This document shows, piece after piece, positions 1 through 64,000 of a stretch of 64,000 nt of DNA. The notes under the pieces are model-generated. The model saw only the letters and a program-made list of their open reading frames with translations, was not told where the DNA came from and searched no databases. The stretch is from positions 1,426,001 through 1,490,000 of the forward strand of contig NC_015578.1 of assembly GCF_000214375.1 (NCBI RefSeq). The letters run 5' to 3'. Each line of letters starts with the position of its first letter. The first letter of the stretch is position 1. The stretch comes from Treponema primitia ZAS-2. Lineage in GTDB: Bacteria > Spirochaetota > Spirochaetia > Treponematales > Breznakiellaceae. Both the position numbers and the translations under genes were made by a program.

Positions 1-39
1 GATTATGCGAAATTTGCCGTTCATAAAAGGAGTTTAGGT

Positions 40-207
40 ATGGCAAAGGCAATTGAAAAAAAAGTTGAAACCCTGTACAAAAAATATTTGATTCTTACCG
101 ATGAAAACAAGAAAAAAATTCTTGATATGTCACGAATACTGGTTCGTACACAAAATAAAATAGTTCCCTCTGTAAAGGATAAGGAATCGGATAAAGGCAA
201 AAAATAA
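40..207 (+). CDS. Small lysine-rich protein of unknown function (55 aa)
   Basis: An ATG at 40 follows AGGAG at 28-32 with a 7-base gap and opens a 55-codon frame ending in TAA at 205. The product is very basic, with about a quarter lysine, and begins MAKAIEKKVETLYKK. It has no cysteines, signal peptide or membrane segment. The tail is lysine- and aspartate-rich and probably disordered. The strong ribosome site is the main support. Its operon partner would lie left of the window. I do not recognise the family. It converges with the hydrolase gene that ends at 270. Confidence 0.55.
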   Translation: MAKAIEKKVETLYKKYLILTDENKKKILDMSRILVRTQNKIVPSVKDKESDKGKK

Positions 208-269
208 GAGGCCTCTGTTTTGGATAAGCCCGGGAAAAACCCCGCCGATTCCTGAAACCGATAGGTTTT

Positions 270-1121
270 TTACTCCGCCGGGCTAAATCTGTACCCGCTG
301 CCATCGGCGCTGACCGTACCGATAGCCGGGTAGGCCAGGTGCATGCCACCAATGGCTATGTGGTTTGCAGTGGCGTATTCCAGTATGCGGCGGCGTGTGA
401 GCGCGGCGGCTGCCGGATCAGTGTCGTAGGTAACCGACTGATCCGGCAGGGGGAACTGGATGGGCCCGGCATGCATCACATCCCCCCAGAGGATGATTTT
501 TTTGCCCTCCGATTCCACCAGAAAAGCGGTGTGCCCCGGTGTGTGGCCAAAGGCGGCGATGGCTTTAATGCCCGGCAGTAATTCTGTCAGGGTTGAACCC
601 AGTTCACCAGGGCGGAATGTTTCTACCCGGTTACCGTAGGGCGCCAGGGCTTCTGAGGCTGAAGGATTAGCCCCGGGTTTTACCCAGAAGTCCTTTTCCT
701 GCTGGGCCAGGTAGACCTTGGCCTTGGGGAACAGGGGCATGCCGTTTTTTTGAAGCCCCCCTATATGGTCCCCGTGCATGTGGGTTAGTAATACTGCGTC
801 CACTTGGTCAGGGCTTGTCCCCAAGGTTTTCATTGAGTCAAAGATGGTCCTGCCGAAGCCGGTATCCACCAAAATGATTTTGCCGGGGCTGCGGATCAGG
901 AAGACGTTAGTTTGGGAGATGTATTTCCCACCGGGAATGTACTTGTCCAGGGCGGCTTTGTTAGGGTTCAGGAGGATTCCGGGGTTACCCTCGCCGCGCG
1001 CCTCAACCAGCATGTGGACATCTATATGCCCCAGGCGGTAAGTGAAGTAGGAATCATCCGCAGAAACACTGTTTACTGCCATGGCGCCCATGATAATACC
1101 GCCCAGTACATTGATTTTCAT
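270..1121 (-). CDS. Secreted metallo-beta-lactamase-fold hydrolase
   Basis: This is a 283-aa protein of the MBL-fold superfamily. Residues 1-22 form a signal peptide ending near VSADD, so the enzyme should act in the periplasm. The metal site HxHxDH is clear as H114, H116, D118 and H119 within LLTHMHGDHIGG. The later metal ligands appear in GHTPGHTAF and WGDVMH. The layout resembles AHL-lactonase-like and other broad MBL hydrolases rather than true beta-lactamases, and the substrate cannot be read from sequence. It lies just downstream of lysS on the same strand (13-bp gap) and may be co-transcribed with it. The ATG start is chosen because it gives a complete signal peptide. Confidence 0.85.
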   Translation of the reverse strand: MKINVLGGIIMGAMAVNSVSADDSYFTYRLGHIDVHMLVEARGEGNPGILLNPNKAALDKYIPGGKYISQTNVFLIRSPGKIILVDTGFGRTIFDSMKTLGTSPDQVDAVLLTHMHGDHIGGLQKNGMPLFPKAKVYLAQQEKDFWVKPGANPSASEALAPYGNRVETFRPGELGSTLTELLPGIKAIAAFGHTPGHTAFLVESEGKKIILWGDVMHAGPIQFPLPDQSVTYDTDPAAAALTRRRILEYATANHIAIGGMHLAYPAIGTVSADGSGYRFSPAE

Positions 1122-1133
1122 AAAATCCCCTGT

Positions 1134-2786
1134 CTAATAGCCCTGTAATATTTCCAACAGTTGTGATCTGTCTATGGAGCGTAGAAAATTTGCCAGCCTG
1201 GGTCCCTGGTCTTTGCCGATTAAAGCTTGGTAAGCGGCGCGGAACAGGGCCTTCCCGTCCATCTGGTGATTCTCCGCCACCTTGTAGATGGCTTCGGCGC
1301 AGGATTTGTCATCTCCGAACTGGTCAATGACGGCAATAACCTGGTCCCGCAGGTCCCGGATAGCGGCGGCCTCAGTATCCCTGAGCGCGGAGCTGCCGGC
1401 TGTATCGCCGGGGGTGCGCAGGCGGAAGCGGAATTCTTCCGGGGCGCAGTTTTCTGCCCAGTATTTGGCCCGCTTTGCCCGCTCTTTAAGGCCCGGCAAT
1501 TGCTCCGGTTTGGGGCCTCCGGGGCTGTTTGCCAGGCTCTCCAGGGCGCGGTCTATGTCGCCGTCGGCGATCTGGATGAGGTTGCAGAGGTGGCGGAAGG
1601 GGATTTGCCAGGGCATCACCGGGGGAACCGATGCCACCTGGGAAAGCTCGTAGATGCGCCGGGCCTTGCGGTAAGCGGCCTCGTCCTTTGCCTCCTCGGC
1701 TTTCCAGGCTATGCGTTCCAGGCGGTCGTAGTCTTCGTAAATTTTAATCACGTCCAGATCAAAGGAGATGGTAAATTCCGTGTTAGGCCGGGTTCCGGCA
1801 AAGAGGTAGCGGGTGAGCTCCGGGGTATAGACCCGCAGCACGTCCCGTAAGTCTATCACATTGCCCGAGGAACTGGACATCTTTCCCGGCACACCTTTGG
1901 TGCCGATGAAGTCGTAGCGGAAGGTGACCGGGGCATCCCAGGCGTACACATCTTTACTGACATGCCGGGCAGTGTCAAAGGAGCCGCCCTGGCTGTGGTG
2001 GTCCTTTCCTGCAGGCTCAAAGTCAACCTGCTCGTGTTCCCAGCGCATGGGCCAGTCTATGCGCCAGCCCAGCTTGACCCCCTTGGCGGTACGCAGGTCC
2101 ACGGTTTCGCTGTGGCCGCAGCTTTCGCAGTGGTAGCTCAGGGCCCATTCGCCGTCCCAGCTATCAGGTTCCGTAGTATCCTTGTTGCATTTGTCGCAGA
2201 AAACGCTCAGGGGCCACCACTCGCCCTGGATTTTATGGTCCTCGTCCCGGAATTTGTCCAGGATGCTTTTCAGGGCGTCCCGGTGTTCCAGGGCTTTACG
2301 GATGCCGCCGGCATAGCGGGAAGCCCGGTAGCGTTCCGCCTGGTAGAGGTATTCCGGGTGGATGCCCACTTCGGGGAGTATGGTTTCCACGTCCACCTCG
2401 TGGTGCCGGGCGTAGCTTTCGTCTCGTTCCCAAGGATCCGGAACCATGGTGATGGGGAAGCGGAGGCAGCTTTTCAACTCATCCTGTTTGGGCATATTCC
2501 CAGGTATCTTGCGGAACACGTCGTAATCGTCCCAGGAATAGATGAACCGGACCTTTTTGCCCAGGTCACGCAGGGCCCGGGCTACCAGGTCCACGGAGAT
2601 GATCTCCCGGAAGTTGCCGATATGCACGGTTCCTGAGGGGGTGATGCCGGAAGCGCAGGTATACTGTTCCTTTTCGCCCTTCTCCCGGAGTATCTTTGCT
2701 GCAGCCTCATCTGCCCAATGGGCAGATGACTGCGAAGCAGCTCCTGCTTCACCGCGCCCTTCGGTAGTATTACTCTTCTTGCTCAT
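1134..2786 (-). CDS. lysS: Lysyl-tRNA synthetase, class I
   Basis: This 550-aa enzyme charges tRNA-Lys in the cytoplasm. It is the class I (archaeal-type) form, which spirochaetes use in place of the usual class II LysRS. The HIGN signature is at residues 55-58 and the KMSKS-type loop GKMSSSSGN is near 301-309. Paired CxxC motifs at C197/C200 and C220/C223 suggest a structural zinc knuckle in the connective region. The N-terminal 20 or so residues are a low-complexity extension before the catalytic fold begins near SAHWADEAA. It follows the NDK-like gene by 8 bp on the same strand, so the two are probably one operon. Confidence 0.95.
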   Translation of the reverse strand: MSKKSNTTEGRGEAGAASQSSAHWADEAAAKILREKGEKEQYTCASGITPSGTVHIGNFREIISVDLVARALRDLGKKVRFIYSWDDYDVFRKIPGNMPKQDELKSCLRFPITMVPDPWERDESYARHHEVDVETILPEVGIHPEYLYQAERYRASRYAGGIRKALEHRDALKSILDKFRDEDHKIQGEWWPLSVFCDKCNKDTTEPDSWDGEWALSYHCESCGHSETVDLRTAKGVKLGWRIDWPMRWEHEQVDFEPAGKDHHSQGGSFDTARHVSKDVYAWDAPVTFRYDFIGTKGVPGKMSSSSGNVIDLRDVLRVYTPELTRYLFAGTRPNTEFTISFDLDVIKIYEDYDRLERIAWKAEEAKDEAAYRKARRIYELSQVASVPPVMPWQIPFRHLCNLIQIADGDIDRALESLANSPGGPKPEQLPGLKERAKRAKYWAENCAPEEFRFRLRTPGDTAGSSALRDTEAAAIRDLRDQVIAVIDQFGDDKSCAEAIYKVAENHQMDGKALFRAAYQALIGKDQGPRLANFLRSIDRSQLLEILQGY

Positions 2787-2794
2787 CAGTATTC

Positions 2795-3973
2795 CTATTT
2801 CCTCACTCCCAGATACGCATCAATGATGCTAGCCAGGGTGTTTTCGTTGTACTTGATTATGGCCTTTTCCCGTTCCACGCTTTCCGCGGAATCCGAGGCA
2901 TGGGCGGTGTTGACCATCACGTTGCTGCCGAATTCCCGGCGCACGGTTCCGCCCGGGGCCTTCAATGGGTCCGTGGGACCCAGGACATCCCGGATTTTTT
3001 TGACCGCATTCTCCCCTTCATAGAACAGGATCATACACTTGACCACCCCGGGGTGGCTGATCTCGTCAGGGGGGCATTTCCCGGTGCGGGTGCCGGACAT
3101 GAATTCGATGATCTGGTCAAACTGGTCCTTGGCATAGGAAACGCCGAAGCTTTCGGTCAGGCCTTTTTCCACATCCTCAGAAAGCTGGATGTTGAAGTCC
3201 TTTTCCAGAACCTCCCGGGCCTTCTTTCCAAAGAGAGGGGCCAGCTTTTCCCGCAGGGCCTGTTCCACAGGGCCGTAAAAGTCCAGGGCTTCTGCCAGGG
3301 AAAAGCGGTGCACCTTGATGCCGATAATCCGCAGCCCGGTACGGGAGAACATGTCAATGATGGTGCCGGGCTTGGAAGAGGCGTACTGCCAGTTGTCGGG
3401 TTTGATGATCACCAGGGTCTGTTCGATCTTGGTAGGGTCCGTGTACTGGATGTTCCGGATGATGTTTTCCTTGCCCTTGAGGTGCCGGGAAAACAGAGCC
3501 AGGTCCTTGTCCGCCCACTCCTGGTTCCGGGGGGTGATCACCGCCGGCTCAAAGTAGGTGACCTTGTTGGGATCCTCCGGGTCGCTGATGAGGTCCGCGT
3601 AGGTGTCCCTGATGGTTTCCCCGGTCACATCGTCCACATCCTGGTGCTCCGGGTGCATGTGCCCGCAAATGGCCGCAAGTTTCCCGCAGGGATTCTCCCC
3701 CCGGAAGAGCAGCAGCAGCGCACGGTGCTTCCGCCCCCCGGAAGGGCCGAGGTTCTGCTCCACATAGTCCGCCAGAAGAGTGACGGCATTGTTCGGGTTC
3801 TGTAGCCGCAGGTGGTTGGCGAACTCCTTGGTAAGGGTCTCGTCGGCGGCTATCATCTGGCTCCCCACCAGTTCCAGTTCTGCTCTGGAGATAAGCCGCG
3901 CCAATACACCCCCGGTTCTGCTTTTGGCAATGGTATAGGGGGTGACTAAAACGTAGGAGAGGGTTTGTTCCAT
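2795..3973 (-). CDS. Two-domain nucleoside diphosphate kinase-like protein
   Basis: The 392-aa product appears to contain two NDK-like domains. The C-terminal one (about 185-392) starts QTLVIIKPDNW, carries PGTIIDMFSRTGLRIIGIKV, and ends with GGTVRREFGSNVMVNTAHASDS, in which the histidine sits where NDK carries its phosphohistidine (canonical NxxHGSD, here NTAHASD). The N-terminal half (about 5-150) also begins like NDK (YVLVTPYTIAKSRTGGVL) and has a GETIRDTYADLI segment, but no recognisable histidine motif follows, so it is probably a non-catalytic copy. Ordinary NDK is about 140-150 aa. AAGGAG precedes the ATG at 3971-3973. Nucleotide phosphotransfer activity is inferred. Confidence 0.75.
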   Translation of the reverse strand: MEQTLSYVLVTPYTIAKSRTGGVLARLISRAELELVGSQMIAADETLTKEFANHLRLQNPNNAVTLLADYVEQNLGPSGGRKHRALLLLFRGENPCGKLAAICGHMHPEHQDVDDVTGETIRDTYADLISDPEDPNKVTYFEPAVITPRNQEWADKDLALFSRHLKGKENIIRNIQYTDPTKIEQTLVIIKPDNWQYASSKPGTIIDMFSRTGLRIIGIKVHRFSLAEALDFYGPVEQALREKLAPLFGKKAREVLEKDFNIQLSEDVEKGLTESFGVSYAKDQFDQIIEFMSGTRTGKCPPDEISHPGVVKCMILFYEGENAVKKIRDVLGPTDPLKAPGGTVRREFGSNVMVNTAHASDSAESVEREKAIIKYNENTLASIIDAYLGVRK

Positions 3974-4111
3974 GATTAAACTCCTAAAGGAGCTTATGAT
4001 ACTACATAAATTAAAAAAAGAGAAGCTAAGTATACCCCGGCGGAGTCATAATAAGCTCAATGGCTGTTGCCTTGCATATTTTTTTACTAATTATTACTAT
4101 AATATATAATT

Positions 4112-7100
4112 ATGACTAATGAATTCTCCTCCCTGCGTTTAGGGATTGATGTAGGCTCCACCACGGTAAAAGTGGTGGTCATGGAGCCGCAGAGCAAAAA
4201 AGTCCTTTTTTCCCGCTACAAACGGCACAACGCTTACCAGGCTGAAACGGTTCATGCCCTTTTGACTGAGGTTATTTCCCTTTTTCCTGGGGTCGAATTT
4301 AAGGCCGCGGTCTGCGGTTCCGGGGGTAAACCCATCGCTGAAGCCCTGCACGCCCACTATATCCAGGAAGTGGTGGCCAATGCCGTGGCGGTCCGTACCT
4401 TTTACCCCCAGGCACGGGTTGCCGTGGAGTTAGGCGGTCAGGACGCCAAGGTGGTTTTTTTCTATTATGATGAAGGGGTAAAGCGCCTGGTGGCTTCGGA
4501 TATGCGGATGAACGGGAGCTGCGCCGGTGGGACCGGGGCTTTCATCGACGAGGTTGCCTCCCTGCTCCGGGTCCCGGTGGAGGAATTTGAAGCCCTGGCA
4601 TCTCGGGGCACCGCGGTCTACGATATTTCAGGCCGCTGCGGGGTATTTGCCAAAACCGATATCCAGCCCCTGTTGAACCAGGGGGGATTGCCCGAGGATA
4701 TCGCCCTTTCCGCCTTTCACGCCATTGTAAAGCAAACCATAGGGGGCCTTGCCCAGGGGCTGGAACTCAAGCCCCCCATTATCTTTGAAGGGGGGCCCCT
4801 GACCTTTAACCCCACCCTGATCCGGGTATTTGCCGAACGGCTGGGCTTGAAGCCGGCGGATATTATCCGCCCTGAAAACCCCGAAACCTTGATAGCCTAT
4901 GGTACCGCCCTTTCTTTGGACGAGATGTTTGCCGACTCCCCCCTGGTATTTCATGTGGAGAAGGCCCTTATGGCGCTGGTTCATTTTCGGGAGAGGATCA
5001 GCGCCGAAGTTCCGGTAAAGAAGAGCCAGTATTTTGCTTCCCCCGGGGAGCGCATGGTCTTTGAGGAACGGCATAAACTTCCGCCGCCGCCCCGAGCGGA
5101 TTTTAAAAAAGGGGATAAGCTGCGGGTGTATTTGGGGATTGACGCAGGTTCCACCACCTCAAAATTTGTGCTCCTGGATGAGCATGAAAATGTGGTTGAC
5201 AGCTTCTATTCCAATAACCAGGGCGAACCCCTGCGGGTTATAAAAAAAGCCCTGGTGGATTTGAAAAAGCGATATGATGATATGGGGGTTGCCCTGGAAA
5301 TAATCGCCCTGGGTACCACTGGCTATGGGGAACTGCTCTTTGACAAGGCCTTTGGCGCGGATTACCACACCGTGGAAACCGTGGCCCATGCAGAGGCGGC
5401 CCAGAAGTATATGGACAGGGTCAGCTTCATCCTGGACATAGGCGGCCAGGATATGAAGGCCATTACCATCGCCGACGGTATTGTTACCAATATTACCCTC
5501 AACGAAGCCTGCTCCTCAGGCTGCGGTTCCTTCCTGGAAACTTTTGCCTCCAACCTGAATATCCCGGTGAATAAAATTGCCGATGCAGCCTTTAACGCGA
5601 AAAACCCGGCGGAACTGGGGAGCCGCTGTACGGTGTTTATGAACAGCACTATTATTACGGAGCAGAAAAACGGCAAGCAGGCGGATGATATTATGGCCGG
5701 GCTTTGCCGCTCAATAATAGAAAATGTGTTTACCAAGGTTATCCGTATATCAAACTTTAGCGGCCTGGGCGACAAGATCGTTGTGCAGGGGGGTACCTTT
5801 AAAAACAATGCGGTGCTCCGCGCCCTGGAACAGTATCTGGAAAAGCCGGTGATCCGCGCCCCCTATCCGGGGGAGATGGGGGCCATCGGTATCGCCCTGC
5901 TTACAAAAAAACATATTACCGAAAATGGCTTTACGTCTCCCCACGGGACTGCAGGCAGGACCCGCTTTATCGGCCTGGAGGCCATGGCGGGTTTTGACTA
6001 TACCCAGCAAACCAATGTAAAGTGTAATTTTTGTACCAACAACTGTAACCGTACCCTGGTTACCTTTTCTTACGGCAATTCTGCAGGACCGGCGTCCGGC
6101 GAAGCTCAGGCGACTACCTGGATTACCGGGAACCGCTGCGAGCGGGGGGAGGTAATCGGCAGCATGGATGATAGCGTCATCAGGGAACGGATCAAACAGA
6201 TCAACACCCGGATGGATGAGGTTCCGGATATGATTAAATTCCGGGAAAAACTTCTCTTTCGGGATTATCCCTTTACCCTTGCCTGCCCCGAGAGGAATAT
6301 TACCATCGGCCTTCCCCGGGCTCTGGATTTCTGGCGTACCATGCCCTTCTTTACGGTTTTTTTCCGGGCCCTGGGTTTTAATATTAAGGTCTCTAATCCC
6401 AGCTCAAAAAAACTGTTTGAAAAGGGGCTTCAGTCTGTGGCTTCGGACACGGTCTGTTTCCCTGCAAAACTCGTTCATGGGCATATCCACGATCTGATCG
6501 AAAGTAAAGTTGACCGGATTTTTCTGCCCCTCTTTTCCCATCTTCCCCCGGACAACCCCGAGCCCCTCAGTACCTATACCTGCCCAGTGCTCAAGGGTTA
6601 CCCCTTGGTGGTAAAATATTCCGATGATCCCCAGCGTAACTGGAACATCCCCCTGGATTCGCCGGTATTCCACTGGTTTAAACAGGCGGACCGGGACCAT
6701 CAGCTTTGCCGGTACATGCAGAAGACATACGGCATTCCTCGGGAAATCGTCCTCAAGGCTATTGCCCAGGGGGATGAGGCCCTGGAAACTTTTAATACAG
6801 AACTGGTTGCAGAGGGAGCGCGTATTATTGAGGAAGTTGAAAGGGAAGGGAAATTCGCGGTGGTTATTACCGGGCGGCATTATCAGTTCGATGAACTGGT
6901 CAACCACCAGTTGTCCCGCTATTTCACTAACTGGGGCATTCCGGTCATTACCGTGGACGCCCTTTCCGGATTGAAGGAAGTGGACCTTTCCAGGACCATG
7001 CTGGACATTAATAACAGTAACCATGCGCGGCTCCTTTCCGGGGCCATTCTTACCGCCCGGCATCCTGCCCTGGAGTATGTGCAGATCTTCAGTTTTGGTT

Positions 7101-8536
7101 GCGGCCACGATGCGATTTACACCGATGAGGTAACCCGTCTGATGAAGGAAATTTCCGGGAAAGCGCCGCTTATACTAAAGCTGGATGAAAGCGAAGTGGC
7201 GGGCCCCTTGCGGATACGGGTACGCTCCTTTATCGAAACCGTCCAGGCCAGGCGCGAGCGTGAAACAGGCAGGATGGAAGTTAAGCCCCTGCGGGATCCC
7301 TATCCGGTTAAATTTACTAAAAAGAACAAAGACAAAATTTTTCTGATACCCAATGTAAGCCGGGCCTTCTGCAAGGTCATGTCCGCAGCAATCGGAAAGC
7401 AGGGCTTCAAGGTTGCCCCCCTTCCCATGGGCGGCAAGGAAGCTATTCAGCTGGGCAAGAAATATGTACACAACGATAGTTGTTTTCCTGCCCAGATGCT
7501 CATCGGGGAAGCCCTGGCGGTTTTGAAAAGCGGGGAGTACAACCCCGATGAGGTGGTTGTGGGTACCGGAAAAACCTACTGCGATTGCCGCTTGGTGAAT
7601 TATATGGTCCTTACCCGGAAAGCCCTGGACGATGCGGGATACCCCCAGGTGCCTATCTATTCCACGGACATCCACGATCTGAAAAACATCCATCCCGGTT
7701 TTAAGCTGAGCGAACTATCCTTTGCCCGGGCTGGCTGGACCCTGGTGATGGTGGAGATCCTGGAAAATCTGCGCCGAAAGATCCGCCCCTACGAGTTTGA
7801 AAAAGGGGAGACCGACCGGGTTTTTGAAATTTCGGTGGATAGGATTACTGAGGCTCTGTACCGGGGGGGTATGCTGAGCGCCCTCTGGGCCTATAGAAAG
7901 GCTATAAAAGCCATCCGGGCCATCCGCTACGACAGAACCGTACGGAAACCCCTGGTTTTTATCACCGGGGAATACCTTCTGACCTATCATGCGGGTTCAA
8001 ATTATTATATTGAAGACTACCTTGAAAAGAACGACATGGAAGTGGAGCTTCCCCGGATGAACGATATATACCGGAATCTCATGCTCATGCACATCATTTC
8101 AAAGTTTAAGGATTACCAGGTTATCTATTCCAAGTTTGAAATGCTGCGGGCCTTTGCGGGGGACAAGTTTTTTGATATTGCCCAGCGGATAATGGAGCTG
8201 TCGGCCCGTAAACATCCCCTGTATGAGCCTGCCCTGCAACTGCCTGAACTGGCAAAGTATAGCGATCCTTTCATCGACCGTTCAATTTGTTCCGGTGAGT
8301 CCTTCCTCATGGCCGCAGATATACTGCACCGCGCATCCGAGGGGGTAAAGAGCTTCATACTGCTCCAGCCCTTCGGCTGCCTACCTAACCATTTTGCGGG
8401 CCGGGGCATTGTAAAACGCATTAAAGAAGAGTATCCGGGCATACAGATACTGGCCCTGGATTATGATCCCGATACCAGCTTTGCGAACATAGAAAACCGT
8501 TTGCAGATGCTGATCATGAACACCCGGATTGCCTAA
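4112..8536 (+). CDS. Giant acyl-CoA dehydratase activase fusion (BadF/HgdC-type ATPases, DUF2229, HgdB-like)
   Basis: The product is 1474 aa. Two ASKHA ATPase activase domains stand in tandem: the first opens LGIDVGSTTVKVVV and has the cluster-ligand segments NGSCAGGTGAF and SGRCGVFAKTD; the second opens LGIDAGSTTSKFVLL near residue 340 and has NEACSSGCGSF and GSRCTVFMNST. A cysteine-rich linker (CNFCTNNCNRT, about 635) leads to a DUF2229 domain (ITIGLPRALDFWRT), then 2-hydroxyacyl-CoA-dehydratase-like sequence to the C terminus. Classical activases are 260-aa homodimers with one [4Fe-4S] cluster that drive ATP-dependent electron transfer to a dehydratase. Here both partners appear on one chain. 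This fused family is known in anaerobes, with no settled substrate. A CmpB-type gene follows 1 bp after the stop. Confidence 0.9.
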   Translation: MTNEFSSLRLGIDVGSTTVKVVVMEPQSKKVLFSRYKRHNAYQAETVHALLTEVISLFPGVEFKAAVCGSGGKPIAEALHAHYIQEVVANAVAVRTFYPQARVAVELGGQDAKVVFFYYDEGVKRLVASDMRMNGSCAGGTGAFIDEVASLLRVPVEEFEALASRGTAVYDISGRCGVFAKTDIQPLLNQGGLPEDIALSAFHAIVKQTIGGLAQGLELKPPIIFEGGPLTFNPTLIRVFAERLGLKPADIIRPENPETLIAYGTALSLDEMFADSPLVFHVEKALMALVHFRERISAEVPVKKSQYFASPGERMVFEERHKLPPPPRADFKKGDKLRVYLGIDAGSTTSKFVLLDEHENVVDSFYSNNQGEPLRVIKKALVDLKKRYDDMGVALEIIALGTTGYGELLFDKAFGADYHTVETVAHAEAAQKYMDRVSFILDIGGQDMKAITIADGIVTNITLNEACSSGCGSFLETFASNLNIPVNKIADAAFNAKNPAELGSRCTVFMNSTIITEQKNGKQADDIMAGLCRSIIENVFTKVIRISNFSGLGDKIVVQGGTFKNNAVLRALEQYLEKPVIRAPYPGEMGAIGIALLTKKHITENGFTSPHGTAGRTRFIGLEAMAGFDYTQQTNVKCNFCTNNCNRTLVTFSYGNSAGPASGEAQATTWITGNRCERGEVIGSMDDSVIRERIKQINTRMDEVPDMIKFREKLLFRDYPFTLACPERNITIGLPRALDFWRTMPFFTVFFRALGFNIKVSNPSSKKLFEKGLQSVASDTVCFPAKLVHGHIHDLIESKVDRIFLPLFSHLPPDNPEPLSTYTCPVLKGYPLVVKYSDDPQRNWNIPLDSPVFHWFKQADRDHQLCRYMQKTYGIPREIVLKAIAQGDEALETFNTELVAEGARIIEEVEREGKFAVVITGRHYQFDELVNHQLSRYFTNWGIPVITVDALSGLKEVDLSRTMLDINNSNHARLLSGAILTARHPALEYVQIFSFGCGHDAIYTDEVTRLMKEISGKAPLILKLDESEVAGPLRIRVRSFIETVQARRERETGRMEVKPLRDPYPVKFTKKNKDKIFLIPNVSRAFCKVMSAAIGKQGFKVAPLPMGGKEAIQLGKKYVHNDSCFPAQMLIGEALAVLKSGEYNPDEVVVGTGKTYCDCRLVNYMVLTRKALDDAGYPQVPIYSTDIHDLKNIHPGFKLSELSFARAGWTLVMVEILENLRRKIRPYEFEKGETDRVFEISVDRITEALYRGGMLSALWAYRKAIKAIRAIRYDRTVRKPLVFITGEYLLTYHAGSNYYIEDYLEKNDMEVELPRMNDIYRNLMLMHIISKFKDYQVIYSKFEMLRAFAGDKFFDIAQRIMELSARKHPLYEPALQLPELAKYSDPFIDRSICSGESFLMAADILHRASEGVKSFILLQPFGCLPNHFAGRGIVKRIKEEYPGIQILALDYDPDTSFANIENRLQMLIMNTRIA

Positions 8537-8537
8537 A

Positions 8538-9113
8538 ATGGATAGTATCCTTAGCCTGGACCCAAAATCCCTGGTATTTGCCTTTTTTTTCTTTTCCTTC
8601 AGCGGCTGGGTAGGGGAAACCATCATGGAATCCCTGGTCCGCAAGCGGTTTGTTAGTAAAGGTTTTTTTAAGGGGCCCTGGGTCCCGGTACACGGTGTCG
8701 GTGGCTTTGCGGTGTATGCCGCAGGTTTTCCCCTTAAGGCCCGCCCTATTCTGTTGTTTATCACCAGTACCCTCCTGTGTACCGCCGTAGAGTACTTGGC
8801 GGCCCTGCTTCTGGAAAAGGTCTTTAATAAAAAATGCTGGGATTATGATACCTATCCTTTTACCTGGTGGTGTCATTATAAAAAGCGCATAGCCCTGACT
8901 ACATCCCTGTTCTTCGGCCTGGTAGCTTTAGTCCTGGTATACTTTTATTGGGACCTGGCTATGGATATTGCCCGGTTCATCGGCCCCCAAGCGCTTTTCA
9001 TCATCGATCTGGTTCTTGTGACAGTATTTCTTGTGGATGCGTTTTTTACTATTAGAAAATATATTAAAAATAAAATTGCGGGGATAGAGAATCCTATAGA
9101 TGGGCTGCTGTGA
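8538..9113 (+). CDS. CmpB-type integral membrane protein (putative ABC-transporter type IV, PF06541)
   Basis: This polytopic membrane protein is about 191 aa. The first helix carries the family-typical FSGWVGETIMESL, followed by KGFFKGPWVPVHGVGGFAVY, which matches the glycine-proline motif of the PF06541 group. About five hydrophobic segments are visible. A TTG at 8529 would overlap the upstream stop; I prefer the ATG at 8538, which matches the family start. Function is unknown. Despite the family name, no ABC ATPase lies nearby. It overlaps the following HD gene by 4 bp, so the three genes from 4112 to 9568 look translationally coupled. Confidence 0.8.
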   Translation: MDSILSLDPKSLVFAFFFFSFSGWVGETIMESLVRKRFVSKGFFKGPWVPVHGVGGFAVYAAGFPLKARPILLFITSTLLCTAVEYLAALLLEKVFNKKCWDYDTYPFTWWCHYKKRIALTTSLFFGLVALVLVYFYWDLAMDIARFIGPQALFIIDLVLVTVFLVDAFFTIRKYIKNKIAGIENPIDGLL

Positions 9114-9568
9114 AAGATATTGTACTCTTTGGAAGTATTGCAAAAGAAATTCTCGAACATCCGGTATTTTCGGAATCCAAGGGATTTATCCAGCACGGCA
9201 GGATCTCGGTCTACGAGCACAGTCTTGATGTGGCGAAACTGAGTTTCAGCATGGGCGAGTTTTTTAAGATAGCCGACAAGGAGAGTCTGGTCAGGGGCGC
9301 CCTGCTCCACGATTTTTTTTTATACGACTGGCACAAGCCTGAAAAGATGTGGTCCCCACACGGCTGGACCCACCCGGTGGTTGCCGCAGAAAACGGCAGA
9401 AAATATTTTAACATATCCGATAAAGAGGCGTCCATAATCAGGACCCACATGTGGCCCTATACCCTGCTGCACCCGCCCCAGTACCGGGAAGGCTGGATAG
9501 TCTGCATCGCTGACAAGATATGCTCCGCCTTAGAAACCCTGTGCCGGTGGAGACGTTCTGCCGTTTGA
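9110..9568 (+). CDS. HD-domain phosphohydrolase, probably with an altered C terminus
   Basis: A GTG start at 9110 overlaps the previous stop (GTGA). The 152-aa product has the HD metal-site pattern: H37 in VYEHSLDVAK, H67-D68 in GALLHDFFLYDWH, further histidines in HGWTH and RTHMW, and D135 in IADKICSALE. HD proteins of this size hydrolyse phosphate esters or nucleotides; the substrate is unknown. The last nine residues (CRWRRSAV and neighbours) do not look like the family, and another frame becomes open exactly there (see the fragment at 9534-9677), so the original C terminus was probably lost by a recombination or frameshift event. Confidence 0.78.
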   Translation: MKDIVLFGSIAKEILEHPVFSESKGFIQHGRISVYEHSLDVAKLSFSMGEFFKIADKESLVRGALLHDFFLYDWHKPEKMWSPHGWTHPVVAAENGRKYFNISDKEASIIRTHMWPYTLLHPPQYREGWIVCIADKICSALETLCRWRRSAV

Positions 9569-9677
9569 TCAGGAACTAAGCGTCTGGGCGCCAACCAACG
9601 GCACGCGAAACATTGAGCGCGTTGAAGAACTAATGCGCCAAGGCGTGGGCCCCAAAAATGTCACAACTAAGACGTAG
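9534..9677 (+). pseudogene. Possible 3' remnant of an unrelated gene joined to the HD gene
   Basis: From about 9534 a frame different from the HD gene is open to a TAG at 9675-9677. It would encode about 45 residues including DVLPFDQELSVWAPTNG and RVEELMRQGVGPKN, an amphipathic and ordinary-looking protein sequence with no start codon of its own. I read it as the tail of a gene whose 5' part was replaced by the HD gene. Its end overlaps the MATE stop on the other strand. The family is not recognised, and a chance open frame of this length is possible. Confidence 0.35.
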
Positions 9678-11142
9678 CCATTTGGGCCCGCAGTTTTTTC
9701 ATCTCAAAAAGGATCATAATGCTGGTAGCCACGAATGAAACCCCGTCCGCTACCGGCGCTGCCGCTACGATCCCCCAGAGACCCCAGATTCTCCCAAAGA
9801 TGAAAATGCAGGGGATAAGGGCGAGACATTGCCTGAGCATGGATAGAATGATTGATGTTCTCGGCCTGCCGGTTACCACAAAGAAATTGGCAGATATTAT
9901 CTGAAAGCCGTTCAGGGGCAAGAGGAGCATCATTACCCGCATGGCCCAGGGGGTAAAACGCAGAAGCGCGGGGCTGCCGATTGGGGCGAAGAGTTTTACC
10001 AGTTGTAGGGGGAACAGTTCCGTCATGGCAAAGCCCAGGACGCAGATGACGGTGGCTACCACCACCGCCGCGCGATAGGCCTTGAAAACCCGGTCAAACT
10101 TTTTTGCTCCGTAGTTGAATCCCAGAATGGGCTGGGCGCCCTGGCTGATGCCGAAGACAGGCATGAGGATCAGCATGGCCATGGAGCCGTTGATGTTCAT
10201 CCCCGACAGGGCAATATCCCCGCCGTTGGACACCCCCAGGGATGCAACCCCATACCTGCCCACGCTGGTATTGTAGATCAGTTGGACGGCGGACATGACA
10301 AACTGGAGGAAAAACTGGGCGGACCCGAAAGCCATAATCTGGGTCACTATCCCGGGAGATGGCTTAAAGCTGCGCGGGGAACTGCGTTGCAAGAGGCGAA
10401 GCCTGAGCCGGATAACCGCCTTTTTGCTGAAGCTGAAGGCGAGTATCCAGATAGCCTGTGCAAGCTGGGCGATGATTGTCGCCCAAGCGGCGCCATCCAC
10501 TCCCCAGCGAAAGACAAAGATTAAGAGTGGGTCCAGGATGAAGTTAATCCCCGCTCCGATAAACATACTTATCATGGAGATGGCGGGGAAACCCTGGGCC
10601 CGGGTACAGTGGGAGAAGCCAAAACCTACAGAGAGGAACACCTGTCCATAGAGGATTATCAGGTAATAAGAGCGGGCATAGGGCAGGGAGGCGCTTCCCT
10701 GCTGGGCTCCTAAAATCGAAAGAAGCGGATCCAGGAAGATCAGCTGCAGGGCCATAAGAATTATCCCCGAAATCAGGAGGAGCCAGAAACAGTGGTTCAG
10801 GGCGTTTTCAGCTTCCGACTTCCGGCCCTGGCCCAGGCGCATGGAGATCATATTTGCGGCGCCGACCCCAAAAAGCATAGCAAAAGCCATACTGACGGTC
10901 ATCAGGGGCATAACCAGGGAAAGGCCTCCCAGGGCCATTTCATTTACCCACCGTCCGACAAAGATCCGGTCCACCACATTATACAGGGCGTTAACGATCA
11001 TCCCGGTAATCGCCGGAATGGAAAACCGGAGCAGCAGCTTGCCTACCCCATCAGTTCCCAGCCGTTCCGCAGCATCGGCCTGGATACTGGGATTTCCGGG
11101 GACATTATCATTTGCAAGATCAGACATAAAATAGTTTCTCAT
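9667..11142 (-). CDS. MATE-family multidrug/toxin exporter
   Basis: The 491-aa protein has about twelve hydrophobic segments and typical MATE sequence: LLLRFSIPAITGMIVNALYNVVDRIFVG at the first helix and GISQGAQPILGFNYGAKKFDRV at the start of the second six-helix bundle. MATE proteins export cationic drugs or metabolites with Na+ or H+ antiport at the inner membrane. A second start (MSDLANDN, 11127) is possible; neither start has a convincing ribosome site. It is one of two MATE genes here (other at 47850-49205) and has no adjacent regulator. Confidence 0.92.
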   Translation of the reverse strand: MRNYFMSDLANDNVPGNPSIQADAAERLGTDGVGKLLLRFSIPAITGMIVNALYNVVDRIFVGRWVNEMALGGLSLVMPLMTVSMAFAMLFGVGAANMISMRLGQGRKSEAENALNHCFWLLLISGIILMALQLIFLDPLLSILGAQQGSASLPYARSYYLIILYGQVFLSVGFGFSHCTRAQGFPAISMISMFIGAGINFILDPLLIFVFRWGVDGAAWATIIAQLAQAIWILAFSFSKKAVIRLRLRLLQRSSPRSFKPSPGIVTQIMAFGSAQFFLQFVMSAVQLIYNTSVGRYGVASLGVSNGGDIALSGMNINGSMAMLILMPVFGISQGAQPILGFNYGAKKFDRVFKAYRAAVVVATVICVLGFAMTELFPLQLVKLFAPIGSPALLRFTPWAMRVMMLLLPLNGFQIISANFFVVTGRPRTSIILSMLRQCLALIPCIFIFGRIWGLWGIVAAAPVADGVSFVATSIMILFEMKKLRAQMATS

Positions 11143-11241
11143 ATATATGAATATTTATACAAGCCTTTTTTTGTATTTTCTAATGAAAAATATTGTAACA
11201 ATTTTATAAAATCTGTGTTAAAATAAGAAATTAGTTTACAG

Positions 11242-11258
11242 TCTTCCGCGGGGGAAGA
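11242..11258. other. Small hairpin in the leader of the secreted-protein gene
   Basis: TCTTCC at 11242-11247 pairs with GGAAGA at 11253-11258 across a five-base loop. It lies 16 bases before the ATG at 11275 and just before the likely ribosome site GGAG at 11266-11269. It could influence translation or mRNA stability, but it is short. Confidence 0.35.
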
Positions 11259-11274
11259 AAATTAGGAGTGGAAT

Positions 11275-11919
11275 ATGAAAAAAATGGCGTTTCTTCTTTT
11301 AATGGCGGGCTTGGCCCTGTCTTTGTATGCTCAGAGCAAGATTCCTGAATACCGCTTTGCTTCGGGTAGTTGGAAATTTACCGGGGACCGTCTTTACCAG
11401 AGCGATTCCCGCGCCCGGCTTGCCAAGGTCAATTTTCGGGTTCCCCAGAGCGGCGCCATGGAGTACGAATTCAATATTCGCTATGAAGGGGGCGCCGAGG
11501 ACGGCCATGGCGGGTTTGGGGTCCATGTTTTTTCGGATACCTCCTACAATGGCGCTTCCTGGGGCTGCGGCCGCTCCTACCTGCTCTGGCTTAACTACGA
11601 CGAACATCCCATAAGCCGGGATATTCCCGCCGGCCTAAGCGCCCAAATTTACCGCAGTTATACCAATTCCCGGATGGACCTTATCCAAAGCATCAGTCTG
11701 AAGGATTATGAGCAATACCTCACCGCTGAAAACCTTGGCCAGCCTGTCTCCTTCAGGGTTGAAGTATATGGCAACACCGGGGATATCCGGATATACGATC
11801 CCACCGGGCGGGCGTCTTACTACGAGTTCAAGGTGAACCCAAGGGATATTCCCCTGAAGGGAGACTGGGTTGCCCTCAGAACCAACGGCCTGCTCGCATC
11901 TTTTGCCCTGGGTTTATGA
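11275..11919 (+). CDS. Secreted protein of unknown function
   Basis: This is a 214-aa protein with a signal peptide (MKKMAFLLLMAGLALSLYAQS; cleavage likely after YAQ) and no lipobox cysteine, so it should be free in the periplasm or outside. The mature part is rich in aromatic residues and beta-prone, with segments such as GFGVHVFSDTSYNGASWGCGRSYLLWLNYDE and GDIRIYDPTGRASYYEF, suggesting a beta-sandwich (jelly-roll or LamG-like) domain. GGAG at 11266-11269 precedes the ATG. I cannot assign a function. mntP follows 40 bp later on the same strand. Confidence 0.7.
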   Translation: MKKMAFLLLMAGLALSLYAQSKIPEYRFASGSWKFTGDRLYQSDSRARLAKVNFRVPQSGAMEYEFNIRYEGGAEDGHGGFGVHVFSDTSYNGASWGCGRSYLLWLNYDEHPISRDIPAGLSAQIYRSYTNSRMDLIQSISLKDYEQYLTAENLGQPVSFRVEVYGNTGDIRIYDPTGRASYYEFKVNPRDIPLKGDWVALRTNGLLASFALGL

Positions 11920-11959
11920 GACCATACCGAAAATGAGGCCGATTCCCGGGACCATATAG

Positions 11960-12553
11960 ATGCTTTCAGTTGTGCTTATGGGGATCAGCCTCTCAATGGA
12001 TGCATGCGCGGTATCGATCAGCGCCGGTGTAAGCATACCGGGCTTACAGAAGTTTCACATATTCCGCGCATCGTCCTTTTTCGGTATTTTTCAGTTTCTC
12101 ATGCCCATAATTGGGTTTTATTTGGGGAAAAGTTTTGTTTTCTATATTGTAAATTTTGACCACTGGATTGCCTTTGCCCTGCTGGCCTTTATCGGCGGTA
12201 AGATGATTTTTGAAACCCTGTCAAAAAGGGATAAGGACCAGGAAGAAAAGACCCTTGAGGAAAGCCATGCTGAAAAAAAATCAGGGGATATACGGGATAT
12301 AAAAACCCTTTTAATACTTGCCCTGGCCACCAGCATTGATGCCCTGGCTGTGGGCATATCCTTAAGCATTATGGACCAGGGCATTTGGCTTTCAGCAGCC
12401 CTTATCGGGGGCATTACCTTTACGATCTGTATTTTAGGCTTTGACTTCGGCAAACGTATCGGAATGATAGTTGCCAAGGGCGCCCAGCTTGCGGGGGGCA
12501 TTATCCTCATCGGAATCGGCGTTAAAATCGTGGTGGAGCATCTTTTTTTGTAA
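11960..12553 (+). CDS. mntP: Manganese exporter MntP
   Basis: The 197-aa protein has six hydrophobic helices in two homologous halves, as in the MntP (DUF204) family. The duplicated acidic signature is visible: SLSMDACAVSISAG in helix 1 and ATSIDALAVGISLS in helix 4, with the aspartates needed for Mn2+ export. The cytoplasmic loop between them (about 90-110) is charged. Only 40 bp separate it from the upstream gene, leaving no room for a yybP-ykoY Mn riboswitch. No good ribosome site precedes the ATG. Confidence 0.92.
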   Translation: MLSVVLMGISLSMDACAVSISAGVSIPGLQKFHIFRASSFFGIFQFLMPIIGFYLGKSFVFYIVNFDHWIAFALLAFIGGKMIFETLSKRDKDQEEKTLEESHAEKKSGDIRDIKTLLILALATSIDALAVGISLSIMDQGIWLSAALIGGITFTICILGFDFGKRIGMIVAKGAQLAGGIILIGIGVKIVVEHLFL

Positions 12554-12594
12554 GCCGGTGTTATCGGCGGAGAGCTTGTATTTGGCAACGATAT

Positions 12595-12771
12595 GTGCTA
12601 ACTTATTGAAATTAACGCCGCTTAACGCGGCAGGCTCTAAGAGCCTGCTTACGCAGGGGAGGGCGCGGCGCACTGGGCTGACTAAAGTCAGCCCGCCGTT
12701 GGTCGGTGCGGTGGCCTTTATTGGGCGCCGACGCGTGCTAACTTATTGAAATTAACGCCGCTTAACGCGGC
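12595..12771. repeat. 37-bp direct repeat pair with a hairpin between mntP and tRNA-Leu
   Basis: The same 37 bases (starting GTGCTAACTTATTG) occur at 12595-12631 and 12735-12771. Each copy ends in the hairpin GCCGC-TTAAC-GCGGC. The second copy ends five bases before the tRNA. Between them lie two further hairpins: 12630-12648 (GCAGGCTC/GAGCCTGC, loop TAA) and 12675-12694 (nine pairs, loop AA). No open frame uses this stretch. It looks like a small intergenic repeat element inserted next to the tRNA. Confidence 0.8.
12630..12694. other. Two strong hairpins
   Basis: The hairpin at 12630-12648 has eight pairs and a three-base loop. The one at 12675-12694 has nine pairs and a two-base loop. Neither is followed by a T-run, so they are poor intrinsic terminators for mntP, although they could protect its mRNA 3' end. 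They sit between the two 37-bp repeats. Confidence 0.6.
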
Positions 12772-12776
12772 GCTTT

Positions 12777-12859
12777 GCCGGCGTGGTGGAATGGTAGACA
12801 CGGTAGACTCAAAATCTACTGTCCGCGAGGATGTAAGAGTTCAAGTCTCTTCGCCGGTA
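12777..12859 (+). tRNA. tRNA-Leu (CAA)
   Basis: The cloverleaf is complete. The acceptor stem GCCGGCG pairs with CGCCGGT (one G-T), and the anticodon stem GTAGA/TCTAC encloses CTCAAAA with anticodon CAA. The long variable arm (TGTCCGCGAGGATG) is the class II type of leucine tRNAs. The T arm is AAGAG-TTCAAGT-CTCTT and the discriminator base is A. CCA is not encoded. Its last 52 bases and two following bases are repeated at 14437-14490, marking it as an integration target. Confidence 0.95.
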
Positions 12860-12861
12860 AC
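12808..12861 (+). repeat. attL-like direct repeat (3' part of tRNA-Leu)
   Basis: These 54 bases, from the anticodon loop to two bases past the discriminator, are identical to 14437-14490. Exact duplication of a tRNA 3' end is the hallmark of integration by a tyrosine recombinase. This copy keeps the tRNA intact. Confidence 0.85.
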
Positions 12862-13027
12862 GAACTATGGAAACGACTATATTAACGACCCTCTTGAAGG
12901 GTTGCGGCTGTTATCGCTGCTCAAATTTTGTATACAATCCATACTTTACAGAACAACATACCCCGTTGTACCAGGCATCGTTTGTCCCTGGATGAAGTTG
13001 TTTTAAGAAAATTGGAGAATCTTAAAT

Positions 13028-14257
13028 ATGAACAAGAATAACCTTATTGAGCGCAAACAATATATGCAAATACTCCGTGACCTTAAAGACCAACATATTA
13101 TTAAGGTCATTACCGGTGTACGCCGTTGCGGTAAGTCAACGCTGTTGGAGATGTTTGCCGACGAACTCCTGCAAAGTGGAATAAAGCCTGAGCAAATTCA
13201 ATTTCTTAATTTTGAAGACCCCGATATTTATACAATTGGGGATTGGAAAGCTGTTTATGACCATATTAAAGTTCAGCTTTTGCCTGATAAAATGAATTAT
13301 GTTTTTTTAGATGAAGTTCAAAATATTGATGTTTTTCAACGCCTTGTGGATGGACTTTTTATCAAGAAAAATGTCGATTTATATATTACCGGCTCAAATG
13401 CCCATTTACTTTCAGGTGAGTTGGCTACATTACTTACCGGTCGGTATATTGAAACCAATATCTTACCTTTGCAACTCGCTGAAATATATGACTTCAAATC
13501 GAAACCGCCAAACTTATCAAAATTAGAAACTTTGGCGGCTTACTTGCAAGAAGGCGGTATTCCGGAATATTACAATCAGAAGCAAATCAGTCAAAAACAG
13601 GCTGATAAATTTGTAGAAAGCGTTTTGAACACCATTATTGAAAAAGACATTTTTCAGCGATTAGTAATTAAAGACAAACATAATTTCAACAAAATCATCG
13701 ATTTTGTTTTTGATTCAGTAGGCTCCTTTGTTTCGCCACGCTCCATTTCAGATACTTTGCGTACCCATGGGACAATTATAGACAAGGAAGCCGTGGCAAG
13801 GTATTTAGATGCTATGTGTGATGCATTTTTAATATACAAAGTGCCTCGTTACGAGATAAAGGGAAAAGGACTTTTGCAAACCCTCAACAAATACTATCTT
13901 GTTGACCCTTGTTTTCGTAAAGTAAGACTCAAAAGGGAAATGTCAAAAGACCGCCCGCATTGGTTAGAAAATGCCGTATATTTTGAACTGATCAGACGTT
14001 ATCGTGATGTTTTAATTGGTAAAACAGGTAACCTTGAAGTTGATTTTGTTGTTACCGACCACGAAGGCTACACTTCGTATTATCAAGTATCCTGGACTAC
14101 CGAAAATCCCGAGACGCTCGAACGTGAACTTGCGCCACTCAATGCCATTAAGGATTCCAACCCAAAATATTTACTGACTACCGATATAGATTTTAATCCT
14201 GTATATAATGGTATTCGCAAATTAAATGTTACAGATTGGATGTTAGGAAATAAATAA
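13028..14257 (+). CDS. AAA+ ATPase with DUF4143 C-terminal domain
   Basis: The 409-aa protein has a P-loop at residues 30-38 (GVRRCGKST), Walker B at 91-97 (YVFLDEVQ), a sensor region ITGSNAHLLSGELATLLTGR, and a C-terminal DUF4143 region (about 215-380) with winged-helix-like sequence. COG1373 proteins of this kind are common as orphan ATPases in anaerobes, and their role is unsettled. GGAG at 13014-13017 precedes the ATG. It is the only gene between the two tRNA-Leu repeats and is clearly more AT-rich than mntP, consistent with transfer. Confidence 0.88.
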   Translation: MNKNNLIERKQYMQILRDLKDQHIIKVITGVRRCGKSTLLEMFADELLQSGIKPEQIQFLNFEDPDIYTIGDWKAVYDHIKVQLLPDKMNYVFLDEVQNIDVFQRLVDGLFIKKNVDLYITGSNAHLLSGELATLLTGRYIETNILPLQLAEIYDFKSKPPNLSKLETLAAYLQEGGIPEYYNQKQISQKQADKFVESVLNTIIEKDIFQRLVIKDKHNFNKIIDFVFDSVGSFVSPRSISDTLRTHGTIIDKEAVARYLDAMCDAFLIYKVPRYEIKGKGLLQTLNKYYLVDPCFRKVRLKREMSKDRPHWLENAVYFELIRRYRDVLIGKTGNLEVDFVVTDHEGYTSYYQVSWTTENPETLERELAPLNAIKDSNPKYLLTTDIDFNPVYNGIRKLNVTDWMLGNK

Positions 14258-14281
14258 CTATTCTGCGGGAATGAAAGGTTG

Positions 14282-14310
14282 AAATTGTGGGTACACTGTC
14301 CCCACAATTT
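14282..14310 (+). terminator. Hairpin after the AAA+ ATPase gene
   Basis: AAATTGTGGG (14282-14291) pairs perfectly with CCCACAATTT (14301-14310) across nine bases, starting 25 bases after the ATPase stop. There is no T-run, so termination is only probable. Confidence 0.5.
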
Positions 14311-14436
14311 GCACATAATGATTTTTCGGCAATGAAACATTTTTTATGACTAAATATGACAAATTCCGACCCATAGGGATTGACTTAATTTCATATGTGA
14401 TATACAATTATCAATAATGATTGATGCGGGGACTCC

Positions 14437-14490
14437 CTCAAAATCTACTGTCCGCGAGGATGTAAGAGTTCAAGTCTCTTCGCCGGTAAC
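14437..14490 (+). repeat. attR-like copy of the tRNA-Leu 3' end
   Basis: This is a 54-base perfect copy of 12808-12861. The tRNA 5' half is absent here, so it is not a gene. It closes a 1629-bp insert that carries only the DUF4143 ATPase. The remaining sequence from 14491 to 14644 holds no gene I can support. Confidence 0.85.
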
Positions 14491-14644
14491 AAGCTGATTT
14501 TTTGTGAAATAAGGAATTACAAACTTCAAAGAGAGAATACTATAGGAAAGACCTGCGCATCAATCAAATCACTATGAGAAAGCGGATTTTCAGTCCGTGG
14601 GCTAAACCGGCCTTTTTTCGAAGGATGGGGTTCATGTGCAGATT

Positions 14645-17600
14645 TTATGCAACCCAATTATATCCGGATATCGCCTGGTCAATGATATGGTCAAAAATGA
14701 TGGAACTTTTTTGTTCAAACAAAACCCTATCGTAACTTTCGGGGAGGTTTGTATCAAGAATGTCGGTAATTTCTTTCTTAATTCTTTCCCGGGGTTTCGG
14801 ATCCTTGTACCAGTCAATAACAAAAAGTTCTTGCTGTTTTTCAACAAGGGTCTTATATAAAGTCTTGGCTGCCAATTTTACTATTTTTGTTTCTTCTTTT
14901 GATAATTTTTCTTTTTGAAGCAGGTCAAAAAGTTCCAGTTCTGCTTCGCTTAAGTCTTCTTTAATATGGCGTTCTTCCTCATCACGGAGCGATTCCATAA
15001 GTTTAATGATTTTTTCATAAAAGTCATCGTTCTGTGAACCCCCGGAATTATATTCATCTATGATTTTTCTGAAACGCTCGGCAAAATCAGTGCGGGTACA
15101 ATTCCGTTTTAGCATTATCTCGATTTTCTTTGCGATATATTCCCGTAGATTGGTTATAGCCATATTTTTATATTGGGTATCATGCAATTTTTCCCGTAAT
15201 TCGTCTGTATCAATTTTTGATAGGTCAATTTCCCTTCCTTTTTCATTTATTATGTATTCCGGCTCTCCTTCTGCGGCTATGACACATTGATCCAGTAGTT
15301 CGTTTATGCGCTCTTGGGCTTTTTCCAGTTTTTCAGGACGGATTTTACCTTCGATTATTCCCCGCAAGTATAGTATTATATTCTTCATTGAAGGATCATA
15401 ATTCATTTTGAATATTTCAGGACGCAGGGATTCAAACAAATTTTCAACCGTATTAGCATATATTATAAATTCATTTTTTATCTCATCACTACTTACAATA
15501 ATATTAGCATATTTTTCAAACAATGAAAGATTTGTAAACACGGCATTTGGCGTATCTTTACCCAGCAGCAACGATAAGTCCATATCTTTATCATGACAAT
15601 AATCTGCGGTCATTTTGATGGTTTCATTTAGTTGGTCGAATAGTGTTTCTATATCCTTAACCGGGATATCATCTTCATCATCGGGGGAATATTCGGCAAG
15701 CGCATTCCGGAGATGTTTGAATACATCAAGGTAATCTACAATGATACCGTTATTTTTATCGGGGAAAACGCGGTTTGCCCTGGAGATGGTTTGCATAAGG
15801 GTATGGCTTTTCATAGGCTTATCAAGGTAGAGGGTTGAGACCGAAGGGGCATCAAACCCGGTAAGCCACATGGCGCATACAAATACCAATTGCAGGGGAT
15901 GGTTAGGGTCTTTAAAATTGTCTTCTATATCAAAACCATTATCATCTGTTTTATCCATGCGCTGACGGTGTAACTGAATAGAAAGCCCTTCTTTGTTAAA
16001 CTTATCTTCTTCACCGTCCTCTGCGCTTACTACCACGGCCATTTCGGCCTTACGCATATAATCAACTACCTGCTTTAACTCTTCTTTTCTTATCCGGCCT
16101 TCATTTGTGTATTCGTCTATTTCGCTGATTTCTTTATTGAGTTTTTTGATTTCTTCTTTCCAGTAGTAACTTACCTTATCATACATTTTTACTGCGGTAA
16201 ATTTATCTACCGAAATAACCATGCCTTTACCCTTAAAACCACGCTGGGGGAAATGTTTTACAATATGGCAGGCTATGGCATCAAGACGGTCATCACGTTT
16301 AAGGACTTCAAGCTCTTTTGCATAATGATTTTCCAGTCTGATTTTTTCTTCATCGGTGAGGGTTTCTTCCTCCAGGATTTCAGCAAAATCTTCTGAAAGT
16401 GGTTCATGTAAAAGTTCAACCCCGGGAACACGTTTTATATAATAGAGGGGGACAGTAGCGTTATCCTGGATTGATTCTGAGAAGGTATAACGGCTTAAAT
16501 AACCGGTCCCTTCGGTTTTGCCAAACCAACTGTTTGTTAAGTGTCTGCTGCCCAAAAGGGGAGTTCCGGTAAAGGCCATATACTGGGCATTGGGGAGGCC
16601 CCGGCGCATATTTTCAGCCAGGTCTTTATATTGTGTCCGATGGGCTTCATCCACAAAAACGAGAATATCGGAACGTTCTGAAAGAACAGGATATTGCTTT
16701 CCCTGGTCGTAACGGAATTTATGAATAAGGGTAAAGAGGATACCGGCATTTGTTTTCAAGGCTTCCCGCAGGGCAGTGCTGGAGGCCGGCTGAACCTTTT
16801 CTTTATCACCTATGACTTCGGTACGGAGGAAGTTTTTATAGATTTGAGTATCCAGGGCATCACGGTCTGTTACTATGAGGAACGTAAAATTTCCTTCGCA
16901 TTTTCGCTTGATTTTACGGGTAATCATTACCATTGAGTAACTTTTACCGCTGCCCTGGGTATGCCAGAATACTCCTAATTTGCCGTCAAGTTTTTCGCGG
17001 TTAAGAAATGCCTTGTAGGCATTATTAACGCCATGATACTGATGATTTTTTGCAATGATTTTAATTTTGCGCCGGTCAAATAAAACAAAGTTTTCAATAT
17101 AATCAATCAAGGTTTCAGGTTTGCATAAACCCCGGATAAAATATTCCAGGCTTATACAATCTTCTCTGATTTTTTTACGATCCGGTTTCTCGTCTTCGTT
17201 TTCTACTTTAAGCCATTCAAAAAAGTGTTCATAGCCTGACGAAAAACTCCCGAGGCGGGTCTCCATGCCATTAGAAAGAACGCAAATCTGGTTGTAATTA
17301 AACAGCCAGGGAATATCTTTATTGTAATCGATCAAGTTTTTATCGTAAGCGGTTTTAACATTGATATTTGAATTTTTAAGTTCAATGAAAACCAGGGGAA
17401 GGCCGTTGACAAATACTATGAGGTCAGGACGTCGCCAATGGAATTTTCCCTGTATCCACATTTGGGAAGCAACAATAAAGCTATTGTTTCTCAGATTGGT
17501 AAAATCAATAAGATTCAAAATGTTGGTGGTTTTTCTGCCGTCTTTCTGGTATTCAACGGTAACGCCGTTCCGCAGTTTTTGATAATTCTGGTAATTTGCA

Positions 17601-17866
17601 AGTACCGGATCGCCTGATTCAGGGGTAAGGGCAAGTTCAGCAGCTTTAGATTTTACCACCTCAAGGGGCAGATGGGGATTTATCGTGATAAGGCTTTCTA
17701 ACAGGACTTGTGGTAAAACCACCTGCTTTTTATTTGAACGGCCGGAATTATCCGGCAAAGTATCGGCATCCCGGGTAAAACAATTGATAGCCGTATACTT
17801 ATGCTCGGCCACTAGGAGTTTTAGGGCAGCTTGTTCTATCATGTCTTCGGTGATGATATTGGGCAT
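14645..17866 (-). CDS. hsdR: Type I restriction enzyme, R subunit (HsdR)
   Basis: The 1073-aa protein is the motor and nuclease subunit of a type I restriction system. The PD-(D/E)xK-type nuclease core is seen as RRPDLIVFVN (146-155) and VFIELKN (159-165). The SF2 helicase motifs follow: TQGSGKS (303-309), VDEAHRTQY (405-413), FTGTP, and SRANRVFPDK with ISR (motif VI). The C-terminal part is helical and charged. The start has only a weak ribosome site. Unusually, hsdR is separated from hsdM and hsdS by a divergent two-gene cassette and would need its own promoter in the 17867-18013 gap. Confidence 0.95.
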   Translation of the reverse strand: MPNIITEDMIEQAALKLLVAEHKYTAINCFTRDADTLPDNSGRSNKKQVVLPQVLLESLITINPHLPLEVVKSKAAELALTPESGDPVLANYQNYQKLRNGVTVEYQKDGRKTTNILNLIDFTNLRNNSFIVASQMWIQGKFHWRRPDLIVFVNGLPLVFIELKNSNINVKTAYDKNLIDYNKDIPWLFNYNQICVLSNGMETRLGSFSSGYEHFFEWLKVENEDEKPDRKKIREDCISLEYFIRGLCKPETLIDYIENFVLFDRRKIKIIAKNHQYHGVNNAYKAFLNREKLDGKLGVFWHTQGSGKSYSMVMITRKIKRKCEGNFTFLIVTDRDALDTQIYKNFLRTEVIGDKEKVQPASSTALREALKTNAGILFTLIHKFRYDQGKQYPVLSERSDILVFVDEAHRTQYKDLAENMRRGLPNAQYMAFTGTPLLGSRHLTNSWFGKTEGTGYLSRYTFSESIQDNATVPLYYIKRVPGVELLHEPLSEDFAEILEEETLTDEEKIRLENHYAKELEVLKRDDRLDAIACHIVKHFPQRGFKGKGMVISVDKFTAVKMYDKVSYYWKEEIKKLNKEISEIDEYTNEGRIRKEELKQVVDYMRKAEMAVVVSAEDGEEDKFNKEGLSIQLHRQRMDKTDDNGFDIEDNFKDPNHPLQLVFVCAMWLTGFDAPSVSTLYLDKPMKSHTLMQTISRANRVFPDKNNGIIVDYLDVFKHLRNALAEYSPDDEDDIPVKDIETLFDQLNETIKMTADYCHDKDMDLSLLLGKDTPNAVFTNLSLFEKYANIIVSSDEIKNEFIIYANTVENLFESLRPEIFKMNYDPSMKNIILYLRGIIEGKIRPEKLEKAQERINELLDQCVIAAEGEPEYIINEKGREIDLSKIDTDELREKLHDTQYKNMAITNLREYIAKKIEIMLKRNCTRTDFAERFRKIIDEYNSGGSQNDDFYEKIIKLMESLRDEEERHIKEDLSEAELELFDLLQKEKLSKEETKIVKLAAKTLYKTLVEKQQELFVIDWYKDPKPRERIKKEITDILDTNLPESYDRVLFEQKSSIIFDHIIDQAISGYNWVA

Positions 17867-17946
17867 CCAGTCTTTACACTCCAGTTGATTTATTATATCA
17901 AGGAGGTATAAGCTGTCAAGACAGAATATTTCCTACAAAAATGTAT

Positions 17947-17993
17947 CTTTGTAAAAAATATCTCTTTACAAAGCTAATTATTCATGTTATATT
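17947..17993 (+). promoter_or_regulatory. Promoter with overlapping palindrome for the XRE/ImmA gene
   Basis: TTTACA at 17965-17970 and TATATT at 17988-17993 are 17 bases apart, a good sigma-70 promoter on the plus strand. A perfect 9-bp inverted repeat, CTTTGTAAA (17947-17955) and TTTACAAAG (17965-17973) with a 9-base gap, covers the -35 box. This arrangement suits autorepression by the HTH protein encoded next. Transcription should start near 18000. Confidence 0.6.
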
Positions 17994-18013
17994 CATTAAT
18001 GGTACATTGTAAT

Positions 18014-19165
18014 ATGAAAGAGGCGCTGCCGGTTAATAAAGAAATCCTCAAATGGGCACGGGAAACCATCGGAATGGACATTGCCGAAGTTGCTCGCAGG
18101 GTAAAAAAACCGGCTGAGATCATTAAAGAATGGGAGGATGGCATTTCTTCACCCACCTATCCGATGCTCGAAAATCTGGCTTATAACGTGTATCGGCGGC
18201 CGGTGGCGGTGTTCTTTTTTCCGGCAGTTCCTGAAGAAAAAAATACCAATGCAGATTTCAGAACGCTGCCCGGAGAAGTCGTAGATACCATGCCACCCGG
18301 AATTATCAAAATCTACCGTAAAGCTAAAACTTACCAGCTTAATCTGGCTGAGTTATATGAAAATAGGAAACCTGTTGAAAAAAGTTTGCTTGATATTTTT
18401 AAAATGGATTCTCTAACGAATGTCGATCAGCTGGCGCAGGATATCCGGGCCTTCCTTGGTATTGACATGGTAAAGCTAGATGTATGTAAAACCGATGATG
18501 ATGCCCTTAAATTGTGGCGTGATGCGCTTGCCCATAAGGGAATTTTTATTTTTAAAGATGCTTTTTTCAATAACGAATTTTCAGGGCTTTGTGTATATGA
18601 TGCGGTCTATCCGGTGATTTTCCTTAATAATATTATGCCAAAAACAAGGCAGATTTTTACGATTTTCCATGAACTGGGACATCTCCTTCTTAACTCGGGC
18701 GGTATTGATGCTCCTTCTGAAAATTTCAACAGACGCCTTACCGGGGATTATTCCCGCATTGAACAAAAATGCAATAATTTTGCCGGCGAATTGATTTTCC
18801 CCAAAAGTTTTTTTGCCGCTTTAGGTGTTCCCTTTAGTGAAGATGCGGTAATAGAATTAGCCAACATTTACAAAGTAAGCAGGGAAGTAGTTCTGCGAAA
18901 ATATCTTGATACCGGTCAGATTGACTTTTCTGCTTATACTGGGTTGACTGATAAATGGGCCTTTGAATATTTCAAGCGTAGAAAAAGTAAGCCCGGAGGG
19001 AATCCTTATTTAACCAAAAAGGCATATCTTGGAGAAACCTATATTACTCTTGCCTTTAGTCATTATTACGAAGGTAAGACTAGTATTGAAGGTTTGGCTG
19101 ATTATTTTGGAATGGCAGTTAAAAACATTTCTACCTTTGAGGGTTATACCCTGGGGCAAGTATGA
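18014..19165 (+). CDS. XRE-family HTH / ImmA-IrrE-type metallopeptidase
   Basis: From MKEALPV the protein is 383 aa. An N-terminal helix-turn-helix (about 9-60: ILKWARETIGMDIAEVARRV...SPTYPMLENLA) is followed by an ImmA/IrrE zinc peptidase domain with HELGH at residues 219-223. Such fusions cleave repressors or antitoxins and often work with a neighbouring partner. An upstream in-frame ATG at 17984 lies within the likely promoter, so the start at 18014 is preferred; the leader would then be only about 14 nt. The stop overlaps the next ATG (ATGA), so the two proteins are coupled. Confidence 0.85.
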   Translation: MKEALPVNKEILKWARETIGMDIAEVARRVKKPAEIIKEWEDGISSPTYPMLENLAYNVYRRPVAVFFFPAVPEEKNTNADFRTLPGEVVDTMPPGIIKIYRKAKTYQLNLAELYENRKPVEKSLLDIFKMDSLTNVDQLAQDIRAFLGIDMVKLDVCKTDDDALKLWRDALAHKGIFIFKDAFFNNEFSGLCVYDAVYPVIFLNNIMPKTRQIFTIFHELGHLLLNSGGIDAPSENFNRRLTGDYSRIEQKCNNFAGELIFPKSFFAALGVPFSEDAVIELANIYKVSREVVLRKYLDTGQIDFSAYTGLTDKWAFEYFKRRKSKPGGNPYLTKKAYLGETYITLAFSHYYEGKTSIEGLADYFGMAVKNISTFEGYTLGQV

Positions 19166-19638
19166 TATATGTTTTTGACAACAATACTCTTGCAGGTATA
19201 TTCAGGCATTATTTCCGCGCTTCTTTTCCAACGTTTTGGGAACGGTTTGATACAATGGTTTCCGATGGTACTATCTGTTCGGTTAGGGAGGTAAATAACG
19301 AACTAAAACGCATGGCTCGCGGGGATGAATTAGAAGCATGGGCTAAAACACACACAAATTTTTTCTGCCTGCCCACATCTGACGAACTGCGTTTTATAAC
19401 TCAAATATACAGTGTCCCTCATTTTTTACAAAACCTTGGTGCAAAGAAATTATTCAATGGCGGAGCCTTTGCGGATCCATTTCTCATTGCAAAAGCATAT
19501 ATTAGCGGTGGTACGGTAGTAACCCAGGAAAAACTAAAACCCCATGGGGCAAAGATTCCGAATATTTGCAAACATTTTTCCATACCCTACACTGATCTGC
19601 AAGGATTCTTGCAGGCACAAAACTGGGTATTCAAGTAA
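19162..19638 (+). CDS. DUF4411 PIN-like protein
   Basis: The 158-aa protein has a PIN-type layout. An aspartate at residue 6 in MIYVFDNNTL starts the acidic site, glutamates occur in VREVNNELKR, and FADPFLIAKA carries the later aspartate. These match DUF4411, a PIN-like family of putative nucleases usually encoded beside an XRE/ImmA protein, exactly as here. The pair is best read as a toxin-antitoxin-like or stress-response module, with the PIN protein as candidate RNase. It starts within the stop of the upstream gene. Confidence 0.8.
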   Translation: MIYVFDNNTLAGIFRHYFRASFPTFWERFDTMVSDGTICSVREVNNELKRMARGDELEAWAKTHTNFFCLPTSDELRFITQIYSVPHFLQNLGAKKLFNGGAFADPFLIAKAYISGGTVVTQEKLKPHGAKIPNICKHFSIPYTDLQGFLQAQNWVFK

Positions 19639-19652
19639 ATAGTTTTTATAAT

Positions 19653-20870
19653 TCACACTTCAAGTTTACCGCTTAACAGGCGAGGAAGGAGGAGATCGCG
19701 CTGGCGATCCAAGTTTTGGGATTGAGTTTGCAATATACGTTTTTGGCTAATTAAAGCTCCGGCTTTTTCATAGAACACGTCCAAAATGTGGACCTCCGGC
19801 ATAATGAGCTTGATTTTATTCAAATTTTCAATAGTTAAGGCACTTTGAGATGTTCCGATTGTCGAAGAAAATAATGCATTTTTACCAATATCAGAATTAA
19901 GCCAAAGAAAAATATATAAAGCGCTTTGCGGTGTTTTTCCGCTTTGTAACCATGTCAAATTTCCATCTTTGAAGTAAAACACACGATCATCAACGAGCCA
20001 TGATATTCCAATTGTACCAACTGATGTTATAAGGATGTCATTTTTTGATGGTACACCAAATTTATTTTTCAGCTCATTATACTTATCTTCTAAAATATAC
20101 AATGGTTCAGTTAGCGATTCACCATTTGCGGATTGTATGACTTCTTTTGAGCGATAGAAGGGGATGCCTTTGTCTACATAATCGGACAGGTAAATTCGTT
20201 TGCTGGAAGTAATATTTACAACTTCTCCCAATCGCTTAACTTCCCATCCCTTGGGGATACCGTCTTCAAACCGTGTTTTCTTATACCCTGGAAAACGAAA
20301 TCGGACAAACCACTCTTTATACAATTCCTGGGTAGCTTTTTCCAAAAGTATTATGCAGCGACTATTGTTCTCTATAAGATCGTCATAGGCGGAGAGAATT
20401 TCGGCAATACGGTGTTGGGTGGGAAGAGGTGGAACGGAAATTTTCATATGATCAAAAGTAGCTCTAATTATTGTATCAAAGACGGCACCATTTGCAATTT
20501 GTTTAAAATATTTAAGTTGATGTTTTAAGGAATAATAAATATAATCATTTGAATAGTTTGATTTTGCTCGCAGCCCGTAATTCGATTGGTTAAAAGCCAT
20601 TGGCAATCCTATTTGGGCAATTTCACCGACCGTTCCTCTTGCAGAAATAATGATATCCCCTTTTTCCAATAGATTTGTTGCACTGTTTTCCAACCCTTTA
20701 TCTGTGATTGTTTTTTCCGACTTATAGACCCATCTTGAATCCCCTGAAAAATCATTAACAGAAAGCCAATAAATACCCCCATTCCAATAATCTGATACTT
20801 CGGTTTTTGGAGTTCCTCCATTAATAATATCTACAATTTCACTTACCCGTTTTACTTCCCACTTACTCAT
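19653..20870 (-). CDS. hsdS: Type I restriction system specificity subunit (HsdS)
   Basis: The 405-aa protein has the two-repeat HsdS design. TRD1 starts WEVKRVSEIVDIINGGTPKT; a central conserved helix contains LPTQHRIAEILSAYDDLIENN; TRD2 starts GIPKGWEVKRLGEVVNITSSK; and a C-terminal conserved helix contains LISQKRILQTQSQNLDRQRDLLLPRLLSGKL. The two domains set the bipartite DNA target of both the methylase and the nuclease. The ATG overlaps the stop of the small gene upstream by 4 bp. No second hsdS or inverted partial copy is present, so shufflon-type switching is not evident. Confidence 0.95.
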   Translation of the reverse strand: MSKWEVKRVSEIVDIINGGTPKTEVSDYWNGGIYWLSVNDFSGDSRWVYKSEKTITDKGLENSATNLLEKGDIIISARGTVGEIAQIGLPMAFNQSNYGLRAKSNYSNDYIYYSLKHQLKYFKQIANGAVFDTIIRATFDHMKISVPPLPTQHRIAEILSAYDDLIENNSRCIILLEKATQELYKEWFVRFRFPGYKKTRFEDGIPKGWEVKRLGEVVNITSSKRIYLSDYVDKGIPFYRSKEVIQSANGESLTEPLYILEDKYNELKNKFGVPSKNDILITSVGTIGISWLVDDRVFYFKDGNLTWLQSGKTPQSALYIFLWLNSDIGKNALFSSTIGTSQSALTIENLNKIKLIMPEVHILDVFYEKAGALISQKRILQTQSQNLDRQRDLLLPRLLSGKLEV

Positions 20871-21295
20871 TTTCCACCCACCGTGACATATTTCTGATTT
20901 TTGCTGGTAGGCTTATCGGGGATAGTTCGCTCAAGTTTCCCGCTTTCAATAAGTGGATTTAATATTGCAGTTCTAAAATATTTCCTATCTTTAATATTTA
21001 CCCGTCTCTGTATTTCGTCAGCACTTTTTGGAGTGTTGCAGAAAACCAATATACGCTCTTCCCTGCTTGCATCTTGATCACTACCTTGAGGGGTATCTTG
21101 GGGGGTAGCTTGGGGGGTAGCTTGGGGGGTAGCTTGAGGGGTAGCTTGAGGGGTACCATCGAAGAAAGGCACCGGTAAAATAAACCTGAAATAGGCGTTA
21201 TCGTCCGTTATGACTGGGTTGTTGCCGCAATAGGCTTTGCAATATTTATAGATCTTGATGTTCCGTAAATCAATGCGTAAAATCTGCTCGTTCAT
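20867..21295 (-). CDS. Winged-helix protein with TPQ repeats, inside the hsd operon
   Basis: The 142-aa product resembles the C-terminal end of AlbA_2/HATPase_c_4 proteins. Its first 45 residues (KIYKYCKAYCGNNPVITDDNAYFRFILP) match the end of that ATPase domain. A linker of five or six TPQ-type tetrapeptides follows, then a winged helix (about 90-142: PKSADEIQRRVNIKDRKYFRTAIL). The ATPase and AlbA parts are missing, so it is a remnant or a stand-alone DNA-binding accessory. It starts by 4-bp overlap with hsdM and ends by 4-bp overlap with hsdS, so it is translated with them. Confidence 0.65.
   Translation of the reverse strand: MNEQILRIDLRNIKIYKYCKAYCGNNPVITDDNAYFRFILPVPFFDGTPQATPQATPQATPQATPQDTPQGSDQDASREERILVFCNTPKSADEIQRRVNIKDRKYFRTAILNPLIESGKLERTIPDKPTSKNQKYVTVGGK
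21085..21156. repeat. 12-bp tandem repeat, six units
   Basis: Six consecutive 12-base units of the form CTTGRGGGGTAG lie inside the small hsd-operon gene and encode its TPQ linker. Because the unit is a multiple of three, copy changes would lengthen or shorten the linker without breaking the frame. Confidence 0.85.
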
Positions 21296-22992
21296 TTACT
21301 GCCCACCAGTTCCTGCAAATTCACCCGTATCTTTTTTTCCAGCTTTTTTGCTTCATCATTAAGTTTGGAAAGTTCTTCATTTAAATTAAGCATTTCATTC
21401 TTGAATTCCGCTTCGGTCATTCCATCATCTTCGATAACTACACCGACATAACGGCCGGGATTAAGGGAATAATCCTGATCCTTTATGCCATCCTCACCTT
21501 TTATTTTTGCAGCTTTACAGAGGCCGATTACATCGGCATATTTACCCCTGGGGAAGCGTTCCGTGAGCCAATCAATATTTGACTGCCAATAAGCTTTTTC
21601 TTCTTTATCTTTTGCCTTTTCTTTAGCGGCCTTGTATTCATCAAGGAGGGCTTTATACTCATCGGTTTTTCCTTCGTAAAGGCGGGTAATGATTCCCAAA
21701 TTCTTTATCTGTTCATCAGAAAATTTGCGATGAGCCCGGTCCACTTGGGTAAAAATATTACGGGCATCTATAAAAAGAATTTCATCTTTTTTATGTTTTG
21801 CCTTATCGAAAAACCAGAGGGTTGCGGGAAGGGTAACGCTGGAAAACATATTGGTAGGCAGGGTTACCATCTGGCTGATGACACCGGATTCTATCAATTT
21901 TATGCGGATATCCTTTTCGCTATGCCCCGCATCGGACGCAGAATTTGCCATAACCAGAGCCGCCCGGCCTTGATCGTTCAGGGAAGTGGCAAAGAGGTTT
22001 ATCCAAAGGTAGTTGGCATTGGGGACTGTTTCCTTGGCGTCTTTTTTTTTCTGCTTTGTTTTATTCCGGGGAACACCGTAACTGTTAAAGCGGGGTTGGT
22101 TGATTACCTGATCCAGTTCTACCTCGTCAACGTTAAAAGGTGGATTTGCCATGACATAATCAAAAGCGCCAAGACTATTGTGGGGATCCCGGTAATAGGA
22201 ATTTGCTTCTACAATTTCGCCTCGGACATTATTCAGAATCAGGTTCATTTTTGCCAGACGAACCGTGGCGGCTGTCTTTTCAACACCATAGGCGCGGAGA
22301 TTTATATCCCTGCCCTTTTTCCGATGCCGGGTTATGTAATGGGCAGTCTGGACAAACATACCACCAGAACCACAGGCGGGGTCAAGGATTTTGCCTTCCG
22401 CGGGAGCAAGCACTTCTACCATATAGCGGACGACCGTTGATGGGGTAAAGAATTCGCCCCCTCCTTGGCCTTCGGCAAGGGCAAATTCGCCAAGAAAGTA
22501 TTCGTAGATTTCACCGAATATATCCAGGCTTACATCGGTGGGAATATCCTTAAAAGCTTTGAGGAGTTTTGCCAATACTAGGGGGTCATCTTCACTGTTG
22601 ACCCGATAGTATTCATCTTTGGGTAGGGTTCCGGCAAGCTCTACGGTATATTTTTCCAGTTTTATCATGGCGTTCTTAACTTTTTCGGCGAGGTTGGTAT
22701 CTTCGCTCAGGTTAAGCAGGTAACTGTAACGGGCTTCATCGGGGAGATAATAACCGCATTTCTCTATGGCGATTTCATGGATGGGCCGCTCGGCCCGCTT
22801 ACCTTTGTTTTTGTTGTATTCAGCCTGTATGTCCGCTTCATATTGGGTGTATTTACTTTCTGCAAAACGGAGGAAAATGAGGCCGAGTATGGGGGTAGCG
22901 TATTCGGTTGATTTTAGGCCGGAGTTGGCGCGGAGCTGGTCTGCGGTACTCCAGAGGGTGTCTTTCAGGTTTTTAAGCTGTTCGTTGGTCAT
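21292..22992 (-). CDS. hsdM: Type I restriction system methyltransferase (HsdM)
   Basis: The 566-aa N6-adenine methyltransferase starts with an HsdM N-terminal domain (NLKDTLWSTADQLRANSGLKSTEYATPIL). It carries the AdoMet motif DPACGSGG at residues 204-211 and the catalytic NPPF at 283-286. A C-terminal coiled-coil (NEMLNLNEELSKLNDEAKKLEKKI) probably contacts HsdS. It is the first gene of the minus-strand hsdM-wHTH-hsdS operon. The MCP gene lies 21 bp further upstream on the same strand and could read into it. Confidence 0.95.
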   Translation of the reverse strand: MTNEQLKNLKDTLWSTADQLRANSGLKSTEYATPILGLIFLRFAESKYTQYEADIQAEYNKNKGKRAERPIHEIAIEKCGYYLPDEARYSYLLNLSEDTNLAEKVKNAMIKLEKYTVELAGTLPKDEYYRVNSEDDPLVLAKLLKAFKDIPTDVSLDIFGEIYEYFLGEFALAEGQGGGEFFTPSTVVRYMVEVLAPAEGKILDPACGSGGMFVQTAHYITRHRKKGRDINLRAYGVEKTAATVRLAKMNLILNNVRGEIVEANSYYRDPHNSLGAFDYVMANPPFNVDEVELDQVINQPRFNSYGVPRNKTKQKKKDAKETVPNANYLWINLFATSLNDQGRAALVMANSASDAGHSEKDIRIKLIESGVISQMVTLPTNMFSSVTLPATLWFFDKAKHKKDEILFIDARNIFTQVDRAHRKFSDEQIKNLGIITRLYEGKTDEYKALLDEYKAAKEKAKDKEEKAYWQSNIDWLTERFPRGKYADVIGLCKAAKIKGEDGIKDQDYSLNPGRYVGVVIEDDGMTEAEFKNEMLNLNEELSKLNDEAKKLEKKIRVNLQELVGSK

Positions 22993-23013
22993 TCAACCTT
23001 CCTTGCACTTCTT

Positions 23014-25110
23014 TCAAAAGCTGCTTCTGACCTTAAATATACTAATCGACTCGTCCAAATCCACCACGCCGCGCCCGGCGCTTTCTGCGAACTGGACCAC
23101 CGAATTGGAATTATCCGACAGGGTGTTAAAATCCTGTTCACAGGCTGTAACCTTTTCCGCTACCCCAAGGCTTAATTCCGTAAGGGAACGGCACAGGTTT
23201 GACGCCGATGAGGCTTCAGTCTTCATAACTGCGGCGCCGTCTTTAACGTCCACAGTAATGGTGTTGATTATCTGGTTGGAGCGTACTATCTGTTCTGCTC
23301 CTATGCTTTGTTCACGGGTGGCATCGTGTAAACGGGTGGCAATCTTTTCAACATCATGGATCTTTTCAATGGTTTCCACAAAGGACTGCTCTACTTCGGT
23401 GGAAGCGGCGGCTATACCCCGGATCTTTTTCTGAATAGACAGGAGGGCCTCGCTGGAATTTTTTGACTGCTGGGAGGTGGCTTCTGCCAGTTTGCGGATT
23501 TCCTGGGCGACTACCGCAAAACCACGGCCCGCTTCTCCTGCGTGGGCCGCTTCTATGGCGGCGTTCATGGACAGGAGGTTTGTCTGGGTTGCTACATCGG
23601 AAATAACCTTGTTCATCTCCGCCAGGGATTGGGATTCTGTCTCAACCTGCTTAGTCGCTTCCGCTACTTCCGATAGCCGCTTTTTTTCTTCCGCCGAGGA
23701 GGCTACCAATTCTTCCACATTGGCGCTCATGGACAGGGCACTCTGTTCTACAGAACGAATGCTGGCGGCCATCTCTTCCATGGCCGAAGAAGCGGCGCTT
23801 ATGGCATCACCCTGGCCGTTTATTTTTTCGTTGAGCCGTTCTATCTCGTTCATGATATTGAGAACCTTGGATTCGGATTCGCTGATGGATTGGTTCTCCC
23901 GGTTTATGTCCCCACGGATAGATTCTACCACTTCCCTGGCGCTGGAAATAGTTTCCCTGGTTATCCCCGCAGAGCTTGATAAATTATCCGCGATCTGCTG
24001 TATCGAAGTCGAAGAATCCTGTATTTTTTTTACCATGGAGCTGATACCCCCGGTAAAATTGTTGAAGCCCTGGGAAAGGCTTGATGCTTCTTTAGAGCTA
24101 TAGTCCCCGGATTCAATGTTTAAATCCCCGCCGGCAATAACATCGAAACATTTTACCAGCTCTTTAAAAGGCCGGGTGATGGCGGTACTCATAAAAATTG
24201 CGGCGGCAGATACTAATACTGCTATTAAAACGGCGGTTAAAATGATGAGACGCAGCAGGGCCTGGGCGTCCTTCTGTAGTACCGCAAGAGAACCGGTTGA
24301 AACCATGAACCATTCTGTCCCGGCTACCGGGGAAGAACAGACGTAGGTATCCCTGGTGAGGGAAACTGTCCCAAGCTTTGTTAATACCGATTCCAGGCTG
24401 ATAGATTTGTCAACCATGTCAAAGAAGTTGCGCTGCATGATATACGTTGGATCGCTATGGGTCAGAAACAAGCCGTCAGCATCAACAAGGAAGCTGCGGC
24501 CGTCATCGGTGATCTTCCGGGCGTTGACTAGATCCACCAGGACATCCATAAACACATCGACTCCGACTACCCCGGCGATCTGCCCCCGTGCATCTTCGGC
24601 GGTCCGGACTATGGAGACGCAGATCTTTCCGGTTTGAGAATCTTCATAGGGGTCGGTAATAATGATTTGACCGGGGGACTGTATGGCGCTTATAAACCAG
24701 GGGCGCTTAACCTGATCCCAGGTTTCGGAATCTACATAGGGCGCCCAGTCTGTGGCGGTAACAAAATAGCCCCCGTCAAAACGGGAAGCAATGGTCCCAA
24801 AGTACATTTCAAAGACCGTGGAATTGGTGGAAAGTATATCCTTGAGGATGCTGTCAAGGGATTCCGGGGAAGGAACGCCCGCCGCAAAGGCGGCCGCTTG
24901 GGTGGTCATCTGAATAGCCGGGGCCAGGGCGTTTTGTATGTCCGCATTCAGGTAACGCATGGTGATATCCGCATTGGAACGGAGGTTTTTTTCGGTAATC
25001 TTGGACAGGTTGGTCATAAAAATTACGGAAAAAATCGTGGAAATCGTCAGTACCAAACCAAGACACAGTAACAGAATCTGCAATGAAAGCGAAACATATC
25101 TCTTTTTCAT
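23014..25110 (-). CDS. Methyl-accepting chemotaxis protein
   Basis: This is a 698-aa inner-membrane chemoreceptor. A first helix (about 8-32) and a second one (about 286-308) bracket a periplasmic dCache-like sensor containing [12 protein letters not shown] and [18 protein letters not shown] domain follows ([19 protein letters not shown]), then a long coiled coil with the conserved signalling tip [39 protein letters not shown] (quoted in parts). It should signal to CheA/CheW. The ligand is unknown; the dCache fold often binds amino acids. AGGAAT precedes the ATG. Confidence 0.95.
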
Positions 25111-25218
25111 GGTCTATTCCTTTGTACGTGTAGGCTAAAGGGACCCCTTTATTATTCCCAAACAAGGGGGATAGTCAAGTAGTGAGAAATGCCTAACCCG
25201 TCACTGGCAGAAATAGTA

Positions 25219-25239
25219 ACAGTAAAATTGCTTTTCGAA
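25219..25239 (-). terminator. Possible terminator after the DUF1015 gene
   Basis: GCTTTTC and GAAAAGC form a 7-bp stem around a five-base loop. Read on the minus strand it follows the DUF1015 stop and is followed by AATTTTAC. It separates that gene from the MCP gene downstream. Confidence 0.4.
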
Positions 25240-25250
25240 AAGAAAAGCCT

Positions 25251-26597
25251 CTACCCGAAAAGTCTCCTGCACTCCAAGTAAAAGCGCTTTTCTTCCGCCT
25301 CCCCCATGGAAAAACTTTTCCGCGGCAGAGGGCCGGAGCGGGCCACGGTGCGGAATAAGCCGTCTTTCCTCACCGGTGGCAGGAGTATGCCCACTGCGGG
25401 CTTTTCTCCGACCGCCCAGGCGAGGCGGGTCAGGTCCTTTTCACCATGGATGTAGTCAATGGAGCGCCCCTGGGCTTCGCTAATAAAACTGTCCAACAGG
25501 GGTTGGAGGGGTTCAGTGGCTATTCCGGCGGCACTGGTTTCAACCAGGATGCTCTGGCCGGCTGAGATGAGACCGTAGCGGTTTCCCCGGGTCTCCTCCG
25601 CGACCAGCCGGGAAAGTTCCTCCAGGCCGGAGATGGGGCGGCTGGAGAAACCCGGGAGCTTTTTCAGAGTTTCCAGGACCGCTTCCACTCCGGCGCCGAA
25701 GATAAGCCGGTGTATGGGTTCAAAGGCTATTCCCGGATCGTAGAGGTTTTCCAGCTCAACCAGGGCATACCGGGCAGGATGTTTCTCAAGCCCCGGTTCA
25801 CCCTGATGCTGCTTTTTGTACTCCTCCCAGACCCCCTTGGCGGTGGCCAGGGAGTGGTTGCCGTCGCCCATGGCGTAGAGGAAGGGGTGGTCTCCGGGCG
25901 CGGTGTTACCGTACCGGGTGACCGCCCGGCGGGCAAGGGTCTCCAGGCCCTCCGCCAGGAAACGCCAGTCCTCTTCACGGTCCAAAAACCAGCCGCTTAC
26001 TGTCCCGGCGCCGCCCATGAGGGGGGTGTTGTAACAGGGCTGAACTTGCTTTGCCCGCTCTCCCAGGCCTGGGAACAGGGTGTCCTCTTGGTCATCGATA
26101 AGTACGATGATGTGGGGCGTTTCCAGGGGGGCGGAACGGCGTATCTCCATCCGGGGGGGAAGCCTTTCCGGGACCGTGCCTTCGGTGGACCGGATCAGGG
26201 GCCGGGAAGAAGGGGCCCAGTCGTATTCTTCCAGGTCTAAGGCCAGAACCAGCCCCCGGCGGCGGGGGTGCAGAGCCGTGCCCCGTTCAATATAGACCAG
26301 ACCTTTCCGGGGAGGGGCCAGAATTCCTTCTAAAAAAACGGATTCCATTGCCTTATGGATGACCTTGATACGGTTTTCCCGGTCAGGATCCTCCAGATAG
26401 ACTTCGGGGAAGATCAAATTTAGGGTGGAAGGGGAGGATCCGGCGGTTTTCCGGACAGTTTCCCAATAGCTGCGGTCCTGGGTAAACTGATCGCAGGCGA
26501 TAACCGCCCACTTTTCCAGGTCAATATCCCCCCGGGGAAGGGCAATTTCGGGTATAACCGTGCCTAATGCCGCAAGCCGTTGCTCTAAATCTGCCAT
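25251..26597 (-). CDS. DUF1015 family protein
   Basis: The 448-aa protein matches the DUF1015 family across its length: VIACDQFTQDRSYWE near the N terminus (the family-typical start after a proline-rich opening), YIERGTALHPRRRGLVLALDLEEYD, and the central FLYAMGDGNHSLATAK. Some relatives are called SpoIIAA-like or HTH-3-linked, and a role in serine/phosphoserine metabolism has been suggested for the family, but no reaction can be assigned here. It is a soluble protein on its own transcript. An AGGGAGG-type ribosome site precedes the ATG. Confidence 0.8.
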   Translation of the reverse strand: MADLEQRLAALGTVIPEIALPRGDIDLEKWAVIACDQFTQDRSYWETVRKTAGSSPSTLNLIFPEVYLEDPDRENRIKVIHKAMESVFLEGILAPPRKGLVYIERGTALHPRRRGLVLALDLEEYDWAPSSRPLIRSTEGTVPERLPPRMEIRRSAPLETPHIIVLIDDQEDTLFPGLGERAKQVQPCYNTPLMGGAGTVSGWFLDREEDWRFLAEGLETLARRAVTRYGNTAPGDHPFLYAMGDGNHSLATAKGVWEEYKKQHQGEPGLEKHPARYALVELENLYDPGIAFEPIHRLIFGAGVEAVLETLKKLPGFSSRPISGLEELSRLVAEETRGNRYGLISAGQSILVETSAAGIATEPLQPLLDSFISEAQGRSIDYIHGEKDLTRLAWAVGEKPAVGILLPPVRKDGLFRTVARSGPLPRKSFSMGEAEEKRFYLECRRLFG

Positions 26598-26647
26598 TGA
26601 AGAGCCTCCCTGTCAGGTACTTTACCGATCACCCCGGTTTTTTACAA

Positions 26648-26690
26648 TAGAGTTATTCGGCAACCAACCGGGTTTCCAAACAAGTCCAAT
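26648..26690. repeat. Short copy of the 46.2-kb hairpin repeat
   Basis: The stretch TAGAGTTATTCGGCAACC...AACCGGGTTTCC...AAGTCCAAT matches the two ends of the element at 46221-46330, which has TAGAGTTGTTCGGAAAC and ends GGTTTCCTCATAAGTCCAAT. The middle is missing here. It lies between the DUF1015 and rpoN promoters. Confidence 0.6.
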
Positions 26691-26787
26691 CTCTTTCCGC
26701 TTGACAAAGAACCCGCATGGAACAATAGTTTTATCAAGGCCTGTTGGATTTTGACAGGCCGGGCACTCGATCCTTTGGGAGTATTCC

Positions 26788-28146
26788 GTGCAGCTGCAGC
26801 GTCCGTCCTTTATCCAGGAACAGCGTCTCAAAATGAATCCCCAGCAGATTCAGTCTATCAAAATGATGGGGCTGCCCATTATGGATCTGCGGGAGAAAAT
26901 CGAGGAAGAGGTTGAGCGGAACCCTGCCCTGGAAGTGGTGGCGGATCATACGGTCCTTTCCCTGGATGAAGCCTATGTTCCCCGCAAAGAAGAGAATGAC
27001 TACTTTGAAACCAGTTCGGATTCGGGCTTTGTCAGCAAGGGGGGGGATGAGGAATCTGCGGAGCGGCATAAATTCCTGGAAGGGGCCCTGTCCCGGCCGG
27101 AAACCCTCCAGGAGCACCTGCTCTGGCAGCTTAGGCTTGAAATTGCAGAGGAACCGGTACGCCGTATTGGGGAACGTTTAATTCAAAACCTGGACGAAAA
27201 CGGCTTCCACAAGGAACCCCTGGATGCCCTGCTTAAGGAAAATAATCCTGCCTATATTGTCCGGGCCCTGGCCATAATCCGCTCCCTGGACCCCGTGGGG
27301 ACCTGTACCGCCGATTACCGGGAATCCCTCAGGGTGCAGGCGGAACTCCTTCCGGCGCCCCCCCCGGGCATCATCGAGGCCCTGGATTACCTGGAACAGC
27401 TCGAGCGGGGCAAAATTGCCGAAGTAGCCCGAAAGCTGGCCCGTTCCGAAGCTGAAGTCCTGGCCATATTTGAGCAAATCAAGGAACTGTCCCCCTTCCC
27501 GGGTCGGCGTTTTGCATCGGACAATACCCGCTATGTGGTTCCGGATGTGCAGGTTATCAAAAAAGAGGGGGAATTTGTCATCATCCTCAATGACGAGGAG
27601 ATCCCCGTATTGGGCTTAAATCCTTTTTTTATGAAAATTTCCGGTGAAAAGGGAGAGGATAAGTCCGCCCGGGATTTTGTCCGGGAAAATATTAAGGAAG
27701 CCCGGTGGTTTATCCAGTCGATTAACGAGCGGAACCACACCCTGCTCAGGGTATCCCGTGCTATAGTGGAGTTTCAACGGGCTTTTTTTGTGAACGGCCC
27801 CCGGGACATTGCACCCCTGACCCTGCGGGATATAGCCCAGGAACTGGGGCTGAATGAGTCAACTATTTCCCGAGCCGCCCGGGGAAAGTATATGCAAACC
27901 GAATGGGGTATCTTTGAGATTCGCCATTTCTTTACCAATTCCATCAGTGGAACCGGATCCGACAGGTCCCGGTATTCAAAGGAGGGGGTTAAGGAGATAA
28001 TAAGGGAACTTATCAGCACCGAGGGGAAGCACTCTTCGGATCAGGAAATTGCCGAACTTCTGGCCAGGCAGGGAATCCCCCTGGCCAGGCGGACCGTCGC
28101 CAAGTACCGGAACGAACTGGATCTGGGATCATCGTACACCCGATAG
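26788..28146 (+). CDS. rpoN: RNA polymerase sigma-54 factor
   Basis: The 452-aa protein has the full sigma-54 design. A glutamine/leucine-rich activator-binding region I (LQRPSFIQEQRLKMNPQQIQSIKMM) is followed by an acidic linker, the core-binding domain (about 90-260), the HTH region with TLRDIAQELGLNESTISRAARGKYMQT, and a C-terminal RpoN box ARRTVAKYRNELDL that reads the -24 element. The GTG start at 26788 is preceded by GGGAG at 26777-26781. In spirochaetes sigma-54 directs membrane-protein or nitrogen-related regulons, depending on the species. hpf follows 27 bp downstream, a widely conserved pairing. Confidence 0.95.
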   Translation: MQLQRPSFIQEQRLKMNPQQIQSIKMMGLPIMDLREKIEEEVERNPALEVVADHTVLSLDEAYVPRKEENDYFETSSDSGFVSKGGDEESAERHKFLEGALSRPETLQEHLLWQLRLEIAEEPVRRIGERLIQNLDENGFHKEPLDALLKENNPAYIVRALAIIRSLDPVGTCTADYRESLRVQAELLPAPPPGIIEALDYLEQLERGKIAEVARKLARSEAEVLAIFEQIKELSPFPGRRFASDNTRYVVPDVQVIKKEGEFVIILNDEEIPVLGLNPFFMKISGEKGEDKSARDFVRENIKEARWFIQSINERNHTLLRVSRAIVEFQRAFFVNGPRDIAPLTLRDIAQELGLNESTISRAARGKYMQTEWGIFEIRHFFTNSISGTGSDRSRYSKEGVKEIIRELISTEGKHSSDQEIAELLARQGIPLARRTVAKYRNELDLGSSYTR

Positions 28147-28172
28147 ACCCATAAAAATATCAGGAGGCAACC

Positions 28173-28514
28173 ATGAATACTGAAGTCAAAGCAGTCCATT
28201 TTACCTTACGGGATGATACCCGGGAGTATCTGGATCAGAAAATTGCCCGCATTCCCAATGCGGAAAATATGATCATCGATCTCCTCTTTACCCTTACTAA
28301 AGATGGCAAGGACTTTTCCGCCGAAGCTAAGGTTAACTTCCGATGGGGTGTTTCAATACATGTAAAAGAAAAGGATTTTGAGCTCAATCCCGCAATTGAT
28401 AAGCTTTTGGGAAAGCTTGACGCCAAGATCATCAAGGAAAAAGAAAAGGTCAAGGATGTAAAAGAAAAAGAGCGGGCCCAGGAAAAGCGGGATACTAGCT
28501 TTACCTCTTCCTAA
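28173..28514 (+). CDS. hpf: Ribosome hibernation-promoting factor, short form
   Basis: The 113-aa protein begins MNTEVKAVHFTLRDDTREYLDQKIARI and continues with the beta-alpha-beta pattern of the HPF/YfiA domain, then a basic, charged tail. It binds the 30S subunit in the decoding region and inactivates ribosomes in stationary phase. Only the N-terminal domain is present; the dimerising C-terminal domain of long HPF is absent. CAGGAGG precedes the ATG. Its end overlaps the convergent methyltransferase gene by 14 bp. Confidence 0.9.
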   Translation: MNTEVKAVHFTLRDDTREYLDQKIARIPNAENMIIDLLFTLTKDGKDFSAEAKVNFRWGVSIHVKEKDFELNPAIDKLLGKLDAKIIKEKEKVKDVKEKERAQEKRDTSFTSS

Positions 28515-29571
28515 ACCGGGAATCCGGGGGAAGGGTGAAGGTGTAAACCGCCGGCAGCCGTTTCCCCCGAAAGTCTTCATCACGAATTTTTTCACGTATG
28601 TCCTCAATTTTTATGCCGGGAAAGTCCGCGTTTTCCAGATTGAAACTCCGGGTATTGGCGCTGAACCAGAGGGTTCCCCCGGGGGACAGGAGCTTGAGGC
28701 AGCTGGTAATAAGTGTACCGTGATCCCTCCGTAGATCCAGGACCCCGTTCATCTTTTTGGAATTGGAAAAGGCCGGGGGGTCCAGGATGATCAGATCCCA
28801 GCTGAGCCCTGCCTCTCTGGCGCCCTCCAAAAAGCGGAGTGCATCCGCCCGGATGAGGCGGCAGGAGGGGAGGGCATCTTTCAGGCCGGCCAGGTCCTGA
28901 GGACTAAAGTCCCTTGGGGTGACCTGCCGGGTTTCCAGGCCGTTTAGGGTAAAATTCGCCGCCGCCCAGTCCAGGTAGGTGTTGGACATATCCACCGAAT
29001 CCACTCCCAGGGCGCCACCGGCTGCGGCGTACACCGAGAAGGAAGCGGTATAACAGAACAGGTTCAGCACCCGCTTCCCCCCAGCGGCTGCCCGGATTAG
29101 GGAGCGGGTCTTCCGGTGATCCAGAAAGAGCCCCGTATCCAGGTAGTCCGACAGGTTTACCCGGAAACGCAATCCACCTTCAGCGATCTCCTTCATAACA
29201 TGGTCGCCTGAGGTTTTTTCATACTGTGATTTGCCCCGCTGCTTGCCCCGTTCTTTCAGAAATATCCGCTCGGTTGGGATATCCAGAGCCCGGGAAATTG
29301 CCCCTTCCATGGCACTGAGCCATTGCAATTCCTGATTGGGGTCCTTTTCATAAGGTCGCTCGTAGAGGGCGCCGGCGATTGAATCGCCATATAAATCCAA
29401 AACCAGGGGAATTTCCGGGATGTCCCGGTCATAGAGGCGGAATGCGCCGGTTTCCAAGCGCTTTGCCCATTTCCGCAGGTGTCGGTACCGTTTCCGCAGC
29501 CGGTTTTCCAGCATTTCTCCCTGGGCGGCTGTCTTCAGGTCCGGCGCGGGGTCATGGGGAATTTCCGCCAT
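28501..29571 (-). CDS. SAM-dependent rRNA large-subunit methyltransferase (RlmI/RlmK-like)
   Basis: From MAEIPHDP the protein is 356 aa. The N-terminal part (about 20-150) has the RlmK-type layout with ENRLRKRYRHLRKWAKR and the FLKERGKQRGKSQYEK beta-hairpin region. The Rossmann methyltransferase follows with VLNLFCYTASFSVYAAAGGA (motif I), VDSVDMSNTYLDWA, and the catalytic LDPPAFSNSKK. This is close to the C-terminal RlmK half of RlmL or to RlmI; which 23S base it modifies is not clear. A longer frame to 29613 exists, but the internal ATG leaves only a 20-bp overlap with rex. Confidence 0.85.
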   Translation of the reverse strand: MAEIPHDPAPDLKTAAQGEMLENRLRKRYRHLRKWAKRLETGAFRLYDRDIPEIPLVLDLYGDSIAGALYERPYEKDPNQELQWLSAMEGAISRALDIPTERIFLKERGKQRGKSQYEKTSGDHVMKEIAEGGLRFRVNLSDYLDTGLFLDHRKTRSLIRAAAGGKRVLNLFCYTASFSVYAAAGGALGVDSVDMSNTYLDWAAANFTLNGLETRQVTPRDFSPQDLAGLKDALPSCRLIRADALRFLEGAREAGLSWDLIILDPPAFSNSKKMNGVLDLRRDHGTLITSCLKLLSPGGTLWFSANTRSFNLENADFPGIKIEDIREKIRDEDFRGKRLPAVYTFTLPPDSRFRKR

Positions 29572-30208
29572 TCTCTTCCCCCTGGGCCTGCAAGGTGACA
29601 CAGAGCATGGCATATCCAGAGGAAAGGTCCTCCATTTCCACCACCACCGGTTCGGGTACTTTAAGCTTTATGGCGGTAAAGTTCCATATTCCCTGGATAC
29701 CCGCATTGACCAGGGCATCCGCTGTTTGCTGGGCCGCCTCGGAATGGACTGCCAAAATAGCCACCTTTACCCCGGACTTATGGATCTCGGTTTCAAGATC
29801 ATCCAGGTTCAGCACCGGTATCCCATGTATAGAGGTTCCAATTTTTTGCGGGTTTTTATCAAAGGCTGCCACAATGTTCATCCCATGGGAGCGGAATTCC
29901 TGGTGCCCCATGAGGGCGCTCCCCAGGTTGCCGGCGCCTACCACAATCACATCCTGCATAGAAGCCCAGCCAAGGAACCGTTCTATAGCATCAATCAAGG
30001 CATCTACCGGGTAGCCCTTCTTGGGCTTTCCGGAAATCCCCGTAATTGCCAGATCTTTCCGCACCTGAATAGGTTCCAGATTCAATTCCTGAGCTATTAG
30101 TGTTCCCGATATATATTCGCTGCCTTCACTCTGTAGTTGCCGGATAGCATGTAAATAGGAGGGCAGCCGGCGTACAGAAGGCGTAGCAGGTATCTTTCGT
30201 TTTGCCAC
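29552..30208 (-). CDS. rex: Redox-sensing transcriptional repressor Rex
   Basis: Rex binds DNA at low NADH and releases it when NADH rises, controlling fermentation and respiration genes. The N-terminal winged helix (about 5-80) contains RLPSYLHAIRQLQSEGSEYISGTLIAQELNLEPIQVRKDLA (quoted in parts), followed by a Rossmann domain with VVGAGNLGSALM and a C-terminal swap helix. The start is set at GTG 30208 (MAKRKIPATPSVRRLPSYL), preceded by GGGGA. The longer frame from 30283 would start inside the metQ terminator hairpin. No canonical Rex operator is visible nearby. The 218-aa length fits the family. Confidence 0.92.
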   Translation of the reverse strand: MAKRKIPATPSVRRLPSYLHAIRQLQSEGSEYISGTLIAQELNLEPIQVRKDLAITGISGKPKKGYPVDALIDAIERFLGWASMQDVIVVGAGNLGSALMGHQEFRSHGMNIVAAFDKNPQKIGTSIHGIPVLNLDDLETEIHKSGVKVAILAVHSEAAQQTADALVNAGIQGIWNFTAIKLKVPEPVVVEMEDLSSGYAMLCVTLQAQGEENGGNSP

Positions 30209-30283
30209 AATGGTCCCCAAATTTAACAATACGTTTAAATCAATATAAAAGTCAATAATAGCTTGGGGGCAAAGTAATGGCAA

Positions 30284-30326
30284 AAAAAGCCGGCGGGGAT
30301 ACCTGGGTATTCAGCGCCGGCTTTTT
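30284..30326. terminator. Strong bidirectional terminator between metQ-like gene and rex
   Basis: AAAAAGCCGGCG (30284-30295) and CGCCGGCTTTTT (30315-30326) form a perfect 12-bp stem, with A/T tracts on each side that give a T-run in either direction. It begins 6 bp after the metQ-like stop on the minus strand. Confidence 0.85.
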
Positions 30327-30331
30327 GAGGC

Positions 30332-31141
30332 CTAGAATGTCGCTACAACCCCGCCGTTGTAGTGGCTATTGATATAATCTTTAACTTTCTGGGAAAGAAG
30401 GACCTTTTTCAGGGCTTCAAAACGGGGATCATTTTCAGTCCCCTTTTTCACGACCAGGCCGTTTGCATAGGGGGATTCGGCGCCTTCGATAGCAAGGGAA
30501 TCCTTAACCGGGTTAAGGCCTGCTTCCAGGGCGTAGTTGCCGTTGATGGTGGCGGCGTCTACATCGGGCAGGGCTCGGGGAAGCTGGGCGGCTTCAAGTT
30601 CCCGAAACTTAAGGTTTTTGGGGTTGACCGTGATATCCTGGGGGGTTGCCCGCAAACCGGAATTTGGGGCCAGGGTGATCAGCCCGTTTGCCTGAAGCAG
30701 GAGCAGAGCCCGGCCTTCATTGGCGGGATCGTTGTTAATGGCGATGGTGGCCCCGTTGGGGATATCGTTGATGTTTTTGTACTTCTCCGAATAGAGCCCG
30801 TAGGGTTCCACATGGACGGCCCAGATAAAGGATAGGGCGTTTTTCCATTCCTCGCTTGATTCCAGGTAGGGGATGGTCTGGAAATAGTTGGCGTCCAAAT
30901 CCCCCTGGAGCAGGGCTGAATTGGGCTGAACATAGTCGGTAAATACCACTATTTTCAGGTCAATGCCCTGGGCGGCTAGATCGTCCTTTATCAATTCCAG
31001 TAATTCCCCATGGGGTACGGGGTTAACCCCTACCGAAAGGGTGGTGGCTGATTTCTGCTGATTCCCCTTGGCTTCTACGGAATAATTCAGAGACAGAACC
31101 ATGGCGCCCGCCATAAGCAGGCTGATAAGTGATTTTTTCAT
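30332..31141 (-). CDS. MetQ/NlpA-family substrate-binding protein
   Basis: This 269-aa periplasmic binding protein of the D-methionine ABC importer family starts, after its signal peptide, with TLSVGVNPVPHGELLELIKDDLAAQGIDLKIVVFTDY (quoted in parts), and QGDLDANYFQTIPYLE marks the ligand cleft. The signal peptide (1-24, ending SVEAKG) lacks a lipobox cysteine, unlike most MetQ lipoproteins. No MetN ATPase or MetI permease lies next to it, so it must use subunits encoded elsewhere. AAGGAG precedes the ATG. No SAM riboswitch is seen in the short upstream gap. Confidence 0.88.
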   Translation of the reverse strand: MKKSLISLLMAGAMVLSLNYSVEAKGNQQKSATTLSVGVNPVPHGELLELIKDDLAAQGIDLKIVVFTDYVQPNSALLQGDLDANYFQTIPYLESSEEWKNALSFIWAVHVEPYGLYSEKYKNINDIPNGATIAINNDPANEGRALLLLQANGLITLAPNSGLRATPQDITVNPKNLKFRELEAAQLPRALPDVDAATINGNYALEAGLNPVKDSLAIEGAESPYANGLVVKKGTENDPRFEALKKVLLSQKVKDYINSHYNGGVVATF

Positions 31142-31234
31142 ACAGATTCTCCTTTTCTTAGTATTTATATAGTATTTATCACATATAAATATAACCTGTC
31201 AAGAGGGTTTAATTTTTTTTAGATATGAAAGGGA

Positions 31235-31798
31235 CTATTCGTCCCGATCCCGTTTTCGGACTACCACGCGGCCCCTGGGCGCCGGCCGGCTGGACCCTGC
31301 GCCGGAAGCGCCTGGTTTGCGGGGGCCTGTTTTACCGGCCGCGGGCTTTCTGCCCGGGGTTTTGCCGCTGCCCGCTGCTTTACCGGTTTCCTTCCTGCCC
31401 CGGCTTGTGGGGCTATCGGGGCGCTCCTGTTTACTCCGGAAGCGCTTTGCCGGGGCTCCATCGGAGCGTGTTCCACCGGGCGAAGCTTTTCTGGGAGGGC
31501 GGTCTTCCCGGCCTTCACCGTCACCCCGGGATTCCGGGGCCTTGCGTGGTGCAGCGCGGCGTTTTTCCTTTACCGCCTTTTCCAGAACCTTGAGGGATTC
31601 GTCAAAGCCCTGGAGGAATTCCGTAAGATCATCCGCAAAGAGGATCACCGATTGGCGGTCAAAGCCGCCGGTATCACGGTTTTTGCTCTCCACGATATTG
31701 AGGTAGAGATCCCCCAAACGGTTTTCCTTCACATTAAAAAAATAGGTCCTGTTCTGTAGAGCGACCGTAGTCGAAAATAGCTCTCCCCGAATTCCCAT
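31235..31798 (-). CDS. PUR-domain (DUF3276) nucleic-acid-binding protein with basic tail
   Basis: Residues 1-75 (MGIRGELFSTTVALQNRTYFFNVKENRLGDLYLNIVESK...) form a PUR-alpha repeat like that of the Borrelia regulator BpuR, which binds single-stranded DNA and RNA as a dimer. Residues 80-187 are a disordered tail very rich in R, K, G, P and S, reminiscent of histone-like tails; the Borrelia protein lacks such a tail. It starts 1 bp after the phosphohexomutase stop, so the two are coupled. The low-complexity coding end (31235-31560) is very GC-rich. Confidence 0.8.
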   Translation of the reverse strand: MGIRGELFSTTVALQNRTYFFNVKENRLGDLYLNIVESKNRDTGGFDRQSVILFADDLTEFLQGFDESLKVLEKAVKEKRRAAPRKAPESRGDGEGREDRPPRKASPGGTRSDGAPAKRFRSKQERPDSPTSRGRKETGKAAGSGKTPGRKPAAGKTGPRKPGASGAGSSRPAPRGRVVVRKRDRDE

Positions 31799-31799
31799 G

Positions 31800-33713
31800 T
31801 TATACTACTCCTCTTGTATTGTCCGCTTCGCTTACCATTTTACGCTGCCATTCGATGAGGGCCCGTTCTATACGCCTGTCCGAGCCTTCCACGTCTGCCA
31901 TCACCCGGAACACCGGTTCGGTGCCCGAGCCCCGCATCCAGATGCAGGCGGCGGCATGACCGGTCTTGTTAATAAAACTAATCTTGAGGCCCCCCTTGCC
32001 GGCAATGGAAAAATCGCTGATCCCCCGCTTTTCCTCCATGCCGTTGTATACGGCGGCTTCCCAGCCCGTAATGCCGTAGCGGGTCCTGAGCAGTTCCTTC
32101 CGCTCCTCCCATTCCCGGAGGAAAATTTTCTGGTACCGGCTTTTCAGTAAGCCATGATCCGTGGTCTTTACCTGAAGCACCGCCTCGGGTGTGTAGGTTC
32201 CGGTGCTGATAAAGGCGGGGAGGGCGGCGATAATGTCTGACAGGGTAAAGTCCGGCCGGTAGATTTCCGCCTGGTCTGAGAGGTTGCACCACAGTTCAAA
32301 GAAGCCCTTCCGTTCCCCCTCACTCCGTATGGCCAGGAGTTTTATCAGGGATACCAGGGTGTTGATGGGGTCCCGCACCGCCGATGGGTGGGTGATATTG
32401 CCCCCGGCAGAGCCTTCTCCCAGGATACGGACCAGATAGCCCTGTTCCCGCAGTTTCCGGGCCAGGCCCACCACATTGGCTTCCCCCACCTCGGCGCGGA
32501 ACACCGACACGTCAAAGGCTCGGGCGATACGGTCTATGCGCATGGAAGTGGGGTCGTTCACCGCCACCGCTGCCTTGGTCAGGGCATTGCCCTTGTTGTC
32601 GTATTTCAGTTCCCCGGTCCACACCAGGTGGGCCAGTTCGGACACGCAGGCCAGGGCAAAGACTTCCTGGGCTTCCAAGGCCCGGGCCTTTTGTTCCCCA
32701 TGGTCCCAGAACACCAGGTTGCCCCGGTCACCGTCACAGTCAGGGACATAGCCGAGCATTACGGATGGATCATTTTCGTGGAGTTTTTCTAAAAATTTGC
32801 AGCAAGGATCTAGGGACTCCCCCTCGGGAACGATACGGTGGGCGATTTCGCCGGGTTTATCGTTCATACCATGGAGGGTGACCCCCAATGAGCCGAGGAA
32901 TTCCCTGTCTATGGATACGGTACGGGCTGAGCCGTTAAAGTCTGCCGCCACCCCCAGGGGCTGGTCCTGCAATCCCCGGGCGATAAGCTCAGGAATCTCC
33001 CCGGGCCCTTCATGGGGAAGGTCGCTTGAACCGGCGCATACTTCCCGGGTAAAATCAAGGTAAGCTTGGAAGGCTTCCTGTTTGACCTGCTTTTCAGCGG
33101 CGTACACTTCGTCCAGGGCAAGGCTATCCGCTTGGTTTGCGGCTTCCACAATTCGGCTGATCCGGTCCGGCTCAGCCAGGCGGCGGCGGAATTCTTCGAT
33201 CAGGAGCTTGGTTTCCGAAGCCGGCAGTACCCCCCCGTCGTCAAGGCCGAATTTCAGGCCGTTGTGGCCGATGGGGTTATGGCTGGCGGAGATATACACA
33301 AACCCGTCGGCTTTGACGAAGTTTGGGGTTTCCCGGGCTAGCCGGGCAAAGGCCATGATTTCCGGGGCGGCGGTGATCCCGGTGTACCGAACCCGGCAGC
33401 CTGAAACCAGGAGCAGCCGGATCATGGGATCCGCAATGGCCGGCCCGGTAGGCCGGGTATCCATTCCCAGGATCACCACAGGGGCTTTTTTCAAGCCCGA
33501 GTTTTTGCGGATCAGGTAGCCCGCGAAAACTTCCGCGGCCAGGGCGGCAATTACCCCATGGACCGGCTTTATCGCGTCTCCGGTATCCTCTTCATTACCG
33601 GTTTCAGCGAAAATTCCCCGCCAGCCCGAAGCGGAAAGGATCATCCCCTCCAGGGCTTTGTCCAGGAAAGGGTCATTCAAAGCGGGATCACCCGCCCTAA
33701 GCAGTATCGCCAT
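31800..33713 (-). CDS. Phosphoglucomutase/phosphomannomutase family protein
   Basis: The 637-aa enzyme belongs to the alpha-D-phosphohexomutase superfamily. The phosphoserine loop YISASHNPIGHNG places the catalytic serine at residue 144, the metal loop GYVPDCDGDRGN is near 330, the sugar-binding loop GEANVV and GEGSAGG follow, and the C-terminal phosphate-binding RGSGTEPVFRVMAD closes it. It interconverts hexose 1- and 6-phosphates for glycan or glycogen metabolism. It is longer than bacterial PGM (about 550 aa), with extra sequence around 170-220. It is transcribed into the PUR-domain gene. Confidence 0.9.
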   Translation of the reverse strand: MAILLRAGDPALNDPFLDKALEGMILSASGWRGIFAETGNEEDTGDAIKPVHGVIAALAAEVFAGYLIRKNSGLKKAPVVILGMDTRPTGPAIADPMIRLLLVSGCRVRYTGITAAPEIMAFARLARETPNFVKADGFVYISASHNPIGHNGLKFGLDDGGVLPASETKLLIEEFRRRLAEPDRISRIVEAANQADSLALDEVYAAEKQVKQEAFQAYLDFTREVCAGSSDLPHEGPGEIPELIARGLQDQPLGVAADFNGSARTVSIDREFLGSLGVTLHGMNDKPGEIAHRIVPEGESLDPCCKFLEKLHENDPSVMLGYVPDCDGDRGNLVFWDHGEQKARALEAQEVFALACVSELAHLVWTGELKYDNKGNALTKAAVAVNDPTSMRIDRIARAFDVSVFRAEVGEANVVGLARKLREQGYLVRILGEGSAGGNITHPSAVRDPINTLVSLIKLLAIRSEGERKGFFELWCNLSDQAEIYRPDFTLSDIIAALPAFISTGTYTPEAVLQVKTTDHGLLKSRYQKIFLREWEERKELLRTRYGITGWEAAVYNGMEEKRGISDFSIAGKGGLKISFINKTGHAAACIWMRGSGTEPVFRVMADVEGSDRRIERALIEWQRKMVSEADNTRGVV

Positions 33714-33937
33714 AGGGTAAACTCCTCGGCCGCGCCTTTCAACGCACGGGGGATCAAGTATACTTGTTTTTTTGTTCCGTTGCTATAGGCGAAATAATAC
33801 CTTCCGGTTATACTGGGAATTGCATGTAACTGACTGAAAAGGTATACTTAAACTATGGTCAAGGGACAAAAAATAAAGTATATTAGTTGTATATGATATA
33901 TAGGATTTGATAAACTATAAAGAAGGACAGGAAGCTT
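33714..33937. other. Divergent intergenic region between phosphohexomutase and nifS
   Basis: This AT-rich stretch must carry two divergent promoters. AAGAAGGACAGG just before 33938 gives the nifS ribosome site. I see no strong palindrome or certain IscR-like site. Confidence 0.4.
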
Positions 33938-35128
33938 ATGGCGGAAAAAAGGATTTACATGGACTATAACGCGACAACCCCTTTAAATAAAGAGGTAAAG
34001 GCCGCGATGATAGAGGATTTGGAAATCTACGGAAATGCCTCAAGCATGCACAGCGCAGGCCGGCATGCCCATGCCCGGGTTGAAGAAGCCCGCAAGGCCG
34101 TGGCTGACCTGATAGGGGCGCCTACCAATACGGTGATCTTCACCTCCGGGGGTTCCGAGTCCAACAATACAGTATTCCAGACCATGCGGCGCATAGCTTC
34201 AGGCCCGGATGGGAAATCTCTTACTGAAGGGCGTACCGAAATAATCACCACCGCCATTGAGCATCCCTGTGTACTCAATTCCGCTTCCTATCTCAAGTCT
34301 TTAGGCTTCAAGGTGACTTTCCTTCCTGTGGATGGGTATGGCAAGATAAAAATGGATGAATATAAGAAGGCCCTGAGCGAAAAAACCCTCCTGGTTTCGG
34401 TAATGATGGCCAATAACGAGATCGGGACCATACAGGATATCAGGGCAATCGCCGACCTGGCCAAGGCAGCTGGAGCCTGGATGCACACCGATGCGGTCCA
34501 GGCGGCGGGGAAGATCCCTGTGAATGTGGAAGATCTAAAAGTTGATTACCTGACCATGTCAGGGCACAAGATATACGGCCCCAAAGGCATAGGCGCCCTC
34601 TATGTGCGCGCCGGGGCGCCTTTGTTCCCCCTGATCCACGGGGGGCATCAGGAGGACGGTTTCCGGGCCGGTACCTACAACAACATCGGCATCCTGGGCT
34701 ATGGCAAAGCCGCAACCCTGGCCAAGCAGAACCTGGCAGCCTACAACCGGGAAATCCGCCCCCTGCGGAATCAGCTTCGGGATGGGCTCCTGGCAAATGT
34801 GCCGGACATCACTATCAACGGCCATCCCGAGGATGTGCTTCCCAATACCCTGGATGTTTCCTTCCCCGGCGCGGAGGGGGAGTCGATTTTGCTGGGCCTG
34901 GACCTCAGTGGCATTGAGGCTTCCACCGGCTCGGCCTGCGCCTCAGGCAGTCTGGAACCCTCCCATGTACTCATGGCAGTGGGGGTAGGGCCGGAACTGG
35001 CCCACGGCTCCATCCGCTTCAGCCTGGGCTGGGGTATTACAAAAGAGGATATTGATTATATTATAGAAACCGTGCCGCCCATAATCGCCCGGTTCCGGGC
35101 TATGTCAACGGTACCGTCAAAACAGTAA
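33938..35128 (+). CDS. nifS: Cysteine desulfurase (NifS/IscS type)
   Basis: The 396-aa PLP enzyme takes sulfur from cysteine for Fe-S cluster assembly. The PLP lysine is K211 in MSGHKIYGPKGIG, the PLP histidine is in TAIEHPCV, and the catalytic cysteine is C334 in STGSACASGSLEPSHVL, a short-loop group I arrangement. YMDYNATTP opens the fold. GAAGGACAGG precedes the ATG. nifU follows 37 bp later, so this is a minimal NIF-type pair supplying clusters, perhaps also for the many Fe-S enzymes of an anaerobe. Nif-type naming is by the NifU partner and does not prove nitrogen fixation. Confidence 0.95.
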   Translation: MAEKRIYMDYNATTPLNKEVKAAMIEDLEIYGNASSMHSAGRHAHARVEEARKAVADLIGAPTNTVIFTSGGSESNNTVFQTMRRIASGPDGKSLTEGRTEIITTAIEHPCVLNSASYLKSLGFKVTFLPVDGYGKIKMDEYKKALSEKTLLVSVMMANNEIGTIQDIRAIADLAKAAGAWMHTDAVQAAGKIPVNVEDLKVDYLTMSGHKIYGPKGIGALYVRAGAPLFPLIHGGHQEDGFRAGTYNNIGILGYGKAATLAKQNLAAYNREIRPLRNQLRDGLLANVPDITINGHPEDVLPNTLDVSFPGAEGESILLGLDLSGIEASTGSACASGSLEPSHVLMAVGVGPELAHGSIRFSLGWGITKEDIDYIIETVPPIIARFRAMSTVPSKQ

Positions 35129-35165
35129 GGCCGGAAACGAAGGTTCCGGCAGAGAGAGGTATTGT

Positions 35166-35768
35166 ATGTCTGACTGGTTATATTCAGATACGGTTAAAGA
35201 CCATTTTACCAACCCCAGGAACGTGCTCATGGAAGATGAATCTTCCTATCCAGCCGATGCCCGAGGGCTGACCGGAAATATCATCTGCGGCGATCAGATG
35301 CTGATGCTGCTGAAGATTAAGGATGATATCATCACCGATGTCCGTTGGAAGACCTACGGCTGCGCCAGCGCCATAGCCTCCACCAGCGTGCTTTCAGAGG
35401 TGATCAAGGGTATGAACATCAGGGACGCTTACAACGTCAAACCCGACGAACTGGTGAAAAAGATGGGCGGCCTGCCTGCCCACAAGATCCACTGCTCCGT
35501 CCTGGGTGACAAGGCCCTGCGTAAAGCCATCGACGACTACCTGGACAAGACAGGCCGCTCGGGGCTGCTCAAGGAAGCGTCCACGGTGATCTGCACCTGC
35601 CTGGGCATCACCGACAAGGACCTGGAAGACGCCTACCACAAGGGGGCCCGCTCCTGGGAGGATCTCCAGGCGGCCACCAAGATCGGTACCGGCTGCGGCA
35701 AAGGGGAGTGCAAGAAAAAAGCCCTGGAACTGCTTCACGAGTACGCCCATATTTTTGCGGGAGAATAG
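35166..35768 (+). CDS. nifU: NifU-like Fe-S scaffold (IscU domain plus BFD-type [2Fe-2S] domain)
   Basis: The 200-aa protein joins an IscU-type scaffold (1-130) with cysteines C41 (NIICGD), C66 (YGCASA) and C110 (IHCSVLGD) to a BFD-like [2Fe-2S] domain with C143, C145, C177 and C182 (ICTCLGIT and GTGCGKGECKKK). Full-length NifU has a third, C-terminal Nfu domain, which is absent, so this is the shorter anaerobe form. It accepts sulfur from the upstream desulfurase and hands clusters to target proteins. AGAGAGG precedes the ATG. Confidence 0.95.
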   Translation: MSDWLYSDTVKDHFTNPRNVLMEDESSYPADARGLTGNIICGDQMLMLLKIKDDIITDVRWKTYGCASAIASTSVLSEVIKGMNIRDAYNVKPDELVKKMGGLPAHKIHCSVLGDKALRKAIDDYLDKTGRSGLLKEASTVICTCLGITDKDLEDAYHKGARSWEDLQAATKIGTGCGKGECKKKALELLHEYAHIFAGE

Positions 35769-35783
35769 GGCGCGTCCGGCGTG

Positions 35784-35813
35784 TTGACATGCCGGGATAA
35801 TTTTTGGTAAATT
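35784..35813 (+). promoter_or_regulatory. Probable promoter of the CAU tRNA
   Basis: TTGACA at 35784-35789 and TAAATT at 35808-35813 are 18 bases apart, about 100 bases before the tRNA. The leader would include the 42-nt hairpin at 35874-35915. Confidence 0.5.
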
Positions 35814-35873
35814 AGGTTTCATTACGCTGGCATGCGCCCCTGCGGGTTGTGTGCCGAGCGGAATGGATTATAT

Positions 35874-35915
35874 GTTATTTCTAAAGTAACTCTAAAGAGT
35901 TACTTTAGAAATAAC
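35874..35915. other. Perfect 42-nt hairpin abutting the tRNA 5' end
   Basis: The 20-base arm GTTATTTCTAAAGTAACTCT (35874-35893) is followed by AA and by its exact reverse complement (35896-35915). The next base, 35916, is position 1 of the tRNA. The arms are AT-rich while the flanks are not. It may affect 5' processing by RNase P, act as an attenuator, or be an inserted palindrome. Confidence 0.85.
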
Positions 35916-35988
35916 GGCGGCATAGCTCAGTTGGTAGAGCATACGGCTCATATCCGTAGTGTCATAGGTTCAATCCCTATTGCCGCTA
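35916..35988 (+). tRNA. tRNA-Met (CAU), elongator type likely
   Basis: The acceptor stem GGCGGCA pairs with TGCCGCT (one G-T) and the D arm is AGCTCAGTTGGTAGAGCA. The anticodon stem TACGG/CCGTA encloses CTCATAT with anticodon CAT. The T arm is ATAGG-TTCAATC-CCTAT and the discriminator is A. The stem ends rule out initiator tRNA, which needs an unpaired 1:72. A lysidine-modified tRNA-Ile2 also has CAU and cannot be fully excluded. CCA is not encoded. Its 3' end is repeated at 36143, 36312 and 38120 and, degenerately, at 51.2 kb. Confidence 0.92.
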
Positions 35989-36411
35989 AAGAAAAAAAGT
36001 AAATATGACCGAATAGATTGCGGCAATAGGGATTGAAGGGTTCAGTCCGCCGACCGAACGGGAGGAAAAGGGGCCATGGATGGCCCCGACAGGACTGAAC
36101 CCCGGGTCGGAAGGCCGAAGCAGGATGCTGAGGCCTGGAGACCAATCCCTATTGCCGCTAGAAAAGATTAAATACGACCGAACATATTCCGGCAATAGGG
36201 ATTGAAGGGTTTAGTCCGCCGACCGAATGGGAGGAGAAGGGGCCATGGATGGCCCCGTCAGGGTTAAACCCCGGGTCGGAAGGCCGAAGCAGGATGCTGA
36301 GGCCTGGAGACCAATCCCTATTGCCGCTAGAAAAGATTAAATACGACCGAATATATTCCAGCAATAGGGATTGAAGGGTTTAACCCGCCGACCGAACGGG
36401 AGGAAAAGGGG
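35971..36411. repeat. Tandem repeat array built on the tRNA 3' end
   Basis: The 17-mer CAATCCCTATTGCCGCT, the tRNA 3' end, recurs at 36143 and 36312. Between copies its reverse complement (CGGCAATAGGGATTG) occurs at 36021, 36190 and, slightly changed, 36360. Units are 172 and 169 bp; the third is cut off at about 36411 by the integrase fragment. Each full unit folds into an 11-bp stem (36038-36048 with 36092-36102; 36207-36217 with 36261-36271) enclosing GGGGCCA-TGGA-TGGCCCC, then a hairpin AGGCC-GA-AGCA-GGA-TGCT-GA-GGCCT (36112-36136). The minus-strand open frames here are by-products of the repeats. Confidence 0.85.
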
Positions 36412-36898
36412 CCAGGCCATAGGCCGTGAATACTGCTATGCAAATCACGGTTTTATTGAACGCCATATTAAGCCCCGCGTACAGGGATTACATCTGCGGG
36501 AAGTGACAGCCCAGGATTTGGATCGGTTACAGCTTCAGATTAAAAAAGAAACCAAACTCAAGGCAAAGACCGTCAATTCAATCCTGGCCGCTGTCTGTAT
36601 ACCAATTCGCGAAGCCTTCAGGGTTGGAAGAGTATCCCATAACCCGGCGCAAAAATTTCGCGGCCTTGGGCGCGATGACGATCCCCGGGGGATCCTTTCA
36701 AGCGCGGAACTGAAAAAGCTCTTTGCAGAACCCTGGGAGACGGAAGCCCACAGGTTAGCTGTGGCGCTCTCGCACGCCACCGGGATGCGCCTGGGAGAAA
36801 TACTTGCCATAGGGCTGGAGGATATAACCCTGGACTTCGAGGAGAAGCCGGTGTTATGGGTCCGGAAAAGCTGGTCTACAGTATCGGGCCATAAGTGA
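36371..36898 (+). pseudogene. Truncated tyrosine recombinase (integrase)
   Basis: The 175-aa frame starts with an ATG inside the third repeat unit; its first 15 residues are repeat-derived. From GREYCYANHGFIERHIKPRV it matches the core-binding domain of phage integrases (QLQIKKETKLKAKTVNSILAAVCIPIREAFRVGRV), then enters the catalytic domain at LSHATGMRLGEILAIGLEDI, with the first catalytic arginine present. It stops at GHK* before the HxxR and tyrosine motifs, so it cannot catalyse recombination. It is the remains of the enzyme that probably used the CAU tRNA as its site. Confidence 0.85.
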
Positions 36899-36943
36899 AG
36901 ATGTCCGGGGGTAGCGATGCAGCGGATTTCATAGGGAGGAGAT

Positions 36944-37141
36944 ATGGATCAACCAGCGAAGGAATACTACACTTACCAGGAAGTCGCCGAAAAATTCGGC
37001 GTGTCAGACCGTACCGTGTGGCGGTGGGTGGTGACAGGGACGATAAAGGCCCGGCGTTTTTCCCGGCAAATTGTCCGGATCCCGGTAGCGGAAATCGACG
37101 GTCCCCCGATTGAAACAAAACTGAGTAGGGAAGAACAATGA
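36944..37141 (+). CDS. Small helix-turn-helix protein (excisionase/HTH_17-like)
   Basis: The 65-aa protein contains a MerR-like HTH: YYTYQEVAEKFGVSDRTVWRWVVTGTIKARRFSRQIVRIPVAEI (quoted as a region, residues 8-52), typical of HTH_17 excisionase-type proteins that bind as small winged helices. GGGAGG at 36932-36937 precedes the ATG. Its stop overlaps the next ATG (ATGA). It could be the excisionase of the lost integrase, but its coupling to the PIN gene makes a role as an antitoxin or repressor equally likely. Confidence 0.75.
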   Translation: MDQPAKEYYTYQEVAEKFGVSDRTVWRWVVTGTIKARRFSRQIVRIPVAEIDGPPIETKLSREEQ

Positions 37142-37614
37142 GCATACCCCGCGTTTATTTGGAAACGACGATGTTTAGCTTTTATTACGAAAAACGGGAA
37201 GATCCGCATTACCAGGAATTGAAGGCCCAGACCCGGCAAGTCTTTGACATGATAAAGGCGGGGAAGTTTGAGCCGTATACCTCTACTTTTGCTACTGATG
37301 AGATGGAAAACGAAAAAGACCCTGAGAAACTGGAAAATATGCGACAGCTTATCCCTGAATTTGGCATTCGTTTTCTTGACATAACGCCGGAGGTGGATCG
37401 GCTTGCGACTCTTTACATCAAAGAGGAAGCGGTTACGGCTTTAAGTGAAACGGATGCAGCCCATATTGCTATTACGGCAGTCAATGGTTTAGACTTTATT
37501 GTAAGCCTTAATTTTGGGCATATTGCCAGGGCCTGGACCATTGAGAGGGTCCGCCGGGTCAATATCCGGAGAATTATAAAGGCATTGGCATATACAAACC
37601 AGCGGAGGTATTAG
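37138..37614 (+). CDS. PIN-domain protein (putative RNase toxin)
   Basis: The 158-aa protein has the PIN acidic set: E9 in VYLETTMFSFYY, a central TSTFATDEMENE, and D in SETDAAHIAITAV with a following SLNFGHIAR in place of the usual TxD/N. PIN proteins cleave RNA, mostly as toxins. It lies between an HTH gene (4-bp overlap) and a small acidic gene (4 bp after its stop), a compact three-gene module. Whether the first aspartate position, here glutamate, allows full activity is uncertain. Confidence 0.78.
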   Translation: MSIPRVYLETTMFSFYYEKREDPHYQELKAQTRQVFDMIKAGKFEPYTSTFATDEMENEKDPEKLENMRQLIPEFGIRFLDITPEVDRLATLYIKEEAVTALSETDAAHIAITAVNGLDFIVSLNFGHIARAWTIERVRRVNIRRIIKALAYTNQRRY

Positions 37615-37618
37615 AATT

Positions 37619-37867
37619 ATGAAAACGATAGACGAATACATGAGCGATCCCCGGATACTCAACGATCCCTACATGGAGGATGGGCCAATAAAGGAAATCC
37701 ATGCCGCCCGGCTCAAGCTTCAGGATGAAACGGCGGGAATGACGGTTCAGGAAAAATGCGACTACCTCAACAATAAAGCACGGGAAACACTTGCCCGGCA
37801 TGGGATTACCCCCCAGTTTGTTAATCTTGCTGGGCAGGGGAGAATCCAGCCCAAGGTTACGGTATAG
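37619..37867 (+). CDS. Small partner protein of the PIN gene, unknown family
   Basis: The 82-aa soluble protein (MKTIDEYMSDPRILNDPYMEDGPIKEIHAARLKL...) starts 4 bases after the PIN stop. Its N-terminal half is acidic and helical, and ARETLARHGI and the basic end may contact nucleic acid or partner. By position it is a candidate antitoxin or accessory of the PIN protein. A damaged piece of the same gene reappears at about 38839-38882. Confidence 0.6.
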   Translation: MKTIDEYMSDPRILNDPYMEDGPIKEIHAARLKLQDETAGMTVQEKCDYLNNKARETLARHGITPQFVNLAGQGRIQPKVTV

Positions 37868-38110
37868 CCGCTAACAAGAAATTAGCCGCTTTCCTTATCG
37901 GCAAGTAACCGTATGTTGAAACCGCCCTTGCCTAGGGGCTGTTTTTACAACGCTGCCGTGTGACCAAATATGTGACACAAATCTCAAAAAAAATAGCGTT
38001 TTAACTGATATTATCAGATACAATATGAATTTACCTATTGCACTAATTCTTTACCCTATAGTAAAATATGATATGTGAAGGGTTTACGGGGTATTTACTG
38101 ATACTATATT
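37868..38110. other. AT-rich gap at the end of the small island
   Basis: No gene is supported here. A weak hairpin GCCCTT...AGGGGC followed by TGTTTTTA at about 37927-37950 could terminate the PIN operon. The stretch TGACCAAATATGTGACACAAATC looks like the 3' flank often seen after integrase genes. Confidence 0.35.
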
Positions 38111-38251
38111 GGATAGGTTCAATCCCTATTGCCGCTAGAAAAGATTAAATACGACCGAACATATTCCGGCAATAGGGATTGAAGGGTTTAACCCGCCTCT
38201 TTAGATGCCGCGACCAAGTGGGAGCGGCTTCGAACGGGAGGAAAAGGGGAC
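38111..38251. repeat. Downstream copy of the tRNA-derived repeat (attR-like)
   Basis: From ATAGGTTCAATCCC the copy contains the last part of the tRNA T arm and acceptor (38113-38136), the same spacer as in the array (AGAAAAGATTAAATACGACC), the inverted 3' end at 38168, and GGGTTTAACCCGCC. A 31-bp insertion then interrupts it before CGAACGGGAGGAAAAGGGG resumes. With the array at 36.3 kb it brackets the integrase remnant and the PIN module. Confidence 0.8.
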
Positions 38252-38320
38252 CTGGGGCTAAATTGACGAATTTCTCCAGGCGGTGTATACTATTATTCAG
38301 CACTATGCATGGAGGTAGTT

Positions 38321-38761
38321 GTGAAATGGTTACTTGCATTATTGCCGGTGTTAATGATACTGGGATGCGAAAGCCTGGTGACAGATTTGCCGAAAACCGA
38401 TATTCCCTTGTATCAAATATCCGGCGGATATAAATTCCCTGAAAATACACCAACTATTGATATATATAATTGCCTTGTTGGCCACGGGCTTAATTTTGGC
38501 ACAGAAATATCTGCTACAGGAACTTATGCCATAACGCGATCCTCAAAATTAAATGGCAACCTATACACAGACACAAAAACAAGAAACGTCCTATCTGTTT
38601 CTATTAAGCATTTAGAGCTGGATCCTGACATAAATGATCATATCGCTATTTTTACCTTTGATGATAATTCAAAACTTGAAATTCATTTTAAATGGCAAAG
38701 ACAAACTACCAATGTTTGGCAGAACGATAAAATCGAAGGTAAATTAACCATTACGTTATAA
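38321..38761 (+). CDS. Small lipoprotein of unknown function
   Basis: A GTG at 38321, five bases after GGAGG (38311-38315), gives a 146-aa protein with an ideal lipoprotein signal (MKWLLALLPVLMILGCESL, lipobox MILGC). The mature part is beta-rich (YAITRSSKLNGNLYTDTK...NDHIAIFTFDDNSKLEIHFKWQ) and not recognised. A frame-compatible ATG at 38309 would place the ribosome site inside the gene, so GTG is preferred. The codon usage and AT content are unlike the housekeeping genes. Confidence 0.7.
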   Translation: MKWLLALLPVLMILGCESLVTDLPKTDIPLYQISGGYKFPENTPTIDIYNCLVGHGLNFGTEISATGTYAITRSSKLNGNLYTDTKTRNVLSVSIKHLELDPDINDHIAIFTFDDNSKLEIHFKWQRQTTNVWQNDKIEGKLTITL

Positions 38762-38829
38762 CTATTGGGCACCTCTAAAAACTCGGTTATTTTTACGGTG
38801 CCCTTCAGATATCCGGCGCAGTCCTGCTG

Positions 38830-38882
38830 TTCTATACCAGGATGATACGGCGGAAATGACGGTTCAGGAAAATGCGATTACC
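38830..38882 (+). pseudogene. Mosaic fragment containing a piece of the PIN-partner gene
   Basis: From CAGGATGA at 38838 the sequence follows 37731-37780 of the small PIN-partner gene (ACGGCGGAAATGACGGTTC, then AGGAAAATGCGATTACCTC) with one base missing from an A-run. The preceding TTCTATACCAGGATGATACGG is identical over 21 bases to 51484-51504. It is a scar of recombination between repeats. Confidence 0.6.
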
Positions 38883-38883
38883 T

Positions 38884-39348
38884 CTAAGTGGAGATAGTAT
38901 TTATATAGGCACTATTCGTCAAAACAGCACGTTCGCCAAAATTGGTAATGGTGCGGGTTTTTGGCATATCAACAAAACGTAATGGGCTAAAACGAGCAAT
39001 ATAATGGGCCGGTATGTAACCGAATTTAAACTTAAAGGCGGTAAGCCGGGACCACTTCAATGCGCAAATTTGGTATTTTTGTTTATCACACAATGCCCTG
39101 TTTAATGCAATTTTATTGTTTACTGTTTCGGCTATTGTCGTGGTACTGCTATCTATGTTTAATTCGGGTGAATGGTATCGCTGCAATGCTTCGAAGTTTT
39201 CAATATATCGGATTCTCTGGAATTCAGGATATTGGCTTGATATGGTTCCATCGGTCAAGTATAACATGGAATCGGCGCTGCCGATTTTCCGCATGATGAT
39301 ATAGCAGTCTGATACCGCTATGGTATACGGGATTATAATTTTTGTCAT
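38884..39348 (-). CDS. Hypothetical protein (154 aa)
   Basis: AGGAGG six bases before the ATG at 39346-39348 supports expression. The soluble protein (MTKIIIPYTIAVSDCYIIMRKIG...) has no signal peptide or known motif; SADSMLYLTDGTISSQYPEFQRIRYIENFEAL is the best-ordered-looking stretch. It is AT-rich and may form an operon with the split gene upstream. I cannot assign a family. Confidence 0.5.
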   Translation of the reverse strand: MTKIIIPYTIAVSDCYIIMRKIGSADSMLYLTDGTISSQYPEFQRIRYIENFEALQRYHSPELNIDSSTTTIAETVNNKIALNRALCDKQKYQICALKWSRLTAFKFKFGYIPAHYIARFSPLRFVDMPKTRTITNFGERAVLTNSAYINTIST

Positions 39349-39403
39349 ATGGATCCTCCTTTTTTCTCTCGCTAATGAGGAATAGGTTATCTTAATTCAT
39401 GTA

Positions 39404-40279
39404 CTAAAATCGTTTTGAAAACGTCATGCTCATGGTAGCCGGGATTAATACATCAAAATTGCCCATGTTCCATAAAAGTACCGATGCATTGCAGCCCATC
39501 ACCATATTGATTGACCATGAAGCATTGTGATGACCGAAGGTAATTTTGGGATTTATCTGGGGCATAAAAAGCATTTTCGTATCAGTTGTATTTATTCCCA
39601 GGTTTGCCCCAATATTAAGACCTGTATTCAAAAACATATTTCCCGGAAGTATCCATGTGTATGAATACCCTGCCGTTGGCCCAAAGTGCACAATATGTAT
39701 CCGCTCGTTATAACGTGCCATGTCCTCGTTCTTTGAATATATGGACGTGTAAAATACCCCGAAACCGTAAAGCAAACTTCCATTTGATACTGTTTGTTTT
39801 TCAGACATGGTAAATACTGAACGGAGCGAATGGTTTCTATGATTATATATTCAGCTGGCCATTATTCCGCCGCTCATTATATCCAATCCAACATTTTCAT
39901 GTTCACCGGTTTTGTCATCGCCGTTATAAAAATTTTTATAATGTTTAATGAATGTTTCATAATACATTTTCTCAAAATAGAAATTTAACGCCACATCAAA
40001 TGAATCATTGTTGAAAGCGATAGGCATATATAGCTGGGCGGCAATGCTTTTATATCGAATGCCAAAACCAATATCCCATGGTTTGCCTGTTCTGTATCCT
40101 GCTGCCTGTTGTTGAAAAATACCCATGTTATATTTCCCGGAAAAATTCAGGGCTTTCTTTTCATCAAATGGGACAATGGTATTTTCAGCAAATAATAACC
40201 CTGTATTAAGCGGACTAATACATACATACAAAAGACAGAAAAAGGGGAGAAATGTATGTTTGCCAAAGCTATCCATCAT
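39404..40279 (-). pseudogene. DUF4421-like outer-membrane protein gene split by an in-frame TGA
   Basis: Two adjacent frames, 39851-40279 and 39404-39808, are in the same phase and separated only by TGA at 39851-39853. Read through, they give 291 residues: a signal peptide (FLPFFCLLYVCISPLNTGLLFAE), then beta-strand sequence such as KPWDIGFGIRYKSIAAQLYMPIAF, SLRSVFTMSEKQTVSNGSLLYGFGVFY, and a C-terminal MSMTFSKRF ending in phenylalanine as in outer-membrane barrels. The interrupted site reads GGIMAS-stop-IYNHRNHSLRS, where tryptophan (TGG) is a likely ancestor. Probably a recent nonsense mutation; recoding is the alternative. Confidence 0.7.
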
Positions 40280-40614
40280 TCTCCCTGTCTGTTCAATATC
40301 ACCTTACCGCTGGCAGCAAATTCATAATTCGGTGAATTGCCAATTGTCCTGCTGGTTGTCCATATTATATCACCCACATCAATATTGCCTTCATATCTTT
40401 TGTGGGCTTCTTCTAAAAGTTTAATGTAAGCCTGTATATTAATCGGTTCTTTACTGAATCCCGGCGTGGAAATAAACGTGGTCTGAACCGTACCGATTAC
40501 TTCCACATTTACATTCTGAGATATTGGCTTATATTCTCCTGTGGACATACAGGAAACCAATAGTCCGGCGGTCAATACCGCAAAAAACATCCATCCGTAC
40601 CATCTGCTTTTCAT
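40276..40614 (-). CDS. Small lipoprotein upstream of the split gene
   Basis: From MKSRWYGWMFF the protein is 112 aa with a lipoprotein signal (AGLLVSCMS). The mature part (QNVNVEVIGTVQTTFIST... SGKVILNR) may be a small alpha-beta domain. GGAGG ends five bases before this ATG, so the further upstream ATG at 40626 is rejected. Its stop overlaps the start of the split DUF4421-like gene (ATGA), making the two a coupled envelope pair. Confidence 0.65.
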   Translation of the reverse strand: MKSRWYGWMFFAVLTAGLLVSCMSTGEYKPISQNVNVEVIGTVQTTFISTPGFSKEPINIQAYIKLLEEAHKRYEGNIDVGDIIWTTSRTIGNSPNYEFAASGKVILNRQGE

Positions 40615-40648
40615 AAAAACCTCCAATACTATTTTTAGGGGTTTCCCC

Positions 40649-41968
40649 CTACCTCACTATTCCTGTGGCCAATTCCCAGTCGTAATAGGCCGAACGATAC
40701 TCAAATATTGCGCTATGAAGCCCCAGGCTTGCCTGATCGAGCTTGTTGATTGCCTCAGTTACGGATAGTTGTGTGGCTGCTCCATTGATATACGCGGTCT
40801 GCGCCAGGGCGACCGCCCGTCGAGCCATGGCTTCGATAAGCCGGGCGGAGTTTATGCGCTCCGATGCCTCGTCAAGGTTTAACCGTATTTCAATCAGTTC
40901 ACTTTCTATTTCCATCTGCTTTTTTATCAAGCTGAGGGCAGCTTTTTCCTGTTCTGTTTTGGCGCTTTTCATGCGGGAAAGTCGGTATCCGCCTGCAAAG
41001 AGCGGTATGTTTACGCCGAGCTTGAGCTGCATGGAGGTGTAATCATAATCGCCGGTTAACGAATCATTTCCCATGCCGCCGAAAGCAAAAGAAAAGCCGC
41101 CAGAGACAGTGGGCAGAAACGCGCTCATCGCCGCCCTTTGACCTATATCGCTCAGTTCGCGGTTCAAAAGCAATGCACGATAATCGGGACGCCCTGAAAA
41201 TACGGCGTTCAGTTGCGGCGTGCCGGGAATGACGGGCAGGGCTTCGTCGGTCTCAGTAAGAACGACCTCTTCCGAAAGGGGAATCCACCCAAGGTTCTTA
41301 AAAGCGATAGTTGCCAACTCGGCGTTTTTACGGGATTCGGCGGTGGTGGGGATTTTCGATTTCCAGTCTACCTCCGCCATAAGAAGGTCTAACTCGGTGG
41401 CTACCCCGGCCTTGTATTTTCGTTCAATGCTTTGGTAGATTTCTTCACTGGTATGTTCGGATGCTTCCATGATATGAACCACTGCAACCGCAAGCTGGGT
41501 TCGGGCATACAGTTTTTTTGCGGCGGCCCGTAGGTTTTGCCGCCTTGTTTCCAAGGCTTGCTCCTGTATCTCCCGGCCCTTTCGCGCCTGGTTATACCGC
41601 GACAGGGCGGCGGCATCAAAAATGGTTTGGTTAACGCCAACGCCCAAGGTAAGCTCATTGTCGTAATTGGAATCAATGTCCTGCCGGATAATGCGTCCGG
41701 TCGTAAGGTCGGCGGCTACCGGTGCTGACTGTTTAATGTCCTGCAAATTGCGGGTATAACTGCCCTGTGCGCCTATATTCGGCAGCAGGGCGGATCGCGC
41801 CTGTACGACATTTTCCTTTGCAAGATCAAGCTCTTTGTATGCAAGGGAAAGGTCGGGGTTGTTTTGCTCAACCCTTCTTAAATAAGACTCAAGGTCATAT
41901 TCCCCGGCGTTAGCCGTCATGACGACTAATCCGCATAATAGCGCAAGTACAATGTTAGTTCGCAGCAT
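40649..41968 (-). CDS. TolC-family outer-membrane efflux protein
   Basis: The 439-aa protein has a signal peptide (ending MTANAGE) and the two-fold TolC repeat: YLRRVEQNNPDLSLAYKELDLAKENVVQARSALLPNIGAQGSY near the N terminus and the matching LIKKQMEIESELIEIRLNLDEASERI with VTEAINKLDQASL in the second half (quoted in parts). It forms the outer-membrane and periplasmic channel of the pump encoded just upstream; its start overlaps the RND gene by 14 bp. It is the last gene of the efflux operon. Confidence 0.93.
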   Translation of the reverse strand: MLRTNIVLALLCGLVVMTANAGEYDLESYLRRVEQNNPDLSLAYKELDLAKENVVQARSALLPNIGAQGSYTRNLQDIKQSAPVAADLTTGRIIRQDIDSNYDNELTLGVGVNQTIFDAAALSRYNQARKGREIQEQALETRRQNLRAAAKKLYARTQLAVAVVHIMEASEHTSEEIYQSIERKYKAGVATELDLLMAEVDWKSKIPTTAESRKNAELATIAFKNLGWIPLSEEVVLTETDEALPVIPGTPQLNAVFSGRPDYRALLLNRELSDIGQRAAMSAFLPTVSGGFSFAFGGMGNDSLTGDYDYTSMQLKLGVNIPLFAGGYRLSRMKSAKTEQEKAALSLIKKQMEIESELIEIRLNLDEASERINSARLIEAMARRAVALAQTAYINGAATQLSVTEAINKLDQASLGLHSAIFEYRSAYYDWELATGIVR

Positions 41969-44900
41969 TGATACCCTCCTTGTTCGCCTGAACGTTTAAC
42001 TTTGAACGGCTTGTACGCACATATTCCAGTGATGGGATAAGCCAGAGGGTCAGAAAGGTTGCGGATATAATACCGCCGATGATAACCACCCCCATGGGCT
42101 GCCTAATCTCCGCCATTGATTCGCCTATCCCTAAAGCCATGGGGAGCATACCCAGGACGATGGCAATATTACTCATCAGGATTGGTTTGAGCTTGGTTGG
42201 ACAGGCTTTAATAAGCGCTTCCTGTACCCCTTTTCCTTCCCGTTTGAGCTTGTTATAGTAATCCAGAATAAGGATAGCGTTATTTACTACCACACCCACG
42301 AGCATGATAATACCAAGCATGGAAACCACGTTTAATACCGTATTGGTTATGAGGCATCCCACAATAACCCCGATGAGGGAAAGGGGAACCGTGGCAAGGA
42401 TGAACAGGGGCTGGATGATGCTTTCCAGGACTGCGGCAAGGAGCATATACACCAGGAGTACTGCGATCACAAATACCAAAAGCATATCCACGATGGAGTC
42501 TCCCATGGCCTCGGACATACCGGTCTGTTTTAAGGTGTACCCTTCGGGGAGTTTTATTTCCCCGGCAGCTTTCATAACCGCAGAGAGGGAAGAACTCTGG
42601 GAATAACCGGGCAATAATTCGGAGGTGATTTCCACGGTGCGGAAACGGTTTACCCGCATGATCATGTTATAGCCGTTGTCAAAGCGTATATCCGCATACC
42701 AGGACAGGGGATTGACCCCAGCGCGGGAAACGATGGGTATGTTTCGCAGATCTTCAATATCTGTAAGGGCCGAATCGGCAAGTTTGACCCGTATATCGTA
42801 TTCCTGTCCGTTCTCTTTATAAGTGGTTGTCACCAGGCCGTCCACTGCGGCCCGCAGGGAAACTGCCACGGCCTGTACCGTAAGGCCGTCCTCGGAAAGC
42901 CGTTTGCGGTTTGGTTCAAAGAGCAGTTCTGTCTTGCCCGCTTTGGAATTCATCATGACGTTCATGGCGCCGGGGACTTTTTCGATACGGTTCTTAAGCC
43001 GATTCCCAAGGTCCTGTAGAACTTCATTATCTGTTCCCTGGAGGTACAGGTCGATGGGGGCGCCCTGGCTTATGACAATTTCCGATGGAGGCAAAACCCG
43101 GATAGCCGCGCCGGGTATATCCTTCAAAGTTGCGGTCATGGCGGCGGCAATATCGCTGTTGCTCCGGGTCCGCTCTTTTTTGGGGACCAAGGCTATGTCT
43201 ACCCGCGCAACGCTCACATCCTGTGTCATGGAACCCATGGAGCCCAGAGCAGTAAGGACCGTCTCCACTTCCGTATATGCGGCAAGCCGTTCTTCGATCT
43301 CCGCGAGTACCGCTGCGGTAGCGTCAAGGTCGCTCCCCTGGGGAAGTTCCACATCAACCTGAATTTTTCCCCCGTCGCTCTTGGCCATGAGTTCAATGTT
43401 GAGCAGGGGAAAAGCCGCAATACTGAGGATGAAAACCACCAATACTACCGCAACTACAAGGGCGCTGCGCCGTTTCCGTTTTAGCAGGAATGAAATGGAA
43501 CGTCCATACAGATCTTCCCATTTTTTGAATAGACTTTCCAGTTTTCTTCCCAGAGGGCCGTCCTGTTTAACCGTTGCCGGCAGTATCCGGGATGCCATAA
43601 GCGGGGTCAGGGTAAAGGAGACGATAATGGAAAACACCGTGGAAATAACAATGGTGAAGGCAAAGTCGGAAAGTATCTTTCCCATGCCGCCGCCCATATT
43701 ACCCAGGGGGACAAATACCGCCACATTGGTCAGGGTGGAGGCAAAGACCGCCAGCATCACTTCCCGCGTTCCCCTGGACGCCGATTCATGCCGGGACAGA
43801 CCCTGCTCCTTATACCGGAAAATATTTTCCAGTACTACCACTGAATTGGCGACCAGGGTTCCGGTGGCGCAGGAAAGGCCCATGAGGGAAAGCACATTGA
43901 TGCCGATGCCCAGGGGCTTCATGATAAAGAAGGTGGCGATAACGGAGAAAGGCATGGCCAGGGCGACAATGAGGGTAGAACGGGCGTCATGGAGGAAAAA
44001 AAACAGTACAAGGGCTGTAAAGATAATGCCCAGTACCACATTGCCCAGGGTATCATTTACTGCATTTCGTATAAACGTTGCGTCTTCCTGAATGACCTTA
44101 AGCCGTATATGGCCGCCTGATTCAGCTTCAATCCGGGGGATACGTTTTATCACCCCGTCGATCACATCAAGGCTGTTGGCGGTAGGGTTCTTAACCACAC
44201 TTAAAAGGATGGCGCCCTCGTTCCGGGTTCCCGCTCCTTTGTCCAATAGAATTGTGCGCTCCCTGACAACAGTATGGGTATCCCTGACATCCCCAAGCTG
44301 CCGGAGTTTGAAAACCCCCTCGGTGGTGGGAACATCCAGATTGCTAATTTCTTCCAGGGAAGTAAATTCCCCCTTGAACCGGACGGGTATATCCTGATCC
44401 GCAGTTTCAATTGATCCGCCGGGAAGTTCCAGATTCGCCGCCGCCAGGAGGCCCGCAATCTGTTCAATGGGAACCGCGCGTTCAAACACCGTGGCCCGGT
44501 TCAGTTCCACGGTGATTTCCCGTTTGTCCCCACCGGAAAGGTTTATGCTCCCGACACCGGAAACTTGGGAAAGCTGATCCCCTATGGTAGTTGAGGCCAG
44601 GGTATAGAGTTCCGTGCTGTCCATGTCGCCTTCTAACACGATCTGCATAACGGGGATGGCTGATGCAATATCTATCTTGGAAATTGCCGGCCTTTTGGCG
44701 TCCGGCGGAAGATCGGCGATAATAACTTCAACTTTATCCTTCACTTCCTGGAGGGCTGCATTTTCATCCTTCCCAAACTTAAAGGAAGCGGTAATCACCG
44801 AAGCGCTGTCCATGGAATAGGATGTTATAGAATCGAGGTCCCCGATGGCAAAGACCTGATCCTCTATCTTTTTGGTAAGCTGGGTTTCTACTACCTGGGG

Positions 44901-45065
44901 GCTTGCTCCGGGGTATATGGTTTGAATTGTTACCATGGCGCCCGACATATCGGGGAAGAGGCTCACGGGCAGGGAAACATAGGCCAGGATACCGAAGATT
45001 ACAAAAGCCAGAAGAACCATAATGGTAAGGACCGGCCGCTTGATGGAAAGATCGACTGCATTCAT
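41955..45065 (-). CDS. RND-family efflux transporter (HAE-1 type)
   Basis: The 1036-aa inner-membrane pump has the AcrB design: the first helix (LTIMVLLAFVIFGILAYVSLPVSLFPD), two large periplasmic loops, and twelve helices in two bundles. GLSCATGTLVANSVVVLENIFRYKE in helix 4 and the matching GVVVNNAILILDYYNKLKREGK in helix 10 are conserved, although the usual double aspartate of helix 4 (GxxVDD) appears as VANSVVV. This favours a Gram-negative/spirochaete HAE group with altered proton relay. It overlaps the adaptor gene by 4 bp. Substrate unknown. Confidence 0.93.
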   Translation of the reverse strand: MNAVDLSIKRPVLTIMVLLAFVIFGILAYVSLPVSLFPDMSGAMVTIQTIYPGASPQVVETQLTKKIEDQVFAIGDLDSITSYSMDSASVITASFKFGKDENAALQEVKDKVEVIIADLPPDAKRPAISKIDIASAIPVMQIVLEGDMDSTELYTLASTTIGDQLSQVSGVGSINLSGGDKREITVELNRATVFERAVPIEQIAGLLAAANLELPGGSIETADQDIPVRFKGEFTSLEEISNLDVPTTEGVFKLRQLGDVRDTHTVVRERTILLDKGAGTRNEGAILLSVVKNPTANSLDVIDGVIKRIPRIEAESGGHIRLKVIQEDATFIRNAVNDTLGNVVLGIIFTALVLFFFLHDARSTLIVALAMPFSVIATFFIMKPLGIGINVLSLMGLSCATGTLVANSVVVLENIFRYKEQGLSRHESASRGTREVMLAVFASTLTNVAVFVPLGNMGGGMGKILSDFAFTIVISTVFSIIVSFTLTPLMASRILPATVKQDGPLGRKLESLFKKWEDLYGRSISFLLKRKRRSALVVAVVLVVFILSIAAFPLLNIELMAKSDGGKIQVDVELPQGSDLDATAAVLAEIEERLAAYTEVETVLTALGSMGSMTQDVSVARVDIALVPKKERTRSNSDIAAAMTATLKDIPGAAIRVLPPSEIVISQGAPIDLYLQGTDNEVLQDLGNRLKNRIEKVPGAMNVMMNSKAGKTELLFEPNRKRLSEDGLTVQAVAVSLRAAVDGLVTTTYKENGQEYDIRVKLADSALTDIEDLRNIPIVSRAGVNPLSWYADIRFDNGYNMIMRVNRFRTVEITSELLPGYSQSSSLSAVMKAAGEIKLPEGYTLKQTGMSEAMGDSIVDMLLVFVIAVLLVYMLLAAVLESIIQPLFILATVPLSLIGVIVGCLITNTVLNVVSMLGIIMLVGVVVNNAILILDYYNKLKREGKGVQEALIKACPTKLKPILMSNIAIVLGMLPMALGIGESMAEIRQPMGVVIIGGIISATFLTLWLIPSLEYVRTSRSKLNVQANKEGINAAN

Positions 45066-46174
45066 CGGGTTACCGCCTGGGCTGTTTCTACAATGTTAAG
45101 TTTTATGTTATCAGAAAGACTTTGTATGCCGTCATATATCAGGAGATCACCGCTTTCCAGGCCGCCTGTGATTTCAAAATCCAGGCCCCGTTCATGCCCC
45201 ACCTGCACATCGACCCGTTGCGCCTTGTTATCCCGAGCGACATACGCTGCGTATCCCGAATCGGTCTTTAGCAATTCTTTGCGGGAAACCACCAGGGCCT
45301 TTTCGTTCCGGTAGGTTTCTACCACAATATCAATGCTCATGCCGCTGATAAAGGGCCGCGCCTGATTCAACGCCATAAGGTCGGTAATGTCAAAAAAAGC
45401 GCTTACCGGAAAGGCGCGTTTCCTGCTGTCCATCAAAAGGGCAACCTGGCTTACCCGTCCGTCAAAGGTCACCTGCTGGGAATTGAGCTTCCAGTTGAAA
45501 TTGGAAATGTCGACGCTTTCCAGCCCGTCAATATAAACCCTGGCCCCGTTCTTTATGAGGTTTATTTCGTTGACCCCTACATAAAAACGGGTAACCAAAC
45601 CATTCTGATTGGACACGGTAAAAAGGGGCGTCCCGGGATTCACATTTTCTGTTGCCCGGACATTCAGATGGATAAGGGTTCCCGCTATGGGTGCTTTAAC
45701 ATAGATCATGTCCCGCGCCGCATCCAGGCTGGCCCTAGCCAGTTCATACTGCATTCGGGAATTATCAAAATCCTGGCGGGAAATATCTGAGGTGGCGTAG
45801 AGAACTTCGCTCCGCTTATAGGCGGCTTCGGCATTTTCATAACTGAGCCGGGCTTGCTGCAGTGTCCGGTTGTTTTCAGAAAAAGACAGAATCACCTGAT
45901 CCTGCTTGACCTGATCCCCGACTTTTACGGCTATATTCCTGACCACATCACTGAGGGAAGCGTAGGCGGTGGATTCCGACTGGGCGTCCAGGACCGTGGG
46001 ATATTTCAGATAAACCGAAAAATCTTCCGGTTCAAGCCGCCGCACCCTGACCGGGAACCCGTTTTCGCTATAAAGCTGTTCCATGCTTTTAGCTTCCGCT
46101 AGATTGTCCTTACCGGCGGAGCAAGCCGCCAGTAAGACCGCCAGGGCAGGTATCAACAAAAAGGCATTACGCAT
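45062..46174 (-). CDS. RND efflux periplasmic adaptor lipoprotein
   Basis: From MRNAFLLIPALAVLLAACSAG the 370-aa protein is a lipoprotein (lipobox LAAC). A membrane-fusion-protein layout follows: lipoyl half (DVVRNIAVKVGDQVKQDQVILSF), an alpha-hairpin (LQQARLSYENAEAAYKRSEVLYATSDISRQDFDNSRMQ), the second lipoyl half (IYVKAPIAGTLIHLNV) and a beta-barrel (LVTRFYVGVNEINLIKNGARVYI). It bridges the RND pump and the TolC protein. AGGAG lies seven bases before this ATG. It is the first gene of the operon; the promoter should lie in the hairpin-rich gap. Confidence 0.92.
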   Translation of the reverse strand: MRNAFLLIPALAVLLAACSAGKDNLAEAKSMEQLYSENGFPVRVRRLEPEDFSVYLKYPTVLDAQSESTAYASLSDVVRNIAVKVGDQVKQDQVILSFSENNRTLQQARLSYENAEAAYKRSEVLYATSDISRQDFDNSRMQYELARASLDAARDMIYVKAPIAGTLIHLNVRATENVNPGTPLFTVSNQNGLVTRFYVGVNEINLIKNGARVYIDGLESVDISNFNWKLNSQQVTFDGRVSQVALLMDSRKRAFPVSAFFDITDLMALNQARPFISGMSIDIVVETYRNEKALVVSRKELLKTDSGYAAYVARDNKAQRVDVQVGHERGLDFEITGGLESGDLLIYDGIQSLSDNIKLNIVETAQAVTR

Positions 46175-46211
46175 ACAAAACTCCTGTTTCAAACGGCCAA
46201 ATGGCCATTTT

Positions 46212-46335
46212 CACTTAATAGAGTTGTTCGGAAACTTCAGTTTCTGAACAAGTTCCGCTAGAAATAGCAAAATGTGAAACATTTTGCGAGACTTATGAGG
46301 AAACCAACCGGGTTTCCTCATAAGTCCAATATCCT
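46212..46335. repeat. Intergenic element with three successive hairpins
   Basis: Hairpin 1 (46225-46250) has an 11-pair stem with one mismatch, GTTCGGAAAC/GTTTCTGAAC. Hairpin 2 (46267-46287) is GCAAAATGT-GAA-ACATTTTGC. Hairpin 3 (46290-46326) has a perfect 16-bp stem around AACCG. Both ends of the element recur in shortened form at 26648-26690, so it is an interspersed repeat. It lies upstream of the efflux operon and may contain or replace part of its promoter. Confidence 0.75.
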
Positions 46336-46420
46336 GTATGGATGTTGCGAGATGTTAAGGAATTGTTAGTAAAATATTAAATTTGGGGAAATTTCTGGAT
46401 ATTTACGATTTTTCCGTATA

Positions 46421-46481
46421 TGTAACACTTGACATTACATTAAGCCGATAGTATAGTCAAATTGTAACATATAATGTTACA
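46421..46481 (+). promoter_or_regulatory. Promoter flanked by two TGTAA palindromes
   Basis: TTGACA (46429-46434) and TATAGT (46452-46457) are 17 bases apart. One palindrome, TGTAA-N9-TTACA (46421-46439), covers the -35 box; another, TGTAACAT-ATA-ATGTTACA (46463-46481), starts six bases after the -10 box, over the expected start point. The shared TGTAAC half-sites suggest one repressor binding twice. The Rrf2 protein encoded downstream is the nearest candidate; the MarR protein at 47408 is another. Confidence 0.7.
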
Positions 46482-46510
46482 TTAAATCTTTCCCTTTTAA
46501 GGAGTTTCGT

Positions 46511-46912
46511 ATGTTTGATTTTGAATCGGTATTGAAGAAGAACCCCAACGGAGTGTTGGCGACACAGGACGGCGCGAAAATCAGGACACGGGTTTTCCAA
46601 TACCTGTTTGCGGATGGGAAAAAAGTCTATTTCTCCACCAACAGTGAAAAGCCGGTCTATGCCCAGCTCAAAGCGCACCCACAGGTATCGTTTTGCACCT
46701 ATCCGGCGGACTTTAACCCGGTAGTGTCCGTCAACGGCAGGGCGGTTTTTATCGAAGATTTGGGGCTCAAAACTCGTGCTCTTGACGAAAACCCCATGAT
46801 AAAGGGGCGTTTTAAAACACCGGATAACCCCACCTTCAAAATTTTCTATATTGAAGCCGAAGAAGTGGAAACCTTCAGCTTTACCGATGGTTCGAAAAGT
46901 TATACACTCTAA
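46511..46912 (+). CDS. Pyridoxamine 5'-phosphate oxidase-family flavin protein
   Basis: The 133-aa protein folds as a split beta-barrel FMN protein: NPNGVLATQDGAKIRTRVFQYLFADGKKVYFSTNSEKPVYAQLKAHPQVSFC (quoted in parts) contains the conserved strand pattern and the KPVYAQL region that contacts the flavin phosphate. It is shorter than true PdxH and belongs to the general-stress or flavin-reductase-like group; the substrate is unknown. AAGGAG precedes the ATG and a strong regulated promoter lies at 46429-46457. The Rrf2 gene is 53 bp downstream, suggesting redox control. Confidence 0.85.
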   Translation: MFDFESVLKKNPNGVLATQDGAKIRTRVFQYLFADGKKVYFSTNSEKPVYAQLKAHPQVSFCTYPADFNPVVSVNGRAVFIEDLGLKTRALDENPMIKGRFKTPDNPTFKIFYIEAEEVETFSFTDGSKSYTL

Positions 46913-46965
46913 GCATTAACCTATGTCCCGTTTAAATGCGGGGCATAGGCAAAAGGAAACGGTTA

Positions 46966-47400
46966 ATGCAAATAGGGACGAAATTTTCTATTGCGATACA
47001 TATCTTATTGTGTGTTGAAGTATTTAAGGGTGAATATAAAGTTACCAGTGATTTTATAGCGGCAAGTGCCAAAACCAATGCGGTAATAATCCGTAAATTT
47101 ATGGGACTTCTAAATAAAGCCGGTTTAATTGAAATAGCCCGTGGGAAAGGCGGCGGGATTACATTAATGAAACCGCCTGAACAAATTACATTATATGATA
47201 TTTATTGTGCTATTGAACCGGTAGAAAATGACAGTCTTTTTAAAATACATAAAAATTCAACGCCCCAATGCCCTGTCGGTGGAAATATTATAACCTTGCT
47301 TGATCCTTATTTTCAAAAAGCCCAAAATGCCATGGAAAGTAATTTAACCCAATGTACGTTACAAAATTTATTAGATGATTTAACTACATTACGTTCTTAA
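46966..47400 (+). CDS. Rrf2-family transcription regulator
   Basis: From MQIGTKFSIAIHILLCVEVF the protein is 144 aa. The winged helix carries VTSDFIAASAKTNAVIIRKFMGLLNKAGLIEIARGKGGGITL, the typical Rrf2 wing with a GKGGG turn (quoted in parts). The region that holds a three-cysteine cluster in IscR/NsrR has only isolated cysteines (IYCAIE, PQCPVGG, TQCTL), so cluster binding is unsure. AAAGGAAA lies nine bases before this ATG, while the longer frame from 46936 has none. It probably regulates its own operon through the TGTAAC palindromes. Confidence 0.88.
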   Translation: MQIGTKFSIAIHILLCVEVFKGEYKVTSDFIAASAKTNAVIIRKFMGLLNKAGLIEIARGKGGGITLMKPPEQITLYDIYCAIEPVENDSLFKIHKNSTPQCPVGGNIITLLDPYFQKAQNAMESNLTQCTLQNLLDDLTTLRS

Positions 47401-47407
47401 TTGTTTT

Positions 47408-47860
47408 TTACTGATCAGAAATGCCGGGTTCTCCCGTGATTGATAAGAAACGGTTGATCAGCGTTATCAGGCTGCGGGTTTCGTTTTTGCCAAAGCGGCT
47501 GATAATTCCCGCAAGTCGTTTTTCGGTTTCCTTTTCCGTCTTTTCGATAAAGTTGGTTCCTTTTTCGGTGAGGGAAAGCACGATGCATCTCCGGTTTTCT
47601 TTGTTGGTTTCACGGGTTAAAAAACCTTTTTTCTCGAGGGAAGCAAGCATTTGCGAAACTGCGGGTTTTGTAACCGATAGTTCGTTTCTGATTTTTTCAC
47701 CGCTCAAATCCCCGCTGTGTTCCTTAATATAATAGAGCAGGGTAAATGACGCCAGGTTCATCTCATCTTCTTTAGCAAGGGTTGCCGGGTGGAAGGTATG
47801 GGTAAATTTTTTTAACATGAAAAGGGATCGCAGTAATTCATTGTGCAGTTCATTTTTCAT
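47408..47860 (-). CDS. MarR-family transcription regulator
   Basis: The 150-aa protein has the MarR winged helix: HSGDLSGEKIRNELSVTKPAVSQMLASLEKKGFLTRETNKENRRCIVLSLTEKG (quoted as residues 45-105), with long dimerisation helices at each end. MarR proteins repress efflux genes until a ligand binds. Its start overlaps the end of the MATE gene by 11 bp on the same strand, so it is the second gene of a MATE-marR operon and likely controls it. Confidence 0.92.
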   Translation of the reverse strand: MKNELHNELLRSLFMLKKFTHTFHPATLAKEDEMNLASFTLLYYIKEHSGDLSGEKIRNELSVTKPAVSQMLASLEKKGFLTRETNKENRRCIVLSLTEKGTNFIEKTEKETEKRLAGIISRFGKNETRSLITLINRFLSITGEPGISDQ

Positions 47861-49205
47861 GGTGTTTTAACTCCTTTAAAAGGCCGGACACCAAAATAAG
47901 CGCGACCACGGTAGTAGCTATATCCGCAAGGGGCTGTGAATACACAAAGCCTTCGAATCCCGAAAAATGATTAAGTACATACACCAGGGGAATATAAAAC
48001 AAACACTGTCTCCCCAGGGATACAATCGTCCCCAGTACCGGCTTGCCAAGGGCCTGAAAGGTTATCATAATCGTCATTTGAATCCCCATAACAGGGAGTC
48101 CGAATAAAAAGGCGTGTAAAAAGGTTGCCCCCGCCGCAATCGTTTGGGCGTCATTGATAAAAAGCGCAATGATGCTGCGGCCTGCCAGGGCAAAGACACC
48201 GACAAAAAATAACGCCAAAGCGGTGGTATATACAAGGGTTATTTTCATGCCCTTTTTAAGGCGCCCATAATTTTTAGCCCCGTAATTGAATCCGGCGAAG
48301 GGCTGGTATCCCATGGCCAGGGCCATTATCAACATGAAGCTTAAACTTTCAACCCGGATGGTAACCCCCATACCGGCAATTACCATGTCCCCGTAGCTTG
48401 CGGCCATAAGGTTCCGCACCGCCATTGCCAAGCTCATCACAATATTTGAAAGCGCTGCGGGCAGCCCGATTTTAAGAATTTCTCTGTATATTTTCCCGGA
48501 AGGCTTAAAATCCCTGGGGTGTATCGAAAGCATAGTATGGGGGGATATAAAACACCACAGGAGATACCCAAGCGAAGCGGCCTGTCCTATCACGGTGGCC
48601 CATGCCGCGCCTGCGGTTCCCATGTTTAAAACCGAAATAAACACCGGGTCAAGAATGATGTTAATGATGATGCCGATGAGTGTACCAACCATTGCCTTAT
48701 CGGTAGCACCTTCGCTCCGGATTTGTCCCGCCAGCGAAATATTGAGCAGCGCAATTACAATAAACGAAGAAATAATCGAAAAATAACTATCCGCGTGTAC
48801 AAATGTTGCGTCACTCGTTCCGATGACATGTAAAATCGGCTTACGGAACAGAAGCAGCGCAATCGTAATAACAAAGCCTGCCATGATAGTTGTGTAAAAA
48901 GATACCGCGTTAGTACGTTTTGCGGTTTCTGCTTCCCGTGCGCCGAGCATACGGGAAATATAACTTGAGGCCCCCACGCCGAATATGTTCCCGATACCCT
49001 GGGACACCATAAAAAGGGGCATTGCCAGAGAAATCCCAGCCACCATGTTCGGGTCTCCGGTTTGCCCGATAAAAAATGTATCGGTCATATTGTAGACCAA
49101 CTGGGCGATCATGCTGAACATCATCGGGAGCGCAAGCCGGATAATGGCGGTCCAAACCGGCGTTGATTCCATTAGATGTAAGTTCTTATTGCCCATTTGC
49201 GCCAT
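47850..49205 (-). CDS. MATE-family exporter
   Basis: The 451-aa protein has twelve predicted helices. The first begins VWTAIIRLALPMMFSMIAQLVYNMTDTFFIGQ and the second bundle contains ALAMGYQPFAGFNYGAKNYGRLKKG, both characteristic (quoted in parts). It should export a cationic compound by Na+ or H+ antiport. AGGTAAAC precedes the ATG. marR overlaps its 3' end. It is only distantly similar to the MATE protein at 9667-11142. Confidence 0.93.
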   Translation of the reverse strand: MAQMGNKNLHLMESTPVWTAIIRLALPMMFSMIAQLVYNMTDTFFIGQTGDPNMVAGISLAMPLFMVSQGIGNIFGVGASSYISRMLGAREAETAKRTNAVSFYTTIMAGFVITIALLLFRKPILHVIGTSDATFVHADSYFSIISSFIVIALLNISLAGQIRSEGATDKAMVGTLIGIIINIILDPVFISVLNMGTAGAAWATVIGQAASLGYLLWCFISPHTMLSIHPRDFKPSGKIYREILKIGLPAALSNIVMSLAMAVRNLMAASYGDMVIAGMGVTIRVESLSFMLIMALAMGYQPFAGFNYGAKNYGRLKKGMKITLVYTTALALFFVGVFALAGRSIIALFINDAQTIAAGATFLHAFLFGLPVMGIQMTIMITFQALGKPVLGTIVSLGRQCLFYIPLVYVLNHFSGFEGFVYSQPLADIATTVVALILVSGLLKELKHHEK

Positions 49206-49296
49206 TGTTTACCTCGTAATTATTAAACTATTAAAAGTTAAGATATTTACTTAAAGATAACATAAACTATTCATCATGACAAGAGGAAAATTTCAA

Positions 49297-50388
49297 TTAC
49301 GTTTTTTCCCCGATTTTCAGACGGACCGTAAAGCTTGTACCTTCCCCGGCCCTGCTTTTAACCGTTATTTCGGCGCCGGTCATATCAATCACCTTTTTCA
49401 CCAGCGCAAGCCCCAGGCCGTTGCCTTCCTGTGAATGAGAACTATCCCCTTGGTAGAATTTATCGAAAATGTGTTCTTGCGTTTCCTCATCCATGCCGCA
49501 GCCGGAGTCTGTAATTTGTATTCGAGCAAAGCCATCCGCCGCTTTCTTTAAGCTCAAGGAGATGACTCCCTTGGGGGCGGTGAATTTGATCGCGTTGGCA
49601 ATAAGGTTGTTCCAGACAATTTCCAGCATAGTTTCGTCATAAGAAACGGTTATCTCGTCCAGAGCCGCCTCGAAATTGATGCTTTTTTGTTCCCAAATAT
49701 CCTCAAAAGCAAGGGCACAACGACGAAGCTGTTCGCCCAGTTCATAGCAAGAGGTGGTGGGGAGAATTTTCTGGTTTTCCAGTTTATTTAACTTGAGAAT
49801 ATTGGAAACCAGGGCGGAGAGTTTCTGGGAGGAGTTGACGATAGTTTTGATGTATTCATGCCGTTCTTCCGGTTCCAGGTTTTCGTTCTGTAATGCCGCA
49901 GCGTAGCTCTGGATAACCGAAAGGGGGGACTTGATTTCGTGGGATACATTGGCGATAAAATCATTTTTCATGATTTCGATGCTTTCAAGTTCCTCAGCCA
50001 TGGTATTGAAGTCATCAAACAAAACTGCCATATAGTCTTTTTTTCCGTCTTTACTGATCGGAGTAACCCGAATCGCAAAATTCCCAGCAGCTATCTTTTT
50101 CGCCGCCTCTCTTAAACGCCGTATTGGACGCCCCTGGGACCAATAGCGGATAAAAGTAGTTAACCCCGTCAGTACCGCCGCACTGAAAACAAGCCAACCG
50201 GTCAGCGCGATGATAAAAAACTCAACCGTATCCCGACCGTCAAGTATGATTTGTTGATAAACATACATGTGGAGTCCGTTAACCACTACCAACGCAAGAA
50301 ATATCCGGAGACTGTCTTTGAATGCCGTGTTGGCATTGACCCGTTTATCGGCATTTTTTTTCCAAAAAAAGATGGTCTCCCACTTCAC
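49297..50388 (-). CDS. Sensor histidine kinase
   Basis: The 363-aa inner-membrane kinase has helices at about 27-47 and 56-80 with almost no periplasmic loop, a HAMP segment (RPIRRLREAAKKIAAGNFAIRV), the phosphorylated H150 in NVSHEIKSPLS, an N box VWNNLIANAIKF, and G boxes DSGCGMDEE and GNGLGLALVKK. The short loop suggests that it senses through the membrane or a partner, as antimicrobial-peptide sensors do. It overlaps the response-regulator gene by 4 bp. The nearby MATE-marR and efflux genes are possible targets. Confidence 0.94.
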   Translation of the reverse strand: MKWETIFFWKKNADKRVNANTAFKDSLRIFLALVVVNGLHMYVYQQIILDGRDTVEFFIIALTGWLVFSAAVLTGLTTFIRYWSQGRPIRRLREAAKKIAAGNFAIRVTPISKDGKKDYMAVLFDDFNTMAEELESIEIMKNDFIANVSHEIKSPLSVIQSYAAALQNENLEPEERHEYIKTIVNSSQKLSALVSNILKLNKLENQKILPTTSCYELGEQLRRCALAFEDIWEQKSINFEAALDEITVSYDETMLEIVWNNLIANAIKFTAPKGVISLSLKKAADGFARIQITDSGCGMDEETQEHIFDKFYQGDSSHSQEGNGLGLALVKKVIDMTGAEITVKSRAGEGTSFTVRLKIGEKT

Positions 50389-51056
50389 TTGAGTACCGCC
50401 TTATAACCCAACCCATGGACGGTTACAATTTCAAAATCCTTACAAGCGGCAAATTTTTCCCGCAGTTTAGTAATATACACATCTACCGTGCGCGGGGTGC
50501 TTTCATTTTCCGTACCCCAGAAATCGTTCATAAGCTGGTTCCGGGTAAAGGTTTTCCTTGGATACGACAGGAGTTTGAACAGGACATTGAATTCCCTGAT
50601 CGTAAGGGGTATTTCTTCCCCGGCCAGGGTCGCCGTCATCTCATCGGCATTGAGGACGAGGCTTCCGGCGCTCAGTTTTTTTTCATTGGCGATATTCGCC
50701 CGCCGCAGGAGCGCGCCCACACGCAGGGTTAATTCATTCATGTCCACGGGCTTGACCATATAATCGTCAATGCCGATACGAAAGCCCTGCTCCTTTGATG
50801 CAATGTCATCACGGGAGCTCATAAAGAACATGGGGATTGTTTTATCCTGTTCCCGCACCATGGCGGCGAACTTGAAGCCGTTGATTTCCGGCATCATGAT
50901 ATCCGAAATAATGAGGTCGATGACGGTATCTATCATGCGATCAAAGGCTTCCACCGCCCTAAGGCAGCCGATTGTCTTGTAGCCATGCTCGGTTAGATGG
51001 GCGCAGACAAGGCGGTTTAGTTTTTCATCGTCCTCAACAACCAGTATGTTGATCAT
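50385..51056 (-). CDS. OmpR-family response regulator
   Basis: From MINILVVEDDEKL the protein is 223 aa. The receiver domain has the acidic pair D9/D10, the phosphoacceptor D52 (LIISDIMMPEING) and a KPVDMNEL loop with the conserved lysine. A winged-helix output domain follows (IPLTIREFNVLFKLLSYPRKTFTRNQLMNDFWG and TVDVYITKLREKF). AGGAGG lies six bases before this ATG; the longer frame to 51086 is rejected. It is the first gene of the two-component operon. Confidence 0.94.
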   Translation of the reverse strand: MINILVVEDDEKLNRLVCAHLTEHGYKTIGCLRAVEAFDRMIDTVIDLIISDIMMPEINGFKFAAMVREQDKTIPMFFMSSRDDIASKEQGFRIGIDDYMVKPVDMNELTLRVGALLRRANIANEKKLSAGSLVLNADEMTATLAGEEIPLTIREFNVLFKLLSYPRKTFTRNQLMNDFWGTENESTPRTVDVYITKLREKFAACKDFEIVTVHGLGYKAVLK

Positions 51057-51188
51057 GGGATTCCTCCTTAAGGTGGATTTTATCATAAATTACAAAAAAG
51101 GTTGTTAAAAATTTGTTAAATGTTGCGTGACAAGGGGGATGCGTTACGGGGAAAGGCCTGATGGGATAGCACCATATTTTATATTGCT

Positions 51189-51221
51189 TAGGTTCACGTC
51201 CTATTGCCGCTAAAGAAAAAA
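51189..51221 (+). repeat. Degenerate copy of the CAU tRNA 3' end
   Basis: The stretch from TAGGTTCA to CCTATTGCCGCTAAAG and the A-run that follows matches the 3' end of the tRNA at 35916-35988 plus its native flank with three mismatches in the T loop. Unlike the copies at 36.1-38.1 kb it keeps the CTAAAGAAAAAA flank. It has no 5' half and is not a tRNA gene. It could be the far end of a large island. Confidence 0.75.
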
Positions 51222-51249
51222 TCCCCCATACTTTATGCAAGGATGTCCC

Positions 51250-51897
51250 ATGCGTTCCCTGGGTGAAAAAAAACAGGATTTCCTCAGAAAAAAGGCCAAT
51301 GAAATCTACGCCCCCTTGGATCATACCAATGAGTTGATAGACGATCTCTACGACGAGGTCAGCGGCCCGGGCTTGCAGGTTCCCGGGTTTATCACCACCA
51401 GGCTGGAAAACCGCTTTACCTACCGGAAGGATTATCAATTTTACAGCGTAAAAAATACCGCAGGCAACGGGCTGAACCTGGAATTCTATACCAGGATGAT
51501 ACGGGGGCTCCTGCCGGAAAAAAGGCTGGCCCTGAACTTTGATATCTTTAAAATCCAGTGGGGCTGGCATATTTACAAGACCGGGTTTATCCATTTGTTT
51601 CTGGATAGGCTGGAAACCATAGAACGGGAGTACCTGGAATACGCCGCAAAGGCGGAGAAGGAAGAGAGGATACTGCAAATTACCAGGAACAGTATTGTTA
51701 CCTGGATTGATGCGGTCCTGAAGGACGGGGGCTGGGCATATCGCACTGAAAAGGAAGATGATAGGATTACCCTGAAGGTGGAGCTGAAAAACCGCCGGAT
51801 CCTGGAACTGCCCGTGTACTATAGTTCCTTTCAAGAAACAATACCGGGCTTGATCAGGGCGATTCGGGATCACGAGGGGGAGGAACAATGGGAGTAA
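51250..51897 (+). CDS. Unknown protein of the MoxR/VWA operon
   Basis: From MRSLGEKKQDFLRKKANEIYAPLDHTNELIDDLYDEV the protein is 215 aa, soluble, alpha-rich at its ends, with a central LEFYTRMIRGLLPEKRLALNFDIFKIQWGWHIYKTGFIHLFLDRLE. No catalytic motif is visible. AAGGA at 51239-51243 sits six bases before this ATG. Its stop overlaps the MoxR start by 10 bp, tying it to the two downstream genes. I do not recognise the family; it may be an adaptor or substrate for the ATPase-VWA pair. Confidence 0.7.
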   Translation: MRSLGEKKQDFLRKKANEIYAPLDHTNELIDDLYDEVSGPGLQVPGFITTRLENRFTYRKDYQFYSVKNTAGNGLNLEFYTRMIRGLLPEKRLALNFDIFKIQWGWHIYKTGFIHLFLDRLETIEREYLEYAAKAEKEERILQITRNSIVTWIDAVLKDGGWAYRTEKEDDRITLKVELKNRRILELPVYYSSFQETIPGLIRAIRDHEGEEQWE

Positions 51898-52955
51898 AAA
51901 TCAATACCGGGGAACTGCTGAAAATTCTGGAACTAACCCCGGACCACCAGAACATCATGCTGGTGGGCAGGCACGGCATAGGCAAGTCGGAGATCATCGA
52001 ACAATTTTTTTCCAAACGGGCAGCCCGGGTAGTAACCCTGTTCCTGGGCCAGATGAGCGATCCCGGTGACCTTATCGGGCTGCCAGCCCTGGACAGCTCC
52101 ACGGGGAAAACCGAGTTCCGGCCCCCCTGGTGGTTTCCCCTGGACGGCAAGCCGGTGGTCCTTTTCCTGGACGAGCTGAACCGCGCCCGGCCGGAAATAC
52201 TCCAGACCGTGATGGACCTGATCCTCACCAAAACCCTGGCGGGGAAAACCCTGCCCAGGGGAAGTCGGGTCATTTCTGCGGTCAACGAGGGGGAGGAGTA
52301 TCAACTTACCGACCTTGACCCGGCCCTGCTTTCCCGGTTTAACATTTACTATTTTTCCCCTACCCCCGGCGAATGGCTGCTCTGGGCTGCAGAGCGGAAA
52401 CTGGATCAGCGGATCATTAGTTTTATTGAGCAGAATCAGGATTGCCTGGACGGGGAAATTCTGCTTGATGCGGGGCTGGAAAAGGGGGCGGACCGCCGGT
52501 CCTGGGTCAGGGTTTCGGAGATCCTTTCCGGGGCCGGGGAAATTGACGAAACCCTGGAACGAATCATCTCAGGCATTGTGGGTATAAGTGCGGCTTTTAA
52601 GTTTTCTGAATTTGTGAAGAACAATACGGGCCTGGATCCCCGGACAGTTCTTTCCGGTTTTGAGAACAAACGGGAAGAATTGGAACGCATGGATGTCCAC
52701 GAGCTGACCACATTGAACGAAAGTTTTTTCAGGATTATCGAAATTGAAGAAACCGGGGAACGGGTAAAGCAGTATATCGAAAACCTGGAACAGTACATTA
52801 AGTGGCTGAGCGGGGAAAAGCGGAATGAAGTCCTGGCCCACTGGACCACCCTCTACGAATCCTCTCTGTACCCGAAAACCAAAGTAGCAATACTGAGCAA
52901 TTCTATTTATATTTTCCAGAACATTGTTAGTTTTATTGATGGGATCAAATTGTGA
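51888..52955 (+). CDS. MoxR-type AAA+ ATPase
   Basis: The 355-aa ATPase has Walker A GRHGIGKS (about 27-34), Walker B VVLFLDELNRARPEI (about 90-104), sensor 1 SAVNEGEEY and the arginine-finger segment DLDPALLSRFNIYYF. MoxR ATPases act as chaperones that load metal or remodel partner complexes together with a VWA protein. Here the VWA partner is the next gene (GTGA overlap). The C-terminal lid (about 200-355) is helical and acidic. Confidence 0.92.
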   Translation: MGVKINTGELLKILELTPDHQNIMLVGRHGIGKSEIIEQFFSKRAARVVTLFLGQMSDPGDLIGLPALDSSTGKTEFRPPWWFPLDGKPVVLFLDELNRARPEILQTVMDLILTKTLAGKTLPRGSRVISAVNEGEEYQLTDLDPALLSRFNIYYFSPTPGEWLLWAAERKLDQRIISFIEQNQDCLDGEILLDAGLEKGADRRSWVRVSEILSGAGEIDETLERIISGIVGISAAFKFSEFVKNNTGLDPRTVLSGFENKREELERMDVHELTTLNESFFRIIEIEETGERVKQYIENLEQYIKWLSGEKRNEVLAHWTTLYESSLYPKTKVAILSNSIYIFQNIVSFIDGIKL

Positions 52956-54064
52956 GTTCGAGCGGTCTTAATGAGCGGATCAGGGAGATAAGCGGCAGGT
53001 GGTATATGCGGGAGCCATTGCTGCTGCTCACCTTGTTGTCCCACCGCCTTGTGGCCAACGATACTATCAAAGCCCTGCGATCCGGGAAAGGGATGATAGA
53101 GTACAATCCCGCCTGTCTGGAAGGCCTTTCCGATCCGGAACTGGAAGAAAAGATAAAGATAGAAACAGTGCGGCTTCTGCTCCGCCACCCCTACCGCAGG
53201 CCGCCCCAAAACGATCCGGCCTTTTCCCTTATTGCCAGTAATATTACCCTGAACGAATTCTATGCCTTCAAGGAGCTCCCCTACAGGGCTTCCGATTATT
53301 GGGAGGACCCTGGGTTTAGGAAGCAGAATTTTGAATTTTATTACCGGGAGTTAAAAGGTTTAGGCAGCGATTCTGACAGCGGTGAGGATGCCGAAGAGGC
53401 CGCGCTCTGGGACGACGATGACTACATGGATCAGAAGATGAAGGGCATGGTTTCCCAGGCGGCGCTGAACAAAACCTGGGGCAGCCTCCCTGGGGAATTG
53501 GTAGAAACCCTGGTCGCAAGTCTCCGCCCGGCAGTGGATTACCGGAAGATACTCCGGGGCTTTCGGGCCATGGTCCTGTCCGGGGAAAAGGTGCTCACCC
53601 GGACCAAACAGAGCCGGCGTTACGGCCTTCTGTACCTGGGCCGCAAGAATCAGTTTACTACCCGGCTTTTAATCGGGGTGGATGTGAGCGGCTCAATTTC
53701 CGGGGCGGAACTGGACCTGTTTTATTCAGCCATGAACCGGTTTTTCTATTACGGGGTTAACACCCTGGAGCTGTTGCAATTTGATACCCTTATCCAGGGG
53801 GAGCCGGTGCTGATGCGGAAGGCCCGGAAGGCCATTGAGGTGACTGGGAGGGGAGGTACCAGTTTTCAGCCCCTGTTCAACTATTTCTCGGAGAACCATA
53901 AAAACTACGACGGCCTTATAGTTTTTACCGACGGTTTCGCCCCCATACCCCAGCTTGCCCCGGCCATAGCCCGGAAAACCCTCTGGATCTGCAACAGTAA
54001 AGCTAACTACGAGCGCCACTGCGGGTGGATGGGGAAACTGGGACGATGCTGCTGGATAGAGTAG
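52952..54064 (+). CDS. VWA-like / DUF2201 metallopeptidase-type protein
   Basis: The 370-aa protein starts at GTG 52952, overlapping the MoxR stop. An N-terminal DUF2201 domain (about 1-150) resembles a metallopeptidase fold, but where HExxH would be expected the sequence reads VRLLLRHPYRRP, so it is probably inactive. An acidic linker (SDSDSGEDAEEAALWDDDDYMDQ) leads to a VWA-like domain with the MIDAS DVSGSIS (about 247-253), GRGGTSFQP and FTDGFAPIP. It is the expected partner of the MoxR ATPase. Its substrate is unknown. Confidence 0.88.
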   Translation: MSSSGLNERIREISGRWYMREPLLLLTLLSHRLVANDTIKALRSGKGMIEYNPACLEGLSDPELEEKIKIETVRLLLRHPYRRPPQNDPAFSLIASNITLNEFYAFKELPYRASDYWEDPGFRKQNFEFYYRELKGLGSDSDSGEDAEEAALWDDDDYMDQKMKGMVSQAALNKTWGSLPGELVETLVASLRPAVDYRKILRGFRAMVLSGEKVLTRTKQSRRYGLLYLGRKNQFTTRLLIGVDVSGSISGAELDLFYSAMNRFFYYGVNTLELLQFDTLIQGEPVLMRKARKAIEVTGRGGTSFQPLFNYFSENHKNYDGLIVFTDGFAPIPQLAPAIARKTLWICNSKANYERHCGWMGKLGRCCWIE

Positions 54065-54172
54065 ACATTTTTATTACCATACATTTGTTAAGTTATAATT
54101 GTAAAATTTAAAAATCGTCTTTACCAATAGTACATATCAGCCTATTATAGTAGTAAATTGAGGAGGCATTGC

Positions 54173-55195
54173 ATGAACATCCTGAATGGAAAACGAAGGG
54201 GATACCCCGTTTTAGTGGTAATTTTTTGTCTGGGGGCTTTGATTTTTTCAAATTGCGCCTCCGGTGACGCAAAGCCAGCCGCCCAGCTTGATTCCGCAGT
54301 TCCTGCAGCGGCCACCGGAAGTGCCGGGACACCAAAGGTCTATATGACCACCGATATAAGCCCCGCTGGATTGGAGGCCATGTATGAAGCCCTGGGGCGC
54401 AAAGTGAGCGGCAGAGTGGGGGTAAAACTCAGCACCGGGGAACCCGGGGGCCATCACTTTCTTTCTCCGGACCTGATTAAAGACCTGGTCCAGTCGGTGA
54501 ACGGCACTATTGTTGAATGTAACACCGCATACGGGGGCCGGCGTGCGAATACCGCCATGCACAAGCAGGTGGCCATCGATCATGGTTTTACCGCCATAGC
54601 CCCGGTGGACATCATGGACGAGGAAGGCTCAATCAGCCTGCCATTTCCCAAAGGGAAAAACATTACTGAAGATTTTGTGGGTTCCCATTTTGCCAATTAC
54701 GATTCCTATTTGGTGCTTTCCCATTTCAAGGGCCATGCCATGGGCGGTTTCGGCGGGGCAATAAAAAATATATCCATCGGCATGGGTTCTACCCAGGGGA
54801 AAGCCTGGATTCACAGCGCAGGAAAGAGTAAAACTAATCCCTGGGGCGGCCCCCAGGATGTGTTCCTTGAATCCATGGCGGAAGCTGCAGGGGCGGTGAT
54901 GAACAGCATGGGCGACAGGATTGTTTATATCAGCGTGATGAACCATCTGTCGGTGGACTGCGATTGTTCCGATAATCCTGCCCCTCCTGAAATGGACGAC
55001 ATTGGTATACTGGCATCCCTTGACCCGGTTGCCCTGGACAAGGCCTGTGTTGACCAGGTATATGCATCGGATACCCGGCGGAGTGCCTCCCTGCGGGAAC
55101 GTATTGAATCAAGGAACGGCATGCTCACCCTGGACCATGCGGAAGCCCTGGGCCTGGGCAGTCAGCAATACGAACTTGTGGTGATCAATGGCTGA
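54173..55195 (+). CDS. DUF362 lipoprotein
   Basis: From MNILNGKRRGYPVLVVIFCLGALIFSNCAS the 340-aa protein has a lipoprotein signal (lipobox FSNC). The mature part is a DUF362 domain: VKLSTGEPGGHHFLSPDLIKDLV, TIVECNTAYGG, FKGHAMGGFGGAIKNISIGMGS and DPVALDKACVDQVY. DUF362 occurs in Fe-S-linked proteins, but the ferredoxin CxxCxxC motifs are absent here; two cysteines in DCDCSDN are the only close pair. AGGAGG (54161-54166) precedes this ATG. It overlaps the permease gene by 8 bp, so the two probably act together in the envelope. Confidence 0.85.
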   Translation: MNILNGKRRGYPVLVVIFCLGALIFSNCASGDAKPAAQLDSAVPAAATGSAGTPKVYMTTDISPAGLEAMYEALGRKVSGRVGVKLSTGEPGGHHFLSPDLIKDLVQSVNGTIVECNTAYGGRRANTAMHKQVAIDHGFTAIAPVDIMDEEGSISLPFPKGKNITEDFVGSHFANYDSYLVLSHFKGHAMGGFGGAIKNISIGMGSTQGKAWIHSAGKSKTNPWGGPQDVFLESMAEAAGAVMNSMGDRIVYISVMNHLSVDCDCSDNPAPPEMDDIGILASLDPVALDKACVDQVYASDTRRSASLRERIESRNGMLTLDHAEALGLGSQQYELVVING

Positions 55196-56087
55196 TGTGA
55201 TCAAACGGGAGCTTATCTACCTCTGGTATTATTTCGATGTCCAGTTCAGGCAGATAGCGGGCTACTATGTCCTGGGCATGGCCTTAGGCTCCCTGATCTC
55301 CGTATTCGGCAAAGACCGGATCCACGGGCTTTTCGCCGCCCTTCGCTCTAAAAAGCTCGGCGCCCTGGGGGTGATCCCCGCCTCTCTTCTGGGCATTGCA
55401 TCCCCCCTCTGCATGTACGGCACTATTCCTATCGCCGCCTCCTTTGCCGAACAGGGCATGGAGGAAGACTGGATCGCAGCGTTTATGATGGGTTCTATAC
55501 TGCTCAACCCCCAGCTCCTTATATACAGCGTTGCCCTGGGGCCTGCAGCATTGCTGATCCGCTTTGTTTCCTGTTTTCTCTGTGGTGCTGCGGCGGGGCT
55601 TTGTGTACGCTTTTTCTTTAAGAACGCCGGTTTTTTCTCCTTTACCCGGTTCGCTGAACAGTCAAACCACGATACGGACCCGAACCTGTTTCTGCGTCTC
55701 CTTAAAAACATGGGCCGGAACATAAAAGCTACCGCCCTGTACTTCATCATCGGAGTTGCCCTTTCCGCATTGTTTCAGCGTTACGTGCCCCCGGATGCCA
55801 TGGCAAAGCTCTTCGGTAACCGTCGGGGCTTCGGGCTCCTCATGGCCGCCACCATTGGTGTGCCCCTCTACGCCTGCGGAGGCGGCACCATCCCCCTGCT
55901 CTCTGCCTGGCTCAACAGCGGCATGAGCCTGGGCTCCGCGACAGCCTTTATGATCACCGGCCCTGCCACGAAGATCACCAACCTGGGGGCCCTGAAGATA
56001 GTTCTGGGCCTGAGGAATTTCATCTTCTATATCGTTTTTGTCATCCTGGCAGCTCTTCTTAGCGGCGTGGTTGTTGATTCGTGGTGA
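55188..56087 (+). CDS. Permease of the ArsP/DUF318 family
   Basis: The 299-aa protein has eight or so helices. It contains the family-type motifs IASPLCMYGTIPIAASF and, in the second half, IGVPLYACGGGTIPLLSAWLNSG, each with a cysteine inside a glycine/proline-rich helix break. ArsP relatives export organoarsenicals or other metalloids and thiol compounds. Coupling to the DUF362 lipoprotein (8-bp overlap) hints at a metal- or sulfur-linked transport task. No arsenic regulator is nearby, so an arsenic role is unproven. Confidence 0.85.
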   Translation: MADVIKRELIYLWYYFDVQFRQIAGYYVLGMALGSLISVFGKDRIHGLFAALRSKKLGALGVIPASLLGIASPLCMYGTIPIAASFAEQGMEEDWIAAFMMGSILLNPQLLIYSVALGPAALLIRFVSCFLCGAAAGLCVRFFFKNAGFFSFTRFAEQSNHDTDPNLFLRLLKNMGRNIKATALYFIIGVALSALFQRYVPPDAMAKLFGNRRGFGLLMAATIGVPLYACGGGTIPLLSAWLNSGMSLGSATAFMITGPATKITNLGALKIVLGLRNFIFYIVFVILAALLSGVVVDSW

Positions 56088-56088
56088 G

Positions 56089-56134
56089 GGGTACATACCC
56101 CCGCCCTCAGGGCGGTTAATAAGGGTATGTACCC
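56089..56134. other. Nested inverted repeats after the permease gene
   Basis: GGGTACATACCC (56089-56100) and GGGTATGTACCC (56123-56134) are exact reverse complements. Between them CCGCCC-TCA-GGGCGG (56101-56115) is a second perfect hairpin. Two bases after the permease stop, it may act as a transcript end or be a palindromic repeat. Confidence 0.65.
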
Positions 56135-56155
56135 GAATCCAATACCTTATGAGAA

Positions 56156-56184
56156 CAACAACCCCGCTTGTGGCGGGGTTGTTG
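56156..56184 (+). terminator. Terminator-like hairpin downstream of the permease
   Basis: CAACAACCCCGC and GCGGGGTTGTTG form a 12-bp stem around TTGTG, followed by a weak T-rich stretch (ATTATCTATTC). It isolates the aminotransferase gene that starts at 56240. Confidence 0.65.
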
Positions 56185-56239
56185 ATTATCTATTCAATAT
56201 TGCTCCATAATATGCTAAACTGCCCTCAAGGAGAATCCT

Positions 56240-57457
56240 ATGTCCATAGCAAAGGGCGTAAAAGACGCTTTAAGTTCCTCGTCCATGATCCGGAAGATGT
56301 TTGAGGAGGGCAACCTCCTGAAAAAGCAGCACGGGGCCGATAAGGTCTTTGATTTTTCCATCGGGAACCCCGATGTGGAGCCTCCCCCGGCGTTTCATCG
56401 GGTGTTTCTGCGGCTTGCTCAGGAGGACGCTGCGGGTAAGGCTCCGGGTTCCCACGGCTATATGCCCAACCCCGGCTTTCCGGCGGTGCGGGAGGCTCTG
56501 GCAAAGAAGGCTTCCCGTGAACAGGGGGTTGCCCTGGAGGGGTCTCACATTATCATGACCGTGGGCGCCGCCGGGGGGCTTAACGTGGTGTTTAAAACCT
56601 TACTCAACCCCGGTGACGAAGTGCTGGTCCCCAGGCCCTATTTTATGGAATACCGATCCTATGTCTCCAACCACGGGGGGGTCCTGAAAGAAGTGGATTC
56701 CCTGCCTGACTTCAACCTGGACCTGGGGGCAATCAAAAACGCGCTCACCGAAAAGACCGCAGCAATACTGATCAATTCTCCCCACAACCCCACAGGGCGC
56801 ATCTACCCCGCGAGAACACTAGGCGGCTTGGCGGAAATTCTGGTGGCCCATGGCAAAAAAACCGGTCGCTATCCCTTCCTGGTGGCGGACGAGCCCTACC
56901 GTGAAATCGCCTACCTGCCCTCGGGGGTGCCGCCGGTACTTTCCGTGTACAAACATTCTATTAGTGTCACCTCTTATTCCAAGAGCCTTTCCCTGCCCGG
57001 GGAGCGCATCGGTTTTATCGCGGTGAACCCGGGCATTCAGGACGAAGCAGATTTGCTGAACGGTCTGGTCTACGCCACCCGTATCCTGGGCTACGTAAAC
57101 GCACCGGCCCTGATGCAGCGTATTGTGGCGGAGCTTACGGAAGAAAAGGTGGATGTGAATATCTACGCCCGCCGCCGGGACGCTTTTAAGGAAGTGCTGG
57201 ACAAAGCGGGCATCAAATACGCCGAACCCGAAGGCGCCTTCTACCTTTTCGCCAAGGTCCCGCCAAAAAAGGGCGCCCCCGCCGGTTCAGCCGGGGATGA
57301 CGGCGCCTTTGTGAATCACCTCAAACAGTACCTGGTGCTGGGGGTCCCGGGGGCCGGTTTCGGCCAGCCCGGCTGGATCCGCTTCGCCTACTGCGTGGAT
57401 GAAAAAGTCATCCGCGCTTCCGGGGAGGCCTTTGGGAAAGCCATGGAGAACTGGTAA
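56240..57457 (+). CDS. PLP-dependent aminotransferase, class I/II
   Basis: The 405-aa enzyme belongs to the aspartate-aminotransferase fold family. The PLP lysine is K248 in SVTSYSKSLSLPGERIGF, with R256 as phosphate ligand; N183 (NSPHNPTGR) and D217 (VADEPYREI) contact the cofactor. The N terminus (VKDALSSSSMIRKMFEEG) resembles the aminotransferases annotated as aspartate or valine-pyruvate types, and substrate choice cannot be read. AAGGAG precedes the ATG. It is monocistronic between a terminator and convergent hisS. Confidence 0.92.
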   Translation: MSIAKGVKDALSSSSMIRKMFEEGNLLKKQHGADKVFDFSIGNPDVEPPPAFHRVFLRLAQEDAAGKAPGSHGYMPNPGFPAVREALAKKASREQGVALEGSHIIMTVGAAGGLNVVFKTLLNPGDEVLVPRPYFMEYRSYVSNHGGVLKEVDSLPDFNLDLGAIKNALTEKTAAILINSPHNPTGRIYPARTLGGLAEILVAHGKKTGRYPFLVADEPYREIAYLPSGVPPVLSVYKHSISVTSYSKSLSLPGERIGFIAVNPGIQDEADLLNGLVYATRILGYVNAPALMQRIVAELTEEKVDVNIYARRRDAFKEVLDKAGIKYAEPEGAFYLFAKVPPKKGAPAGSAGDDGAFVNHLKQYLVLGVPGAGFGQPGWIRFAYCVDEKVIRASGEAFGKAMENW

Positions 57458-57488
57458 GTTCTGCCGCCCCAGGGCAAGCTCCGGGGTA

Positions 57489-58811
57489 TTAAACCGGACT
57501 CACGAATAAAGCTATTAGTTCTTCCGGGGAAAGCCCTTCCCGGTTTTCCCGGGTAGAAAGATTACGTACTGTAAAGACCGGTCCCGCGCTCTCCCCGGGG
57601 ATGATCATCCAGGGTATGCCCCGTTTCTCCGCCAGCATAAATTGCTGGGTAAGTTTTTTTGGTTCTGAAAACACTTCGCAGGGTATGCCCGCTTCCCGGA
57701 GCCGGGCGCCCAGGGCCTGGTAGACCCCGCCGTCCTCTTCCCGGACGCAGGCAATGGCAACCCTTGCATAGCTGCCCTGGCCTTCCAGTTTCCCCAGGCT
57801 TTCCAGGGCGGCGATGAGCCGGTCCAGCCCTATGGAGGAGCCCACCCCGGACAGTTTTTCCTTGGAGTACAGCCCCGCCAGATCGTCGTAACGGCCCCCG
57901 GAACATACGGAGCCGATTTCCGGCAGTTCCGCAAGGAAGGTTTCATACACGATGCCCGTGTAGTAATCCAGTCCCCGGGTAATTGACGGGTCCAGGGTAA
58001 AGGAATCGGCGGTCCCTGTATCAACCATGAAGCGGCGGATCAGGGCAAGCCGTTCCGATTCCGGGCAGGGGCCCCCGGCGGCCCGGGTAATTGCCTCAAG
58101 GGTTTCTTCAAAACTCCCCTTAGGCTCAATATAGTCCAGGATTTTTTCTGCAACTTGCAACGGAGTTTCCCACGCATTTCCCGGATTACCCAGGGCTTCC
58201 AGTTGTTCCCTCACCGCGTCCTTCCCGATCTTGGCGAGCTTGTCCACGATCCGCAGCACCTCTGCGGAAACTTCCGCCGCACCCAGGGCTTTTAGGAAGC
58301 GGTTGAAAAGGCCCCGGTGGTTGAGCCGTATGCTCACGTTCCCGGCGCCTATTGCCCTGAGGGTATTCCGCATCATCAGGAGTATTTCAAAATCCGCTGC
58401 TGCTGTGTCGGAGCCTACGGTATCAAAGTCGCACTGGGTAAATTCCCGGTACCGGCCCCGCTGGGTGTTTTCTCCCCGCCAGACCTTTGCAATATGGTAG
58501 CGTTTGAAGGGGAGGGTGAGGTCCGAGCGGTGTTCCGCCAGGAAGCGGGCAAAGGGAACCGTGAGGTCGAAGCGGAGGGCCACGTCCCGGCCCCCGTTAT
58601 CGGTGAAGCGGTAGATTTGCTTTTCTGTTTCGCCGCCCCCCTTTCCCAAAAGTATCTCCGCATACTCCAGGGCGGGGGTATCGATGGGGACAAAACCGTA
58701 GGAGCGGAAGGATGCCTCGATTTTTTCCACCAAATTCCGGCGTTCAATTTCCGCTTCCGGAAGGAAGTCCCGGAAACCTTTTAAAATTTTTGGTTCAATT
58801 ATAGAGGCCAT
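57489..58811 (-). CDS. hisS: Histidyl-tRNA synthetase
   Basis: From MASIIEPKILKGFRDFLP the enzyme is 440 aa and charges tRNA-His. The class II motifs are clear: motif 1 near SFRSYGFVPIDTPALEYAE, motif 2 VWRGENTQRGRYREFTQCDFDTVG, the histidine-specific RGLDYYTGIVYE, motif 3 GVGSSIGLDRLIAAL, and a C-terminal anticodon-binding domain (RVAIACVREE...). The longer frame to 58844 adds 11 residues that do not belong to the family. The gene is convergent with the aminotransferase and follows the unknown gene at 58858 by 47 bp. Confidence 0.95.
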   Translation of the reverse strand: MASIIEPKILKGFRDFLPEAEIERRNLVEKIEASFRSYGFVPIDTPALEYAEILLGKGGGETEKQIYRFTDNGGRDVALRFDLTVPFARFLAEHRSDLTLPFKRYHIAKVWRGENTQRGRYREFTQCDFDTVGSDTAAADFEILLMMRNTLRAIGAGNVSIRLNHRGLFNRFLKALGAAEVSAEVLRIVDKLAKIGKDAVREQLEALGNPGNAWETPLQVAEKILDYIEPKGSFEETLEAITRAAGGPCPESERLALIRRFMVDTGTADSFTLDPSITRGLDYYTGIVYETFLAELPEIGSVCSGGRYDDLAGLYSKEKLSGVGSSIGLDRLIAALESLGKLEGQGSYARVAIACVREEDGGVYQALGARLREAGIPCEVFSEPKKLTQQFMLAEKRGIPWMIIPGESAGPVFTVRNLSTRENREGLSPEELIALFVSPV

Positions 58812-58857
58812 ATATACTCCGAAGTGTGTAAAAAATTTCCCCAATAGGGGGGGTGAA

Positions 58858-59652
58858 TCATTTGGCGATCTTCACCGGATTCCGGATAGTATACCAATAG
58901 TCGGCGATTATTTCTACTAATTCAGGGGAGAAGGAAAGGTTTGATACGGTCCGCACCATGCCCTGGGGCAGGGTATCGGCGTTGGCCACGATTCCTGTCA
59001 GGAGCAGCCGGGTGTTTTTAAGGATGATCTCATAGGCTACCGGGGTCCCGGGGATACGCAAGGGGGAACCAAGGGGCTCCATATGCTCTATGCTTTTGGT
59101 GGTAAGGCTGAGGATCTGTATCTTTTTGGTTTCCTTGCCCGCCTCGGAGATGATCGATTCTGCGGTATACCCCAACTGCTTGGCCACCGGGAGGGTCATC
59201 CGTATCAACAAGGTCCCATGTTCTTCATACTGGCGCTGGAGCCGTTCCTGGGTCTCCTGGAAACCTCCCAGTAAATTGATCAGCTCCTCTGAGATGGATT
59301 TAAAGTCAATGGTAAAGACCCCCACCCGTTCCCGCCCCTTCATTGGTTCCAGGGCCACCAGGGTGCTCAGGAGATGGAATTTAGCCGGCGCCCGGCCTGC
59401 TGGGGCAAAGCTTATGGAAAGGCTGATGAGGGTATTGATGTATTTATTGAAAAAAACAAATTCCTGCTGGGCCAGGGTCGCCAGGAACAGGGATCGTTTA
59501 AAGCCGAACTGAACGGGGATGCAGATGATACTGTACTCTTCTATTTTGAGGAAACACTTATTCCGGTCCACACCCAGCTTTGAAAGCACATAGGGGGTAC
59601 AGGTAAGAGGCTGGTTACCGTACTTTTCCAGAAACTGGGATGCGCTGGCCAT
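58858..59652 (-). CDS. Conserved spirochaete-type protein, possibly PilZ-related
   Basis: The 264-aa soluble protein starts MASASQFLEKYGNQPLTCTPYVLSKLGVDRNKCFLKIEEYSIICIPVQFGFKRSLFLA. The beta-rich N-terminal half and the helical QETQERLQRQYEEHGT resemble the paired N-terminal and PilZ-like layout of treponemal proteins that I recall as PilZ-associated, but the RxxxR and DxSxxG c-di-GMP motifs are not evident. It lies between hisS and the DUF362 gene on the same strand. Function unassigned. Confidence 0.55.
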   Translation of the reverse strand: MASASQFLEKYGNQPLTCTPYVLSKLGVDRNKCFLKIEEYSIICIPVQFGFKRSLFLATLAQQEFVFFNKYINTLISLSISFAPAGRAPAKFHLLSTLVALEPMKGRERVGVFTIDFKSISEELINLLGGFQETQERLQRQYEEHGTLLIRMTLPVAKQLGYTAESIISEAGKETKKIQILSLTTKSIEHMEPLGSPLRIPGTPVAYEIILKNTRLLLTGIVANADTLPQGMVRTVSNLSFSPELVEIIADYWYTIRNPVKIAK

Positions 59653-59668
59653 GGTTCCGCCTCTCCTG

Positions 59669-60901
59669 TCAGGGTATGCGGCGCAGGGTTATACTGCCCT
59701 CATCCATGGTAGCGGGGATATTAGCCTTTTGCAATTCAGCCATGGAAAGCCTGAGCCAATAACCGAAGGAGCCGGGCTCAGTCCCGTCCGGGTCCATGGA
59801 GACTGCGCGCCGGTTTCCGGCTGCCTGGGCGGCAGGGATCAGCACGTTTTTGCTGGCCCAGTAATCCAGGGCTACCGGGTCCGTGCTGGCGGCGATCATG
59901 TTTTTCTGGACTGCCCGGGCGTAGGAAGAGCCGGGGCCGCCCTCGGGGGTGATCCAAATCATGTCCAGGATATTGAGGACCGGGAACCGGGTATTGGCCA
60001 TCTGGGAGCCCATGCCGCCCCGGCCCACGCTGTTGTGGGGGGCCATGTTGGTCAGGGAGTTGGAAGGGGTGCCCATATAGGACTTCATGGCCCCGGTTAC
60101 CTGGTACTGTCCGTGGGATTTCAGCACCGGAGCATTGATTACCTTGAGTTTTTCAGAATCGTAACGGCTGCCGTCCCAGATACCCTTTTTAAAACTAACC
60201 CTGGTCCCGTATTTGGTGGTAAATTTAGCGTAACTGACCACCAGGCCCGTGGAAAGGGCCCCGTCTTCCACCACAAAGCCGTCGTTGGTGTCCCGGCTGT
60301 CAAATTCACCCACCCTGGTACGGGTAAGTTTGTCCCAGAGCACCCCGGAAACCTTCTTCCCCTGGCGCTCAAAAAAATCAGCCACATCCTGGGCTGACTG
60401 GGTACGATCTTTGGAATTGGTATTGTCCCAGTCCAGGCTGCCCCCGGTGCGCTGGGAGCCGAACATGGACTGGCCGTTGTCGGCGATGATCACCTCGCCC
60501 CGGAACCCGTCCGGGTGGTTCACAATGTACTGTATCAGGCTTTTGAGGAGATCCGTATTGGTTCCCCCCCGTTCCGCCCACTGGGAATTGATCTTAATCA
60601 GGACCACGTCCTCCGGGCCAATAAGCCCGGGGGCATTTCCTCTTTTATAGAAGGAAACCCCTTCCAGGCCACCCAGGAGTTTTGCCACCCCATCGTCGGT
60701 TCCGTCGGTGTTTTCCTTGAGGAACACCGTGGCCCCCACGGCTGCCGCCGGGAAGATTCCCGCCAGGGTCCGCTCCGGAACACTGGCTAGCTTCATGGCA
60801 TTACCCGATGACTGACTCGTTTCCGGGGACAGTATCCCGGCCCCGGTAGCTAAAATACCCGCACCGAGCACCGCCCATAGGGGTAACAGACGCCTTTTCA
60901 T
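59669..60901 (-). CDS. DUF362 domain protein, secreted
   Basis: The 410-aa protein has an N-terminal membrane or signal segment (LLPLWAVLGAGILATGAGIL) and a DUF362 domain: GPEDVVLIKINSQWAERGGTNTDLLKSLIQYIV, EVIIADNGQSM, NAPVLKSHGQYQVTGAMKSYMGT and ASTDPVALDYWASKNVLIPAA. No cysteine cluster is present. It shares the family but little sequence with the lipoprotein at 54173-55195. It lies 33 bp downstream of the HEAT-repeat gene, so the two are likely co-expressed envelope proteins. Confidence 0.85.
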   Translation of the reverse strand: MKRRLLPLWAVLGAGILATGAGILSPETSQSSGNAMKLASVPERTLAGIFPAAAVGATVFLKENTDGTDDGVAKLLGGLEGVSFYKRGNAPGLIGPEDVVLIKINSQWAERGGTNTDLLKSLIQYIVNHPDGFRGEVIIADNGQSMFGSQRTGGSLDWDNTNSKDRTQSAQDVADFFERQGKKVSGVLWDKLTRTRVGEFDSRDTNDGFVVEDGALSTGLVVSYAKFTTKYGTRVSFKKGIWDGSRYDSEKLKVINAPVLKSHGQYQVTGAMKSYMGTPSNSLTNMAPHNSVGRGGMGSQMANTRFPVLNILDMIWITPEGGPGSSYARAVQKNMIAASTDPVALDYWASKNVLIPAAQAAGNRRAVSMDPDGTEPGSFGYWLRLSMAELQKANIPATMDEGSITLRRIP

Positions 60902-60934
60902 CCCTCCCGCCTCCTCGCTGCCCCTTATCTGACC

Positions 60935-61672
60935 TTACCTGGTATTATTTGCGGAGCTGGTCTGGCTGCCGCTACTGTACTTCCGCAGATCGAAGATCAG
61001 CTGCCGGGCCCGGTCCTGGACCGGCTTAATATAGCGGCCGTCGGCAATGCGGAGTATGGCCCGTATCGCCGAGGGGTCATGAAGGCCGCCGTTTTTCTCC
61101 GCCAGTATCTCAAAGGCTTCCAGGGCTGAAAGTGCCAGGAGGTTGTCCGGGGTGAGTACATCAAAGCGGGTTACCACCCAGGAGATGGTATTCGCCGTTT
61201 CTTCATTATCGTTAAGGCCTATCTTTGCCAGGGATTTAACTGCTTCCGTAAGCACCATGGGTTCCGGGTCCGCCAGCATGATCTTGAGCAGGGCGTTTTT
61301 TGCCTCCGGGCCGCCCAGTTCCCCTAGATATTCTGCCGACTTGGCCCGTACATCCGGGAAGTTGTTCATCAGCCGCCCGTTTTCCCGGGTCTGGTTGGTA
61401 ACCCCTTCCAGGGAAAGGTACTCCAAGGCATTACGCACCTCTTCGCTGGTATTTCCGTGATTTATCGCTTCTCCGATATATTCCAGGGCGACCATTTTCA
61501 TATCCCTTCCGGCAGCCTGGCTTTGCTCACGGATGATCATATTTTCCACCGATTCCTGAAGGTACGACTCTTCTACGGACATCTCCTGCCCCATTACCAT
61601 AGACACCGTCAGAAGCCCCACCGCAGCTGCAATAACATACTTGATAGCTTTCACTGTAAACTCCTTTTTCAA
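60935..61672 (-). CDS. Secreted HEAT-repeat protein
   Basis: The 245-aa protein has a signal peptide (KYVIAAAVGLLTVSMVMGQE). The rest is a helical solenoid with repeats such as DVRAKSAEYLGELGGPEAKNALLKIMLADPEPMVLTEAVKSLAKIGLN (residues 100-150), typical of HEAT/PBS repeats. Such scaffolds bind partner proteins in the periplasm. Upstream, AAGGAG in AAAAGGAGTTTA precedes the ATG. The DUF362 gene follows. Confidence 0.82.
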   Translation of the reverse strand: MKKEFTVKAIKYVIAAAVGLLTVSMVMGQEMSVEESYLQESVENMIIREQSQAAGRDMKMVALEYIGEAINHGNTSEEVRNALEYLSLEGVTNQTRENGRLMNNFPDVRAKSAEYLGELGGPEAKNALLKIMLADPEPMVLTEAVKSLAKIGLNDNEETANTISWVVTRFDVLTPDNLLALSALEAFEILAEKNGGLHDPSAIRAILRIADGRYIKPVQDRARQLIFDLRKYSSGSQTSSANNTR

Positions 61673-61772
61673 ATATACGTAAATTTATTCTCAAATTGTA
61701 ATACTTTCAAGTTATGCAAAGCCAGTCATGATAAAAAACCCCAGGAACCCATAATTTCGCAATCTTCCGGCC

Positions 61773-62327
61773 CTAATTTACGATTTTCCAAAGATCGTCG
61801 ATCCGTTCAAGCTCGTAGAGCCGCAGACGCTCCTTGGTTATACGGTTTTCGGTAATGGCTTTTACCCGGGTATGGGTGACAAATTCGATATCGTCAACCC
61901 GACTATTGGCACGGGAAGGTACAATCACATGGTTAAAGTAGTCCTGTGCGGATTTGAGGACAATTTTCTGGCTTACCAGCCGGGGCGCAGTTTTTGACAT
62001 ACGGTCCAAAAACTCAGGCGAACTGATCTCGTCGATGTAGGCTTTTGCCAAATAGGCCAGCCAGCCGTTATAGTTCCCCGCCTTGACTATGCCGTTGAGG
62101 GCTGTTACAAAACGCTCTATCTCCGCTTTAGTGACGGTATATTCCTGAACAGTCACGGTGGCGGGGTCAAAGACCTCTTCCACTGGCGCCGCAACAGGCT
62201 CAGGAACCGGCTCAGCAGGCGGCGCCTCCGCAACAATCGGCGGCGCTGCCACAGGCTGGGGAGACTCCGGCTTACTGGCGCAGGATAGGAGACCGATTAA
62301 AGGTATAATTAAAATTAAAGTTTTCAT
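61773..62327 (-). CDS. Lipoprotein with proline/alanine linker
   Basis: From MKTLILIIPLIGLLSCASKPE the 184-aa protein is a lipoprotein (lipobox LLSC). A PAE-rich linker (SPQPVAAPPIVAEAPPAEPVPEP) carries it off the membrane to a folded domain (about 70-184) with EYTVTKAEIERFVTALNGIVKAGNYNGWLAYL and a C-terminal LRLYELERIDDLWKIVN. The domain resembles an NTF2-like or related small fold common in treponemes; no function is known. The longer frame to 62357 lacks sense as a signal, so 62327 is used. Confidence 0.78.
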   Translation of the reverse strand: MKTLILIIPLIGLLSCASKPESPQPVAAPPIVAEAPPAEPVPEPVAAPVEEVFDPATVTVQEYTVTKAEIERFVTALNGIVKAGNYNGWLAYLAKAYIDEISSPEFLDRMSKTAPRLVSQKIVLKSAQDYFNHVIVPSRANSRVDDIEFVTHTRVKAITENRITKERLRLYELERIDDLWKIVN

Positions 62328-62409
62328 TTTATTCAACTCTATAATAGCATACCACAAAATTAAAAGAAAGGCTAGAAAATAGTAAATAAAACAAGTAATA
62401 TAATGGTAT

Positions 62410-62886
62410 ATGTTAAAAGCCGCTTTTCCCGGATCCTTTGACCCCCCCAGTTTTGGTCACCTGGATATCATTGGCCGTGGGGCCGCCCTTTTTGATGAAC
62501 TGGTGGTGGTAGTGGGGGCCAATCGGCAAAAAAAAGGCCTTTTTACCGTAGAAGAGCGGATCGCCCTGGTCGCGGAACTGGTAAAACCCTGGAAAAATGT
62601 AACTGTAGAAAGCTGGGACGGGCTTATTGCAGATTTTATCAGGGACCGGGACATCAGGCTTCTGATCCGTGGTATTCGTGGGGTGAACGATTTCTCCCAG
62701 GAATTGGACCTTTCTATATGGAACAAAACCCTGAATCCCAAAGCGGAGACCATTTTCATGAGTGCCGACCCCCGGTACTCCTTACTAAGCTCCTCGGCAT
62801 TGAAGGAACTGGCATCGTTTCACCAAGATCTTTCACCTTATGCGCCGCTTCTGGTTGTGGAGGCGCTGAAGAAGAAGTTCTCTTAG
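62410..62886 (+). CDS. coaD: Phosphopantetheine adenylyltransferase
   Basis: The 158-aa enzyme makes dephospho-CoA from 4'-phosphopantetheine and ATP. The nucleotidyltransferase signature FPGSFDPPSFGHLDIIGRG is at 6-24 with the HxGH-type histidine at SFGHLD. RGIRGVNDFSQELDLSIWN and the C-terminal RYSLLSSSALKELASF (the usual ISSTxIRE region) complete the site. Length and motifs match the bacterial hexamer. No ribosome site is clear at the ATG. It is followed by the repeat cassette. Confidence 0.95.
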   Translation: MLKAAFPGSFDPPSFGHLDIIGRGAALFDELVVVVGANRQKKGLFTVEERIALVAELVKPWKNVTVESWDGLIADFIRDRDIRLLIRGIRGVNDFSQELDLSIWNKTLNPKAETIFMSADPRYSLLSSSALKELASFHQDLSPYAPLLVVEALKKKFS

Positions 62887-62900
62887 CTTTTTGCTAATAT

Positions 62901-63027
62901 GCCGGCGGGGGCGGGGAGGTCATCGGGGGGCTAACATGTTGAGTCCGCCTCCGTCAGCCCGCTGCGCGGTCTGCTACGGCGGGGAATTCCATAGACGCCC
63001 CCCGATGGCCTCCCCACCCCCGCCGGC
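62901..63027. repeat. Repeat element copy A with 31-bp terminal inverted repeats
   Basis: The left arm (62901-62931) and right arm (62997-63027) are 31-base reverse complements with two differences, both allowing G-T pairing. The 65-bp core begins CTAACATGTTGAG and ends GGAATTCCATAGAC. A homologous element lies in the opposite orientation at 63411-63535. Confidence 0.85.
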
Positions 63028-63030
63028 ACC

Positions 63031-63350
63031 TTGGTTAAAAGGTAGGGGATTTCGTCCACCCGCAGCGGCGTGTTGGTTCGGTGGGGTGACTTGGTTCTGG
63101 GGTGGGGCAGTTTCCGGAGACGCCCTCCTGCTCCCCGCCGGCGCCTTGGTTAAAAGGTAGGGGATTTCGTCCCCCCATAGCGGCGTGTTGGTTCGGGGGG
63201 TGACTTGGTTCTGGGGTGGGGCAGTTTCCGGAGACGCCCTCCTGCCCCCCGCCAGCGCCATGGTTAAAAGGTAGGGGATTTCGTCCCCCCACAGCGGCGT
63301 GTTGGTTCGGGGGGTGACTTGGTTCTGGGGTGGGGCAGTCTCTGATAGCA
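63031..63350. repeat. About 2.9 tandem copies of a 115-bp GC-rich unit
   Basis: Units start at about 63031, 63146 and 63260 (TTGGTTAAAAGG or ATGGTTAAAAGG). They are 115 and 114 bp long and nearly identical. Because 115 is not a multiple of three, the proline-rich minus-strand frames across them are not genes. The end of each unit (GGGGCAGTTTCCGGAGACGCC) resembles the terminal arm of element B. Confidence 0.85.
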
Positions 63351-63410
63351 ACCAAGGCATACCGCGAAAGAGAAGCCCTTTTTCCTCTGAACCAGACCTT
63401 GTAACCAAGG

Positions 63411-63535
63411 CGCCGACGGGGGGCGGGGCAGTCTCGGGGGCGTCTCTGGAATTCCTCCCCGGAGCAGACCCGTAGGGGCTGACGGAGGGGAATTCTACAG
63501 GTTAGCCCCCGAGGCTGTTCCGCCCCCCGTCGGCG
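63411..63535. repeat. Repeat element copy B, inverted relative to copy A
   Basis: The left arm (63411-63441) and right arm (63505-63535) are 31-base inverted repeats with three differences. Reverse-complemented, its core begins CTAACCTGTAGAATTC and ends GGAATTCCAGAGAC, matching element A. It bounds the array on the right. Confidence 0.85.
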
Positions 63536-63591
63536 TATTAGCGAAAAAGCCCTGACTCCCCAGGAAAATGGATATCTCCAGGAAAATGGGC

Positions 63592-63620
63592 TTGTCAAAC
63601 TTGACAGTATTTGATATATT
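63592..63620 (+). promoter_or_regulatory. Promoter of rpmF
   Basis: TTGTCA (63592-63597) and TATATT (63615-63620) are 17 bases apart, about 38 bases before the rpmF ATG. The palindrome TGTCAA-AC-TTGACA (63593-63606) overlaps the -35 box. Confidence 0.6.
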
Positions 63621-63657
63621 GTCTGGACTTTAAGATTTTATAAGTGAGGATTATAAT

Positions 63658-63846
63658 ATGGCAGTACCCAGAGCGAACACGTCGAAAGCCCGGACCCGCC
63701 GCCGGCAGTCAATTAATATGAAACTTACCGCCCCTACTCTGATTGAATGCAGCACCTGCGGTAATCGGGTTTTACCCCACCGGGTGTGTCCTAAGTGCGG
63801 TTTTTATCGGGGAAAGCAGGTAATTATTCCTGAATCAAAGGTTTAG
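63658..63846 (+). CDS. rpmF: 50S ribosomal protein L32
   Basis: The 62-aa protein has the L32 N terminus (MAVPRANTSKARTRRRQSINMKL) and a zinc ribbon with CSTCGNRVLPHRVCPKCG, that is, CxxC and CxxC pairs. It is therefore the zinc-binding C+ paralogue. GTGAGGA precedes the ATG. acpP follows 61 bp later, the usual rpmF-fatty-acid gene linkage. Confidence 0.95.
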   Translation: MAVPRANTSKARTRRRQSINMKLTAPTLIECSTCGNRVLPHRVCPKCGFYRGKQVIIPESKV

Positions 63847-63907
63847 CGCTGATTCCCAGGTCCTGGGCAGGGCGTTTAAAAGTAGAAATTTGGAGGATTG
63901 AAAGATT

Positions 63908-64000
63908 ATGGATGAACTGTTTGAGAAGATTAAGAAGCTTATAGCGGATAAGCTGGAAATTGACGAAGGGAAGATTTCCCTCGACGCTTCTTTCCGGCAG
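63908..64000 (+). CDS. acpP: Acyl carrier protein, 5' end only
   Basis: MDELFEKIKKLIADKLEIDEGKISLDASFRQ matches the first helix and loop of acyl carrier protein. The window ends before the DSLD serine that takes the phosphopantetheine group made with CoaD's pathway. GGAGG at 63892-63896 lies 11 bases before the ATG. Confidence 0.88.
   Translation, partial: MDELFEKIKKLIADKLEIDEGKISLDASFRQ

Follow-up and report, generated by a model that had tools for sequence, protein, structure and literature searches.

A probable right-end remnant of a tRNA-Leu(CAA) integrative island, in tandem with a second decayed island, in Treponema primitia ZAS-2

A 1.6-kb unit lying behind the tRNA-Leu(CAA) gene of Treponema primitia ZAS-2 was analysed. 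It is most probably what remains of the right end of an integrative island, standing in tandem with a second decayed island at the same tRNA. The window is the whole stretch of DNA that was studied, i.e. 64,000 nucleotides of contig NC_015578.1 (positions 1,426,001 to 1,490,000, forward strand), and coordinates without a prefix refer to it. An earlier note had described a perfect 54-bp duplication of the tRNA 3' end bracketing one AAA+ ATPase gene, with no integrase, and had proposed either a decayed island or a passenger of very small size, with a recombinase encoded elsewhere to mobilise it. The duplication (an exact match, with none in the shuffled sequences) and the lack of an integrase within the unit (no match inside it by tblastn with six integrase queries) were both confirmed. 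Of the two proposals, the decayed island was preferred: the right (R) arm is recognisable, the left (L) arm has been lost together with the integrase, and the neighbouring unit is worn down too. The passenger proposal was disfavoured, the L arm of the sibling elements being missing after the tRNA.

Results

The tRNA and the unit that follows it contain these features:

12776..12861, + strand: intact tRNA-Leu(CAA), the integration target (ARAGORN; Rfam tRNA, 56.8 bits)
12808..12861, + strand: core copy 1, from the tRNA anticodon loop to the 3' end (exact 54-bp match)
12862..13027, + strand: left junction of the DUF4143 unit, where the expected L arm is absent (local alignment)
13028..14257, + strand: intact gene of an AAA_14 + DUF4143 ATPase, 409 aa (Pfam; PADLOC PDC-S01)
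14343..14436, + strand: R arm of the unit (alignment with its counterpart in the tRNA-Tyr island)
14437..14490, + strand: core copy 2 (exact 54-bp match)

The 54-bp core runs from the anticodon loop to just beyond the 3' end of tRNA-Leu(CAA) and is repeated without a mismatch, in direct orientation, at the far end of the unit. No exact repeat of this length was expected by chance (0 expected, 100 shuffles). When stretched to 59 nt, the two copies were 97% identical. Only these two copies were found genome-wide (4,059,867 bp, one contig; up to three mismatches), and neither the window nor the genome held a third at this threshold. The earlier note had taken the perfect identity as a sign of recent insertion or gene conversion; core copy 1 belongs to a working tRNA under selection, so the identity need not reflect either. 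The G+C content of the unit is 36.7%, against 49.9% for the window. tRNA was the sole family found by an Rfam scan of the window and of the loci L046, L031 and L053. Just 5' of tRNA-Leu, a 58-bp direct repeat (86% identity, 12574-12771) ends in AACGCCGCTTAACGCGGC; a 58-bp repeat ending in AACGCCGCTTAACGCGGC is also present upstream of tRNA-Leu in three other genomes (G006, G009 and G010).

An island inserted at tRNA-Tyr in the same genome (G000:C1:1946946-1980374, about 33 kb, exact 50-bp repeat) was used for comparison. A full-length 478-aa tyrosine integrase adjoins the tRNA, in the order tRNA, L arm, integrase. The island carries a P4-family primase/helicase (TIGR01613, 307.6 bits against a cut-off of 108.7), and its cargo includes type I restriction genes and PADLOC defence-model matches. 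Beyond its attR lie a further L arm and an integrase remnant. R arm, L arm, an anticodon-loop core and defence-type cargo are common to the tRNA-Tyr and tRNA-Leu sites. The tRNA-Tyr island differs from the window unit by its full length, its integrase and its primase/helicase, which is absent from the window unit.

Relatives of this integrase were detected at E<=1e-20 in 87 of the 195 genomes of the family. Thirty-six integrase loci were inspected; seven rows come from the genome studied here, two of these being one gene. An intact upstream tRNA on the same strand was present at 28 loci and belonged to ten isotypes. The L-arm palindrome begins 4-9 nt past the tRNA in 23 of these 28 loci, and was not at this distance in the other five. 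Because of this proportion, an L arm and an integrase right after the tRNA are the rule in the treponeme integrase family. No intact upstream tRNA was present at the remaining 8/36 loci, among which L055 and L057 are one gene and L075 begins at the match. At L071 and L076, only the 3' half of a tRNA-Lys precedes the L arm and integrase; this arrangement is expected for the distal member of a tandem and, like the L arm and integrase remnant beyond the tRNA-Tyr attR, provides a precedent for one. Assignment to a known phage or plasmid integrase was rejected (the best matches cover about half of the protein, with identities no higher than about 30%).

The palindrome, TAATTCYTTAYNNNRTAAGGAATTA, was found in 100 of 118 genomes of the family (up to two mismatches), and its reversed control almost never. 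Of the sites inspected, many are not next to a tRNA, and some are by poly-C tracts, so that elements of more than one type may carry the palindrome. It was therefore rejected as a diagnostic on its own. The L arms that follow tRNA-Leu in G001 and G010 gave scores of 55 and 53. At the G010 locus (L035:6846-9084), the L arm abuts tRNA-Leu(CAA) and is followed by frames that are helicase/restriction-like as judged by eye, and by a CRISPR-like array.

The right end of the window unit has an arm as well as a core. Local alignment of its R arm with that of the tRNA-Tyr island gave a score of 95 over 86 bp, with a shuffle maximum of 27. A pattern of 31 R-arm bases, searched with up to three mismatches, was present in 4/291 genomes of the order, at five places: two in the genome studied here, and a single one in G001, in G015 and in G267. 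Each of the five is beside a tRNA 3' half, of Leu (the window, G001 and G015) or of Tyr (the far end of the tRNA-Tyr island in the same genome, and G267). Over 53 nt, the core copy of G015 shares 94% identity with the tRNA of the window, not with the tRNA of its own genome. A sigma-70-like site, TTGACT-17-TACAAT, lies in the window R arm at 14380-14408 and is oriented towards the core; the consensus TTGACN-17-TAYAAT faces the core in four of the five R arms. The R arm of G001 lacks the -35 box.

The left end has no such arm. After the first core, the L arms of the tRNA-Tyr island, of the neighbouring unit (unit B), of G001 and of G010 scored 16-20, against shuffle maxima of 27-29; the tRNA is thus not followed by an L arm. 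The leader gave no match better than E 0.15 (12862-13030) and no match in any other locus compared (12862-13027). Between the cores (12862-14436) no integrase was found, a remnant being present in the neighbouring unit only. In the window, the sole match of the six integrase queries at E<=1e-4 was at 36410-36895.

The DNA beyond the second core contains these features:

14495..14576, + strand: L arm of the neighbouring unit (alignment with the tRNA-Tyr attL; palindrome)
14537..14648, + strand: remnant of an integrase 5' region, in two pieces, AHQSNHYEK and AFFRRMGFMCRFY (tblastn, DNA alignment)
14645..17866, - strand: HsdR of a type I restriction system (Pfam; PADLOC REase_I, E 1.2e-165)
17984..19165, + strand: HTH + Peptidase_M78 gene (ImmA/IrrE-like), within the restriction cluster (Pfam)
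19162..19638, + strand: DUF4411 gene, within the restriction cluster (Pfam)
19653..20870, - strand: HsdS (Pfam)
21292..22992, - strand: HsdM (Pfam)

The L arm of the neighbouring unit consists of a degenerate palindrome, TAATTCCTTA..TAAGGAATTA (14495-14519, three mismatches), and of CTAnnGGAAAnACCTGCGC. The integrase remnant matched the N-terminus of the tRNA-Tyr island integrase (tblastn, E 1.5e-4), and alignment of 14510-14648 with the tRNA-Tyr attL, integrase 5' region included, scored 117 (shuffle maximum 28). Since an L arm is present after the second core and absent after the first, the segment 14343-14648 reads as R arm, core, L arm and start of an integrase, i.e. as a putative tandem junction. 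If the DUF4143 unit were taken out, the degenerate palindrome would start 5 nt past the tRNA.

We infer that the restriction cluster is the cargo of the distal unit. The stop codon of a chemotaxis gene (23014-25110) is 21 bp away from the start of HsdM and no later core follows, so the right end of the distal unit looks to have been cut off by deletion. A third core copy was sought as the far end of this unit and none was found within the window; without it, the extent of the unit is uncertain. A DUF1015-type gene and rpoN are located 5' of tRNA-Leu in G001 (L031:2-2697) and beyond the restriction cluster in the window (25251-28146). As they are on opposite sides, the gene neighbourhood is rearranged relative to G001 and G002.

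A sibling of the unit was found in G001, a genome of the same genus, by a search with the tRNA region in 38 related genomes. A 53-nt copy of the tRNA-Leu(CAA) 3' half is located there 2007 bp downstream. The two 53-nt cores are identical (CTCAAAATC...GCCGGTAA), and the 2007-bp unit has an arm at either end, with six tRNA genes and one reading frame of 179 aa; no integrase was found in it. The joined flanks of G001 match the empty site of G002 in 1058 of 1087 columns, tRNA-Leu of G002 running directly into the sequence that G001 has behind its second core. One tRNA is restored in the pre-insertion state of this sibling, and the integrase-less unit of G001 is therefore a clean insertion. The six tRNA genes form an array (Ser, Lys, Phe, Asp, His, Ile) at L031:3635-4118. 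For the window locus, no relative was found with a pre-insertion state or with an intact proximal island.

The sole long gene between the core copies is 13028-14257. Its 409-aa product contains AAA_14 (E 1.1e-30) and DUF4143 (E 3.1e-12) Pfam domains, and matches the PADLOC model PDC-S01 from end to end (E 4.6e-140; residues 3-407, model positions 8-408 of 412). In an alignment of 18 ATPase sequences, the Walker A motif, DEVQ and residues E337, D339 and Q353 were all invariant. The structure was predicted with a pLDDT of 88. The fold neighbours of the model were the archaeal AAA+ proteins 2qen and 2fna, followed by Orc/Cdc6 and STAND/NLR-type ATPases; no homologue was found in the PDB by sequence. 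According to PMC12988326, PDC-S01 is a fusion of an ATPase with a domain of the PD-(D/E)XK type, and most such candidates are awaiting validation. On the basis of this description and of the invariant E337, D339 and Q353, the C-terminus is read as a candidate PD-(D/E)XK domain. From the PDC-S01 prediction, the DUF4143 ATPase is a candidate anti-phage cargo.

In genome_contigs, the best segments of the closest relatives of the ATPase show 68-88% identity, some of the frames being interrupted. They were found in Bacteroidales-type MAGs and in one Deltaproteobacteria MAG. Judging from isolate labels, these MAGs are probably mostly from the gut, some of them from the termite gut. The best relative among the 195 genomes of the own family reaches 48% over the full length and 58% over part of it. 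Relatives in Bacteroidales-type MAGs being closer than those in the own family, the comparison suggests that the gene may have been transferred between phyla, in gut communities. Forty other DUF4143 loci were examined (33 from the family of the window and its own genome, seven from genome_contigs) and none had a tRNA in the flank examined, which ruled out DUF4143 genes as a class of tRNA-associated passengers. The earlier note had proposed to compare the borders of the unit in relatives. Half of this comparison gave an answer: elsewhere the ATPase has other borders, so it is cargo. For the other half, no pre-insertion state of the exact locus was found; that of the G001 sibling restores one tRNA.

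Discussion

The history that we prefer for the window locus would be as follows. An island would have inserted into tRNA-Leu(CAA) by the action of a tyrosine recombinase. The crossover would take place in the anticodon loop, so that the island brings its own tRNA 3' half and leaves a copy at the far end. Either a pair of related islands or two copies of a single island would have come to lie in tandem. The proximal island would then have lost its L arm, its integrase and other cargo, from after the tRNA to before the ATPase gene, and its remnant would be the DUF4143 gene and the R arm. This deletion is proposed from the missing L arm, no relative with an intact proximal island or with the pre-insertion state of the locus having been found. 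The rearranged gene neighbourhood, the lack of a third core copy, the missing -35 box in the R arm of G001 and the integrase loci with no palindrome at 4-9 nt or no intact upstream tRNA speak against this history. The distal island would have kept its L arm and the type I restriction system, while its right end and the greater part of its integrase were deleted. The DUF4143 gene was probably retained since it is useful or neutral. In intact members of the family, the tRNA-adjacent integrase would recognise conserved arms distinct from the tRNA core.

The geometry of the arms bears on integrase expression. A promoter in the R arm would read across the core into the L arm; it follows that the circle and a tandem junction are the only settings in which it could drive the integrase, and that integration would uncouple it from the integrase. 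An extension of this scheme, in which conserved arms are common to treponeme tRNA islands at many tRNAs, small integrase-less units such as single defence genes or tRNA arrays are moved in trans by any sibling integrase present, and the integrase is expressed from the circle only, is unlikely to hold as a whole.

Three other origins were weighed against two decayed islands in tandem. The two units could be tandem copies of one island that underwent complementary deletions, the DUF4143 gene being right-end cargo and the restriction genes left-end cargo. The R arm of the unit and the L arm beyond the second core have an inverted repeat of 11 nt in common, TGATTGATGCG, a length reached in 1/1000 shuffles. 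It is the longest match of this R arm among the three L arms compared, as expected of the two ends of one element, and the two ends of the G001 unit likewise share 11 nt. However, the R and L arms of the tRNA-Tyr island share an inverted repeat of 7 nt only (222/1000 shuffles), so this test is weak, and the lack of duplicated cargo also argues against two copies of one island. We regard this origin as possible, though doubtful. If the tRNA 3' end had been duplicated locally or copied by gene conversion, with no integrated element, the perfect identity of the two cores would be accounted for, and tRNA-tailed tandem repeats that arose by another process do exist at the tRNA-Met of the window. 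This origin is contradicted by the arms, which flank the second copy on both sides and have matches beside other tRNAs as well as in other genomes, and by the clean empty site of the sibling insertion in G001; we consider it very improbable. An integron or attC-like cassette was set aside, the copies being tRNA 3' halves.

It was also considered that the 1.6-kb unit is a non-autonomous passenger with a recombination site at either end, for which the tRNA-Tyr island would supply the integrase in trans. The genome does possess an intact integrase in an island with near-matching arms, and the 2007-bp unit of G001, which has both arms, lacks an integrase and corresponds to a clean empty site in G002, has the structure that such a passenger would have. 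Yet the window unit has no L arm, the Tyr and Leu cores differ, and DUF4143 genes elsewhere are not associated with tRNAs (0/40). In addition, a short-range exact copy of a tRNA 3' half was seen only here and in G001 (118 tRNA calls at 173 loci, many of them short or overlapping). Mobilisation in trans is thus possible for the G001 sibling and, because of the missing L arm, unlikely for the window unit, for which we rate the passenger as quite improbable.

The remnant of a tandem island that we favour resembles several described systems. Cis-mobilizable elements (CIMEs) and the accretion concept are reportedly the subject of Pavlovic 2004, as a cited reference. According to PMC5704250, CIMEs related to ICESt1 of Streptococcus have lost the integration genes, kept the copies of the target-gene end and lie in tandem with another element. 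The window unit is like them an integrase-less unit with a copy of the target end, beside a second element. It differs by having no left arm, so that one att site is probably non-functional, and by its target, a tRNA-Leu in a spirochaete. The Dehalococcoides ssrA islands, as presented in PMC3146451, are in tandem and bounded by 3'-end repeats, 15 of them without and 16 with an integration module. The likeness lies in the tandem islands behind an RNA gene and the 3'-end repeats; a serine recombinase and tmRNA are involved there, a tyrosine recombinase and many tRNAs here. P4-like satellites carry defence hotspots, according to PMC8628076 and PMC9122126. They resemble the tRNA-Tyr sibling by the tRNA-adjacent integrase, the P4-family primase (TIGR01613) and the defence cargo, and differ by the spirochaete host; the window unit has none of these genes.

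Tandem accretion and decayed, integrase-less islands are thus known already, and the treponeme island family is little described: literature searches on integrase-bearing tRNA islands of treponemes (Treponema primitia; termite Treponema) found no description. The window locus adds to treponeme tRNA islands, in termite-gut and other species, an example of tandem arrival, of decay from the tRNA side and of single defence genes that remain. Conserved recombinase arms could be used to delimit such islands in treponeme genomes.

Repeats of another kind were observed at tRNA-Met of the window (35916-38197). Tandem repeats of 169 bp, with copies at 35974, 36143, 36312 and 38120, each end in the last ~20 nt of the tRNA, and no Rfam match was obtained for them. 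The last gap between copies contains a 175-aa integrase fragment and a few short reading frames. These repeats resemble the rtT/tyrT repeats of E. coli. By eye, a similar repeat with tRNA-Tyr ends is present in G267 (L046).

Follow-up and report, generated by a model that had tools for sequence, protein, structure and literature searches.

Behind a tRNA-Met gene of Treponema primitia ZAS-2, the end of the gene recurs in tandem units together with its inverted copy, and the question is what kind of element this array represents and what keeps its stems paired. The window, i. e. the whole stretch of 64,000 nucleotides that was analysed, lies in a genome (G000) that consists of a single contig of 4,059,867 bp. 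A sequence-only reading of the locus had described units of 172 and 169 bp, each with the tRNA tail and an inverted copy of it. This description is accurate: the tail recurs at 36143 and 36312, at spacings of 172 and 169, and the inverted copies are present in both units. What had been missed is a third, broken copy, a relic further downstream and the dispersal of the units over many tRNA genes. The features of the locus, with IRL and IRR denoting the inverted and the direct copy of the tail, are as follows:

35916..35988, + strand: tRNA-Met(CAT), the target gene (ARAGORN; Rfam tRNA 67.7 bits), with the insertion point at T55/C56 in the T-loop
35971..35988, + strand: tRNA tail C56-N73, the sequence of the direct repeat
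35989..36019, + strand: spacer of unit 1
36020..36037, + strand: IRL of unit 1, an exact inverted copy of the tRNA tail
36038..36142, + strand: core of unit 1 (covariance-model match of 134.8 bits; folds; covariation)
36038-36048/36092-36102, + strand: stem P1 of unit 1
36050-36065, + strand: P1a of unit 1
36070-36087, + strand: P2 of unit 1
about 36104-36142, + strand: P3 of unit 1
36143..36160, + strand: IRR of unit 1, a direct copy of the tRNA tail starting at C56
36161..36188, + strand: spacer of unit 2
36189..36206, + strand: IRL of unit 2
36207..36311, + strand: core of unit 2 (covariance-model match of 129.4 bits)
36312..36329, + strand: IRR of unit 2
36330..36414, + strand: unit 3, broken off in the P2 apex, with spacer, IRL (36359-36375) and the left half of the core (weak covariance-model match, E 0.097)
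36420..36898, + strand: 5'-truncated tyrosine-integrase fragment of the neighbouring island, adjoining unit 3
38113..38252, + strand: relic, a displaced 3' piece of tRNA-Met followed by a spacer, IRL (38167-38184) and a broken core

The second unit is 92% identical to the first over the 169-bp unit. As had been noticed before, the pairing of P1 is perfect in the first copy (36038-36048 with 36092-36102) and survives in the second, where GGGTTTAGTCC (36207-36217) faces GGGTTAAACCC (36261-36271) with one double change from C-G to T-A, one G-T and one T-G; the hairpin with facing GA/GA steps at 36112-36136 is unchanged between the copies. The fold of the first copy lies far outside the range of shuffled sequences (z -9.2 as RNA and -8.4 as DNA), and none of 200 shuffles folded as well.

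The surroundings of the array show two further features. A perfect 20-bp inverted repeat with a 2-nt loop (35874-35915) abuts the 5' end of the tRNA-Met gene. Downstream, the region from 36420 to 38100 is a remnant island that ends at the displaced tRNA-Met piece with its own broken unit. Besides the truncated integrase, which is no more than a possible helper of the units, the island encodes a small HTH_17 protein and contains uncharacterised genes.

A family of units behind tRNA and tmRNA genes

BLAST with the window unit detected dispersed relatives in G000 itself, and 17 of 40 genomes gave matches. With a covariance model built from 25 units, matches were obtained in 83 of 120 genomes of the taxonomic family and in 122 of 197 genomes of the order, most of the sampled genomes being MAGs; in a phylum-wide sample, seven genomes outside the order had matches, all of them within its class. 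G000 alone holds 22 copies. A pattern scan of GTDB genomes returned at least 120 stretches, nearly all from Spirochaetota among the matches listed. Units were also found in MAGs labelled Omnitrophota, Betaproteobacteria and Deltaproteobacteria (L333, L365 and L367; 45-59 bits), with tmRNA-type arms in L367; this reflects either mis-binning or transfer.

The units are about 140-200 bp long and free of genes, and their order is constant: the tRNA tail is followed by a short spacer, often with a terminator, by the IRL, which is an inverted copy of the T-arm half of the local tRNA, by a conserved core of ~104 nt that folds as a three-way junction, and by the IRR, which starts at C56. The same anatomy was seen at the genes for tRNA-Met, Glu, Thr, Arg, Gln, Pro, Asn, Ser, Leu, Trp, Val and others. 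In a second type of core, P1a is extended and P2 has the form AAACCGCC..GGCGGTTT; it occurs at L031:7659-8405 (tRNA-Gln-CTG), L237 and L242, in settings that include a four-unit array and tRNA-Trp. In Breznakiella homolactica (L163:5928-7574, the same record as L404), a complete unit precedes a second one that is broken in the P2 apex; a small lipoprotein-like gene comes next, and a copy of the first unit follows 1.5 kb on. Gene cargo in the P2 apex was considered for this locus and for position 36414 of the window and was rejected, since these are isolated interruptions and no cargo recurs.

The position of the units is highly specific. Among 164 model matches, 149 lie directly behind a tRNA gene on the same strand, representing about 31 tRNA kinds, and the other 15 are found at contig ends, at tRNA 3' fragments, at tmRNA or at unexplained places. 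In a second set of 117 matches, 94 are located behind tRNA or tmRNA genes (ten of them tmRNA), 11 behind tail fragments and five at contig edges, and seven are unexplained. The two sets contain overlapping loci and related genomes, and thus these counts do not represent independent events. The earlier suggestion that copies might sit at tRNA-Met ends has to be widened: confinement to tRNA-Met is rejected by the variety of tRNA kinds and by the tmRNA genes that carry units. The 3' junction is fixed at T55/C56 in the T-loop of tRNA and tmRNA genes and the units are sense-oriented; because the tail is present twice, the tRNA remains intact.

The inverted arm corresponds to the tRNA gene that the unit occupies. 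For 162 first units, the complementarity of the IRL to the local tRNA is 98-100% at positions 54-62, falls to 93% at position 63, 88% at 64 and 65% at 65, and reaches background by about position 70. At the variable positions 57, 59 and 60 the IRL matches the local tRNA in 99% of the cases, where other tRNAs would match in 59, 38 and 67%, respectively; at the variable position 63, other tRNAs would match in 36%. Within one genus, the tRNA-Trp alleles CCTGCT, CCTACT and TCCTTCT are each accompanied by a matching IRL. The IRL is thus an 11-nt inverted copy of the T-arm half-site that forms a closing stem, P0, with the tail, and the match profile along the tRNA indicates that P0 is an arm of about 11 bp. 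P1 constitutes a second arm of about 11 bp.

Selection on a folded strand

The sequence-only reading had attributed the paired changes to selection for a folded RNA or for a folded single-stranded DNA site, and had regarded simple att duplication as inadequate. Our data strongly support selection on a folded single strand. Double-sided changes were present in 25 of 31 predicted pairs of a MAFFT alignment and in 36 of 40 pairs among 107 distinct units aligned with the model, in which 90.2% of the cells pair. The covariation score was 0.592, as compared to 0.156 +/- 0.006 for shuffled alignments and at most 0.113 for slid partners, with the reservation that this alignment leans towards the model. 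Covariation across many copies is thus above background, and duplication of att ends does not account for it.

As to the nature of the folded strand, the RNA option is disfavoured and the form is probably DNA. G-T accounts for 1.5% and A-C for 0.8% of the stem cells in P1-P3, whereas G-T reaches 8.9% in tRNAs of the same contigs. The rarity of G-T makes folded single-stranded DNA likelier than RNA, and the low frequency of G-T and A-C alike is expected if pairing is maintained at the level of DNA. On the tRNA-sense strand, the ratio of G-T to A-C is 77:39, and unpaired stem positions are GA, AG, AA or GG in 525 cases as compared to 36 cases of TC, CT, TT or CC. This excess of purine-purine mismatches and of G-T points to the tRNA-sense strand as the folded one. 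The P3 helix has a constant length, but the position of its tandem GA step shifts along it. Pairing at the DNA level can also result from the correction of palindromes by template switching, which would involve no folded intermediate.

Evidence for mobility

It is very likely that the units are a mobile element. A search of 40 genomes of one genus allowed us to read 30 orthologous tRNA-Trp/secE loci, of which six are filled with units of three core types, about three are relics (L217, L219, L222) and about 21 are empty. The occurrence of these three states at orthologous loci indicates that the element moves. The empty sites lack the inverted arm, and the idea that this arm pre-existed in the target is therefore rejected. 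The genome G193 has two tRNA-Ser loci with the same tail (L133) whose units have common flanks, and in another genome (G024) near-identical cores are present at tRNA-Ser(TGA) and tRNA-Ser(GCT), so that the units appear to travel. From its start at C56, the direct repeat extends past the tRNA into the native flank at 48 of 82 loci, by 39-62 exact nucleotides in fresh cases; the left end of the units is variable.

The search for a helper covered a few protein families. Reverse transcriptase domains were absent from G000 with its 22 copies and from G048, G020, G028, G031, G033, G036, G039 and G142, and no Y1_Tnp (RAYT) gene was present in the unit-bearing genomes G048, G020, G011, G031 and G039. 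Both enzymes are thus missing from unit-rich genomes, and helpers of these two types were rejected. Tyrosine recombinases were present in all nine genomes tested and are possible as the enzyme, although integrase genes lie near only about eight unit loci. For an IntI-like helper the association is loose: genes of the IntI clade occur in 23 of 35 unit-bearing genomes versus nine of 23 unit-free relatives, and in the unit-rich genome G020 the IntI matches are limited to two weak ones, at the level of the Xer pair. A separate observation concerns the integrase genes of G000 that adjoin tRNA-Cys, Leu and Tyr (L055, L056, L058): a common flanking motif like CCTTACGTTGTAAGGAATTAG, distinct from the units, sits just 3' of these tRNA genes, and a similar motif follows a right half-unit at L036.

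Comparison with known systems

The closest resemblance is to the attC sites of integrons, which had already been named as a parallel. Like attC, the units are imperfect palindromes that fold on one strand with the structure kept more than the sequence, they have two arm stems and form head-to-tail arrays in one orientation, and the boundary lies inside the outer arm so that each unit starts with half of the next site. The anatomy therefore fits, but the units are not attC sites: in place of the RYYYAAC/GTTRRRY triplets at R''/R' with cleavage at G^TT, the arms read GGANTYGAA and (G)G-CRANTCC, and the junction copy is usually without GTT. Moreover, the target of the units is not attI but the T-arm of tRNA or tmRNA genes, their outer arm matches each local tRNA, their fold is a three-way junction with the extra hairpin P3, they contain no cassette genes and the flank is duplicated. 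Membership in attC was rejected because AAC/GTT is missing from the arms and because T. primitia was reported to be without an integron in a published Treponema survey (PMC3607928). An integron-like locus is nevertheless seen in G000 (L060:7220-11990; G000:C1:2031219-2035989). It encodes an IntI/XerA-like recombinase of 395 aa for which the match to the IntI model is split, suggesting that the IntI insertion is missing. Cassette-like genes follow, with attC-like hairpins between them: CATAAC...GTTATATG at 2033213-2033391, ATAAC...GTTATG at 2034649-2034819 and a partly lost third one at 2035794.

Islands, ICEs and phage satellites with tRNA-specific tyrosine integrases also insert into the 3' part of tRNA genes and duplicate the tail, and the units, like them, are bounded on both sides by directly repeated copies of the tRNA 3' end; however, the units are short, carry no integrase gene inside, possess an inverted half-site arm and serve about 31 tRNA kinds with one core family. 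The REP/BIME sequences of the RAYT (Y1) system are likewise small, dispersed and hairpin-shaped, with a foot that base-pairs close to the site of cleavage, but several unit-bearing genomes lack Y1, no REP tetranucleotide was seen and the specificity for tRNA genes is strict. Miniature elements such as MITEs are similarly short and gene-free with flanks that resemble target duplications, whereas fixed terminal inverted repeats belonging to the element itself are missing from the units, whose inverted arms consist of target sequence. Retroelements (group II introns, retrons, TPRT) differ in the reverse transcriptase, which is absent from G000 and several unit-rich genomes. A search of Rfam with the unit gave no match at the gathering threshold and only chance-level matches at E values up to 5, which separates the units from known structured RNA families. 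An exact-pattern scan of IMG/VR viral contigs yielded zero unit matches and BLAST of plasmids and phages with the window copy gave no match; carriage by phages or plasmids was rejected on this basis, although diverged units could escape an exact pattern and a single query copy. A search of the open-access literature for repeats linked to tRNA genes in Treponema found nothing that matches; the family might have been described before under a different name.

Mechanism and alternative explanations

Taken as a whole, we read the locus, with a probability of about 0.4, as an array of copies of a mobile DNA element that is non-autonomous and site-specific, resembles integron cassettes and targets the T-arm. 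The active form would be the self-folded tRNA-sense DNA strand, in which P0 and P1 may serve the recombinase as a pair of arms, comparable to the R and L boxes of attC. Strand exchange at the T-loop would be carried out by a tyrosine recombinase acting in trans, units would accrete head to tail in the manner of cassettes, and the tRNA would be restored by the tail of each arriving unit, which often includes a terminator. Synthesis templated by the hairpin might then copy the IRL from the new target or correct it to this target. For the part of this scheme that concerns integron-like strand exchange by a tyrosine recombinase we see somewhat less than even odds: conservative strand exchange would not be expected to produce the long target-like duplication or a variable left end, and a target-primed or template-switch step would agree with the duplicated flank and the local origin of the IRL. 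It is tempting to speculate, but tentative, that the units represent a new class of element in which one half-site of the folded strand is rewritten to complement the occupied T-arm, either at each insertion or continually afterwards; such an element would move through most tRNA genes of the genomes of the phylum and leave the genes undamaged. The family is apparently undescribed and of a new kind, a judgement based on the comparison with each known family and not on a proven mechanism, and the enzymology could prove to be that of a known recombinase.

Among the alternatives, a double-stranded, MITE-like satellite of ordinary tRNA-targeting tyrosine integrases survives best, although we consider it unlikely. 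Here, a small circle would provide an attP composed of tail, flank, IRL and core that recombines with the T-arm as attB, and the folded core would be an accessory binding platform. A fixed crossover and a restored tail are typical of tRNA integrases, and both are seen in the units with the junction in the T-loop; the common flanks at the two tRNA-Ser loci of G193 look as if carried over, and an integrase fragment adjoins the array in the window. Yet the units have neither genes nor a consistent integrase neighbour, the integrases next to tRNA-Cys, Leu and Tyr in G000 have a different flanking motif, and the complementarity of the IRL to the local tRNA as well as the duplicated flank would be left unexplained.

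Target-primed or replication-based insertion is rather improbable. A nick in the T-loop would serve as the primer for synthesis with an element as template, the newly made strand would fold back and copy the tail to give the IRL, and staggered repair would duplicate tail and flank. This would fit the fixed 3' junction with a variable left end, the target-duplication-like repeats of varying length and an IRL of local origin whose match declines outward, but G000 and eight other genomes lack reverse transcriptase domains and the stems do not have the G-U tolerance expected for an RNA intermediate.

It is very unlikely that the units give rise to a structured RNA derived from the 3' trailer of the tRNA, such as a switch with two alternative partners for the IRL, the tail and its copy. 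The strong fold (z -9.2), the mutually exclusive pairings and the sense orientation downstream of tRNAs agree with such a function; the paucity of G-T in the stems, the intrinsic terminators that often separate the tRNA from the unit, the patchy presence at orthologous loci and the missing Rfam match speak against it. Finally, passive debris of duplicated att ends or functionless recombination scars is practically untenable: broken copies and relics do exist (36330-36414 and 38113-38252 in the window; L217, L219, L222), but the covariation (double-sided changes in 36 of 40 pairs, 107 distinct units) contradicts it and the same core occurs in a wide set of tRNAs and genera.

If the reading as a mobile element is true, the spirochaetes harbour a widespread and apparently undescribed mobile DNA, present in 122 of the 197 order genomes sampled, with a target, the T-arm, that is the single motif common to all tRNAs. 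This would make it possible to test how integrating elements change their tRNA targets, whether recombination of folded single strands occurs beyond integrons, and in what way tRNA genes cope with repeated insertions. The element may also be of use as a tool for site-specific insertion at tRNA-safe targets.

Follow-up and report, generated by a model that had tools for sequence, protein, structure and literature searches.

Composition of the coaD-rpmF interval

The window, i.e., the whole 64,000-nucleotide stretch of Treponema primitia ZAS-2 DNA analyzed here, contains coaD (phosphopantetheine adenylyltransferase; 62410..62886, + strand; Pfam PF01467, E 2.6e-21) followed by rpmF (ribosomal protein L32; 63658..63846, + strand; Pfam PF01783, E 5e-23). 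These genes are the outer neighbors of a cassette at 62898..63537 (no strand assigned), which lies between the coaD stop and the rpmF promoter and has family matches at both ends, its exact ends not being fixed. The coaD-rpmF gap is 771 bp in T. primitia ZAS-2 versus 26–144 bp in eight relatives of the same order; in the remaining relatives examined, something other than rpmF comes after coaD. Because the gap is so short in those eight organisms, the 640-base cassette (62,898-63,537) is, as judged by sequence comparison, extra DNA inserted at this site. A promoter-like site precedes rpmF on the 3' side of the insertion (63592..63620, + strand). It was the best such site, and TTGACA-type sites could be read in the uninterrupted gaps of several relatives. 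A Pfam search of mechanically derived ORFs across the cassette matched no family, in agreement with the first-pass annotation, which had found no fitting protein gene.

The cassette is bounded by two hairpins of ~125 bp each. Copy A (62901..63027, + strand) has arms at 62901-62931 and 62997-63027 around a core at 62931-62997 and reads CTAACATGTTGA..CCATAGACG on the + strand. Copy B (63411..63535, - strand) is in the opposite orientation, with arms at 63411-63441 and 63505-63535, a core at 63441-63505 and the sequence CTAACCTGTAGA..CCAGAGACG on the - strand. The arms of copy B are 31 nt long and 90% complementary, and the two copies match at 78% in inverted orientation, so the opposed ~126-bp elements with 31-bp inverted arms described in the first-pass annotation were recovered. 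Both strands of both hairpins fold far better than expected (z about -9 to -10.6 for the four folds), and none of 200 shuffles was equally stable.

Between the hairpins lies a tandem array (63017..63339, + strand) of 2.8 copies with a period of 114 bp and 95% matches. Every unit consists of the right end of hairpin A (..CCGGAGACG, right arm) and its inner flank (CCTTGGTTAAAAGG..), i.e., the right half of the hairpin is repeated with the flank and the rest of the core is lost; the stretch 62968-63081 has 68% identity to the 114-bp unit. This corresponds to the nearly three arm-like tandem units noted earlier. When folded alone, the tandem units were no more stable than shuffles. The inner flank of copy B (63340..63410, no strand assigned; ..TTGTAACCAAGGCGCCG) mirrors that of copy A (CACCTTGGTTAAAAGG) as an inverted repeat, and the same flank type occurs in other copies. 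The interval is one head-to-head hairpin pair whose inner part has been locally duplicated in tandem. No clear target duplication was visible by eye at this copy, whose outermost bases are themselves inverted repeats. Elsewhere in the window, 2.6 tandem copies of a 169-bp repeat (35971-36414) begin where a tRNA gene (35916-35988) has its 3' end.

Copies in T. primitia ZAS-2

A DNA search combined with a covariance model detected ~42 hairpins in the single 4,059,867-bp contig of this organism. Neighboring genes were called on 38 family loci with a home-made dicodon caller, which overlooks short genes (e.g., rpmF); the 34 units for which flanking genes could be called were all intergenic, lying between co-directional (22), convergent (6) or divergent (6) gene pairs. 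The copies adjoin many unrelated genes in both orientations. Several are located 12–23 bp past gene 3' ends, and many 60–130 bp upstream of gene starts, including positions between divergent genes. Copies no more than 1 kb apart were always arranged A..B, head-to-head (10/10 complete dimers, 12/12 when partial partners were included), with the partners separated by 170–510 bp. At least three flank types, with mirrored flanks, could be distinguished. Very small GC-rich hairpins, of which many have a CTTGC-type loop (e.g., AACCCACTTGCGTGGGGG and GGACCTGCTTGCAGGTCC), were inserted in or beside the core at 940684, 1034007, 2518379 and 2577723 in this genome and at L200, L209 and L234 in relatives, as though the core were the target of another, smaller mobile hairpin.

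Occurrence in other organisms

Eight further genomes of the same family as the host contained 1–33 copies each, most of these relatives being represented by incomplete metagenome-assembled genomes (MAGs), and the searched genomes of the other families of the order had no copies. When 84,980 species genomes were scanned with a degenerate pattern, 76 contigs matched, all of them titled Treponema, Spirochaetaceae or Spirochaetia; most were from MAGs, and nine belonged to MS502-68, a genome whose records carry no MAG label. Judging by isolate names, the hosts are termite or cockroach gut dwellers. Three head-to-tail arrangements were present in Ncb351_bin73. Viral contigs showed no match to the repeat. 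No Rfam family scored above the gathering threshold, the weak matches being mostly GC-rich microRNA hairpins, and no description of a treponeme repeat of this kind was found in a search confined to open-access papers.

The first-pass annotation had proposed an undescribed GC-rich miniature element family of treponemes. The ~42 copies here, the many in relatives and the lack of an earlier description in open-access papers and Rfam bear this out, and the genome-wide count argues against a purely local rearrangement. Its further suggestion that the element amplifies in place holds in part: the tandem amplification is real and was noticed in the window copy only, but the genome-wide spread is dispersed.

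A conserved core within drifting arms

Among the copies of T. primitia ZAS-2, cores are 87% identical and left arms only 58%, while the two arms of one copy are 93% complementary. Covariation was analyzed in the arms of 31 copies. Double changes occurred in 34 of 39 pairs, which 0 of 500 shuffles came near; 95.7% of arm cells were paired, double-changed cells numbered 309 versus 83.5 in shuffles, and the covariation score was 0.705 versus 0.18 when the arms were slid by one, other slid versions likewise falling far short. The core has the form TGTAGA-stem-loop-stem-GGAATTCCA and spans ~50–65 nt, with a structured loop of about 12–42 nt or more, within arms of 25–35 bp. The inner motif TGTAGA..GGAATTCCA lies outside the stems and is conserved or invariant across genera, while the stems covary. 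TGTAGA was found in nearly all copies and genera, with GTTG in one subtype of this genome, and the bulges and internal loops of the core also persist across genera; some copies have core deletions. Because the hairpin is preserved across dozens of copies and several genera while its letters have changed, its shape itself probably matters.

An identical core type was found inside palindromes with different flanks, and the flank ends of relatives are unlike those of T. primitia ZAS-2 and appear unrelated by eye. The oddest feature of the family is that the ends outside the core differ between genera and the center is conserved. In ordinary MITEs, the ends are the part read by the transposase. 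Since the ends vary between genera here, ordinary recognition of terminal inverted repeats (TIRs) fails to explain the conserved center.

Bias of wobble pairs toward one strand

The first-pass annotation had remarked on G-T differences between the arms, and these turned out to be informative: most mismatches read as G.T, on one strand only. In T. primitia ZAS-2, arm mismatches were mostly A.C on the A strand, which is G.T on the B strand (50 versus 14, p 7e-6, for copies that share ancestry and are not independent). Counted by sign, the bias was seen in 25 copies versus 4, and it held in both orientations. By subtype, the ratio was 31:5 for type II and, more weakly, 19:9 for types I/III (p 0.09). 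The relatives gave 153 versus 78: five genomes showed the bias in the same direction, Ncb351_bin73 showed it reversed, and two were neutral or had too few copies. The B strand also folded better as RNA in 39 of 43 copies of this genome and in 23 of 30 from relatives. Wobble pairs that favor one strand suggest an RNA or single-stranded DNA substrate and point to selection on one folded strand, with strand-specific mutation as another possible source of the bias. Because the fold is favored on one strand, a structured-RNA role is among the possibilities.

Terminal inverted repeats and flanking direct repeats

In the Gsp477, Roe453 and Ct408 genomes, the hairpin is located within an element of ~160–250 bp that has CTAAACTTGACCC as TIR. 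Direct repeats of 7–10 bp, mostly 9–10 bp, flank such units (raw counts, uncorrected for chance). They are exact over 9 bp at L155, L193 and L199 and over 10 bp at L162, L166, L202 and L204; L163 has a 7-bp repeat, and one mismatch is present at L212 (9 bp) and L226 (10 bp). About half of the outermost TIR pairs examined had no flanking direct repeat. With regard to target-site duplications, a question raised by the first-pass annotation, the outcome is therefore divided between the window copy, where none is clear, and this one sub-lineage, where flanking direct repeats occur. Because TIR units carry these 7–10-bp repeats in some relatives, the sequences indicate that the element moves or has moved.

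Some TIR units with direct repeats, at L155 (2115-2285) and L162/L235 (1589-1822 in L162), lacked an intact core. Since the L155 and L162 units fail the core pattern, movement of this kind does not depend on an intact core. In Gsp477, the orientation of the core relative to its flanks is reversed in some copies (L190 and L222 against L155, L214 and L229), as expected from recombination between arms. Several TIR units (L204, L225 and L166) are situated within palindromic, terminator-like sequence (e.g., CCGCGGAGCAAGCT / AGCAAGCTCCGCGG), which suggests a preference for hairpin targets.

Search for a partner enzyme

Three RAYT-like genes are present in the T. primitia ZAS-2 genome (loci L071-L073), and no core was found within 1.5 kb of any of them. 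Repeats of other kinds, AAGGTGCCTGGCACC and GGGGACAGAGCTCA, flank two of these genes (at ~464, 1297 and 1961 in L071 and at ~164, 1398 and 2395 in L073); GGGGACAGAGCTCA fits the published GGGGWSAS motif of TIR-flanked tyrosine transposases. The Y1 transposase (Y1_Tnp) was undetected in G019, G038, G021 and G044, which contain 33, 32, 3 and 2 copies, respectively, and are MAGs of 66–86% completeness. A RAYT/Y1 transposase is an unlikely partner, being present but unlinked to the copies and undetected in copy-rich relatives.

We also looked for an autonomous element with CTAAACTTGACCC ends, and none was found in the TIR intervals examined (G057/G058, fragmented assemblies). L231 encodes a reverse transcriptase of the group II intron type, located beside a partial integrase ORF; L234 consists of two separate elements around a CoA-ligase gene; L230 is an interrupted unit without a recognized transposase; and a 5.7-kb contig that terminates in a hairpin on either side has only ordinary-looking genes inside. 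The reverse transcriptase of L231 (961-2265; G057:C240), named from sequence, adjoins a family element, and in L230 (G057:C132:1-2200) an apparent group II intron 5' end is located inside the interrupted hairpin unit. The matching transposase for which the first-pass annotation had proposed a check was not found in these searches.

Relation to known repeats

Integron attC sites have variable stems, a conserved structure with extra-helical bases, and one favored strand. The treponeme hairpins resemble them in all of these features but differ in that no GTT/AAC core-site pair was seen by eye at the hairpin base and there are no cassette arrays.

The closest known kinds are GTAG/CGTC REP dimers inside palindromes, and MITEs. 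In PMC3733652, GTAG- and CGTC-tagged REPs are described with a loop of 2–20 nt and predominantly head-to-head dimers whose partners are mostly 20–100 bp apart; long palindromes enclose some REP families (A. variabilis GTAG-15, H. neapolitanus CGTC-1), CGTC families have no dedicated transposase, and CGTC repeats are reported in a spirochete. Relative to that account, the treponeme repeats are likewise intergenic palindromes with GTAG (GTTG in one subtype) on one side of the stem and CCA on the other, form head-to-head dimers and are inserted inside long palindromes. They differ from it in the ~50–65-nt core, the loop of 12–42 nt or more, the covarying arms of 25–35 bp, the sharing of one core by palindromes with different flanks, and the spacing of 170–510 bp between partners. 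Unlike GTAG REPs, the treponeme core does not flank the RAYT genes of T. primitia ZAS-2. No CGTC REP (CGTC-AT..AT-CCA, stem 8–9 bp, loop 4–5 nt) was detected in the window, the 38 family loci or the RAYT loci.

Bacterial MITEs such as QMITE2 of Coxiella, which has direct repeats of 7–9 bp (PMC10969869), are similarly short and intergenic, without an ORF, with TIRs, direct repeats and a stable transcript fold. In contrast to them, the treponeme element has ends that vary between genera around a conserved center, is GC-rich rather than AT-rich, and has its structure kept by covariation. The MITE features (no ORF, TIR, direct repeats) were found together in the sub-lineage, the direct repeats, again as raw counts, not being seen at the window copy.

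Interpretation

We consider it quite likely that the cassette arose when a REP/MITE-like palindromic repeat, mobile but non-autonomous and dispersed among termite-gut treponemes, inserted at this site. The unit would be a ~125-bp hairpin in which a small conserved core sits in long arms that may drift freely provided that they pair. Longer palindromes would be moved via their TIRs by a transposase acting in trans, and the core might be read as a folded single strand, either as ssDNA during mobility or as B-strand RNA (5'-CGTCTCTGGAATTCC..CTACAGGTTAG-3'). A broader proposal, which we put forward tentatively, is a lineage-wide mobile class in which a selected, one-strand folded core (RNA or ssDNA) is passed between unrelated palindromic carriers; the core, and not the ends, would define the family and be recognized by a partner.

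The core could instead be a functional non-coding RNA made from the B strand, hitch-hiking in mobile palindromes and kept for its own action, e.g., as a decoy or a processed small RNA. The strand-biased wobble, the better folding of the B strand, the invariant unpaired bases next to covarying stems, and the occurrence of one core in palindromes with different flanks would all fit such an RNA, but it belongs to no Rfam family, its distribution is patchy and some copies have core deletions; folding of single-stranded DNA would also yield G.T tolerance. We regard this explanation as rather unlikely. It seems improbable that RAYT mobilizes the core, as a GTAG-type REP, in the form of single-stranded DNA: the TGTAG tag, CCA tail, head-to-head dimers, intergenic sites and insertion in long palindromes match published REPs and the genome has three RAYT-like genes, yet these have no core within 1.5 kb and two are flanked by other repeats, the four relatives named above yielded no Y1 transposase, the loops (about 12–42 nt) exceed the published 2–20 nt, and one subtype of this genome has GTTG.

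We likewise give little credence to the idea that the palindromes lack a function and owe their perfect pairing to template switching or to gene conversion between arms. Such correction would produce complementary arms of drifting sequence, and the flipped cores of Gsp477 fit arm-arm exchange; however, it would also erase the core's bulges and internal loops, features kept across genera, and by itself it gives no strand bias. Least probable, and in our view very much so, is a transcription terminator or mRNA-stabilizing structure after genes. The first-pass annotation had suggested a termination region before a ribosomal operon, and the several copies 12–23 bp beyond gene 3' ends are in its favor, but no T-tract directly follows the hairpins, many copies precede gene starts by 60–130 bp or lie between divergent genes, the neighbors are unrelated and occur in both orientations, and at rpmF the promoter-like site (63,592-63,620) is downstream of the cassette, a position that also speaks against an rpmF leader.

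Small palindromic repeats are common, and one can seldom tell whether selection maintains their shape or whether it is simply a leftover. Comprising dozens of copies in a genome and spanning several genera, the repeat family described here offers a covariation record that separates conserved unpaired bases from drifting stems, and its strand bias predicts which strand is used. As T. primitia ZAS-2 is in culture, RNA-seq and binding tests are feasible.
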